A stretch of 41,972 nucleotides of DNA from Elusimicrobiota bacterium. GTDB lineage: Bacteria > Elusimicrobiota > Elusimicrobia > UBA1565. The notes below the pieces were generated by a model that worked only from the letters and a program-made list of their open reading frames with translations, made no database searches and was not told the origin of the DNA. The DNA is taken from assembly GCA_016218495.1 (NCBI GenBank), contig JACRDU010000099.1, forward strand, positions 1-41,972, in the 5' to 3' direction. This document shows positions 1 to 41,972 of this stretch, piece after piece; the stretch's first letter is position 1, and each line of letters opens with the position of its first letter. A program made the translations under genes and the position numbers.

Positions 1-898
1 CGGAGACGCCGCCGCCCATCACGTCGCCCGCCGCGCCGCCGGCGCCGCCGGCGCCGCCGGGTCCGCGCCGGCCGTCGAAGCCTCCGCCGCCCGTGCCGGC
101 GGCGATGGAGCGCGAGCCCGTCCCGCGGTAGCCGGGGGCGGCCTGGGTAGGCGCCATGTGGTTCTCGTTGCGCGGCTTGCCGACCAGCCGTTCCGACGAG
201 AGCTTGTCCAGCGTCAGCTTCGCGCTCGTGGACCCGCCCGCCGCGCCGCGCAGGCCGCTTATCGCGCCCGCCATCCGGGCGTTGGGCTTGGGAAGCCCGA
301 CCTTCCGGGCCGCCGTGGAGGCGCCGGACTTCGCCGAGCTGACGACCTTGTCCCACATGTTGTCCTTCGGGGCGTCGCGCTTGGGCTCGACGGGCGGGGT
401 CACGGGCGGGGCTTCCTTCTCTCCGCCGGGGGCGATGATCAGGGAGCTGGGGTCGCGCGCGTTGATGGGGGTGATGACGTCCGGGTTCTCGCCGATGAGG
501 CCGCCCCGGGCCAGCATGTTCCCCATCTCGTTGGGATCGGAGCCGGACGGGAACATGCTGCCTTTATGGTCGAACCCCTGCGTCATCGGGCCGTTCGCCT
601 CCCCCGACTCGCTGATGAGGTATTCCGCCAAAGGAGCCATGACCAGGACGGCGAGGCCGGCCCCGATGAAGGCCAGGTCCTTGGTCTTGAGGTTCTTCAT
701 CCGGCCTAAGAGCGAGTTGGGCTTCGCGCCCGCGGCCGCTCCCCGGAACATCGGCATCCCGGCGAGCTTGTCGCCGCCTTTGGAGGACCACATGGGGAGC
801 GCCACCCCCCCGCCGTCCTCTTCCTTGGCCTTCTTCGGCCCTCCCGCCAACGGAGGGATGGGGGGATTGGAGACGGGCCTCTGTTCTTTGTCGGCCAT
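1..898 (-). CDS. Single-pass membrane protein, Gly/Pro-rich, C-terminus cut by window edge
   Basis: The frame opens at the ATG at 898-896 and stays open to the left edge, giving about 299 residues with the C-terminus missing. The N-terminus begins MADKEQRPV and is hydrophilic, with no signal peptide. One hydrophobic segment follows at about residues 75-95 (LAFIGAGLAVLVMAPLAEYL). After it come Pro-rich and Lys/Ser-rich stretches and a Gly-rich tail near the edge (GGAGGAGGAA). This suggests a type II or signal-anchor protein whose bulk lies outside the cytoplasm. The start is supported by a purine-rich AGAGGA site 8 nt upstream and a good promoter just above it. It resembles the protein at 6657-8270 in its MADK start and in having a soluble N-terminus ahead of a membrane segment, but I cannot show homology. 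Function unknown. Confidence 0.75.
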   Translation of the reverse strand, partial: MADKEQRPVSNPPIPPLAGGPKKAKEEDGGGVALPMWSSKGGDKLAGMPMFRGAAAGAKPNSLLGRMKNLKTKDLAFIGAGLAVLVMAPLAEYLISESGEANGPMTQGFDHKGSMFPSGSDPNEMGNMLARGGLIGENPDVITPINARDPSSLIIAPGGEKEAPPVTPPVEPKRDAPKDNMWDKVVSSAKSGASTAARKVGLPKPNARMAGAISGLRGAAGGSTSAKLTLDKLSSERLVGKPRNENHMAPTQAAPGYRGTGSRSIAAGTGGGGFDGRRGPGGAGGAGGAAGDVMGGGVS

Positions 899-926
899 AG
901 AATTATCCTCTTTGCCTGCTGTCAAG

Positions 927-955
927 AGTGTAAAGGCCCCCCGCGGCATCGTCAA
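927..955 (-). promoter_or_regulatory. Sigma70-type promoter for the gene starting at 898
   Basis: Reading the minus strand, TTGACG (955-950) is followed by a 17-nt spacer and TACACT (932-927). The predicted start site near 920 leaves a leader of about 22 nt containing AGAGGA as Shine-Dalgarno. A second TTGACA-like hexamer at 925-920 has no correctly spaced -10 box. Confidence 0.65.
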
Positions 956-984
956 GGGACCAACGGCCCGGGATTCTTCGGAAC

Positions 985-1012
985 TTTTTGTATGCTCTGG
1001 GCGTATTACTAT
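985..1012 (+). promoter_or_regulatory. Possible promoter immediately before the CBM48-like gene
   Basis: TACTAT at 1007-1012 lies exactly 6 nt before the ATG at 1019. TTTTTG at 985-990 with a 16-nt spacer is a weak -35. A start site 7 nt below the -10 box would coincide with the A of the ATG, implying a leaderless transcript. This stretch is AT-rich compared with its surroundings. Confidence 0.4.
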
Positions 1013-1018
1013 AGGCTG

Positions 1019-1480
1019 ATGAGCGACCTCACGCGCCGCGGAAAGGGCCTTTTTTGGGCCTTGGCCGTCACCGTCCTCCTGCTGGCCGGGGTACCGTCCA
1101 TCGTCCTCGTCGAATCGGCTCGGGACTACTGGCGCTTCCTGCGCGGCTGGGACCCCGCCGTCCTGCGTCCGTCCACGGTCCGGCGCCTACCGCACCACGA
1201 CGACGCACCCGAGGATTTCCCCGACATCCGCTTCGTCGAATTCTCCCTGCGGGCGCCGGGGGCGAAGAAGGTGCGTTTGGCCGCGAACTTCAACGGCTTC
1301 GACCCGGCCGCGCTGGCCCTCGACAAGGGAGCCAAGGACGACTGGAAGACGGTCGTCCCGCTGCCCCCGGGCTCCTACGAGTACGCCTTCGACGTGGACG
1401 GCCGCTGGACGCTCGACCCGGAGGCCGGAGCCCCGGTGAGCCGCGGCGGCCGGGACCTCTCGGTCAGGACGGTAAAATGA
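1019..1480 (+). CDS. Membrane-anchored CBM48/AMPK-type glycan-binding domain protein
   Basis: A 153-residue protein. Residues 1-8 are basic and are followed by a membrane segment at about 11-32 (LFWALAVTVLLLAGVPSIVL). The C-terminal 80 residues match the isoamylase-N/CBM48 pattern: FSLRAPGAKKVRLAANFNGF, then a tryptophan in DDWKTV, then PGSYEYAFDVDGRWTLDP. In this family the fold binds alpha-glucans or mediates protein contacts; here it would sit on the outer face of the membrane. An upstream in-frame ATG at 992 would add nine residues, but it overlaps the probable promoter, so 1019 is preferred. The stop overlaps the next start (ATGA), so the two products are translationally coupled. Ligand binding is inferred, not shown. 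Confidence 0.75.
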   Translation: MSDLTRRGKGLFWALAVTVLLLAGVPSIVLVESARDYWRFLRGWDPAVLRPSTVRRLPHHDDAPEDFPDIRFVEFSLRAPGAKKVRLAANFNGFDPAALALDKGAKDDWKTVVPLPPGSYEYAFDVDGRWTLDPEAGAPVSRGGRDLSVRTVK

Positions 1481-3024
1481 GGCGCCTGCTGCCGCTGCTG
1501 GCCGCCGCCTTGCTGGCCGCCCGGGCCGAGGCCTCCGACCCGGCCCGCCCCCTGCTCTTCGTCCCCGACCAGGCCGCGCTGGACTGGGCCGCGCTGCGTT
1601 CGCTGGCGGCCGACGCCCGCGCCGCGTTCTCGTTGGCCCTGGCCCCAGCCGCCACCCCTGAGGGCGAGCGCCCCTGGCTGCGCGAAGCCGTCCAGGCCGG
1701 CCGGCTCGAACTCTGCCTGCGCCTCTCGGGCGACCCCTTCCTCCCTATCATGGCCCCCGCGCGGCCGGGGGCGCTGGCGGAGCGCCTCGCGCTGGAGAAG
1801 GCGCTGTTCCGGGCCGCCTTCGGCGCCGACCCCGCCTGCTTCGTGGCGGCCGGGGCCGCCCCGGGGAAGGAGGGGCTCGAGGCCATCGCCGCCGGCGGGT
1901 TCGCCTGGACGGCCGCCGGGGCCGGCGCTTTCAGCCGGGCCTGGACCGCGGCCGGGGCGCTGAAGGCCGTGCCCTTCGCCGCCGCGGCCTCGACGGCCGC
2001 CGCGCGGGAACCGGAGCCGGGCGCGACCCCGGGCGTCGCCGTCGACGAGAGCGTGACGCTCGCCCCCGGGTCCGGCCTCGCCGTGCTCAAAGGTCTCCTC
2101 GGGGCCTCCGCGTGGTCGACCGGAGCCGGCGCGGCCAAGGACGAGGGGGCTTTCGGCATCTCGCCCTCCGAATGGCCGGCCTGGGAGGGCTCCGCCGCAT
2201 GGGCCTCCGCCCCGGACGGGAAGGCGGCGCGGCGGACCTATTCCCTGGCCGCGGACGCGCTCGAGCGCTACCAGAATTCCGGCACGGCCTCCGTCCGGAG
2301 CCTGGAGCGAGGGGCCGAGGCGCTCGATGCCGGGGCGGCCGTCCGGCATTTCCGCCCCGGCGCGCCGCTCGAAGCGCTCGTCGCCGCGCTGGCCCCGGCG
2401 TTCAAAGCCTCCGGAGAGGCCGTCCCCGAGGCCGACGGGACTCCCGGCGAGGGGACGGTCCTCGCCGCGCCGCTGGCCGGAGGAGTCGCCTTCGAGGGCC
2501 CGACGCCCGTCTCGACGGCGTCCTGGGTCCCCCGGTCGCTCAAGGTGGAGCGGGTCGAAGGCGACCTCCTGTTCACCATCGGCCTCAACGGGTTCTCCCC
2601 CGACCCCTCGGCCGCGCTGGGCTTCAGCGGCCTCACGGTAGAGCTCTATATCGACGTCAACGGCCTGGCCGGGCGCGGCTCCACCCGGCTGCTCGGAGGA
2701 CGCCGCCATCTGATCGCGTCGAAGGACGCCTGGGAGTTCGCCGTCGTCGTCACGCCGGCCGAGGGCGCGCTCTGGCGCGTGGGGACGCCGAACGCCTCCC
2801 GCCTCGCGGCCGTTGCGGTCGAAGCGGACCCGCCGGCGCTCAAGGTGCGCGTCCCCGCGGCGCGCCTGCGGGGCCAGCCGTCCTCGTGGGGGTATCTGCT
2901 CTTGACGGCGCCGGAAGGGTCCGACCAGCCGCAGGGCATCCTGGCGGCGACGCAGGACCAGAAGCTCCTCGGCGCCGAAGGGACCCCGCCCGTCCTCAGG
3001 GCCCTCAGGCTCGTCGCGCGCTGA
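1477..3024 (+). CDS. Secreted degenerate GH57-like protein with glucodextranase-type C-terminal module
   Basis: A 515-residue protein with a signal peptide (residues 1-19, MRRLLPLLAAALLAARAEA). The ATG overlaps the stop of the upstream CBM48-like gene. Residues 80-150 resemble a GH57 core in spacing: SGDPFLPIM stands where active enzymes have a His-Pro-rich HPILPL-type motif, followed by an aligned FG-P-CFVAAG block where a WxPE-type motif is expected. The catalytic-type residues are missing, so it is probably a pseudoenzyme or a binding protein. Residues 345-515 are beta-rich with FTIGLNGF, VELYIDVNGLAGRG and WGYLLLTAPEG, resembling the DOMON-like C-terminal binding module of glucodextranase. 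Coupling to a CBM48-type partner supports an alpha-glucan or cell-surface glycan role. An upstream in-frame ATG at 1054 would run through the coupled gene and is rejected. Family assignment is moderate only. Confidence 0.6.
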   Translation: MRRLLPLLAAALLAARAEASDPARPLLFVPDQAALDWAALRSLAADARAAFSLALAPAATPEGERPWLREAVQAGRLELCLRLSGDPFLPIMAPARPGALAERLALEKALFRAAFGADPACFVAAGAAPGKEGLEAIAAGGFAWTAAGAGAFSRAWTAAGALKAVPFAAAASTAAAREPEPGATPGVAVDESVTLAPGSGLAVLKGLLGASAWSTGAGAAKDEGAFGISPSEWPAWEGSAAWASAPDGKAARRTYSLAADALERYQNSGTASVRSLERGAEALDAGAAVRHFRPGAPLEALVAALAPAFKASGEAVPEADGTPGEGTVLAAPLAGGVAFEGPTPVSTASWVPRSLKVERVEGDLLFTIGLNGFSPDPSAALGFSGLTVELYIDVNGLAGRGSTRLLGGRRHLIASKDAWEFAVVVTPAEGALWRVGTPNASRLAAVAVEADPPALKVRVPAARLRGQPSSWGYLLLTAPEGSDQPQGILAATQDQKLLGAEGTPPVLRALRLVAR

Positions 3025-4383
3025 TCAGGGTTCGTAGACGACGCGGCGGATGAGCACCTTGTCGTTGCCCTGCACGTCGGACGCCTCGATGCGGAAGTTG
3101 TTGGGGCCGGCCTTCAGCATGACCTCGGTGGAGAACATCCCGTCCTCGTCCTTGCTGACGCGCTCGCCGTTGATGAGGACGTTGAGCTCCTTGGACGCGC
3201 GCCCCATCACCCGGTAGCGAGGGACCTTGACCTTGACCTCTTCCTCCTCGGGGCGGATGACCTCGAGGCTGGCGGCGAAGGAGAGCGAGGCGAAATCCTC
3301 GTCTTTGCGGGGACAGGGCTTGGCCTCCGACCATTTCCCCTGCTCGCCGAGCAGGTCGATGATCGCCGCCCGGTAATAGCAGGTCTTGGCCGAGCGCGCC
3401 GCGGCCGGGAGCTTCATCTCGCTCTCCGGGTCGAAGGTCTTGTCGAGGGTCATGGCCCCGGCGGAGAACGAGGAGTCCTTGGCCATCTGGATGCGGTAGG
3501 CGGCGACGGGCACGCCCACAGACAGCGCGGCGATGTCGGCCGCCAGGCCGGTGACCCCTTGCCCCGGCGCCCGCGGCGCGCGCATCTTGACCACGGAATC
3601 GCCGGAGCCCTTGGCGAAGTCCTGAACCTCGGGCGCCATCGCCATGTCCACGTTGGGCATCTTCGAAGGGGTCGCCGGAGCCCGGTCGAGCGGGACGCTG
3701 GTGTAGTAGCCGGCCTTGACCTCGACGGACTTCGTCCCCTTCACGTCCTGGACGTCGGCGGCTCCTTTATAGACCTGGACGCGGGTCGAAAGGTCGTCGA
3801 GGATGCGGGCGGTGTACTTCGTATCCCCGCCCTTGGGCACGATGCGGGCCGAAGGCGTCACCACCCGCGCCAGCGTGGTGTGGATGGCGCCCCGCTTGAG
3901 CTCCAGCTCGTTGTTGTCCCGTTTCGGGGATTTGAGGATGGCCATCGAATTGGGGTCGAGGGACAGCACGGCGCCGGCATGGAATTGGACCCGGGCCCAG
4001 GACTGGTCCTGCGTGCGCAGGCCCCAGTCCTCGAAGAGCTCCATCTTCTGCCGGGCCGAGCTCCAGGCGGGGCTCTCCGACTCGCGGAAGGAGACGCTGC
4101 GCTCCATGTGCATCAGGATGGCGGCCTGGAACCGCTCCTTGAGCTCGTCGGTGGGAATCTGCAGGGTCATGCCGGGGAGGGCGACGGTGGGGTCCGAGGT
4201 GGGCAGCTTGTTGTTGCGCAAGACGACGTTCCACCGCCTCGGGTCCTTCAGATAGCGCTGCGCGATGCTCCAGAGCGTGTCGCCCGGGACGACCTTGATG
4301 CTCTGCATCTTCTCGGGCGCGGCGCGGGCCGAAGGGGCGAAGAGCCCCAAGGCCAGCAGGAGGGCGGCGGCCGCGCTACGCAT
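3025..4383 (-). CDS. Secreted LysM-FecR domain protein
   Basis: A 452-residue protein. Residues 1-21 are a signal peptide (ends PSARA). Residues 26-78 form a LysM domain (IKVVPGDTLWSIAQRYLKDP, then PGMTLQIP), which in this family binds peptidoglycan. Residues about 110-230 have the FecR/beta-helix look (WARVQFHAGAVLSLDPNS, LELKRGAIHT, STRVQVYKGAADV). The last 80 residues form an Ig-like domain (VLINGERVSKDEDGMFSTEV, then LKAGPNNFRIEASD) like glucodextranase B or cadherin-like modules. The ATG overlaps the last 8 nt of the upstream kinase gene (ATGCGTAG), so the two are translationally coupled. The stop abuts the convergent stop at 3024 with no spacer. Its likely role is an envelope or peptidoglycan-associated accessory of the kinase, possibly its sensor partner; that is inference. 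Confidence 0.8.
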   Translation of the reverse strand: MRSAAAALLLALGLFAPSARAAPEKMQSIKVVPGDTLWSIAQRYLKDPRRWNVVLRNNKLPTSDPTVALPGMTLQIPTDELKERFQAAILMHMERSVSFRESESPAWSSARQKMELFEDWGLRTQDQSWARVQFHAGAVLSLDPNSMAILKSPKRDNNELELKRGAIHTTLARVVTPSARIVPKGGDTKYTARILDDLSTRVQVYKGAADVQDVKGTKSVEVKAGYYTSVPLDRAPATPSKMPNVDMAMAPEVQDFAKGSGDSVVKMRAPRAPGQGVTGLAADIAALSVGVPVAAYRIQMAKDSSFSAGAMTLDKTFDPESEMKLPAAARSAKTCYYRAAIIDLLGEQGKWSEAKPCPRKDEDFASLSFAASLEVIRPEEEEVKVKVPRYRVMGRASKELNVLINGERVSKDEDGMFSTEVMLKAGPNNFRIEASDVQGNDKVLIRRVVYEP

Positions 4384-6553
4384 CCTTGGCCGCCTGCGCG
4401 CCGGCCCCCGCGGGGTCCGGGGTCGGAGCGAGGTCCTTGGGCAGGGTGAAGAAGAAGCGGGCGCCTTTGCCGAGCTCCGATTCCACCCAGATGCGCCCTT
4501 TGTGCGCCTCGACGAACTTCTTGCAGATGGTCAGCCCCAGCCCCGTCCCGCCGCGCTTCTGGCCGGGGACCTGCTCGAATTTGGCGAAGATCTTGTCGAG
4601 GTGCGTGGACGGGATGCCCTGCCCGTTGTCTTCGACGCAGACCCGGTGCTCGGGGCCGGTGTCGACGACATGGATGACGATCCGGCCGTCGTCCGGGGCG
4701 AACTTGATGGCGTTGCCGAGCAGGTTCGTGATGACGCGCTCGATCTGGTCGGGGTCGCAGACCGCCGTGAACTCCTCGCTGGCATCGAGCTCCAGCGAGA
4801 TGCCGCGCCGCTGGGCCAGCGAGCCCAGGATGTCGAGCGAGTGGCTGGCCAGGCCGGCCAGGGAAGCCTCCTTCATGTTCATCTCGAGGTCGTGGGTCTC
4901 CATCTTGGCCACGTCGAGGATGTTGTTGACCAGCGTCATCAGGCGGTTGGCGGACTTCAGCATGGACTCGACCATGCCCTTCTGCTGGGGGTTGAGCACC
5001 CCCACCACCCCCTTGCGCAGGAACTCGAGGAAGCCCACGATGGAGCCCAGCGGGTTGCGCAGGTCGTGCGTGATCGAATGGAGGAACTCCTCCTTCATCT
5101 TGTCGAGCTCTTTCTCGAAGGTCACGTCGTGCAGGGCGGTCACCGTCCCGAGGACCGTTCCCTTCGACGGCGAGACCAGGCGCTGGGCGGACACGCGCAC
5201 GAAGAGCCGGTGCTCCTCGCTGGAGAGGTCGACCTCGAGGACCGCCTTCTCGTCGGGCTTGGCCACGGCCTCGAGGACGGCGCGCCGGAGCTCGGTGCCG
5301 GCGGCGAGGACCTCGTCGAGGGGCTTGCCCTCCACCGCCTCGTTGCCCAGCACCTCCTTGGCCTTGCGGTTGGCGAGCTGGATGACCCTCTCGGTGTCGG
5401 TCATCACGATGCCGTCCCCGATCGAGAAGAGGATGGCCTCGGTCTTCTTCTGCTCGACCAGGATCCGGTCCACCTGCATGTCCGCGTAGCCGCGCAGGCG
5501 CGTCACCATGCGGTTGAAGGTATCGCCGAACTCCTGGAGCTCGTCCCCGGTCCCCAAAGCCACGTCGGCGGGGAACGCGCCCTGCGCCACGGCCTCCGCC
5601 GCCTGGGTCAGCGCGAGCAGCGGCTTGGTCAGGGTCTGGGCCAGGGTCAATGAGAAGCCGATAGCGGCCAGCACCACGGCGGCGATGACGAAGGCCGCGG
5701 TCTTCTTCATCTTGGAGGCCGCGAGGTAGGCCTCGTCCTTGGGCTGCTGGATGATGACGACTGACTGGATGTCCGGCACCGGGGCGTAGGCGCCGACCTG
5801 CATGTCCCCGTGCGCGTCCTCATATTCGCTCGAGCCCACGGTCTGGGCGGAGAGGGCGGTCCCCACGATGGGCCACTTGAGCAGGTCCTTCAGGTCGGAA
5901 CGGGCGAGGCGCTCGTCAGGGTAGATCAGAGGCACGCCGCCGGCGCCCACCAGCATCGAGAAGCCGGTGCCGCCGACCCTCTCGCGCGAGATGGTGTCCC
6001 ACAGGGACTTGAGCGCGACCGACAGGCGGATGTCGGTCTTTTCCGAGAGAGGGAGGTACACCTCGAGGCGCGGGACGTCCCCCTCCCGCGCCGTCATCCA
6101 GAGCTTCCGGGAGCGGGTCTTGGCGAACTCGAGGTAGCCGGGGTCGCGCGTGAAATCGGGGGCGGACTCCTTCGGGACGAGCTGAGGGTTGTACACCTTC
6201 ATCAGCTCGCGGCCGTTGGCCAGGATGGACACCTCCTCGAGGTCGGTATGGCTCTCCACCAGGCTGCGCAGCAGCTCCTGGCGAGTCGTCCAGTCCAGGC
6301 CCGGCCGGCGCAGCGCCGACACCGTGAAGCGGAGCTTCTCGTCGACGTTGTTCAGGTACATCATCACCGACTGCGCCGTCTTCTCGGCCAGCTTCATGTG
6401 CAGCTCGAGGACCGCGGCCTGGATGCCGTCGCGGCTCAGGCGGATGAGCTGGAAGCCCATGAACGCCGCCGGAGCCAGCGAGAGCGCCAGCAGCGCCAGC
6501 AGGAAGCGCCGGAATAGGCCGGAGGAGGCCCAGCGCGATGTGAGTTTCGGCAT
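4376..6553 (-). CDS. Membrane-bound sensor histidine kinase (Cache-HAMP-PAS-HisKA-HATPase)
   Basis: A 725-residue protein from the ATG at 6553. Membrane helices lie at about 12-34 and 285-308 and enclose a 250-residue extracytoplasmic sensor with the look of a double-Cache domain. Then come HAMP (about 308-360), PAS (about 375-490), HisKA with the phospho-acceptor His496 in SITHDLRNPLGS, and HATPase_c with N-box NLLGNAIKFAP (about 612), G1 DNGQGIP (about 642) and G2 GGTGLGL (about 670). All catalytic motifs look intact. There is no receiver domain and no response regulator nearby, so the partner must be encoded elsewhere. A TTG at 6562 would add three residues but lies in the -10 box. The gene is coupled to the LysM-FecR gene, which suggests that the kinase senses envelope state. 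Confidence 0.92.
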   Translation of the reverse strand: MPKLTSRWASSGLFRRFLLALLALSLAPAAFMGFQLIRLSRDGIQAAVLELHMKLAEKTAQSVMMYLNNVDEKLRFTVSALRRPGLDWTTRQELLRSLVESHTDLEEVSILANGRELMKVYNPQLVPKESAPDFTRDPGYLEFAKTRSRKLWMTAREGDVPRLEVYLPLSEKTDIRLSVALKSLWDTISRERVGGTGFSMLVGAGGVPLIYPDERLARSDLKDLLKWPIVGTALSAQTVGSSEYEDAHGDMQVGAYAPVPDIQSVVIIQQPKDEAYLAASKMKKTAAFVIAAVVLAAIGFSLTLAQTLTKPLLALTQAAEAVAQGAFPADVALGTGDELQEFGDTFNRMVTRLRGYADMQVDRILVEQKKTEAILFSIGDGIVMTDTERVIQLANRKAKEVLGNEAVEGKPLDEVLAAGTELRRAVLEAVAKPDEKAVLEVDLSSEEHRLFVRVSAQRLVSPSKGTVLGTVTALHDVTFEKELDKMKEEFLHSITHDLRNPLGSIVGFLEFLRKGVVGVLNPQQKGMVESMLKSANRLMTLVNNILDVAKMETHDLEMNMKEASLAGLASHSLDILGSLAQRRGISLELDASEEFTAVCDPDQIERVITNLLGNAIKFAPDDGRIVIHVVDTGPEHRVCVEDNGQGIPSTHLDKIFAKFEQVPGQKRGGTGLGLTICKKFVEAHKGRIWVESELGKGARFFFTLPKDLAPTPDPAGAGAQAAKDA

Positions 6554-6561
6554 CCGTTTCA

Positions 6562-6590
6562 AGCATAAGTCGATTGCGTACTCTTGTCAA
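6562..6590 (-). promoter_or_regulatory. Near-consensus sigma70 promoter for the histidine kinase
   Basis: On the minus strand TTGACA (6590-6585), a 17-nt spacer and TATGCT (6567-6562). The predicted start site at about 6555 lies 2 nt before the ATG at 6553, with no Shine-Dalgarno site, so the kinase mRNA should be practically leaderless. Confidence 0.7.
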
Positions 6591-6621
6591 GGAATCGGGG
6601 TTTCGTTAGGGCATAGGGCCC

Positions 6622-6650
6622 TGGCGGAGAGGGCGAAAAGTCTTTACGCT
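6622..6650 (+). promoter_or_regulatory. Weak promoter candidate before the 6657 gene
   Basis: TACGCT at 6645-6650 sits exactly 6 nt before the ATG at 6657, the same geometry as at 1019. The -35 hexamer at 6622-6627 (TGGCGG) is poor. AAGG lies only 1 nt from the ATG, too close to act as a Shine-Dalgarno site. Confidence 0.3.
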
Positions 6651-6656
6651 CAAGGT

Positions 6657-8270
6657 ATGGCGGACAAGAAACATCCTTTCGGCTTGAAGCACGACCCCCG
6701 TTCCCGTAAGGAGAAGCGGGGCGCGGGCGCCAGCGTTCCCGGCGCCGCCGCGGCCGGCGGCACGCCGGCCTCCGGATTGTTCGACAGCGGGGCGGCCGCC
6801 CTCTCCACCCTGGGCCGCATGTCCCCCGGCGGGACCGCCCCGGTCGGCCTGTGGGAGTCCTTGGTCGGGGGCCTGTCGAAGGCCACGGGGCTCAGCGCCG
6901 TGGCCGCCGGCAAGGCCGTCGTCGTGGCGCTCGTGGTGGGCGCCTCGTCGATGGCCGCCGGCGTCTCCCTATACATCGGAAGGGACTCATCCGGCGGCGG
7001 GCCCCTCGTCGGCTCCCGGGTCTTCGTCGACCCGAGCCAGGACGCGGAATCCGACGCCGTCCTGCGCCCGGCGCCCAGGCCGGCGGAACAGGGCGTTCAG
7101 TCCGAGGCCTCTCTGGACTACCTGTCCCAGGCCAACGGCCCCGCCCCCGAGCCGGAGGCCGTCCCGGAAAGGCCCGCCGACGCTCCCGCCGCCGCGCCCG
7201 AGGTCCGCACGGCCGACGCCCCGAACAACGACGTGCCCATGACGGGCCCGCCCGCCAAGGCCGCTCCCCAGGAATACCGCAAGCCGCCCATGGCCAAGCG
7301 CGCGATGCCGCAGACCCGGGGAGAGACCGGGGGCAAGGTCTCCCTGCAGCCGCTCGACAGCCTGACCGGGAAGGTCGGCGGCGGGTTCCAGGATGTGTAC
7401 CGTCCCTCCAAGACCGGAGCCTTCGACGCCGTGTCCCAGTCGCGCCCCAATTACGGGGCGAACCGCAAGTCGGCCGTCGTGCGCAGCGGGTCGAACGCCA
7501 TGGGCCAGGCGCGCTTCGCCAACCGCCTCTCCAAGAGCGCCCAGCGCTACGGCGGGTCCGCGGCCGCGCACACGGCCTCCACGCCCTTCGACGGCGCCAA
7601 CTCCGCCGCCCGGGGCCTCGGCGCCACACGCCCCGGCGGGGCGTCGCTGGGCGGGACCGGGGTGGGCTCCAGCGCCAACGGCATCCTCGACTCGAAATCC
7701 GTCGAGCCGCCCCCGGCGCCGGAAGCCAAGAAGAAGGAGAACAAGACCCCTTACCAGGGCATGGTGATGGCCGCCATCGCCGCGCTGATGATCGGCACCG
7801 TCCTGCTGATGCTGGCCGGGCAGATGGCCGGCCAGGCCCAGAAATCCCCCGGCCCGGACGCCGCGGCGAAGCTGCAGGCCGCGAAGATGCTGGCCATGGC
7901 CGCCATGGCGGCCGGAGGCACCGCCGCCGGCATGGGCGGGATGCTGGCGGGACAATACGGTCAAATGACCCAGGGCATGCCCTTCATCATGGGCGGGGGC
8001 ATCCTAGCCGTCCAGGCCGGGATGGTCCTGGCCAAGGCCGAGAAGGCCGGGCAGGACGGGGCGGAGGGCGTCCAGGGCGCCGGCGCCGACGCCGCCGGCC
8101 AGGCCGGCCAGGCGCTGCAGAGCGCGATGGGCCCCGCCATGCAGGCCATGCAGGGCGACGACAGCGGGTCCTCGGACTCGGACAAGCCGAAGAAGACAGC
8201 CCAGAAGCCGCAAGGGCGCACCTTCGACTCCAATCAGTACAATCCGAAAGGAGACACCCTGCCGTTCTGA
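6657..8270 (+). CDS. Multi-pass Ala/Gly/Met-rich membrane protein, unknown function
   Basis: A 537-residue protein beginning MADKKHPFG with no signal peptide. A first hydrophobic helix lies at about residues 82-107. A long Pro/Ala-rich, poorly ordered region follows to about 360. A second helix lies at about 367-392 (MAAIAALMIGTVLLMLAGQM), then a Gly/Ala/Met-rich hydrophobic stretch at about 405-460 and an acidic Ser-rich and Lys-rich tail. The Met/Gly-rich helices resemble tightly packed membrane helices. Upstream in-frame ATGs (for example 6189) run antisense through the kinase gene and are rejected. The gene ends 5 nt before the convergent nuclease stop. I recognise no family. The MADK start and TM layout recall the truncated gene at 1-898, so these may be parallel components of one membrane complex. 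Confidence 0.75.
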   Translation: MADKKHPFGLKHDPRSRKEKRGAGASVPGAAAAGGTPASGLFDSGAAALSTLGRMSPGGTAPVGLWESLVGGLSKATGLSAVAAGKAVVVALVVGASSMAAGVSLYIGRDSSGGGPLVGSRVFVDPSQDAESDAVLRPAPRPAEQGVQSEASLDYLSQANGPAPEPEAVPERPADAPAAAPEVRTADAPNNDVPMTGPPAKAAPQEYRKPPMAKRAMPQTRGETGGKVSLQPLDSLTGKVGGGFQDVYRPSKTGAFDAVSQSRPNYGANRKSAVVRSGSNAMGQARFANRLSKSAQRYGGSAAAHTASTPFDGANSAARGLGATRPGGASLGGTGVGSSANGILDSKSVEPPPAPEAKKKENKTPYQGMVMAAIAALMIGTVLLMLAGQMAGQAQKSPGPDAAAKLQAAKMLAMAAMAAGGTAAGMGGMLAGQYGQMTQGMPFIMGGGILAVQAGMVLAKAEKAGQDGAEGVQGAGADAAGQAGQALQSAMGPAMQAMQGDDSGSSDSDKPKKTAQKPQGRTFDSNQYNPKGDTLPF

Positions 8271-8275
8271 GGACG

Positions 8276-8860
8276 TCAGCCGCGCGGGCGGGTCCGTCGA
8301 CGAAAATCCCACGGCGCCTCGGGCTTGTCTTGCGCCCATAGGCCCAGACGCGAACCCCGGGCCGCCTCTTCCAGACGGCCATAGTCCCCGCCCAGCTCCG
8401 GCGAGAAGTAGCGGTACCACCAAGCCAACCCGGCCCGGACCAGTTCGCGGTTGAGGGAACGGCCGTCCGGGAGGACGACCGTTCCAAGGAGCCGTCCGTA
8501 GTCGTCGGTCTCACGGACGACGACATGGACGGAACGGCCCGCGGTCAACGACTGGGTGAAGGCCTGCGCCTCGGGGCCGAAGGGCTGGGAGGACTCCGGC
8601 GCATCCACGCCATAGAGACGGATCTTGCGCGTCGTCCCGTCCTCGAGCCGCAGCGCCATCGTATCCCCGTCGTTGTTGCGCAGCACGACTCCAGGCAGGG
8701 TCGCCTCGGCGCCGGCGGGGAGGTTGGGGACGGTGGCGGCCAGGGAGGGCAGCCCGAACGGCGCCGTCTTCAGGCCTTCGAGCCCGGCCGCGCGGGCCGA
8801 GGGGCATAACAGCAGGAGCAGGGCCAGCGACTGGGCGTTCCGGGACTGTCCCCACCTCAT
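8276..8860 (-). CDS. Secreted thermonuclease-family (SNase-fold) nuclease
   Basis: A 194-residue protein with a hydrophobic secretion signal ending near residue 25 (PSARAAG). The SNase core is complete: the DGDT metal site (Asp64, Asp66), IRLYGVDAPE with Arg81, Asp86 and Glu89 matching the catalytic Arg35, Asp40 and Glu43 of staphylococcal nuclease, and DYGR with Arg123 matching Arg87. The motif LNRELVRAGLAWWYRYF is typical of the family. It should cleave DNA or RNA with calcium outside the cytoplasm. The start at 8860 gives a proper signal peptide; an in-frame ATG at 9085 would overlap the HEAT gene and lengthen the N-terminus without reason. It lies 73 nt downstream of the HEAT gene and has its own promoter. 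Confidence 0.9.
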   Translation of the reverse strand: MRWGQSRNAQSLALLLLLCPSARAAGLEGLKTAPFGLPSLAATVPNLPAGAEATLPGVVLRNNDGDTMALRLEDGTTRKIRLYGVDAPESSQPFGPEAQAFTQSLTAGRSVHVVVRETDDYGRLLGTVVLPDGRSLNRELVRAGLAWWYRYFSPELGGDYGRLEEAARGSRLGLWAQDKPEAPWDFRRRTRPRG

Positions 8861-8868
8861 CTGGGTCA

Positions 8869-8897
8869 AGTCTAACCCGAAAGGCCTAGGCGACAAA
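8869..8897 (-). promoter_or_regulatory. Promoter for the nuclease gene
   Basis: Minus strand TTGTCG (8897-8892), 17-nt spacer, TAGACT (8874-8869). The predicted start site at about 8862 is 2 nt from the ATG at 8860, with no Shine-Dalgarno site in between. This is the same leaderless geometry as at the kinase. Confidence 0.55.
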
Positions 8898-8913
8898 GGG
8901 CCTCCAGGCCCTG
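8898..8913 (-). terminator. Hairpin with short T-run after the HEAT gene
   Basis: AGGGCC and GGCCCT form a 6-bp stem around a 4-nt loop. On the minus strand the stem is followed by TTGT. It lies 20 nt past the stop of the HEAT gene and just above the nuclease promoter. The T-tract is short, so it is a weak terminator candidate. Confidence 0.35.
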
Positions 8914-8933
8914 CGGAGGATGGGGCCAAAGGC

Positions 8934-10652
8934 CTATCTTCTCGGAGGCGCCGCCGTGCCCAGATGCCGGGAGAAGGCCTTCTCGGCGGCGGGGGTGCCC
9001 ACGCGGCCCAGCGCCGTGGCCGCGCTGTAGCGCACGTCGGGATGGCTGTCCTTGAGCAAGCGCTTGAGGGCGGGCAGCGCCGCATCGCTGCCCGCCGTCA
9101 CCGAACCCAGGGCCAAGGCGGCGTTCGAACGCACGCGCGTCTCCGTGTCCTGAGCCGCCTTCAGCAGGGCCTGGAGCGCCGGGGCCCCGTCTGCGCCCAG
9201 GTCGGCGAGCATCTCCGCGGCGCGCGCCCGGACCGCCGGCTGCGGAGCCGACAGCTTCTCGATGAGGACGGGCAGAGGGTCGTGCTTGGCCCGCTTCATC
9301 CCGCCGTCCGCCATCAGCGCGGCCGTTCCCGAGACCGCGGCCTCCTCCCTGGCGGATATCCCTTTGGGCGCGGCCAGGCCGCCCTCCCTCGCCCCCAGCG
9401 CCGTCTTCTCCGTCAACCCGGGACGGGGCTCCGGGCGCTCCTCGGCGTGGAGCGAAGCCTCCCCCTCCACCGGCGCCTCGTCGCGCCCCGCGGGCCCCTC
9501 GGGGGACGGCAAGGATTCCGGCTCACCCAAGTCGAGGACTTCCTCAACCTCGGGCTCGGGCGCCGGACGCGCGGCGGCCTCGCGCTTCCCCTCGCCTGAG
9601 CGCTCCTCCCCCCGAGCGTCCAACCCGCGCGGAGCCGGGAGCAATTCAGGCGCCGGCCGCGCCGACGGCGGCGCTTCGGGAGGCCGCAGCCGCTCGAGGG
9701 CGCGCCGGGCGATGAGGCTTTCGGGGCTGGGGCCTGAGGAAGGCGGGGGCGGCGGAGCCGGCTCCGGGAGCTCAGGAAGCGCCGGGGCCGGCGTCGGCTT
9801 GCGCCTCACGCGCCGGGACTCCGGGATGGGGGCGCGCTCGGGCTCCGCGCCCTCCGCGAGCTCGACGGGCACGGGCCGGCAGCATTGCACCCAGTCGAGG
9901 TCTCCCATCGCATGCCGCTCGCTGCGGCGGTAGCGCCCCTCCTTGCCCGTGCGCTCGTCGGCCGGCTCGTCCATCTGGCTCCACGGCGGCGGGCACTCCT
10001 CGGGGATGAGGCGGCACTCCACCTCGACGGGTTCCGGAGCGCCGCCGTCCGCGTCGGGGCAGCACAGGGCCACGCCGCCGTCCTCCCCGCGCACTTTGAG
10101 CAGCTTCGGGGATTCCGGCGGACGGCCGATGCCGTGGACCGCCAGCCCGGCAGGGCACATCGCCTTGCCCAGCCTCTGGAAGCGCAGATAGGTGCAGCCC
10201 ACCTCGTCGGGACGCGTCGAGTCGCCGGCCTTGACCGCCTTGCGGCCCCGCCCCTCGGCGTAGGGGAGATAGGCCGATGCGCAGGCCGAGGGGTCGTCCT
10301 CCCCTTCCGGGGGCGGGCGCGTGACGGACCCCAGCCGGCCCAGCGAATGCGCCGCGGCCATGCGCACGAGGCGGCACTCGTCGGAGACCGCCAGCGTCCG
10401 CAGCGCCCCCACGGCCCGCCCCCCCGCCTTGCCCAGCGCCTCGGCGGCGGCGGCGCGGATCTGCCAGTCGGGGTCGCGCGCGGCCAGCTCGAGGAGTTCG
10501 CGGCCCTCCGGGCCGCGCGAGGCCAGAGTGCGGACCACGCGCAGCCGGTCCTCCCACGGCGCATGGAGTATCCGGTCCTCCAGGGCGCTGCGGCCCTGGT
10601 CGTACGCACCCGCGGGGGAGATGAGGGTCAGCAGCAGCAGGGCCGGGAGCAT
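8934..10652 (-). CDS. Secreted HEAT-repeat protein with Cys-rich centre and Pro-rich linker
   Basis: A 572-residue protein with a signal peptide (LPALLLLTLISPAGA). HEAT-type helical repeats occur twice: residues about 25-110 (DPDWQIRAAAAEALGKAG) and about 475-560 (DTETRVRSNAALALGSV, then HPDVRYSAATALGRVG). Between them lies a Cys-rich block (about 120-275) with CC pairs in ALCCPD and VQCCRPV, then about 180 residues of Pro/Glu-rich linker. Split HEAT arrays around a disulfide-capable insert suggest an extracytoplasmic scaffold or adaptor. It starts 23 nt after the giant gene, so it may be read as part of the same transcript as well as from its own promoter. Partner and exact function unknown. 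Confidence 0.8.
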   Translation of the reverse strand: MLPALLLLTLISPAGAYDQGRSALEDRILHAPWEDRLRVVRTLASRGPEGRELLELAARDPDWQIRAAAAEALGKAGGRAVGALRTLAVSDECRLVRMAAAHSLGRLGSVTRPPPEGEDDPSACASAYLPYAEGRGRKAVKAGDSTRPDEVGCTYLRFQRLGKAMCPAGLAVHGIGRPPESPKLLKVRGEDGGVALCCPDADGGAPEPVEVECRLIPEECPPPWSQMDEPADERTGKEGRYRRSERHAMGDLDWVQCCRPVPVELAEGAEPERAPIPESRRVRRKPTPAPALPELPEPAPPPPPSSGPSPESLIARRALERLRPPEAPPSARPAPELLPAPRGLDARGEERSGEGKREAAARPAPEPEVEEVLDLGEPESLPSPEGPAGRDEAPVEGEASLHAEERPEPRPGLTEKTALGAREGGLAAPKGISAREEAAVSGTAALMADGGMKRAKHDPLPVLIEKLSAPQPAVRARAAEMLADLGADGAPALQALLKAAQDTETRVRSNAALALGSVTAGSDAALPALKRLLKDSHPDVRYSAATALGRVGTPAAEKAFSRHLGTAAPPRR

Positions 10653-10660
10653 GCCCGGCT

Positions 10661-10689
10661 AGGATAGCCCCGAGATCAGACTCCGGCCA
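10661..10689 (-). promoter_or_regulatory. Possible internal promoter before the HEAT gene
   Basis: Minus strand TATCCT (10666-10661) lies 8 nt before the ATG at 10652, predicting a 2-nt leader. The -35 at the right spacing is TGGCCG (10689-10684), a weak match inside the end of the giant gene. No Shine-Dalgarno is visible before the ATG. Confidence 0.4.
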
Positions 10690-13600
10690 GGGCCCGGGCG
10701 CGGCGCCGGAACAGGAGCTCGAAGAGCAGGGTCAGCAGGGAGGCCAGCGCCAGCCCCGCGGCGGCCCAGACCCACCAGGGGAAGCGCCCGGCCGGGGTGC
10801 CGGGGTCGTTCGGGTCGCCGGGGTTCTCCGGGTCCCCGGGATTCACGGGGCCGCGGCGGAGCTCGTCCTCCAGCTCGGCCAGGCGCCGGCGCAGCGCGTC
10901 GAGCTCGGAGCGCAGGGAGCCGAGCTCCGAACGCAGCCGAGCCAGCTCCGACTCGAGCGCCCTCTGCGCCGCGATGCGCACGGCCTGCACCCCGTGGCGC
11001 TGACGCGCCTCGGCCTCTTCGCGGCGGGCCTGGGCCAGCTCCCCTGCGCGCAGGGCGGTCAGGGCCTCGGCGTCGGTCCGGGAGCGCCCGAGGCCGGCGG
11101 AGGCCTCCTCGGCCGCGCGGGCGCGCCCCGCCACGACCTCGGGCAGGCCCGAGAGGTGGTCGGTGACGCGGCCGTAGTTCTCGGCGCCGGGCACGACGTC
11201 CACCCGGCGCTCGATGCGGTCGACCTCGACGTGGCCCGGGCGCCCGGAGACGCTGACCGGGCCTTCTCCGGGCCTGAGGCTGCGCTCGCTGCCCCCCACC
11301 GCCGGGTCGTCGAGGGCCGCGTCGACGGCGTCCCGGCCTACGCGCGTGTCGGTCCGGGAGGTGGTGTAGGACCCGGCCCTTCCGCGCCGGTCCTCGAGCC
11401 AGGTCTCCGAGACCCCGCCCTCGAAGTGGGACAGCACCCGGCGGCGGGCGTTGACGAGGTCTTCGACCTGGTTCTGGATGGTGCGCTCCAGCGCCTTGCG
11501 CCCCAGATGGACGTCCTTGTCGCCCGCGCGCATGTCCTTCCCGTCCAGGTTCTGGCCGGGCAGCAGCGGGGAGTCCAGCGCCACGCGCTCGGGGAACATG
11601 CTCGGGTCGAAGTACCACTCGACGCGCTCCGGCATGAGGTCGAGCAGGTCGAGCACGCCGATGGCCTTGCGGAAGAAGCCCTGGTGCTCGGTGGCGCCGC
11701 CCTCGGTCTTATACATCGAGGCGCGGCCGAGGTAGCCGTTCTGGTTGGAGTCCCGACCGGTGATGATCTCGAGCGGCGTCCCCAGCACGCCCTTCGGGAT
11801 CTCCCAGAGGATGTTGCCCCAGTTCCACGGCCCGTATGCCCAGGAGGCGGCCTTAGACTTCGCCGCCCCAGAATCGGTGAGCAGCTCGATCATGTAGCGG
11901 CGGTTGAGCAGGACCGGCAGCGCCGTCTCCGGCCGGCCGGGCAGCGCGGTGTTCGGGTCGGCATAATGGAGCAGGCGCATGCGCGGGTCGACCGAGCGGT
12001 CGGAGACCGCGGCGCGCTTGCCGTCGATGCCGACGAGCTCCCAGCCCTGCCCGGCGGCCGCGACCACGTCGGGGTCCATGTAGAGCTTCACGAGGCGCCC
12101 GTCGACATCCATCACGGCGGCGAAGAGCTCGCCGGAGACCGAGCGGGTGGCCCCGTCCGGCCTCCCGATGTCCATGTCGAGCGCTCCCGCGCCGAAGGCC
12201 TGCGGTCCGGTGACGCGGACCAGGTTGTTCCGTGAGTCGACGTGCAGGGCGATGTCGCGCGCCACGACGAAGCGCCGGGTCCCCTCCTCGGAGGCCCTCG
12301 CGATGCGCTCGGCGGCCTCGGCCTCGGAGAGCCCGGCGGCCAGCAGCGCCTCGGAGGCGGCGTCCTTGACCCCTTCCCACTGTCCAGCGTGGGCGCTCAG
12401 GCGCGCGGAGGCCATGAGGCCGTCCACCGCCAGCCCCAGGCGCCGCTCGGCGTCGCGCAAGGTCTCGTCGAGCCCCTTCTGCCGCTTCACCTCGTCGCCG
12501 AGCGCGTCCTGGGCCGTGCGGACGGCACGGTCCTTGGCGACGGCCTCGTCGATGGCGCCCTTGAGGCGCAGCGCGTAGGCCTGTTCGTCCTCTCCGGCGC
12601 GCCGCGGGGTATCGGCCCGGACGCCCTCGCTCAGCCGCCCGCGCGCCTCGCGCTCGACGCGCTGGAACTCCGCGGAGGTCGCGTCGGTCTTAGGATGCTG
12701 GGCGCCGGAGGCTTCCTTGGCCGCCGTCGCCGCCGTCTTGGCCGAGGCGAGCTCCTGGCGGGCCGCCGCCCAGGCCTTGGGCGCGTCCGAGACCGCCTCC
12801 ACGGCGGCATCGAACTCTTCCTGCGTCAGGTACAGCTCCCGGGGACGTCCCTGCGCGTCCGCCGCGGCGCCGTAGCTCTGCAGCTTGACGCCTATCCACC
12901 CGGCGCGCTGGGCCCGGGCGCGGAGCTCGGCCGAGGCTTCCAGCATCTTCGCCAGGCCCTTGGGCCCGGCCTCCACCACCAGGAAGTTCTTGGCCTCCTC
13001 GGGGTCCGAGGCCTTCAGGGACTCCAGGTGCTCGCGCAGGCTCTCGAAGGTCGGGAAGCGGTCGCGGGACAGCCCGCGCGCGCCGGTATAGACGACGGTC
13101 AGGACGTCCTGGGGCGCTTTCCAGAGGGCCTTGAGCGGATGCAGGGCCGGGTGCAGGTCGCGGGCGTCGGCGCCGGCCGAGAAGACGAAGGTCGTCCCCG
13201 CCCGCCCGGCCTCCACGAGCTCGGAGTAGGACACGCCGCGCACGCTGCGGTCGGCGAGGCCGACCAGGGCGAATTCGCTGCCCTGCAGGGCCCGGTAGAG
13301 CGCGACGCGCGAGGCGTTCGCGTCGGAAGCCCCGCGCGCGGCCGCGAGCTGGGCTTCGGCCGCGTCGATGCCGGAGACCGCCTCGTAGCGGGTCCCGTCG
13401 CTGCCCACGGCCCAGCGCCGCCCGTCCTTGTCGGTGGAGATGCGGCCGGCGTAGTTCGCCTGCAGCTCGGCCTCGGTCAGCCAGGCGGAAGCGTCCCAGC
13501 CGCGAGACCCGCGGGCATCGGGCTTGGTGAGCGCCAGCAGCGGCTCGAGCCCGCGCGGGTCCTTCGCGCGCCAGGAGTCGCGCAGGTCGGTGAGCTGGCG

Positions 13601-16600
13601 CAGGGCCGCCAGAGCGCGGTCCGTCTCGGAGGGCGCGGCGCGCTCCCAGCGCAGCGCCGCCAGGCGGTCGTTGGCCAGGCCTATCATCGCGTCGATGGCC
13701 AGCATCCCCCGCCCCTGGCGCCGCAGGTCCTTCTGGCGCTGGAGGGCGGCCTTCAGCGGATGCAGGCCGTCGAGCAGCTGAGCGAGGACCGCGTCGGCCT
13801 TCACCTCGGGAGCCGCATAGAGGTCCAGCACCATCGCGTCGTATTCGGCCTGCAGCCTGAGGACCCGGTCCAGGGACTGGTCGGTCATGATGAAGGAGGT
13901 CGGGGAGCGGCGGTCGGCCAAAGCCTCCTCGCGCAGGGCCTGCCGGGCGCCGACCAGCTTCGCCCGCACGTCCTCGAGGCGGTCCACCCGGCCTCGCACC
14001 GCGAAGGGCAGCGACACACCGTCGAGCGCCGCCCGGCGCAGGTCGCGGGCCAAGGCCTGCTCGCCGGCGTCCAGACCGGCGGCGTCCTCGGCCTGGCGGG
14101 TCAGGTCGGCCCCCAGCACGGCCATCAGGCCGGCTTGCGCGCTGGGCGTCTCGCGCAAGCCCGCCAGGACCCGCTGCAGGACCTCCTGCACGGCGAGCCG
14201 GCGTCCCTCGGCGTCGGCCCGGGTCAAGAGCCCGAGGCGCTCGGCCGGGGCGATGTCGGGATGGTGGCGGGCCGCCTCGGCGTCCGCGGACATCCGGCGG
14301 TACCACTGCGCAGCCTCGGCATAGGCGGCGGCGGCCTCGGCGCCGGCCCCGGGCAGCGCCGCCAGGGCCTCCTCCACCCGCCGCGCGAAGCCCTCGTCGA
14401 GGGAGCGCCGCGAGGCGTAATCGGCCAGCTTGGATGCGGGGGAACGGCCCGGCTCTTCGCGCGGGCCGCCGGGCATCGCCGGCGCCGCCAGGAACTTCTT
14501 GGGGTCGTAGCCCAGCGCCTCGAGCTCTGAGACCAAGGTGATGAAGCCGTTCTTGAGCTCGGCCAGCGTGGAACTGAGGTCCAGCGACGCGCGCATCAGC
14601 GCGTCTTGGGCGGCTAGCAGCTCCTCCGGGCCGGCCAAGCCCTGCTCGACGCGCGAGGTGGCGGCGCGGTAGGCGTCCTGAGCGGCCGCGACCACGGCGA
14701 CCTGGCGCTCGGCCAGCTTGGCGCGGCCTTCGAAGCCGGACATCAGCAGGTGGAGCCTGAGCGAGAGCTCGCGCATGCGCCCCTGCGACTCGAGCTCCTT
14801 GCGCACCGAGTCGGAGAGCACGCGCTGCAGCCCCGCCTCTATCGAGCGCGGGTCGGGCGCCTCGAGGAACCCTCCCCAGACGGCCTTGCCGCGGAACAGG
14901 CCGAAGGCGGCGACCGGGGTGAAGCCCTTGTAGCTCATGCGCTCGGCGATGACGTCGGCCCGTATCTGGTTGATCAGGGAGTCCTCGTTGCCGAAGGACT
15001 CCGGCACCCCGCCCTCGAACACCGTCTCCCGTACGCGCGCCATGTCCACCGCGCGGACCTCCTGGAGCAGGCGCGCGGCCATGGCGGAGACGTCGGCGGT
15101 GCGGCCGTCGGCCGAGCCCGGGACCAGGGCCGCCAGCTCGGAGACGGTCGCGGACTCGGGCAGGGCCAGCAGGGCCTTCAGGCGCGCGCCCTGGGCCGCC
15201 AGGCGCCCTTCGACGGCGTCCCGGAAGTCGGAGACGTCGCGCCGCGCCGTCTGCGAGACCGGGTCCGTCGGCTGCGCGTCGAGCCAGCGCTTCAGCCGGA
15301 CGGTGGCCTCGAATTCGCTGACCAGGACCTGGCCGCGGGCGCGCGCGGCCGAGGCTTGAGTGCGGTGGATGCGGTCCGCCTTCTCGAAGCGGAGGCGGGA
15401 GAGCGCCATCAGCACCTCCTCGGGGGTGCCCTGGGAGCGCAGCCGGAACTCGACCCAGCTCTCCAGGAAGTCCTTGCCGATGGGGTCCATGCCCAGGCTG
15501 CGGATGGCGTGGTAGTAGCGGAAGCCCATCAGGGAGCGCCCGGACGTGGTCTCGGGGTCGAAGGCCTCGACGCTGGGCACGCTCCCGGCGGAGGCCAACG
15601 ACTGCTCGGCCTCGGAAACCCGGTCCATCAGCTCGGCAAAGCTCCCCGGGGCCGCCCCGCGCTGCTGCGGGGCCGCCGGGGCTCCCAGGCGCTCCAGGCT
15701 CCCGGCCAGGGTCCGGATGCGGCCCTCGAGCTCCAGGGCGAGCATCTTCCCCTGGGCGTCCCCGCGGGCCTGCGCCTGGCGCAGCCCCGACTCGGCGCTG
15801 GCCAGCTCGGCGCGCAGCTGGGCCTGCCGGACCGGCAGCTCCTCGCGGTAGGCCTGCTCGGCGCGTTCAGCCTCCAGGGTCTGGATCCGGGTGGCGGCCA
15901 CCAGGTCGGGATTGCCGATGCCCTCCTCGGAGAGGGCGCGCACCAGGCGGCCCAGGGAGCGCACGGCCAGGGAGACGGGTTCCAATCGGAGCTGCTCCAC
16001 CTTCAAGTCCTTGTCGGCCATCGTCTCCACGGCCCGCGCCACGTCGACCCGGGACTTGAGCACGGCCAGGTCCGCCGCCACCGGGTCCTTCTGGACGAGG
16101 ATGGACTTGAGGTCCGCCAGCGCCCGCTCGGGCGTCAGGGCCATGGAGAGCGGGGCCTCCGGGGCCCGGCCGAGCAGATGGTTGATGGCGGCCCGGGCGA
16201 CCTCGCGCTCCTGTTCGGCCAGCTGCAGGCGGCGTACGGCGATGTCGAGGTCCTTCTGGGCGCGGGCGACGGCCGCCTCCTTCTGCGCCGGCGCCGCGCC
16301 GGCGCGCGCCCGGTCCAGCGCGTCCTCCAGCCCGGGGATGACGTCTCCCCGCAGCAGTTCGGCCATACGGCCCGCCCCGTGCCAGGCCACGGTCTGCCGG
16401 TAGAACTCCAGGGCCAGGTCCGCCTCCAGCTTGGTCTGGGCGCTGCGGAAGTACGCCTCCTGGCCTGCCCCCTGCTGGACCTGCAGGTCGCGCAGCTCGT
16501 CGGACTTGAGCTCGAAGGTCAGGATGGGGGTGATGCCGACGCCGGTGGCCGCGAAGGACGGCAGCCAGCCTACCCCGTCGGCCGTGATGTTCCACCCAAT

Positions 16601-19600
16601 GAACACGTCGGCGTAGAACTTCTGGATGCGGCTGGCGTTGGCCGCCGTCATGTGGGCGGCCGCCTGGCGCCGCAGCTCGATCTCGTCGAGGCCGCGCGAG
16701 GCGCCCGCGGCCTGGTCGAAGGCCTCCTGGAAGGTGGCCACCCGCGCGTTCTCGCGCTGGTCGGCGCGCGGCCGGTAGAAGGCCTGGTCCAGGGCCGCCC
16801 AGCCCTGCGCCAGCGAAGCCCGGGCGGAGGCGGTCAGGACCCCTCCGCGGTAGAAGAGCCACTGGTCGTAGGCCTCGCGCAGGCGGCTCTCCGAGGCCAG
16901 GCCGTTGCGGCGGGCCTTGATGGCGGCGTCGAGGGCGACGGCCGATTGCGCGGCGCGCGAGCGCAGCAGGTCGGCCCCTTCGGACCAGCCGTGCGCCTCC
17001 AGGCGCTCCGATTCGGCGGCCGCGCCGTAGCGCTCCCAGACGGCCAGCATCTCGGCCTTCGCCGCGTCGGCCTCGAGGCTGTAGGCCTTGTTGCGTTCCT
17101 TCGAGGAAGGGTCGTAGATGGGCAGGCGCACGCTGCCGCCCACGCCCAGGATCTGGTTGGCCATGAAGTCCTGGAACTGCGCCCCCACCGAGAAGGTCAG
17201 CTGCTCGACCCAGGGCAGCCAGTCCATGATGTTGAACGGCTCCCCCCCCATCACCTCGCGCATCGCCTCGGGGTCCAGCCCCTTGAAGACCTCGACCAGC
17301 GGGTCCTGGGCGGACATGATGCCCTTGATCTCGCCTAGGACGGCGTCGAGCTGGGACGCGGAGAGGTCTTTGAAGGGCAGCTCCTCGGTCTCGGGCCGCC
17401 CCACCAGGGCGTTGTAGCGGGCCGCCGCCTGGCGCAGCCTGAGCTCGGCGGCGGCGACGCGGGCCTCGCCCTCCGTGCGCAGCGCGTCGCTGGGGGCGCT
17501 TTCCGCCATCGCCTTGGCCATCTTGAGCTGCCATTGCGCCTCGGCGGCCTCGATCAGGGTGCCCTGCCACTGCTTGGTGAGCTCCATCATCCGGAACTGC
17601 AGGTTCAGGCCCTCGCGGTAGATCTCGTGGACCTTCTTGTCGACGAGCGCCTTCTGGGTCTTGGAGAGCGTCATCGTCGTCTGCGTGCCGGCCGTGAACC
17701 CGCCGCCCACCGCGCGCTCGGAGACGGATTCCCCGACCGGGTTCGAGACGAAGCCGACCATCCCGCGCACGCGGGTGTTGTCCATGAAGGCCCCGGCCCG
17801 GCGCAGCTCCTGTATCTCCTTGGCCAGACGGCCGACGTCCTGGCGCACCAGCCTGGCCGCCACGTCGCGCTGGAAGGTGGACTTGAGCTCCTGGACCCGC
17901 GGGTCCTCGGCCCCGTCCTTATAGAAGCCGTCGAGCGCCGTATCGAAGCCCTTCAGCGCCCCGCCGCCCTGGAGCTCTTCGGCCGTACCCTTGCCGACGG
18001 CGCTCCAGAGCTGGCCCAGGGTGAAGGAGGTGTTCAGGGAGATGGTCAGGCGCTCGGGGATGCCCGCATAGCGCGAGCCGTAGCCGACGGAGACTTCCGA
18101 AGTCTCGCCCAGCTTCTTGCCGGCCTGCAGGTAGTAGGTCCGGGCGTCCCCGATCATGCGCCCCTCGGCGCTGACGGCGACGCCGTAGTTGGGCAGCGTC
18201 ACGGAGACCCGGTCGGAGTAGATGTTCTGCTTCTCCCCGACCTCGGCCCCGGCCCGGTTCGAGATGACCATCCAGGGCTTGCCGTCCGCCGAGCGGATGG
18301 TGAAGCCCTTGAGGACCGAGACCCCCACCGACTGCTGGTTGAAGTCGTCGGTCCCCTCCTGCTTCGCCCAGAAGAGGTCGACCGAGAAGGCGTCCTGGGA
18401 GTCCATCAGCCGGGCGATGTCGAAGCTCGGCCCGACCTGGGTGCGCTTGTAGTGCTTGTTCTCGCCCTTCGAGTCGATGATGAAGTTCTGGTTGAGGTCC
18501 GGGTCGAGTCCGGTGAAGTCCAGGTTGATGGTCTGCAGGAAGTAGCGGGGGTCCTTGGCGAACACCTGCTGCTGCTCGGCGTTGAGGCGCATCACCTCGG
18601 TGAACTTGAGCGAGGACTTGAAGCTCCCCCCGTAGAAATACGGCTTCTCCTTGGTCTGGGTCGTCGCCCCGTCCGCGAAGCCCGTGAAGGCGACGTAGAG
18701 CTTGTCCCCGAAGAGCAGGACGGCGAAGTCCTCGAAGAGCATCAGCCGGCTCTGGCGGGCGGTCGAGGCCATCTTCGTGTCCGGCGGGATGTCCTGGATG
18801 AAGCGGTGGAAGTCGACGTTCAGGTAGTTGACCCAGTTCTTCCCCTGGATCGACTCCACCTGGACCTCGACGCCCTTGTCCCCCCACGGGGCGTTCTCGT
18901 CGTTGGGCGGGCTGGCGAACTGGTAGCCGGTCACCGAGATGTTGTTGCCCCACAGCCGGGCTACGTTGCCCAGCGTGACCCAGTTCGAGGTCTCCAGGCC
19001 GTGCGGGACGGAGAATTGGCTCTGGTAGACCATGTAGAACCCGTCAGCGTCCCCGAAGTCGATCACCTGGGAGTTGGGCAGGACGTCGGACAAGGACGAC
19101 GGGTTCTCCAAGAGCTGGCGCTTGAGGCCGGACAGGTCCCGCGCCGAGGAGGCTCGCGTCAGCAGCGCGGAGAAGACGGTGTCGATGAAGTTCCCGAAGT
19201 CCTTCTTAGGCACGACCAGCGCGGCCGTGGCGTCGCCGGTCTCCCCGCCCATGTACCAGCTCGCCCCCTCGAAGCGCAGCGCCTCGATGCGCGCGCGCAG
19301 GCGCGGGTCGAGCGACGCCGCGTCGCGCAGGCCCTTGAGCTCGCGCGCCAGCCGGGTCTGCGACTGGTCGACGCGGGTCAGGGTGTAGCTGAGGGCCTCC
19401 TCGGAGCGCTTGAAGCGCTCCTCCGCCTCGCGGAACTGGAAGTTCTGCTCGAGCACGGCCCGGGTCTTCTCCTGGAGGCGCCGGAGGTCCTCGCCCACGC
19501 GCTTGAGGGCGCTCTCGTTGGGGTCGTTGAGCTGGCTCATCCAGCGCGTGAGCTTCGTGCGCTGCTCCTGGAGGTCGTTGAAGGTCCTTTGGAGCGCGTC

Positions 19601-22600
19601 CTTCATCTTGTTGATGGCGGCGACCTCGTTGGCCGTCGCGGTGGCGGAGTTGGTGTAGATGTCGTGGGTGGAGCTGTAGTAGGTGTCCATCCGGCCGAGG
19701 GTGTCGAAGGACTCCTTGTCCCAGTTCACCTTCAGGCCGTAGAACTCGACGCCGGCCCGGGTGATGGCGTTGAGGGAGGCGTAGAGGCGCACCTTCCGGT
19801 CGATGACGGAATCCGCCGCCTCGCCGCCCCCGTTGGCCTGCACATAGGCGATGTCCTTGCCGGAGTCGGCGATGGCCTCGGTAAGGGCGGTCTTGGCCTG
19901 GTTCAGGAAGGCCTCTGCGATGGGGATGCGGGTGTAAAGGTTCTCCGTGGCGGCGTCCACGACGGCGTCGGAATAGAGGAAGCGGGCGACGGCGTAGGCC
20001 GCCGGGGCGCCCTGCAGCTCGGTCACCGAGGACGGGACGAGGCGCTTGGCCGCCTCGAGGGCCAGCAGGGCCACCTGGGTGTTGTCGTCGACCGACAACG
20101 GGGCCTGGGTGCCGGACGGCACCGTGGAGTCCCCGCCGCTCCCCATGTTCACGTCCCCGCCCTTGTTCTTGTATTCCGTGCCGAGGGCGGAGAGCGTGTC
20201 GCCCAGGTTCTGCAGGGCGCGGGAGTCCACCAGGGCCTGGACCCGGGCGACGCTGCCAGGGTCGGAGCCGATGCCGGTGGGGAGCTTCGACGAGGCCAGG
20301 TTGTGGCGCCCGCCGGTCAGCGCGTCGATGCGCTCGAGGATGGCGTTGATGTCGCCGTTCTGCTTGTTGATCTCGCCCGCGCGCCGCGTCTTCTCGGCCC
20401 CGAACTGCTCGATGAGGCGGGGCAGGCTCTTCGGAATCAGCTGCCCGTACACGTCCTCGGTCTCGGTGTTGTTGGGGTCCTTGAGCTTGGCGATCTTGTC
20501 GAGGTCCTCGTCGACGCCGGTGTGGTGCCCCTTGGCGTCGTCATAGCCCGTCATGAGGTCGCGGAAGCGCTGGCGCTGGGCCTCGATGTTCTGCAGCGCC
20601 CCCGCGGTGTCCCCCTCGCGGGCCCCGTTCGTGGCCAGGGCCCAGGGCAGGGTCTTCGCGACGGCGTCCTGCGTCCCCTCGTAGATGCGTATCTGGCCGC
20701 TGAAGAGCTTGGCGAACTTGTCCCCGTCGGGGCGGTAGGAGGCGATGCTGCTCTCCTGGAAGGGGATGGCGTTCTGGCGCAGCATCGTCTGGGCCTGGGC
20801 CAGCATGGGCCGCAGGTTCTGCAGCATCGCCCGCTTGCGGTCGATCAGGCCCTGGTTCTGGGAGGCCGGGAAGCCGGCGTTGACGTAGGCGACGTCGGCG
20901 TCCACGTCGGCGATGACGCCCTCGAGCGAGCGCACGACCTCGGAATAGAGGGCGGCGGCCTGGGGCACCGGCGAGGCCATGGCGTCCTGGACCGCGGTCA
21001 CGGTGGCGTCGGCCTTCGCCCACTCCACGACGGCGTGCCCGGCGGCGGGGATCATCCGGCCGACGCGCAGCAGCGCCATGCGCGCCCGGGTGTTCTCGGA
21101 GGTCTGCGAGGACGGTACGACGACGGCCTTGAGCTTGTCCGGATACGACTCGATGGCGGTGCGGTAGGCGTCCAGGCCCAGCCCGGTCAGGCTGGGCAGG
21201 TCCGCGCCCGGCAGGACGGCGCGGATCTCGGCGGCGGCGGCGTCGATGCGCGCGGCCAGGTCGCGGGCCTCGGTGGATCGGTTCGACACCGCGCTCTGGG
21301 CCTCGGCCAACCGCCGCGGCAGGGCGTAGGGGTGGACCTCGCCGAAGTCGTCGGTCTCCGTGCCCGCGAAATTGGCGTCCAGCCGGTTGCGGAACTGGTC
21401 GCGCTTGGCCTTGTAGCCGTCGAGCTCGGCCTGCCAGTGCGCCTTGCGCTCGGCCAGGATCTGCAGGGTCTGGGCCTGGGACGGGTTATTCACGCTGACC
21501 GACGGCACCCCCGGGACGGCTACGACGAGGACGCCGGCGAACTCGAGCGGCGCGTCGGCGATCTGGGCGAGGCCGTCGTCGACCTTCCTCAGGTAGTCGT
21601 CGACGTCGACGATGTGCTGGCGCAGGCTCTTCAGCGAGGTGTAGTCCTCGTCGCCGGGCTTGCCGTTGGTGTTCCACTCCACCAGGGTCGGGAGCAGGGC
21701 TTTGCGGCGGTTGTACTCCGTCAGCGCGTCGGGGCTGGACGCGGCGTCCTCGGCGTCGAGGCGGGCCAGCAGCTGCCGGAGGTCGGCGCGGAACGCCCCG
21801 ATGTTGTCGACGGCCAGCCGGGTCTGCTCCTCCAAGTCGATCATGTCCGCCAGCGACCCTTCGGTGTCCTTGACCTTCTGCGCGATCTCGCGGCGCCACT
21901 CTTCGGAGCGGGCCTGGAGGCGTTCGGTCTCGAGGCGGTCGCGTTCGGCCTGCTCGGCGGCACGGCGGATCTTGTCGAGCTTCGCGTCGAGCATCCGCTG
22001 GGCGTCCAGGATGGCCTTCTGGGCGGCTTCGATGGTGTTGAGGGAGAACGCCAGGTCCATCACCGTGGCCAGGCGCGCCATGTTCTTGTGGAACTCGAGC
22101 ATCTCCTTGCCGCTGCGGCGCTCGGAGAGGGCGAGGTTGCGCGCCTTTGCCACCGAGGAGAGGAGGCGCTCGAGGGCGTCCCGGTTGGTCAGCTCGGCCT
22201 TCGCTTCGCCGCGCAGGCGCTCGATCTCGGTCACCAACGATTCGATGCGCTTGCCGGCCTCCAGGTCGACGGGGCTCTTGGGGCGCGCCGGCTGGGCGGC
22301 GGCGGGCCCCTTCTGGTATTCCGCCATCGCGTCGCGGACCGTGCGCATCAGCGCCAGGCGCACGCCCAGCGACTCGAGGTAGCCGGTCGTGCCGCGGTCC
22401 TCGGGGAGGAGGGAGCGGTAGTAGTCGCCCAGCTCCTCGAGCTTCGCCAGGGCGGCCGGGCCGTCGTCCGGGTTCTTCAGGTCGTTGATCTCGGCCAGCT
22501 TCGATTGGACGTAGGCCTGGTCGCTCTTCTGGGTCAGGGCGCGCAGGGTCTCCTCGTAGGCGCGCTGCTCCTCCTCCGTAACCGGGTCGGATTGCCCTTC

Positions 22601-25600
22601 CAGCTCCGTCGCCCGCGCCTCGCGCCCGGCTATCCTGGCCTCCAGGCCGGAGATGGCCTCCCGTACGCGGCCCATCTCGGCCGAGATGTCGCCGGGGATC
22701 CGCCCCTTCGTCTCGGCGCCCGCCCCGGCCTTCGCCAAGGCCCCGACGGCCATCGCCACGACGGAGGCGCCGCCGGGCGCCCCGCCGCCCGCCCCCGGGA
22801 CTTCGCCGGGGACGGAGGCCGGGACGGCCCCCGCCGCCGGGGCTTGGCGCGCCGCGAGCAGGGTCTGGGAGACGGGGTCGGAATAGTCGCCGTAGACCAG
22901 ACCGCGGGTGATGCGGTAGGTCTCGTCGGTCAGGTTGAAGCCGATGAGGTTCTGCAGCTTATAGACGAGGACGTTGCCCCAGGTGATGGCCCCGCCGAAC
23001 GGGATGGGGCTCTGCCCTTCGGGCCGCTCGACGGCGGCGGCGACGGTCTCGAAGAGCTTGAACTCATGGCCGGTCACGGCCTTGAAGGCGGGGGTGACGG
23101 CGGCGTCGAGGCCCCCGGCATAGCTCATCACGGCCTCGATCTCCGCCCCCACCGTGATCAGCCCGAAGAAGGACTTCAGGTTGTCGAACCAGAACCGGGC
23201 CGTGAAGAAGGTCCCCACGACGCCGTACCAGAACGCCCGCTCGCGCAGGCGCGGGGTGGTGAGCCGGCCCTGCCCGCGGTCCTCCATCAGCCGGGCGCGC
23301 ACCGCGTTCGGATAGGTCAGGGCGGTCGAGAGCACGAAGGTGTTCATCACGTTGCCGACGGTCATGTCGTCGACCAGCGCGCTCATCGCGTGAGCGAGCA
23401 TCCCGCCGAGGCCTTCGCCGATGAAGGGCACGTTCTGGGCCAGCGCCGGCAGGCCGTGGCCGAGCCAGGACAGCGCCGTGCCCACGACCGGGAGCCCCGT
23501 CAGGTGGAAGCCCAAGAGCGGCAGCGGCATGACGCCGGAGACGAAGCCCATGGCCGCGGCGCTGAACACCGCCAGCGTCGCGCGGCGCCAGGTGAACTGC
23601 ACGAGGGGAGCGGCGAAGGGGGTCACGAACAGGCGCTGGAAGCGCCGGACCCAGGGCCGGGCGCGGAAGCGCTGCCAGGCCGTCGTCTGGGCCATGAACT
23701 GCGCGCGCAACGCCGACTCCAGCCCCTGTTCGGCCAGCGGCGGGCGCGAGCGCATCTCGTTGGTGTAGCGCCCCTCGGCCTCGGCCTTCTCGCGGTCCAG
23801 GGCCTCGCGGACCGCGAAGAAGTCCTCGTTGCCGCGGACGAACTCGTAGACGAAGGCGCGCCGGAAGAAGCCGAACAGGAACGAGTCGAACAGGTGGTAG
23901 GGCAGGCGCACGACCAGGCCGAGCACGTGTTTGTGCAGCTCGAGGGCGCGGACCAGGCGCCCCTTCCAGCCCGGCGGATAGGCCCGTCCGGCCAGCTTGC
24001 GGAAAGAGGCCTCGGAGACCTTCTTGCGCAGGCCCAGCGCCACCCCCAAAGCCGAGACGGCCTCCGCGAGGAGGCCGTCGTTGTATTTCTTGTGGTCGAG
24101 GTGTTCGAACTCGGCCCGGTTGCCTTTTTGCAGGCGGTCATGGACCGCCAGCCAGGCGGCGCGGTCCGAATTCTCCCGCAGGCCGAAGCGGAGCCCCATT
24201 TCCCGCACCTTCTCATGGCTCAGGCCGAACTGTCGGGCGATGTGGTCGACGATGGCTCTGACGTCGGCGTCCGCGGAAAGCGATTTTAAGCCGGAATCCC
24301 GCCGGATTCCCCTTACCCTCCTAAAACCGAACAAGTCCTCCTGGAGATGAGGACCGTTCGGTGCGGGGAGCTTCGCCTCGGGTTCGCCGGCGGGCGGCGG
24401 CTGCTCGGGCGGCGCCGGAGTCTGCGGCGGAGCCTGGGACGGGGGGGCGCGGTCGGTCGGCTGCTCCGGGACGGGAGCCGGAGCGGGCGCGGGGGCCGGA
24501 GCGGGCGCCTCCTCTTTCTGAGGAGGAGGCAGCTGCGGCGCGGGGGCCGCGGGCGGGAGGGCGGCCGAGACGCTGATTTCCCGGCCCTTGGCGTCGATGA
24601 AGACGTAGTCCGGAGCCTTCTTCCAGCGCGAGCGGAGCTCCACGCGGGCCGGCTTGAACCAGTGCGCCTCGGCCTTCAGCGCGGCGTAGGCCTCCTTCAT
24701 GGACCGGATGCCGGCCAGACGCGTGTCCCAGACGGCCTCGGAGCGCTCGCCCTTGTCGACCTTGACCCCGATGCGCTTCTCCCAGACCGTCAGCAGCTTC
24801 CCCGACGACTTGGAGTGGAAGACATAGACCGGGTGGGCGCGCGGGTCGTCGAGGTTGATGGTGACGCGGACCAGGCGCGCGTCCTTGGCCACGGCCCGGG
24901 CGCGCTGCTGCGCCTTGGCCTTGCCGGCCAGCAGGGAGGCGGAATCCATGGCCTGGGCGTCCTTTGGAAGCCCATTGAAGGAGGCGGGGGCCCCGCCCGA
25001 CCGGCCCGCGGGGTTCGGAGATGCCTTGGGGGTCTTCGCAGCCTCGACGGCGGGGACGGGGGCGGCCACGGGAGCCGGGACGGCGGCGGGGACGGGAGCG
25101 GTCTCGACGGCCTTCTGCGGCGCGGGCTCGGAGACGGCGTTGACGGCGGCCGGGAGAGGAGCGGGGGCTTCGGCGGGGGTGTCCGCCTCAGGCTTGAAGA
25201 TGATCGGGATGAGGAACAGGGCGCCGGTCTCGTCCGTCGCCACCTTATATTCTCCGGCCTTCACGGCCGCCACCAAGGCCGCGTCGACCGGGATGATGTG
25301 GTTCTCCCCGGTGCTGTAATCGTAGATTTTGACGCCCTCGTCGCTTCCCAGCCGCTTGGCGACGGCCTCGGCGGCGGCCTCGCCTTCCAAAGTCGTCGGG
25401 GAAAGCCGCTTCGCGGCCTCGGCCAAGCGCGCCTTCTCAGCCTCCTTGGCCTTGCCCTCCTTGCGCTTCTTCCAGAGGTGCTTGCCGACCTGGACGGCGA
25501 TGCCGACGCCGATGTTCAGCGCTATCATCGCCGGCCAAGACAGGCCCAAGGTCGGGATGGACGGCAGCAGGGCGCCAAGGCCAAAGGCGGGGATGATGCC

Positions 25601-26320
25601 GGTATACAGCCCTACCGCCACGGCGGCCACGGTGAGCGGGATGGCCCATTTCGCCGTTTTGAGGACCTTCGAGCCGGCGCCGGGCGCCGGCATGTTCGGC
25701 GGGCGGGCGGGGTTGGCGGTCAGGTTGGGCCGGCCCAGCAGCGGCCGGCGGGTTGCCTCGGAGCCGAGCACGGCGGGGGCCGAGACGGCGCCCGGCTTCT
25801 CCCCGCGCAGGGCGGAGAACGAGGCCTCGCCCCAGGCCTTCGAAGCGCCGGCGGAGGCGGAGGCTTCGGAGCTGGGCTTGAGGAACGAGGCCGCGGCGGG
25901 CGCCTGCGAGGCGGGAGCGCCGGCGACCTGATGGGCGAGGACGCCGATGAGGCCGGGGGCCTCCGCCCTGGCGGCTACGGGCGCCGCCACGCGTCCCATA
26001 GGATTCGGCGCCGCTACGGCCTTCGCCGCGGCGGCCGGCGCCGCCAAGGAGACGCCGGCGGCGGTGACCGGGGTGGGAGCCAAGGTCGGGACGGCCAGAG
26101 TGGGCAGGACCAGGCTGGGGGAGAGCGGCGCGGGAGTGGAGAGCAGGCCCGCCGAGGCGGCGCCCACGGGGACCCCGGGCAGGACAGGAGCGACCGGAAC
26201 GACCTCGGGGAGGACGACCTCGGCGGCGATGGCTGACACGCCGGGGGTGGCCAGGAGCAGGGATGCGGACAGCCCTGTGGCCAGGGCCTTTTTAAGGATG
26301 TCGGCGATGCTCATCCCCAC
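10676..26320 (-). CDS. Giant 5214-residue envelope protein with tandem TolC-like modules
   Basis: One uninterrupted frame. Residues 1-33 are a signal peptide (ATGLSASLLLATPGVSAIAA). Ala/Pro-rich sequence surrounds hydrophobic segments at about 222-260 and 795-1075. Residues about 1214-2344 are helical/coiled-coil. Residues about 2413-2790 are beta-rich. Three TolC/OEP-like modules follow: module 1 (about 2790-3200) has hairpins near 2851-2875 and 3042-3065 (ILGVGGSVRLPIYD) and the turn YNALVGRPE; module 2 (about 3200-3560) has FIGWNITADG and INHLLGRAPE; module 3 (about 3580-3950) has TPVAAFGLFRGKAVWGGF and GLAGPEELLAAQDAL. A helical region includes a Trp-rich block near 4831 (GPWNWGNILWEIPKG). 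The C-terminus has a coiled coil, a Pro/Gly/Asp linker, a TM at about 5180-5202 and RRRAR. The start is GTG 26320 or ATG 26314. It probably builds an outer-membrane or trans-envelope conduit; its substrate is unknown. Confidence 0.85.
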   Translation of the reverse strand: MGMSIADILKKALATGLSASLLLATPGVSAIAAEVVLPEVVPVAPVLPGVPVGAASAGLLSTPAPLSPSLVLPTLAVPTLAPTPVTAAGVSLAAPAAAAKAVAAPNPMGRVAAPVAARAEAPGLIGVLAHQVAGAPASQAPAAASFLKPSSEASASAGASKAWGEASFSALRGEKPGAVSAPAVLGSEATRRPLLGRPNLTANPARPPNMPAPGAGSKVLKTAKWAIPLTVAAVAVGLYTGIIPAFGLGALLPSIPTLGLSWPAMIALNIGVGIAVQVGKHLWKKRKEGKAKEAEKARLAEAAKRLSPTTLEGEAAAEAVAKRLGSDEGVKIYDYSTGENHIIPVDAALVAAVKAGEYKVATDETGALFLIPIIFKPEADTPAEAPAPLPAAVNAVSEPAPQKAVETAPVPAAVPAPVAAPVPAVEAAKTPKASPNPAGRSGGAPASFNGLPKDAQAMDSASLLAGKAKAQQRARAVAKDARLVRVTINLDDPRAHPVYVFHSKSSGKLLTVWEKRIGVKVDKGERSEAVWDTRLAGIRSMKEAYAALKAEAHWFKPARVELRSRWKKAPDYVFIDAKGREISVSAALPPAAPAPQLPPPQKEEAPAPAPAPAPAPVPEQPTDRAPPSQAPPQTPAPPEQPPPAGEPEAKLPAPNGPHLQEDLFGFRRVRGIRRDSGLKSLSADADVRAIVDHIARQFGLSHEKVREMGLRFGLRENSDRAAWLAVHDRLQKGNRAEFEHLDHKKYNDGLLAEAVSALGVALGLRKKVSEASFRKLAGRAYPPGWKGRLVRALELHKHVLGLVVRLPYHLFDSFLFGFFRRAFVYEFVRGNEDFFAVREALDREKAEAEGRYTNEMRSRPPLAEQGLESALRAQFMAQTTAWQRFRARPWVRRFQRLFVTPFAAPLVQFTWRRATLAVFSAAAMGFVSGVMPLPLLGFHLTGLPVVGTALSWLGHGLPALAQNVPFIGEGLGGMLAHAMSALVDDMTVGNVMNTFVLSTALTYPNAVRARLMEDRGQGRLTTPRLRERAFWYGVVGTFFTARFWFDNLKSFFGLITVGAEIEAVMSYAGGLDAAVTPAFKAVTGHEFKLFETVAAAVERPEGQSPIPFGGAITWGNVLVYKLQNLIGFNLTDETYRITRGLVYGDYSDPVSQTLLAARQAPAAGAVPASVPGEVPGAGGGAPGGASVVAMAVGALAKAGAGAETKGRIPGDISAEMGRVREAISGLEARIAGREARATELEGQSDPVTEEEQRAYEETLRALTQKSDQAYVQSKLAEINDLKNPDDGPAALAKLEELGDYYRSLLPEDRGTTGYLESLGVRLALMRTVRDAMAEYQKGPAAAQPARPKSPVDLEAGKRIESLVTEIERLRGEAKAELTNRDALERLLSSVAKARNLALSERRSGKEMLEFHKNMARLATVMDLAFSLNTIEAAQKAILDAQRMLDAKLDKIRRAAEQAERDRLETERLQARSEEWRREIAQKVKDTEGSLADMIDLEEQTRLAVDNIGAFRADLRQLLARLDAEDAASSPDALTEYNRRKALLPTLVEWNTNGKPGDEDYTSLKSLRQHIVDVDDYLRKVDDGLAQIADAPLEFAGVLVVAVPGVPSVSVNNPSQAQTLQILAERKAHWQAELDGYKAKRDQFRNRLDANFAGTETDDFGEVHPYALPRRLAEAQSAVSNRSTEARDLAARIDAAAAEIRAVLPGADLPSLTGLGLDAYRTAIESYPDKLKAVVVPSSQTSENTRARMALLRVGRMIPAAGHAVVEWAKADATVTAVQDAMASPVPQAAALYSEVVRSLEGVIADVDADVAYVNAGFPASQNQGLIDRKRAMLQNLRPMLAQAQTMLRQNAIPFQESSIASYRPDGDKFAKLFSGQIRIYEGTQDAVAKTLPWALATNGAREGDTAGALQNIEAQRQRFRDLMTGYDDAKGHHTGVDEDLDKIAKLKDPNNTETEDVYGQLIPKSLPRLIEQFGAEKTRRAGEINKQNGDINAILERIDALTGGRHNLASSKLPTGIGSDPGSVARVQALVDSRALQNLGDTLSALGTEYKNKGGDVNMGSGGDSTVPSGTQAPLSVDDNTQVALLALEAAKRLVPSSVTELQGAPAAYAVARFLYSDAVVDAATENLYTRIPIAEAFLNQAKTALTEAIADSGKDIAYVQANGGGEAADSVIDRKVRLYASLNAITRAGVEFYGLKVNWDKESFDTLGRMDTYYSSTHDIYTNSATATANEVAAINKMKDALQRTFNDLQEQRTKLTRWMSQLNDPNESALKRVGEDLRRLQEKTRAVLEQNFQFREAEERFKRSEEALSYTLTRVDQSQTRLARELKGLRDAASLDPRLRARIEALRFEGASWYMGGETGDATAALVVPKKDFGNFIDTVFSALLTRASSARDLSGLKRQLLENPSSLSDVLPNSQVIDFGDADGFYMVYQSQFSVPHGLETSNWVTLGNVARLWGNNISVTGYQFASPPNDENAPWGDKGVEVQVESIQGKNWVNYLNVDFHRFIQDIPPDTKMASTARQSRLMLFEDFAVLLFGDKLYVAFTGFADGATTQTKEKPYFYGGSFKSSLKFTEVMRLNAEQQQVFAKDPRYFLQTINLDFTGLDPDLNQNFIIDSKGENKHYKRTQVGPSFDIARLMDSQDAFSVDLFWAKQEGTDDFNQQSVGVSVLKGFTIRSADGKPWMVISNRAGAEVGEKQNIYSDRVSVTLPNYGVAVSAEGRMIGDARTYYLQAGKKLGETSEVSVGYGSRYAGIPERLTISLNTSFTLGQLWSAVGKGTAEELQGGGALKGFDTALDGFYKDGAEDPRVQELKSTFQRDVAARLVRQDVGRLAKEIQELRRAGAFMDNTRVRGMVGFVSNPVGESVSERAVGGGFTAGTQTTMTLSKTQKALVDKKVHEIYREGLNLQFRMMELTKQWQGTLIEAAEAQWQLKMAKAMAESAPSDALRTEGEARVAAAELRLRQAAARYNALVGRPETEELPFKDLSASQLDAVLGEIKGIMSAQDPLVEVFKGLDPEAMREVMGGEPFNIMDWLPWVEQLTFSVGAQFQDFMANQILGVGGSVRLPIYDPSSKERNKAYSLEADAAKAEMLAVWERYGAAAESERLEAHGWSEGADLLRSRAAQSAVALDAAIKARRNGLASESRLREAYDQWLFYRGGVLTASARASLAQGWAALDQAFYRPRADQRENARVATFQEAFDQAAGASRGLDEIELRRQAAAHMTAANASRIQKFYADVFIGWNITADGVGWLPSFAATGVGITPILTFELKSDELRDLQVQQGAGQEAYFRSAQTKLEADLALEFYRQTVAWHGAGRMAELLRGDVIPGLEDALDRARAGAAPAQKEAAVARAQKDLDIAVRRLQLAEQEREVARAAINHLLGRAPEAPLSMALTPERALADLKSILVQKDPVAADLAVLKSRVDVARAVETMADKDLKVEQLRLEPVSLAVRSLGRLVRALSEEGIGNPDLVAATRIQTLEAERAEQAYREELPVRQAQLRAELASAESGLRQAQARGDAQGKMLALELEGRIRTLAGSLERLGAPAAPQQRGAAPGSFAELMDRVSEAEQSLASAGSVPSVEAFDPETTSGRSLMGFRYYHAIRSLGMDPIGKDFLESWVEFRLRSQGTPEEVLMALSRLRFEKADRIHRTQASAARARGQVLVSEFEATVRLKRWLDAQPTDPVSQTARRDVSDFRDAVEGRLAAQGARLKALLALPESATVSELAALVPGSADGRTADVSAMAARLLQEVRAVDMARVRETVFEGGVPESFGNEDSLINQIRADVIAERMSYKGFTPVAAFGLFRGKAVWGGFLEAPDPRSIEAGLQRVLSDSVRKELESQGRMRELSLRLHLLMSGFEGRAKLAERQVAVVAAAQDAYRAATSRVEQGLAGPEELLAAQDALMRASLDLSSTLAELKNGFITLVSELEALGYDPKKFLAAPAMPGGPREEPGRSPASKLADYASRRSLDEGFARRVEEALAALPGAGAEAAAAYAEAAQWYRRMSADAEAARHHPDIAPAERLGLLTRADAEGRRLAVQEVLQRVLAGLRETPSAQAGLMAVLGADLTRQAEDAAGLDAGEQALARDLRRAALDGVSLPFAVRGRVDRLEDVRAKLVGARQALREEALADRRSPTSFIMTDQSLDRVLRLQAEYDAMVLDLYAAPEVKADAVLAQLLDGLHPLKAALQRQKDLRRQGRGMLAIDAMIGLANDRLAALRWERAAPSETDRALAALRQLTDLRDSWRAKDPRGLEPLLALTKPDARGSRGWDASAWLTEAELQANYAGRISTDKDGRRWAVGSDGTRYEAVSGIDAAEAQLAAARGASDANASRVALYRALQGSEFALVGLADRSVRGVSYSELVEAGRAGTTFVFSAGADARDLHPALHPLKALWKAPQDVLTVVYTGARGLSRDRFPTFESLREHLESLKASDPEEAKNFLVVEAGPKGLAKMLEASAELRARAQRAGWIGVKLQSYGAAADAQGRPRELYLTQEEFDAAVEAVSDAPKAWAAARQELASAKTAATAAKEASGAQHPKTDATSAEFQRVEREARGRLSEGVRADTPRRAGEDEQAYALRLKGAIDEAVAKDRAVRTAQDALGDEVKRQKGLDETLRDAERRLGLAVDGLMASARLSAHAGQWEGVKDAASEALLAAGLSEAEAAERIARASEEGTRRFVVARDIALHVDSRNNLVRVTGPQAFGAGALDMDIGRPDGATRSVSGELFAAVMDVDGRLVKLYMDPDVVAAAGQGWELVGIDGKRAAVSDRSVDPRMRLLHYADPNTALPGRPETALPVLLNRRYMIELLTDSGAAKSKAASWAYGPWNWGNILWEIPKGVLGTPLEIITGRDSNQNGYLGRASMYKTEGGATEHQGFFRKAIGVLDLLDLMPERVEWYFDPSMFPERVALDSPLLPGQNLDGKDMRAGDKDVHLGRKALERTIQNQVEDLVNARRRVLSHFEGGVSETWLEDRRGRAGSYTTSRTDTRVGRDAVDAALDDPAVGGSERSLRPGEGPVSVSGRPGHVEVDRIERRVDVVPGAENYGRVTDHLSGLPEVVAGRARAAEEASAGLGRSRTDAEALTALRAGELAQARREEAEARQRHGVQAVRIAAQRALESELARLRSELGSLRSELDALRRRLAELEDELRRGPVNPGDPENPGDPNDPGTPAGRFPWWVWAAAGLALASLLTLLFELLFRRRARALAGV

Positions 26321-26326
26321 AGCCTT

Positions 26327-26332
26327 AGCTTA
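26327..26332 (-). promoter_or_regulatory. Candidate -10 box for the giant gene
   Basis: TAAGCT on the minus strand lies 6 nt before the GTG at 26320 and would start transcription on that G. The -35 region (TACCGA at about 26355-26350) is poor. For the alternative ATG at 26314 an AAGG lies 8 nt upstream and could act as Shine-Dalgarno if transcription starts further up, so leaderless use is uncertain here. Confidence 0.35.
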
Positions 26333-26380
26333 GCCCCGGGACGGCTTTTTCGGTAGAGGCCTTCGGGGCTTTTGGGGGGC

Positions 26381-26408
26381 GTTTGTCGGCCCAGGGGGAA
26401 TTGGGCCC
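26381..26408. repeat. 28-bp hairpin repeat, copy 1
   Basis: GGCCCA (26388-26393) and TGGGCC (26402-26407) form a 6-bp stem around an 8-nt loop. It matches copy 2 at 29201-29228 at 23 of 28 positions, with the outer GTTT, the CGGCC and the ATTGGGCCC blocks conserved. It lies upstream of the giant gene's start region. Confidence 0.65.
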
Positions 26409-26543
26409 ATGGACCCAGCGGTGCCGGAGTTTAAAGCTTTGGATTACGACGAGGAGCAGGGCCGGACAGGGGCGAAATGAGCGGACTTAAGAGATTCACT
26501 TCGCAAGTTTCGCCGTATGCGGAGAGATAGGGCTGAATCTCGC

Positions 26544-26563
26544 AAAAAAGTAGACTTTACTTT
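26544..26563 (-). terminator. AT-rich hairpin with T-tract at the end of the 26557 gene
   Basis: On the minus strand AAAGTA (26563-26558) and TACTTT (26552-26547) pair around a 5-nt loop, and the T-run continues to 26544. The stem overlaps the stop codon. It is a plausible Rho-independent terminator, but the stem is short and weak. Confidence 0.4.
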
Positions 26564-26973
26564 CTGCGCGATTCGAAGGCGCTGACCACAGCCAATGAGC
26601 CACCCTTCCTGATAGACCCCAAGCTTAGAGTAACGCTAGTTTCCCAGCGACGCGATTCAAAGACCCAACTGAAATATTGAAACGCATTCCGATACGAGGA
26701 GCCGGACTCCAAGAGCTTGAAGCCTTCCTGTTCCTTCAGGAACCTTTCTAAGGAGTCCGCAATGACCGGACGACGGCTTCGGGGAAACCTTCCGCCCACT
26801 CTTGGAGTCACTCGGAATTCCAGGAAGGCAATGTGATGCGACTCGCCCCCCATCCATGACCCACCAGAGAATTCAGCAAGATGATAGTCTTCCAATTCGG
26901 CGGCCCGCCCGAGGAACAGCCGTCCCTCATGCGGGACGCGCAATACCCAATCGAAGATCTTGCTCTTATTCAT
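26557..26973 (-). CDS. Hypothetical 138-residue cytoplasmic protein of the AT-richer pair
   Basis: The ATG at 26973 overlaps the stop of the upstream gene by 8 nt (ATGAATAA), with GGAG just before it, so the two are translationally coupled. An in-frame start at 27045 lies deep inside the upstream gene and is less likely. The product has no signal peptide or membrane segment and is rich in Phe, Trp, Arg and Ser, with alternating beta-like stretches (HHIAFLEFRVTPRV, WETSVTLSLGSI). I do not recognise it. Its base composition is clearly AT-richer than the surrounding genes, which points to recent acquisition with its upstream partner. An immunity- or antitoxin-like role beside a secreted partner is possible, but only a guess. 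Confidence 0.65.
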   Translation of the reverse strand: MNKSKIFDWVLRVPHEGRLFLGRAAELEDYHLAEFSGGSWMGGESHHIAFLEFRVTPRVGGRFPRSRRPVIADSLERFLKEQEGFKLLESGSSYRNAFQYFSWVFESRRWETSVTLSLGSIRKGGSLAVVSAFESRRK

Positions 26974-28186
26974 GGGCTCCGCCCAGCCGCGCTGGATATT
27001 CCCCCTCAATTTCCAAATCCAATCGGAATTGGAGTCTATCCCCAAACGGGGCCGACCAAGGACGGAACCCGCTTATTTGAGTATGGTTCTCCAATCTGCG
27101 TCGCTGCAATGCCATTGCCGCATCAAAACCACTGAGGTTGGCGGCACGATTTCCCAGATTATTCATCGCCTGCGCTTGCACAGAAGTTAGCAGAGTCGTA
27201 GCGCTCTGGCGCGTCGGATTTCGTAGCGTCGAGCCTGCAATCCACGAATCTCGCCCCTGTCGCCCATCCGGCTGCACGTGAATGGAAATGTGGGACGGCT
27301 TGTCCCGAGGCCTGACCCGTGTCTCAGCTCTCCTATTGAATTCCCGTATCGACCCTAGCCAAACCGTGTACCTCTGATTTTGCTCCTCAATATCGCTGTT
27401 GATCGCAATGATTACCGCTCTGACTCCGGAGTTGTATAGAGCCGCATTGGCGAGGCTCTCCGATTGAAGCGCCTGCAAATCCCTATCGATTGCGGATTTG
27501 ATGCCAGCGCATTCCTTCACGGCAGCATCATATTCTTCAGGCGAAACCTGCCGACTACAGTAAGACTGATAATTCGAAAACCGTTCCTGCAAACGCGAAT
27601 TGCCGTCGGCAATCGCCCAGTATTTTTCAATGAAAATCTCAAATTTTCTCTCAACTTCCGAACTCGACCACTTCAAGATGATCCGCTCTTGGCCCTCCAC
27701 CAAGCGGTCATGGTCACGGACAATCAACGCCCATTCCGCCATCAGAACACGCTTCTCTTCAGGCAGGATGTCGATGGAACTTGGAATCTGTTCGGCCAAC
27801 GATTGTCCTTCAGCTATTTCCCTTGGGGACGGTTCCAATTCAAGCGTAGGCCGGACGAATCCTTCAGGGATCCGCCTCGTCGATTCAGGCGAACGGGGCA
27901 CTGTCGGCCACGGACGCAATGCGGGTGGAGGCAGGATGCCGGCTGGAGGAATGCCGACAGCCGTCAACTTCTGGCCATTTCGACCATCCCAATCCGGCAT
28001 GGCCGAAGGCAAACGCAATTGCTTGCGAGGGAAGGAAGCAGGGAACTTGGCGGACTCAGTCAGCGCAGGGACAAAAGAGGAATCAGGGGCCCCCACCTTC
28101 AAAAACCTGCGCGCCTCCATTCCTTCATCAGCCTTAACAAAACCGGAAATCAGGGATAATAAAAGGGAAACGTAAACGCCCCGCAT
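26966..28186 (-). CDS. Secreted hypothetical protein of the AT-richer pair
   Basis: A 406-residue protein with a signal peptide (MRGVYVSLLLSLISGFVKA). A Pro-rich segment (about 90-120) precedes a mostly helical, charged middle (about 135-270) with two Cys residues (YQSYCSRQ and VKECAGIK) that could pair in the periplasm. The C-terminal third is Arg/Gln/Asn-rich. I recognise no family. The start lies 7 nt after the transposase stop and lacks a clear Shine-Dalgarno site, so it may be read through from the transposase or reinitiated. Codon and base use are AT-richer than in all flanking large genes, consistent with horizontal transfer. It is coupled to the downstream 138-residue gene by an 8-nt overlap. 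Confidence 0.7.
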   Translation of the reverse strand: MRGVYVSLLLSLISGFVKADEGMEARRFLKVGAPDSSFVPALTESAKFPASFPRKQLRLPSAMPDWDGRNGQKLTAVGIPPAGILPPPALRPWPTVPRSPESTRRIPEGFVRPTLELEPSPREIAEGQSLAEQIPSSIDILPEEKRVLMAEWALIVRDHDRLVEGQERIILKWSSSEVERKFEIFIEKYWAIADGNSRLQERFSNYQSYCSRQVSPEEYDAAVKECAGIKSAIDRDLQALQSESLANAALYNSGVRAVIIAINSDIEEQNQRYTVWLGSIREFNRRAETRVRPRDKPSHISIHVQPDGRQGRDSWIAGSTLRNPTRQSATTLLTSVQAQAMNNLGNRAANLSGFDAAMALQRRRLENHTQISGFRPWSAPFGDRLQFRLDLEIEGEYPARLGGAHE

Positions 28187-28193
28187 CGGAGCG

Positions 28194-29096
28194 CTAGTTC
28201 CTAATGACCCGCGAGGTCTCCATCGCCCGGATGAGCTGGCTGACGGCCGAGGGCGTGCGGTTGAAGACGCGCCCGATCTCGGTGACGCCCATGCGCGCTT
28301 CCTTCCACATGCGGTAGATGGCTTCCTTGCGCACCGCGGAGATGTCGCGCCACTGGTTGCGTCCCAGCAGGGTCTCCTGGTCCACGCCGTGCTTGGCGAT
28401 GACCTCGGCCAGGATTTTCTCGGGGGTCATCGGCGCGGGACCGCCGCCGATGTCCTCCAGGCCGGCCAGGCGCTGGGCCTCGACAGCGAATTCGGGGGTG
28501 CCGACGCAGAAGCCCTCGACCAAGGGCAGTTCGGCCGCGGCGTCCTTGGTCCGCTCCTTGATGTACTGCAGGTAGCGCACCGACTGCTTGAGGCGGTTGC
28601 CGCTGATGAGGGCCTTGAGGACGGGCGCCGAATCCACCAACGGCTCCTTGTTCTCGCACTCCACGAAGGCCGGGCAGGAGGACCACTGGTAGCGCCAGGC
28701 CCGCTCCTTGAGCCCTTCGCGGACCGGGGCCAGGTGGATGTAGCGGGTCACCTCGAGCAGGAAGTTCTGCTTGTCGACGACGAGCGCCTTGTAGCGGCCC
28801 TGGAAGACATGCCCGACGGAGCCGTGCTGGGAGTTGAAGTACTTGGTGTAGGCCGTGTTGAACCCCTGCATGACCTTGGACAGGTTGGCTTCGCCGGTCT
28901 CAAGGAGCAAGTGGACGTAGGAGTTCATCAGGCAGTAGGCGTACATCTTCAGGCCGTAGCGGTCCTTGTAGGCCTTCAGGAGGGCCAGGAAGGCGCGGCG
29001 GTCCGCTGTGGTGAGGAAGATGTCGCGGTTGTTGTTCCCGGTCAGCACGACGTGATAGCAAGCGCCGGGGTACTGGATTCGAGTTGGGCGTCCCAT
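28194..29096 (-). CDS. REP-associated tyrosine transposase (Y1/RAYT) with DnaA-type HTH tail
   Basis: A 300-residue protein. The N-terminus MGRPTRIQYPGACYHVVLTG is the usual RAYT opening, which favours the ATG at 29096 over the one at 29108. The HUH region reads MNSYVHLLLET, where the family normally has NHxHLL, so the first metal-binding His is replaced by Tyr. The downstream YTKYFN and GHVFQGRYKAL block contains the candidate catalytic Tyr. The last 75 residues resemble the C-terminal helix-turn-helix of DnaA (MGVTEIGRVFNRTPSAVSQL), a known fusion in this group. These enzymes act on short hairpin (REP) DNA as single strands. Two hairpin repeats flank this region. The changed His may reduce or abolish activity. 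Confidence 0.88.
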   Translation of the reverse strand: MGRPTRIQYPGACYHVVLTGNNNRDIFLTTADRRAFLALLKAYKDRYGLKMYAYCLMNSYVHLLLETGEANLSKVMQGFNTAYTKYFNSQHGSVGHVFQGRYKALVVDKQNFLLEVTRYIHLAPVREGLKERAWRYQWSSCPAFVECENKEPLVDSAPVLKALISGNRLKQSVRYLQYIKERTKDAAAELPLVEGFCVGTPEFAVEAQRLAGLEDIGGGPAPMTPEKILAEVIAKHGVDQETLLGRNQWRDISAVRKEAIYRMWKEARMGVTEIGRVFNRTPSAVSQLIRAMETSRVIRN

Positions 29097-29171
29097 AGGT
29101 GGCCTCATAATAGCATATCCGTGCCAGGCTTAAGAACTTCATGCTCATGATACTCCGGCCCGGCGCGGATG

Positions 29172-29200
29172 AGTATAAGCCGATAGGGAAGCCCTGCGGA
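29172..29200 (-). promoter_or_regulatory. Promoter candidate for the transposase
   Basis: Minus strand TATACT (29177-29172), a strong -10, with TCCGCA (29200-29195) at 17 nt as a weak -35, directly beside the hairpin repeat. The leader to 29096 would be about 69 nt. A second -10-like TATTAT at 29112-29107 lies 10 nt before the ATG. Confidence 0.4.
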
Positions 29201-29228
29201 GTTTTACGGCCTAGGGAGGATTGGGCCC
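29201..29228. repeat. 28-bp hairpin repeat, copy 2
   Basis: Same motif as 26381-26408, same orientation. The stem is GGCCTA with TGGGCC, in which one C of copy 1 is replaced by T. The pair stays a G-U wobble in RNA, so the fold is kept. It lies 11 nt past the stop of the SecA-like gene and may also act in ending its transcript. Confidence 0.65.
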
Positions 29229-29239
29229 GACGGCCCGCC

Positions 29240-32200
29240 TTACGGCATGCCCGGGTAGGCCGTTCCCGGGACGACCGGATGCAGGCCGTAGAGGGACGGG
29301 TCGAAGCCGGGAGCGGTCTGGTCGACGCCCGCGGAGCGCAGCTGGTCGAGCTCGACCTGCAGCTGCTTCTCGGCCAGGTACTTGCGCACGGTGTCCTCGT
29401 AGAGGCCCGTGACGAAGCCTTCCTTGCCGTTGCGCTTGGCCTCGAGGACGAAGGTGTTGATGTCGGTCCAGTTCGGCGAATAGCGCCCGTTGGCCGAGGC
29501 GATTTCGTTGACCCGGGCGTTCGTGCGCAGCTGCTGGAAGATGGGCTCCGAGCGCATCATGCGCATGAAGACGGGGTCGCGCTGGGCCGACTCCAGGTCC
29601 ATCACCATGGCGAACTCGCGCGTGGCCGCCTCGGGGTGCCAGAGCCGCTTCGGGTCGACGCTGGAGTGGATGCGGCCGAGGTCGATGCGCCCCTGCGCCT
29701 GCAGGAAGTGCGCCTCGCTGGCCAGCTGCGGGTCGAGCACCAGCATCTTGAACTTGAAGTAGCCGCCGAAGTCCTTCGGCCCCGGGTTGTCCTTCCCTTT
29801 GAAGTTGAGGTCCAAACCGCGGCCGCCGACGCGGGTGTCGAGGATGAGGAGCTTGACCTTGCCGCCCTCCAGACCCTTGAGGTTCATCTGCCGGGACACG
29901 TTGGCCTCAGGGCGGTTCAGGCGCAGCAGCTCCGAGTCCGAGAAGACCATGGCTATCTGGTCGGGCTTGATGGCCCCGGTCTTGAGCAGGTAGTTGCGCA
30001 CCGCTTTCACCGTGCGGGTGTCGGGCAGGCTCAGGACGACCAGCGCGTCGGCCTGCTTGCCGGCGGCCAGCTGGGCCGCGTCGTGGGTCATCGCGTCCCG
30101 CACGGCGTCGCCGATGGCCTTGAACTTGCCCGCCGGCCCCTCGTGCAGCTGCAGCCCGACGTCCTTGGCGCCCTGGGAGCCGACGCCGCCGATGACGGTG
30201 CGGTACTTGGCCAGGTACTCCCGGAACTGCTTGCCGGCCGTCCCGGAGAACCCGACGAAGCGGACGTTGAAGTTGTCCCGGACGAAGTCGTTCATCGTCA
30301 CCTGCGTCTTATGGTCGTAGGGCAGGGTCAGGTCGCTCTTGTACTCGATCTCCCAGAAGCGCCGCGTCGGGGTGTCCATGGAGTCGAACCACTGTCCGTT
30401 GTGGATGACGTTCACGCGGCCGGTGATGTTGTCCATGCGGATGTTGGCCGGGTTGTCGGTGTAGCCCGTGGCCAGGTTCAAGAGCTCCGTCATCACCCAG
30501 CTCGAGCCGCGGCCGGTCACCCCGCGCGGCCACAGCGCGGAGGGCGCGAGGGTCCAGATCATCTTCCAGCGCACCTGCGGGGTCATGAAGGGGTCGGACA
30601 GGAACTGCCGGATGAGCTCCTTGGCGTAGACCCGCGCCAGGCCCACGTCGGACTGGGACATCGGGCGAGCCCACCGGGTCTCCTTGACGCCGGGGAGCTT
30701 CGAGAGCACCCACTGCGTGCCGGTATAGCGCAGCGCGGTGCGCGCCGCGTACTCGGTGGCCGTGACGCCCGAGATGCGGCGCTGCAGCACGTCGACGGCG
30801 CGCTCCGGCGTCCAGTCGAGCCGCTTGCCCTGCGACTGGAACGAGGTCTCCAGCGAGGCCAGGGCGCGGCGCAGGCCGTCGGCCTCGGGCCCCTTGAACG
30901 CGTCGAGGTGGGGGGTCCAGCTCTTGGAGGCGCCGGCCGCCTCCAGCTCGAGCTGGGCCAGCATCTGCTTGGCGGCCTGCACCTGCGTCCCCTCGAACGA
31001 GGTGACCTTGGAGTTCGCCTTCTGGAAGTCGGTGCGCCAGCGCCCGGCCTCGGTCTCGGCCGCCTTCAGCCCTTCGATCAGCTCGGCGGACGGGCTGGGG
31101 CCGGCGGTCTTGAGCTCCGCCCGCGCAGCCTGGAGCCTCCGTTCGGCCTGCATCAGCATGCCCTGGGCCTGGTCGCGCACCTCATAGGCGGCCTTCTGCT
31201 CGGCGTTGAGCGGCTTGCCGAGCTCTGCGCGCACCTTCGCCGCCTGGGCGCGCAGGGCGGACGCCCGGGCGTCGGCCTGGGTGATGATGTCCTGCGCCTT
31301 CTGGGTCAGGATTTGGGCCTCGGCCGCGGGCTTGCCGAGGGCCTGGCGGCGCAGCTGCTTGGCCATCTCGTAGGCGGGAGCCTTGGCGCGAGCCTCGGCG
31401 AGCAGCTTCTCGGCCTGGGCGCGCAGGGAGGCGGCCTGCTCCGGCGGCTTGCCGTGGGCCTGGTTGCGCAGGGCGTTGGCCTCGGCTATGAGCTTCTGGC
31501 TGGGCGGCGAGAACGTCTCGGCCGCCATCTCGAGGGTCTTGGCCGTCTTCCCCGGCGTGTCGGCCAGCAACTCCCAGGTCTGGGTGGTGCGCAGCTTCGA
31601 ATGCACGAGGCTGTACATGTCCTCGCGCATGCGGGCGAAGGTCTCGTAGATCGGGTTGTCCTTGACGACCGTCTTTTCGACCAGCTGGGTGCGTTCCGCG
31701 ATGAGCTTCCGGGCCGACTGCTCCCAGCCGGGTTTGCCCTCCTTCAGGAGCTCCTGGAACTTGACGGCGTTGGCGTCGAGGCCGGCCCGGGCCTGCTTGG
31801 ACTCGGTCAGGATCTTCGTGGCCTGGGCCTCGAGCTTCAAGGCCTCGGAGATGTTGCCTTCCGAGCGCTGAATCTTGGCCAGCCGCTGCAGGGTCTTGGC
31901 CTGCTTGCTGCCCAGCGGGGCCGTCTGGTTGACGATGGCCTCCTGCTCGCGCAGCATGTCCCCGAACAGGGTCTTGGCCAGCTTCCAGTCCGCGCCGCCG
32001 ACCACCGAGCGGTTCTGGACGGTCTGGGCGATGCGCTCGCCCGCCTCCAGGATGGTCTTCGTGGCCGCCCCGTCGGACCCCTTTAGAAGGGTGGTCTGGG
32101 TCTCCAGGACCTTGGTCACGCGCTTGGCCAGTCGCTCCATGCCCGCCATGTCGCCCTTCTTCTGCAGGGCGGCCATCCGGTCGGAGAGGGCGACCAGCTC

Positions 32201-35200
32201 CTCGGTCGTGCCGCGCAGCTCGGTCTGCAGCTTTCCGGGCTCCATCGAGTCGACCATCATCTGCTGGCGGCGCGCGTCGTTCTGCACGGCCTTGCGCACC
32301 TCGGCCGGCCCGCGGTCGAGGACCTCCTTCATCCTGTTCGAGATGTTCTTGAGGAGGCGGTAGCCGGTGTTCTCCCGGCCGATGCCGGCGGTCTGCTCGC
32401 CGATGGTCAGCGCGGGCTGCAGGGCCGCCCCGTCCATCTCGTCGCCCAGGATCCAGTACTCGTCGGCCCCGCCGGAGGCGGAGAGCTTCTTCTCGGCGAT
32501 CTTGGTCTTGAAGCCCTCCCAGGTGTCGATCTGCATGTCGGTCAGCAGCTTCTTCGAGGACCGGAAGTCCACGCGGGCCTGGGACTCCAGGTTCGACTGG
32601 ACGGTGAGGAAGATGGTCTTGAGCTTCTTGGAGCCGTGCATCACCGCGTCGGCCTCGGCGATGGGCAGCCAGCCCTCGAAGGCGAGCAGGGTCTTCCCGC
32701 CGCCCGTCTTCATCAGCATGAACTGGCGCACGACCTCCGAGGTGGCCTGGCCCTCCACCGAGATGTTGCGCAGGAAGTGCATCAGGCCTTCGAACTGCTC
32801 CGGGCGCCAGCCCGGCAGCGGGCGGTTCTGGGCGTTGCGCAGCAGCCACGGCGCGGCCTCCATCTCGTTGACGGCCGACTTGAGCAGGGCCAGGTCCGGA
32901 ATGTCGAGCTTGGAGGTGATGCCGTCGACGGTCTGCTTGATGCCGGTGAGCATCTGCTTGTAGGAATCGCCGACCGCCGCCTCGAGGTTGGGCTGCTTGT
33001 CGCGCCAGGCCCTGAGGTTCCCCAGCATGTCGTCTATGGTCGAGGCGACGATGGGGTTCGCCGCGCCGCCGCTGGAGGCCTCGGTCTTCAGCGCCACCAG
33101 GGCCCGTTCGGCGCGCGTGCTGGCGGTGCCGACGTGGTTGAAGTGGTTGAAGCGCGCGTGGATGGAATCGAGGTAGTCCATCATCTTGGTGATGACGCTG
33201 ACCTCGGCCGGAGCCAGGACGCCGCTCTTGGCCTTGGCCTCGGCCCGGAACTCGGCCACCAGGTCCATGTAGCCGACCTTCTTGACCTGCGCCGGGTCCC
33301 CGCGCCAGGAGCCGGTGCGCTCGATCATGCCGTCGACGAACTTCTGGTAGGCGGGCGAGACGGACTTAGCCTCCTTGAGGCTGACCAGGAGGTCCTTGGC
33401 GGTCACGGCCACGTGCTCCTCGGTCTTGAGGTACGGCGACAGGACCCCCTTGGCGAGCTCGAGCTGGGCCTTGGGCACCGGCTTGCCGGCCCGGTCTCCG
33501 GAGAAGAGGACGCGCGAGACCTCTTCCTGGTGGCCGAGGCGGACCCGGCCGAAGCCCTCGAGGTTCGTGCCCGGCGTGGCCTTCAGGATGCGCTCGGAGA
33601 GCTTGGTGTTCTCGAGGATGGACTTCTCGAAGAGGCCCTGGGCCTGGTCGCGCACCTCGTCGGTCACGTGCAGGCGCCCCGCCATCCCCTCGTCCATCTG
33701 GCTGATGCGGAAGTACTCGAACGGGTTGGCCTGGACGCCCTTCCCGCCGCCGGTCACCGACTGCTCGAGCTCGAGGCGGATGGCCTCGTACTTCATCTCC
33801 TTGGTGACCTTGAAGCTGCCCTTCTCGCCGGTCGCCTCCATCAGGTTGAACTCGAAGAGGCGGTTGAGCATCGGCCGCTTCGGGGCGTTCTTGAGGGGCA
33901 GGTCGGCGATGTCCGCGGCGGCGTTCGCCACGCGGTCGAGCTCGCCGGCCTTCTTGTACTCCTCGAAGCCCTGGCGGCTGCGCTGCATCTGCTCGACCTG
34001 CATCGCGGTCTTGGCCGAGAAGGTCGGGATCGCCGCCCAGTAGGGCATCTCCATCGCGTGCAGGCCCGCCTGCTGCGCCCGCTTGATGCGCCGCTCGACG
34101 TCGTCCCCGTCGACGGAGTTGAGCCGCCAGGAGAGGCCGCTGGCCGTCCCTTCCACGAGCTTGTTGAACGCGTAGTACTTCGCGAACTGGTCCGCCATCG
34201 AGAGGGTGGTCCCGCCGATGGCCCCGGCCGTGCCTTTGCCCATCATCCAGCCGAGGAAACGGTCGGAGATGTTCGCGCCGGTCGCCTTGCCGAAGCGGGC
34301 CAGCCCCTTGTCTGCCACCCACTGGACGCCGCCGGCGACGTTGCCGGCCAGGCCGCGGTTGGCAAGCGAGTTGGCGGCCCCGGAGAGGGCGGTCTCCTCG
34401 AAGGCGCTCGACGGCAGGCCCGCGTAGAGCACCCAGGCGTTGTTGGCGCCCCACTTGGCGCCGGCCTTGTAGCCCTCGACGAAGGCCTGCCCGCCGCTCT
34501 TGTAGGGCGAATCGGCCTTAATCTCGTGCATCGCCCAGTTGATCCCGCCCGACATGCCGCCGGACATGCCCAGCGCGAACACGGCGTGGCGTACGCCGGC
34601 GTTGACGCCGCGGATGGCCGTGGCCGTCAGGACGCGGCCCATCAGCGTCTTCTGGCGCAGGGTGTTGGCGGCGGGGGAAAGGGACTGGAGGCGGATGGCC
34701 GTGTGCTCGGCGATCCCGCCGACGACCCGGGCCACGGTGGAGATGACCTTGGCCGTCCGGGTGGCGGTCCCGACCGCGTTGGCCACCGAGAAGGCCGTCT
34801 TGGCTATCCCGGTCAGCACCGCGGCGAAGGCCGGGGCGGCGACGGCGAGCACGACGCTCGAGACGACGATGTCGCGGGCGATGTTGAACCACATGTTGTC
34901 CTTCATCGCCTTCGTGACGGCGCCGCTGAGCTTGCGCAGCGACGCTTCGACGCGCTCGCTGACGCCGACGTCGTCGCCCGCCGAACCGGCCTCGGCCTGC
35001 CAGTGCGTACGCAGGGCGCCGGGGTCCATCCCCAGGGCCGTCTGGCGCGCCGCCGCGAAGTCGCCGGCCACGATCGACTTTACGACGCCGTCCAAGTGAG
35101 GCATCGCGTGGTCGATCGTCTTGCGCGCCTCGATGTATTCCCCCTGCCAATCCCCGCCCCAGAGCTTGCTGAACTTGTTGAGGCCCTTCGACCAGATGTT

Positions 35201-36859
35201 CAGGTGCACCCAGTTCGTGGCTCCGGTCCCCTCCTCCTTGGCCATATGCGTGGTGATCGCCCCCACGCTGAAGATCCGGGCGTCCATCCCGGTGTCCCCG
35301 ATGTCCTTCTGAGTGGCGAGCAACGCCCCCTGGAGTATCCCCATCGGGGCGGCGTGGTCAGCCTTCAGCAGCTCTTCCTCGATGCGGTCATAGGCCTGGA
35401 GCAGCTTCTGGATGCGCCGGGCGATGTCGCCCCCGCGCTTCATGTACTTCTCCCGGTCCGCCGCGGAGAGGTCGAGCTTGTCCAAGGCCTCCCGCAGGGC
35501 CTTGGAGTCGGGAGAATTCACGACCTCTTTGGTGATCCACTTGCCGTCCGTGCCCTTATAGACTTCCCAGCTGACGCTCTCGAGCTGGCCGTAGGCCTGC
35601 CCGCGCTGGGCCTCGAGGTAGGCCAAGGTCAGGTATTTCTTGACCAGGGCCTCGTCGGCCTGCAGGCCTTGGATCTCGGACTGCGTGATGACCTCGCGCG
35701 ACTTGAACGCGGCGACGCGCGTCTGATACTCCTTGAGGAACTCCTCGGCCTTGCCCACGTACTCGTCGCGCTTGGCGAGCTTGCAGGTGGCCAGGTCCCA
35801 GACGCTCACGACCTTCTTATTGCATTGGCGGTCGAATACGTTGAGGCTCTCGCCCTGCGCCTTCTTCGTGAGCTTGGCCAGCATGGCGTCCGTGTTCTTG
35901 AGGATCATCTCCTCGGTGACGTTCTCCTGGAGCAAGGTGGCCAGCTTCACCAGGAGGTCGATCTTGTAGCCCAGCCGCGAGCGCTCCGTGTCCTTCACGA
36001 GGAGGCAGGCGCTGTAGTCCAGCATCTCGAAGTTGTAGCGGCCGGTCTCCGGCACGCGCGGCGCGCAGGCGGGCTTGCCCGGGGCCCGGTTCATGGCCTC
36101 CTGGGACTTCTTGATGTCGCGGCTGAAGGTGGTGACGCCGCCCTGCTCTCCGCAGACCCACTCGTCCCAGGTCCCGGCCGAGCGGTGCTTGGCCTCGAAG
36201 GCGTCGTACTGGGACTTGTTCATCACCAGAGGCTCGGAGGACGGCGCCCAGTTGCGGCTCCGGCAAGCCCAGTTCTTGGCCATGCGCACGGCCACGCCCT
36301 CGTCGTCCATGAAGACGAAGGAGTCGGCGGTCTGCATCTGCGTGTACTGCGCCTCGGGGCGGGCCCGGGCCGCGCCGTCGAAGCTCACCGAAAGCAGCGC
36401 CGTCTGCTCGAAGGACCTGTCCTTGCCGCCCCCCGGAGCCGGGCCGTCCCCGAAGAGCTTGAACAGGTCGCCGAAGCGCTGCTGGGCCTCCTGCTGCGAC
36501 TGCTCCGCCGCCTTGAGCATCTTCGGGGTGGCGTTGCCGGCCTGGCGCATCTGGTCGAAGGTGGGCGAGAAGTCGCGCACGCGCTCCGGGGTGTCCTTGC
36601 GCAGGTACTGGTAGATGACCTCGCCGATGGCCGTCAGCTTGCCGTCCTGCGCCACATATGTGCGCAGGGGGTCGTCGGGCCCTTTGAAGACCTTGTTCTG
36701 TTCGAGGAAGGCGATGGCCTCCTTCGCGTCAGTGCCGGAGGAAGCGGCCGCCGGGGGCGTCTCGCCGGCGAAAACCCGCCCAGCCGTCGGACCCACCCGA
36801 AGGGCGGGGTCCAGGACGGCCATGACGGCCGCGAGGAAGAGGGCGAGGGGTCGGCGCAT
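29240..36859 (-). CDS. 2539-residue SecA-like ATPase with N-terminal signal sequence
   Basis: Residues 1-31 look like a signal peptide (RRPLALFLAAVMAVLDPALR). All six Cys lie at about 198-359, suggesting an oxidised extracytoplasmic domain. Hydrophobic segments lie at about 660-697 and weakly at about 754-780. From about 1360 the SecA motif order appears: RPEQFEG, Walker A MKTGGGKTLL (about 1382), TVQSNLESQA like SecA motif Ia, Walker B GDEMDG (about 1472), GFSGTAGKQF (about 2202), VVLSLPDTRT, DTRVGGRGLDL (about 2339), and QAQGRIDLGRI (about 2387). About 700 mostly helical residues separate the two ATPase halves, where SecA has its much shorter preprotein-binding domain. It is about three times the length of SecA. 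It may be a membrane-tethered motor with its ATPase returned to the cytoplasm through the central hydrophobic segment. Confidence 0.85.
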   Translation of the reverse strand: MRRPLALFLAAVMAVLDPALRVGPTAGRVFAGETPPAAASSGTDAKEAIAFLEQNKVFKGPDDPLRTYVAQDGKLTAIGEVIYQYLRKDTPERVRDFSPTFDQMRQAGNATPKMLKAAEQSQQEAQQRFGDLFKLFGDGPAPGGGKDRSFEQTALLSVSFDGAARARPEAQYTQMQTADSFVFMDDEGVAVRMAKNWACRSRNWAPSSEPLVMNKSQYDAFEAKHRSAGTWDEWVCGEQGGVTTFSRDIKKSQEAMNRAPGKPACAPRVPETGRYNFEMLDYSACLLVKDTERSRLGYKIDLLVKLATLLQENVTEEMILKNTDAMLAKLTKKAQGESLNVFDRQCNKKVVSVWDLATCKLAKRDEYVGKAEEFLKEYQTRVAAFKSREVITQSEIQGLQADEALVKKYLTLAYLEAQRGQAYGQLESVSWEVYKGTDGKWITKEVVNSPDSKALREALDKLDLSAADREKYMKRGGDIARRIQKLLQAYDRIEEELLKADHAAPMGILQGALLATQKDIGDTGMDARIFSVGAITTHMAKEEGTGATNWVHLNIWSKGLNKFSKLWGGDWQGEYIEARKTIDHAMPHLDGVVKSIVAGDFAAARQTALGMDPGALRTHWQAEAGSAGDDVGVSERVEASLRKLSGAVTKAMKDNMWFNIARDIVVSSVVLAVAAPAFAAVLTGIAKTAFSVANAVGTATRTAKVISTVARVVGGIAEHTAIRLQSLSPAANTLRQKTLMGRVLTATAIRGVNAGVRHAVFALGMSGGMSGGINWAMHEIKADSPYKSGGQAFVEGYKAGAKWGANNAWVLYAGLPSSAFEETALSGAANSLANRGLAGNVAGGVQWVADKGLARFGKATGANISDRFLGWMMGKGTAGAIGGTTLSMADQFAKYYAFNKLVEGTASGLSWRLNSVDGDDVERRIKRAQQAGLHAMEMPYWAAIPTFSAKTAMQVEQMQRSRQGFEEYKKAGELDRVANAAADIADLPLKNAPKRPMLNRLFEFNLMEATGEKGSFKVTKEMKYEAIRLELEQSVTGGGKGVQANPFEYFRISQMDEGMAGRLHVTDEVRDQAQGLFEKSILENTKLSERILKATPGTNLEGFGRVRLGHQEEVSRVLFSGDRAGKPVPKAQLELAKGVLSPYLKTEEHVAVTAKDLLVSLKEAKSVSPAYQKFVDGMIERTGSWRGDPAQVKKVGYMDLVAEFRAEAKAKSGVLAPAEVSVITKMMDYLDSIHARFNHFNHVGTASTRAERALVALKTEASSGGAANPIVASTIDDMLGNLRAWRDKQPNLEAAVGDSYKQMLTGIKQTVDGITSKLDIPDLALLKSAVNEMEAAPWLLRNAQNRPLPGWRPEQFEGLMHFLRNISVEGQATSEVVRQFMLMKTGGGKTLLAFEGWLPIAEADAVMHGSKKLKTIFLTVQSNLESQARVDFRSSKKLLTDMQIDTWEGFKTKIAEKKLSASGGADEYWILGDEMDGAALQPALTIGEQTAGIGRENTGYRLLKNISNRMKEVLDRGPAEVRKAVQNDARRQQMMVDSMEPGKLQTELRGTTEELVALSDRMAALQKKGDMAGMERLAKRVTKVLETQTTLLKGSDGAATKTILEAGERIAQTVQNRSVVGGADWKLAKTLFGDMLREQEAIVNQTAPLGSKQAKTLQRLAKIQRSEGNISEALKLEAQATKILTESKQARAGLDANAVKFQELLKEGKPGWEQSARKLIAERTQLVEKTVVKDNPIYETFARMREDMYSLVHSKLRTTQTWELLADTPGKTAKTLEMAAETFSPPSQKLIAEANALRNQAHGKPPEQAASLRAQAEKLLAEARAKAPAYEMAKQLRRQALGKPAAEAQILTQKAQDIITQADARASALRAQAAKVRAELGKPLNAEQKAAYEVRDQAQGMLMQAERRLQAARAELKTAGPSPSAELIEGLKAAETEAGRWRTDFQKANSKVTSFEGTQVQAAKQMLAQLELEAAGASKSWTPHLDAFKGPEADGLRRALASLETSFQSQGKRLDWTPERAVDVLQRRISGVTATEYAARTALRYTGTQWVLSKLPGVKETRWARPMSQSDVGLARVYAKELIRQFLSDPFMTPQVRWKMIWTLAPSALWPRGVTGRGSSWVMTELLNLATGYTDNPANIRMDNITGRVNVIHNGQWFDSMDTPTRRFWEIEYKSDLTLPYDHKTQVTMNDFVRDNFNVRFVGFSGTAGKQFREYLAKYRTVIGGVGSQGAKDVGLQLHEGPAGKFKAIGDAVRDAMTHDAAQLAAGKQADALVVLSLPDTRTVKAVRNYLLKTGAIKPDQIAMVFSDSELLRLNRPEANVSRQMNLKGLEGGKVKLLILDTRVGGRGLDLNFKGKDNPGPKDFGGYFKFKMLVLDPQLASEAHFLQAQGRIDLGRIHSSVDPKRLWHPEAATREFAMVMDLESAQRDPVFMRMMRSEPIFQQLRTNARVNEIASANGRYSPNWTDINTFVLEAKRNGKEGFVTGLYEDTVRKYLAEKQLQVELDQLRSAGVDQTAPGFDPSLYGLHPVVPGTAYPGMP

Positions 36860-36866
36860 TGTGCCC

Positions 36867-36884
36867 TTACTACCCAGGAGGATA
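36867..36884 (-). promoter_or_regulatory. Promoter candidate for the SecA-like gene
   Basis: TATCCT (36884-36879) would give a leader of about 13 nt carrying AAGG before the ATG at 36859. Alternatively TAGTAA (36872-36867) lies 7 nt before the ATG. Neither has a good -35 box, so read-through from the upstream gene is also possible. Confidence 0.3.
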
Positions 36885-36949
36885 ACAGGGAAGGCCTATG
36901 CCCACCAGGGGGGTTGGACCTACGCGTCCGTCGGGACCGAAGGCCTACT

Positions 36950-36975
36950 GGGGCTGGGCCTTAGGGCCCAGCCCC
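36950..36975 (-). terminator. Strong 11-bp hairpin between the 1061-residue gene and the SecA-like gene
   Basis: GGGGCTGGGCC (36950-36960) and GGCCCAGCCCC (36965-36975) are perfect inverted repeats around a 4-nt loop. The hairpin begins 14 nt past the stop of the 36989-40174 gene. No T-tract follows, so it would be an attenuating or mRNA-stabilising hairpin rather than a classical intrinsic terminator. Confidence 0.5.
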
Positions 36976-36988
36976 GGAGTGGCCCCGG

Positions 36989-39900
36989 CTACTTCTGGAC
37001 GCAGGCGGCGCCGTCCATCTTGGCCCCGCAGCGGTCGCAGGCGGCCTTCTTGTCCATGCCCCACCAGGCCACGACTCCCAGGCAAGCGTCTTTGGACTGC
37101 CCGGTAGCCGCGATGAAGCCGGAGGCCTCGATGGTAGGCTGGTCGCCTTTCGTGACGCTCAGGTTGACCTGGTCGGGGGCCGGCCCCTTGAGGGTCAGGC
37201 CGCCGATCTGGATGTCCTTGGGCAACTTGACCCGGTTATCGGCGGGGTCCCGGAAGGCCAGGGTGGGCTCCTTCGAGCGGCGCGCCCCACCGCCTTGAGA
37301 AGTCATAGCGAAGGCGATGTACCAGGACTTCTTCCCGTCCTCCTCGTTGAAGTAGAGGGCGGCGTCGGCGGGCTTCGGGTCCACGCGGGTCAGCTTCTTC
37401 CCGCTGGCGAGTTCGGTGGCGTCCCGGAACGCCCCGTCGACCTGCGTGGTCGAGGTCGGGTCGAGCGGGAAGCCTTGGCCGACGTTGGGCACCCGGTCGG
37501 GCGCATTCTCGGCGCCCTGGTTGCACACTTTGTATTCGGGATAGAGGCAGTAGAACACATCGCCGTTCTTCCCGTTGACCCCAGCCTTCAGGGCTCCTTT
37601 CCCGAACTCCGGCCCGCTGACGTTCCAGCCCTTCACGGGCGCCTCGGCCGCCAGGGCTTTGCGCAGATTGGCGACGGCCTCATCCGCCTTTGCCCCGAAA
37701 CCCGCGGCCCTCAGGACGGTTCCGAGTACCTGGATGTCCGCGATGTCTTTGATCTCGGCCCCGATCAGGTAATAGCCGAGGTCTCCGGTCTTGTAATCCC
37801 CGCCCTCAGCCGAAACCTTCTCCAGGTCCACGAAGGTGATGCCCCGGTCGGTCTTGCTGGCCAGCACCCGGCCGCTCAAGACGATCTCTTCCTGCTCGGA
37901 GGCGGCGGAAGCGGTGCCGCCCATCCCGGGGGGCCATAGCCCGAGGGTATGGGGGTGGAAGATGTTCTGCTTATCGAAGGGCGTCTTGCTGGTGACGCCC
38001 ATCACACGCTGTCCCGGCCCCTTGGGGAGCGCTTCCTCGGAGATGGCGTAGAAGCGCACGCGCTCTTTGGCGGCGGGAGACAAGGCTTCGTTGAGGCGCG
38101 CCGCGCGGGGGTTGTCCGAGCGGTAGCCCCCCTGTATCTCGCCCGGCCAGCCGTCGGTCTGGGCCGGGTCCGGTCTGGCGCCGCCTTGGCCCGGATTGGC
38201 CGTCGCCGGAGTCGAAGGCTGGGTTCCCGGCCCGGGCTGCGGCCCAGGGATATCCGGCTTGGCCGTCGGCACGGGCTTGAAGTCGTCTCCCTCGGCGGGC
38301 TCCCAGATACCCGCCCCCTCGTTCCATTGCAGCCCCTGCCACTTCCCACCGATATTCCGGCCCAGCGAAACCTTGTTGCTGAGGTTTCGCGGCTGGCCGT
38401 CCTGCAACTTGTTCACCTCCGTCATCATGGCAGGCATCCACCGCCTCGCGGACATCCCTGCGCCCGGAATTTCAATGGCTGCTCGCTGAGCCTCCAAATC
38501 CTGCTCATCCCAAAAGAGAAGGTTGCCGGTATTGGTCGCTTCACCCGTCACGCGATACGCCCGTCCCGCGATCATGACGCGGTTTCCGCTCTCCAGCGCC
38601 TTCTTCGCCCTGTTTTGGAAGAGACTGTTGATGGAGGGCATCTGCCCCGGCGGATTTCCGAAAACCGGCATCGCATCAGCCGGGTCCTTTGTGGACCCCT
38701 CGGGCCGGGCAATCGATATGTTAACGTCGTCTCCCGAGGGGGTCAAATCAATCTTGTACTGCTTTCCCCCACCAATCAGAGCCATCACCTTCGAGCCGTA
38801 TTGGTCGATCGGAATCCGCTTGCCGTAGATGTCAGATGGGTTGGAAATGTCATACAGACCAAGTTCGTGAGTTAGCTCAACGGAAGGAGGATCGCCTGGC
38901 CCTATCGTTCTCTTAGTACGGACGACAAGAGACAACAGGCGGCCGTCCAGAGAGAACACGTTAGGGTCACCCCAGGCACCGAAAAGCTGGCCAACTCCGA
39001 ATTCGGAGGATGGGGCCGCGGGGAGTGCGGGGATTCTGCCTCCCGAGCCACCGGGAACACGCGGGCCTGAATTCGGGGCCGTCCCCACCGACCGCGCAAT
39101 GTCCGTCACGCCGCGCTGAAGCGCCTGGAGGATGTATTGAGACTCGGTGCCGGCGTCAAGGATGAACGCCGCCGCCCACTCCGGCTTGCCTTGGTAAGGA
39201 TTCCGCCTCTGACCTTGGTCAGGCTGCTTGTTGCAGTATTGGACGGGAGCGTCCTTCGCGTCGAATTGCCAGCGTCCGAGGCAATCCACCAGCTTGTTCT
39301 CACCGTCTTTCAGGAGAGCCCGCTCATCTATGAGATACTTCTTCGTGGCCGAACTCTTAGCCACCCAGGACGGCACGGACGAGCCCGCGCCGATTACATA
39401 GTAGATCCAGAGCGCATGCTGCCTGCGCTCGGGCCTTCTCACGACGGTCCTGACAGACTCGAGCACGATCCCCTCCTGAGGGGACTGCGAGCGCGACTCG
39501 GGATGAATGAACGACTTCTCCCCATGGGAATTCCAGGTGAACTCGGCGATTCGCTTGGCGATGTCGTCCATCTGTTCGGCGGTCGTGACCTCTCTGCCGA
39601 TTTCGCCGATGGGGCCGGTCTCAGCGCCCAAGGGCTTTCCGTCGGGCAAATTCGGGACCGGTCCTGGGTTCCGGCGCGTGCTTGGAGCCGGGTCGGGCGG
39701 AAGCGTGCCCGGGTTGGGGGTCGGGGCAGGCTCGGCGCGGACCGGAGACGCCGGGGCCGGCCTCGGGGCCGGCGGAACGAATGTCTTTTCGGTCCACGCC
39801 GTCCCGCCCTTGACTATGTCCGAGGCCGCTCCCTGCTCGGTGATGAGGTGAATCTTGAACTTCTCCCCTTTTGCGGGCAGCCGCCAGAGGTGGCTCCGCG

Positions 39901-40174
39901 CCAAATGGGCGTTGTCCAGCACCGGCTCCGTGTAGAAGTTAATGCGCTCGTGTCCGCCATCGTTGGTAAAAGGCGCGTTCTTGGGGTAGTAATAGACATA
40001 GGTCTTGCCATTGTGGACGTAGCGCACCTCGAGCCACTCGACGGCGACCGCGGCATCCCTTGATTTTTGAACGGCCGGTTTGGCCAGGAGGGCCGGAGCT
40101 GAGAGCGGGACGAGGACTGCCGCGAGAACTAGGACGCGCGCCAATGCGCGCACGAGAGGGGTCGGCGTAGTCAT
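36989..40174 (-). CDS. Large secreted protein of unknown function with Cys-rich C-terminus
   Basis: A 1061-residue protein from the ATG at 40174, which has GGTGAG three nt upstream and gives a clean signal peptide (about residues 1-31). An in-frame TTG at 40243 is part of the -35 box and is rejected. An N-terminal beta-like domain (VEWLEVRYVHNGKTYVYYYP) is followed by a Pro-rich linker (about 130-175), then mixed globular regions, a second Pro/Gly linker (about 640-680), and a C-terminal domain with two Cys near the middle (VFYCLYPEYKVC). The tail has four clustered Cys (AACDRCGAKMDGAAC), which may bind metal or form disulfides. I recognise no family. Its position directly upstream of the SecA-like gene suggests a shared process in the envelope. 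Confidence 0.75.
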   Translation of the reverse strand: MTTPTPLVRALARVLVLAAVLVPLSAPALLAKPAVQKSRDAAVAVEWLEVRYVHNGKTYVYYYPKNAPFTNDGGHERINFYTEPVLDNAHLARSHLWRLPAKGEKFKIHLITEQGAASDIVKGGTAWTEKTFVPPAPRPAPASPVRAEPAPTPNPGTLPPDPAPSTRRNPGPVPNLPDGKPLGAETGPIGEIGREVTTAEQMDDIAKRIAEFTWNSHGEKSFIHPESRSQSPQEGIVLESVRTVVRRPERRQHALWIYYVIGAGSSVPSWVAKSSATKKYLIDERALLKDGENKLVDCLGRWQFDAKDAPVQYCNKQPDQGQRRNPYQGKPEWAAAFILDAGTESQYILQALQRGVTDIARSVGTAPNSGPRVPGGSGGRIPALPAAPSSEFGVGQLFGAWGDPNVFSLDGRLLSLVVRTKRTIGPGDPPSVELTHELGLYDISNPSDIYGKRIPIDQYGSKVMALIGGGKQYKIDLTPSGDDVNISIARPEGSTKDPADAMPVFGNPPGQMPSINSLFQNRAKKALESGNRVMIAGRAYRVTGEATNTGNLLFWDEQDLEAQRAAIEIPGAGMSARRWMPAMMTEVNKLQDGQPRNLSNKVSLGRNIGGKWQGLQWNEGAGIWEPAEGDDFKPVPTAKPDIPGPQPGPGTQPSTPATANPGQGGARPDPAQTDGWPGEIQGGYRSDNPRAARLNEALSPAAKERVRFYAISEEALPKGPGQRVMGVTSKTPFDKQNIFHPHTLGLWPPGMGGTASAASEQEEIVLSGRVLASKTDRGITFVDLEKVSAEGGDYKTGDLGYYLIGAEIKDIADIQVLGTVLRAAGFGAKADEAVANLRKALAAEAPVKGWNVSGPEFGKGALKAGVNGKNGDVFYCLYPEYKVCNQGAENAPDRVPNVGQGFPLDPTSTTQVDGAFRDATELASGKKLTRVDPKPADAALYFNEEDGKKSWYIAFAMTSQGGGARRSKEPTLAFRDPADNRVKLPKDIQIGGLTLKGPAPDQVNLSVTKGDQPTIEASGFIAATGQSKDACLGVVAWWGMDKKAACDRCGAKMDGAACVQK

Positions 40175-40214
40175 TTTCTCACCCGGGGTCCGGTGTCCGG
40201 TGTCCGTCGTCGGC

Positions 40215-40243
40215 AGTATAGCCTGAGAGCCTACAAACAGCAA
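40215..40243 (-). promoter_or_regulatory. Sigma70-type promoter for the 1061-residue gene
   Basis: Minus strand TTGCTG (40243-40238), 17-nt spacer, TATACT (40220-40215). The predicted start site at about 40208 gives a 34-nt leader. The leader contains a short tandem repeat of CCGGACA-type units and the Shine-Dalgarno GGTGAG just before the ATG at 40174. Confidence 0.65.
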
Positions 40244-40307
40244 GGGCCGGGAGGCCTAGCAGCCCGTGGGTCTCCTAGCCCATCCGGTGCGCCGGCCGTT
40301 CGGCCCG

Positions 40308-41972
40308 CTACGGCGCCCGTGCTACCGCCGCATCCCCCGCCGGCAGATTCTTTCCGATGATGAGCGCCAGATTCCTCGCATTCGCCGTAACTCTCACCGA
40401 TTCCGCCGCATTCTCGGAATTGTCCGAGACCATTGTTCCGCGAACACCTTTGATAGCGCCGTCGAAGGACTGCTTGTATATTCCTTTCGCGCAAGCAGCG
40501 TCGCAACCATCTCGGGTTGCCGCCGCCTTATAAGCGTCCCAGGCAGGCTTGTGCGCGCTGATGAGGGGCCCTCCTTCCTTTTCAGTCAGTGGCTGGGTGT
40601 ACTGCAGCATATTGTTGTAGGTTGTCCCCACCGCGCCCATGCCTTCTACGGGAGTGCCTCCCTCGACAGGCTTTAGCTGGTCACTATTCGCTTTCCCATG
40701 AAGAGCATCACGGGCGGCCACGGCTTCCTTGTTCATCGCTACCCAATTCTGATGGCGCACGTCGATGTCCACGCTTGTCTTATTCAGCGCCTCGTCCTTG
40801 TTGTTGATGACGATGGTTCGCCACTCCGGATACTGCGTCGTCGTCCCCTGGGCGTTGTCCCCATCCGCAATCTCGCCGGGGATAATGGTTTTCGTCAAGA
40901 CATCCTGACCCTCCTTCAGCGATGCGGCAGCCGCTTCGGCCGCTTCCTGCGCCTCCTTGAGGGCCTTGTTGACGGTTCCAATGGCCTTTTGCGCCGCTTC
41001 ATGGTTCTTGAGCGCCACCTCGAAAGCCTCAGCAGCCTTCGCGACTGCCTCCTTGGCAGATTCAATATTGGGCTCCTTTTCCTCTGAGAAGTTGAGCGCC
41101 TTGTACGCTTCTTCCAATTTCTCAGCAGCGGTATTCAGTTTTTGACCAGCCCCGAGCAGGAGCTTTCCCTCACCGCTGGTTTCGTTATTCATCGCGTCAG
41201 CAGCAAGTTCAACCTTCTGGAATGCCGTCTGCAGGGAGTCGGATGCGGCTTTGAGATGGCCGTATCCGGTCTCAATGGTCTTTGCGGCCTCCGACAGGTC
41301 GCAAGTCTTCTTCTTCAGGCTCGCAGACATCCCGGGCGAATTGGCGCAGGCCGACTCCATAAGCCTCATCCGAGCGCTCAACTCTTGTCTCCCCCGCTGA
41401 AGGTTTCCGGAGGTTTGTCCAAGATGGGACTGATATTGCCGATTGTTACGGGCTCCCGCCGCAGGAACCTGGCCGGGAGGGTGAATGGTCCCACCCCCCT
41501 CCGCGGGGTCGTCGGGGGCGCTGCCGTTCAGAGTGACATCCTGACACCCCGTGGCCTTAAGCCCGTTCTTGCACGCCACGGTCCCGCTAACATGGCTGCA
41601 TTCGAGCTGGCCGAACTTCGCCATCGATATGAACTTGAAGTCTCCTGCGGCACATTGGAATCCTCGAGTCCCCTTCCCGCCGGCGACGGCGTTGCCTATC
41701 ATGTTGGCGAACGGGTCGAGCACCGCCTTCTCGGCGAACTTGCCGAACATGTCGAAGCCCATCTTGATGGCCGACTCCTCGAGCATCTTCCGGCGGCCGA
41801 ACTCGCTCCATTCCTTCTTCTTCCACTTCAGGTCCATCTGCTTTTCCATCTCCATCTTCTGGCGCAGGAAAGCCAGCGACTCGCCGAGCTGCTTGGCGTC
41901 CTTCGAGTTGCTGCCGCCGGGGTTCTTGGTCTCGTCGCCCTGCCCCGGACGCCCGCCGAAGTTGCCCGCGCC
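40308..41972 (-). CDS. Coiled-coil, Cys-containing protein, 5' end beyond the window
   Basis: The frame is open from the right edge to the TAG at 40310-40308 (554 codons visible). An ATG at 41855 lies in frame, but the coding frame continues above it with sensible Gly-rich sequence (GAGNFGGRPGQGDETKNPGG), so the true start is outside. The visible part has a Lys/Glu-rich helix, then a hydrophobic-to-Gly stretch (AVLDPFANMIGNAVAGGKG), several Cys (FQCAAGD, LECSH, VACKNG, TGCQD), and a long Ala/Glu/Lys coiled coil (about 200-330 of the visible part). A Cys pair DGCDAACAKG lies near the end. It is somewhat less GC-rich than the giant genes. No family recognised. It is 64 nt upstream of the promoter of the 1061-residue gene, on the same strand. 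Confidence 0.75.
   Translation of the reverse strand, partial: GAGNFGGRPGQGDETKNPGGSNSKDAKQLGESLAFLRQKMEMEKQMDLKWKKKEWSEFGRRKMLEESAIKMGFDMFGKFAEKAVLDPFANMIGNAVAGGKGTRGFQCAAGDFKFISMAKFGQLECSHVSGTVACKNGLKATGCQDVTLNGSAPDDPAEGGGTIHPPGQVPAAGARNNRQYQSHLGQTSGNLQRGRQELSARMRLMESACANSPGMSASLKKKTCDLSEAAKTIETGYGHLKAASDSLQTAFQKVELAADAMNNETSGEGKLLLGAGQKLNTAAEKLEEAYKALNFSEEKEPNIESAKEAVAKAAEAFEVALKNHEAAQKAIGTVNKALKEAQEAAEAAAASLKEGQDVLTKTIIPGEIADGDNAQGTTTQYPEWRTIVINNKDEALNKTSVDIDVRHQNWVAMNKEAVAARDALHGKANSDQLKPVEGGTPVEGMGAVGTTYNNMLQYTQPLTEKEGGPLISAHKPAWDAYKAAATRDGCDAACAKGIYKQSFDGAIKGVRGTMVSDNSENAAESVRVTANARNLALIIGKNLPAGDAAVARAP

What the first reader, a model, noticed from the sequence alone, without database searches (positions are those of the whole stretch)
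29240..36859. SecA-like motor ATPase with an N-terminal signal sequence and a 700-residue insertion
The six SecA-type motifs occur in order (MKTGGGKT, TVQSN, GDEMDG, GFSGTA, DTRVGGRG, QAQGR) in a 2539-residue protein that also has a secretion signal and Cys residues only in its first 360 residues. SecA is cytoplasmic. A motor anchored from outside, with its ATPase brought back inside by the hydrophobic segment near residues 660-697, would be a new architecture. The insertion between the ATPase halves sits where SecA has its substrate-binding domain, so it could define a different substrate.
Basis: partly seen in the sequence, partly recalled or inferred. Interest (0 to 1): 0.85.

Follow-up and report, generated by a model that had tools for sequence, protein, structure and literature searches.

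The report
Exported SecA-like giant ATPase, Elusimicrobiota
In a lineage of uncultured bacteria, a giant protein carries both an address label for leaving the cell and an intact motor of the kind that normally burns ATP inside the cell, and the motor part looks as if it too is sent outside, where no ATP is expected.

Summary
In detail: 29240-36859 (-) encodes a 2539-residue protein with an N-terminal signal sequence and all six ATPase motifs in SecA order. It is a real family: homologues occur in 44 of 341 Elusimicrobiota genomes, mostly one order. All 19 homologues with a complete N-terminus carry a signal peptide, and the catalytic residues are invariant. An exported partner gene of one family (36989-40243) lies directly upstream in about 15 genomes. 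The predicted motor fold matches SecA first, yet no SecA Pfam domain is met, so it is SecA-like (superfamily 2), not a SecA. The segment at 664-682 is not a conserved membrane helix. The aligned ATPase core has no Cys in 12,087 residues from up to 24 homologues, against about 0.5% in ordinary SecA, and the N-domain Cys are gained or lost in pairs, like disulfides. The whole protein, motor included, therefore looks extracytoplasmic. The same genome and relatives also hold true SecA proteins with signal peptides and the same Cys depletion (p = 2.6e-5 against housekeeping SecA). Where such motors would find ATP is open; delivery into another cell is my preferred but unproven answer.

The parts
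29240..36859 (-). Giant exported SecA-like ATPase, 2539 aa (P0001)
   Evidence: full ORF; homologues in 44 of 341 genomes of the phylum
36764..36859 (-). Signal peptide, residues ~1-32 (MRRPLALFLAAVMAVLDPALRVGPTAGRVFAG)
   Evidence: 19 of 19 complete homologues carry one; sequence itself
34910..36742 (-). N-terminal helical domain, residues ~40-650, with three Cys pairs (199/236, 265/285, 346/359)
   Evidence: Cys retained or absent in pairs across homologues; model; no PDB fold match
34130..34897 (-).
   Evidence: not a conserved transmembrane helix
32345..32842 (-). First ATPase (RecA-like) block, residues ~1340-1505: Walker A, TVQSN, DEMD
   Evidence: (A2), invariant residues; model
30665..32344 (-). 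Variable helical insertion, residues ~1506-2065, between motif II and motif III
29570..30664 (-). Rest of first and the second ATPase block, residues ~2066-2430: SGTA, RVGGRGLD, QAQGR
   Evidence: (A1), invariant residues; Foldseek SecA
29243..29569 (-). C-terminal tail, residues ~2431-2539; too short for SecA scaffold plus wing
   Evidence: no PF07516
36989..40243 (-). P0002, exported partner (likely start 40174), directly upstream; its family ends in a (G)PxxWWG-type motif
   Evidence: homologues directly upstream of P0001 homologues, same strand, in about 15 loci
10676..26320 (-). P0003, giant 5214-aa protein with signal peptide and C-terminal hydrophobic segment; conserved neighbour
   Evidence: family in 46 of 56 genomes of the order; within ~25 kb of the P0001 homologue on the same contig in at least 12
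40308..41972 (-). Next upstream gene, cut by the window end; no similarity to the P0002 family

Best explanation
P0001 belongs to a lineage-restricted family of giant, Sec-exported, SecA-like superfamily-2 ATPases. The whole polypeptide, motor included, crosses the inner membrane behind a cleavable signal peptide. Its N-domain is held by disulfides, and the two ATPase lobes drive movement of the long helical insertion that sits where SecA carries its preprotein-binding domain. It works with the exported protein encoded just upstream. Because the catalytic residues are invariant and no ATP is expected in the periplasm, the likeliest working place is one with ATP outside the producer's cytoplasm: the inside of a prey, host or neighbouring cell, or an envelope space fed with nucleotides. 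Shown: gene, motifs, conservation, signal peptides, operon-like partner, Cys pattern, SecA-like predicted fold. Inferred: export of the motor, disulfides, ATP hydrolysis, site of action, mechanical role of the insertion.
For: Signal peptide in 19 of 19 complete homologues, and in most complete upstream partners. No conserved transmembrane helix. ATPase part of 24 homologues: 6 Cys in 33,578 residues (0.018%), against 0.51% in canonical SecA cores of the phylum and 0.63% in DEAD-box proteins of the order; the aligned ATPase blocks A1 and A2 have 0 Cys in 12,087 residues. N-domain Cys come in pairs: six in this protein and its three closest homologues, only 346/359 in family f2, only 265/285 in genus g3, and none of these positions in family f3. 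Independent parallel: full SecA proteins with signal peptide in the same genome and relatives are Cys-depleted against housekeeping SecA of the same family, 2/2940 vs 26/3675 residues, p = 2.6e-5. Catalytic residues invariant. Foldseek best hits SecA. SecA-like helicase-related domains are reported among effectors of the amoeba symbiont Amoebophilus (PMC3482391).
Against: No ATP source outside is demonstrated. A TLC-type ATP/ADP carrier homologue is clear only in genus g1. Cys depletion is compositional and indirect: about 10% of sampled proteins without a predicted signal peptide are also almost Cys-free, and homologues are not independent observations. In close relatives 664-682 is hydrophobic enough to be a membrane helix. 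Signal peptides were called with home-made rules, not SignalP. Profile comparison scores SecA (42.7) and DEAD-box (44.9) about equally. No secretion route across the outer membrane or into another cell was identified.
Confidence: 0.5

Rival explanations
1. Membrane-tethered motor: signal peptide and N-domain outside, one membrane pass at about 660-697, ATPase in the cytoplasm using ordinary ATP, perhaps pushing or pulling a substrate through a channel.
For: Supplies ATP without new assumptions. N-domain Cys pairs fit a periplasmic N-domain. 664-682 is hydrophobic (KD 2.5) in P0001 and close relatives; AlphaFold puts it in one long helix 633-696.
Against: The segment is not a conserved membrane helix: several homologues have no window above 1.25 there or carry charges inside it. 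The ATPase half is even more Cys-poor than the N-domain, the reverse of what a cytosolic half would show.
Confidence: 0.25
2. The N-terminal hydrophobic stretch is not a working export signal; the protein is a cytoplasmic or membrane-associated SF2 ATPase.
For: Intact ATPase motifs. Giant protein with helicase-like core. Weak Pfam ResIII/DEAD similarity.
Against: Signal peptides in all complete homologues, with basic n-region, h-region and AxA-like sites. Partner gene also exported. Cys pairing and depletion.
Confidence: 0.12
3. Exported but no longer an enzyme: a nucleotide-free scaffold that keeps the SF2 fold.
For: Would explain a motor fold outside the cytoplasm with no ATP. DEAD-type folds can lose activity (general knowledge).
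Against: Walker A Lys/Thr, DExD acids and the Arg of motif VI are invariant over homologues that fall to about 26% identity in the ATPase region; a dead enzyme should have lost some.
Confidence: 0.1

Closest known systems
SecA preprotein translocase ATPase (PF07517/PF01043/PF21090/PF07516)
   Same: Order and spacing of ATPase motifs; large insertion between motifs II and III where SecA holds its preprotein cross-linking domain; best PDB fold hits are SecA; alignable TVNDY/TGTA/AGRGTD-like segments.
   Different: No SecA Pfam domain reaches even E = 1 in any of 21 homologues; insertion is a long helical region; no scaffold/wing domain; 1300-residue N-terminal half with signal peptide; Cys-free.
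Signal-peptide-bearing SecA paralogues of the same family of bacteria (L067 in this genome, L261-L263 in relatives)
   Same: Signal peptide in front of a SecA-type motor; Cys depletion.
   Different: Those tested carry SecA Pfam domains (L067 and L263 all four and score above an NCBIfam SecA cut-off), with a Pro/Ala-rich linker or M50-like membrane domain in place of the giant N-domain.
Long secA-domain genes of Wolbachia wBol1 and Amoebophilus, with insect and protist relatives (PMC3639933)
   Same: Unusually long proteins (4.5-11.8 kb genes in wBol1) with a SecA domain in host-associated bacteria; function unknown.
   Different: Relationship to P0001 was not tested; no signal peptide is reported there.
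DEAD-box and other SF2 helicases
   Same: Two RecA-like lobes and the same motif classes; profile score equal to that for SecA.
   Different: No export signal; Cys content ordinary. Absence of a comparable 560-residue insertion between motifs II and III is from general knowledge.

Membership tests
SecA translocase | SecA DEAD-like domain PF07517 above cut-off | tested here: not met
   Searches (P0001; 21 homologues): no match at E <= 1, while two true SecA genes elsewhere in the genome match at E < 1e-115
SecA translocase | Preprotein cross-linking domain PF01043 between motifs II and III | tested here: not met
   no match; a helical insertion of ~560 residues occupies the position
SecA translocase | Helical scaffold and wing domain PF07516 after the second lobe | tested here: not met
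   only ~110 residues follow motif VI region
SecA translocase | SecA-type ATPase motifs in order, catalytic residues intact | tested here: met
SecA translocase | Fold of the motor closest to SecA | tested here: met
   5k9t E 6.1e-5, 2fsi 5e-4, 2vda 9.6e-4, ahead of UvrB 7e-3 and Mss116 8e-3; low TM-scores because the insertion dominates
SecA translocase | Cytoplasmic protein that drives SecYEG | not testable with these tools
   signal peptide and Cys pattern argue against a cytoplasmic place; SecYEG use not testable
Superfamily 2 ATPase/helicase | Two RecA-like lobes with Walker A, DExx, SAT-like, GRG and QxxGR motifs | tested here: met
   ResIII weakly in 16 of 21 homologues; above column-shuffled null
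Sec-exported protein | Cleavable signal peptide conserved among homologues | tested here: met
   19 of 19 by a rule-based call; no SignalP available
Sec-exported protein | No conserved transmembrane stop that would return the C-terminal half to the cytoplasm | tested here: inconclusive
   only a marginal segment at 664-685, family mean hydropathy 1.37

The most novel reading that the evidence does not exclude
Elusimicrobiota export whole ATP-driven motors of the SecA class, both this giant SecA-like family and true SecA paralogues with signal peptides, and these motors run on ATP outside the producer's cytoplasm, in a target cell or in a nucleotide-fed envelope compartment.
Probability: 0.35. 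Interest if true: 0.93.

Novelty: new variant of a known kind. Interest (0 to 1): 0.74.

Why it matters
SecA is the textbook cytoplasmic motor that sends other proteins out. Relatives of it that carry the export tag themselves and have the composition of exported proteins would mean either that ATP is available outside the cytoplasm in these bacteria or that motors are delivered into other cells. Either answer can be tested now, because the family, its partner gene and a natural control (housekeeping SecA against signal-peptide SecA in the same genomes) are defined here.

Tried and rejected
Chance occurrence of motifs: rejected by invariant columns in 19-24 homologues. Plain SecA membership: rejected by Pfam and NCBIfam on the protein and by Pfam on its homologues. 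Exclusive SecA ancestry by profile: hhalign gives SecA 42.7 and DEAD-box 44.9, both above column-shuffled nulls (max 28.7 and 24.8), so profile comparison alone does not separate them. Return of the chain by a conserved membrane helix: not supported. Anti-phage defence protein: no PADLOC match. Spread by plasmid or phage: no tblastn hit in plasmids, no relative in viral contigs, no viral fold match below 1e-3. PDB fold of the N-terminal 1000 residues: none. PDB sequence relatives: none convincing. A TLC ATP/ADP carrier as universal partner: only strong in genus g1, weak elsewhere. VKOR as the disulfide maker: absent in this genome, present in 3 of 12 relatives.

Full report
1. Observation. The reading frame at 29240-36859 on the minus strand gives a 2539-residue protein. 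Its N-terminus, MRRPLALFLAAVMAVLDPALRVGPTAGRVFAGE, is a signal-peptide-like sequence. The only Cys are at 199, 236, 265, 285, 346 and 359.

2. It is a family. Searching 341 genomes of the phylum found homologues in 44: 41 in the same order and 3 elsewhere in the same class. The collection scan names the sources as Elusimicrobia/Elusimicrobiota metagenome-assembled genomes, many from groundwater. Full reading frames are about 2450-3430 aa in the order; relatives of the ATPase part in family f14 of the class sit in open frames of about 4900-6100 aa. In alignments of 19 (A1) and 24 (A2) members, Walker A GKT, DExD, RxxGRGxD and QxxGR residues are invariant. No relatives were found in plasmids or viral contigs.

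3. What the motor is. Pfam, NCBIfam and PADLOC name nothing; single homologues give weak ResIII (16 of 21) and DEAD (4 of 21) matches and no SecA match. An AlphaFold model of residues 1326-2525 from 21 homologues (mean pLDDT 76) has SecA as its first three PDB matches, 6e-5 to 1e-3, ahead of UvrB and DEAD-box proteins. Profile comparison puts it equally near SecA and DEAD-box proteins, both well above column-shuffled nulls. The alignment to SecA runs from the Walker A segment through the TGTA-like and AGRGTD-like segments, and the large insertion lies between motifs II and III, as in SecA. I therefore call it SecA-like within superfamily 2, not a SecA.

4. Export. All 19 homologues with a complete N-terminus carry a signal peptide by a simple rule; a similar rule of 459 sampled genes of the genome. 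The gene directly upstream in the window (P0002, 36989-40243) is also exported, and members of its family, most with a signal peptide, stand directly upstream of the ATPase gene on the same strand in about 15 loci. P0003, the giant 5214-residue neighbour, belongs to a family in 46 of 56 genomes of the order: 37 of the 41 genomes with the ATPase have it and 9 of the 15 without. It lies within about 25 kb of the ATPase homologue on the same contig in at least 12.

5. Topology. The segment 664-682 is hydrophobic in this protein (KD 2.5), but in several homologues no window there passes 1.25, and the family mean peaks at 1.37. Cys content is the strongest pointer. The ATPase half of 24 homologues has 6 Cys in 33,578 residues, against 127 in 24,800 for canonical SecA cores of the phylum and 69 in 11,000 for DEAD-box proteins of the order. 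The aligned ATPase blocks have none in 12,087 residues. In the sampled genome, predicted exported soluble proteins have median Cys 0.28% and others 0.81%. In the N-domain the Cys vary in pairs: six in P0001 and its three closest homologues, 346/359 alone in family f2, 265/285 alone in genus g3, none of these in family f3. That is what disulfides would do. The simplest reading is that the whole protein is outside the cytoplasm.

6. A parallel case. The genome has two true SecA genes. One (L067) starts with a signal peptide and a Pro/Ala-rich linker and then has all four SecA Pfam domains and passes an NCBIfam SecA cut-off. Three relatives also have signal-peptide SecA proteins: L263 of the same kind, and L261 and L262 with an M50-like membrane domain in between. 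Their cores have 2 Cys in 2940 residues against 26 in 3675 for housekeeping SecA of the same family, p = 2.6e-5. In class family f6 a SecA sits inside 4400-5300-residue proteins with signal-like N-termini. So a signal sequence in front of a SecA-type motor recurs in this phylum.

7. Mechanism. Shown: gene, motifs, conservation, signal peptides, partner gene, Cys pattern, SecA-like predicted fold. Inferred: the chain is exported whole; the N-domain is disulfide-bonded; the ATPase hydrolyses ATP and moves the helical insertion. ATP is not expected in the periplasm (general knowledge). Two ways out are delivery into another cell, for which SecA-like helicase-related domains among Amoebophilus effectors are a precedent (PMC3482391), and nucleotide supply across the membrane, for which the genus has a TLC ATP/ADP-carrier homologue (86 bits; E 1.9e-18 to a chloroplast carrier). 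The carrier is not clearly present in most other genomes with the ATPase, so I prefer delivery, at modest confidence. Giant proteins are known to be common in Elusimicrobiota (PMC11573180), and giant genes in Elusimicrobia, Omnitrophota and related lineages have been read as predation weapons (PMC12057145).

8. Limits. Signal peptides and membrane segments were judged with simple rules. Cys counts are indirect and homologues are not independent. The MAGs are incomplete. No experiment on any member of this family was found in the papers searched.

Noticed in passing
L067:2735-6064 (+), same genome; also L261, L262, L263: SecA proteins with signal peptides, Pro/Ala-rich linkers (two with an M50-like HExGH membrane domain) and strong Cys depletion; arguably as striking as the finding itself.
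   Followed up: partly
L259 and L260 (class family f6): A SecA (KTGEGKS, VDEVDS, NLAGRGTDI, QLRGRAGRQG) embedded in 4433- and 5255-residue proteins that begin with signal-like sequences.
   Followed up: partly
L266:1192-2496 (+), same genome: TLC-type ATP/ADP transporter homologue (Pfam 86 bits), also clear in two other genomes of the genus.
   Followed up: partly
L101:3470-8080 (+), same genome: 1521-residue protein with a signal peptide and a C-terminal segment resembling aminoglycoside/choline kinases (THGDAHPGNFF): another exported protein with an ATP-using domain, judged by eye only.
   Followed up: no
window 36950-36975 (-): Eleven-base-pair GC-rich hairpin (GGGGCTGGGCC-CTAA-GGCCCAGCCCC) just after the P0002 stop and before the ATPase gene; no T-run follows, possible attenuator.
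   Followed up: no
window 28194-29108 (-): ORF that looks like a REP-associated tyrosine (Y1) transposase, directly downstream of the ATPase gene; not tested.
   Followed up: no
window 10676-26320 (-): 5214-residue protein: signal peptide followed by Pro/Ala-rich linker like that of the signal-peptide SecA, and a C-terminal hydrophobic segment with basic tail; a second family member lies at G000:C2:29762-35680.
   Followed up: partly
L060 (G203, single-contig genome): The ATPase gene is broken into several frames in this one single-contig genome: pseudogene or sequencing error.
   Followed up: no
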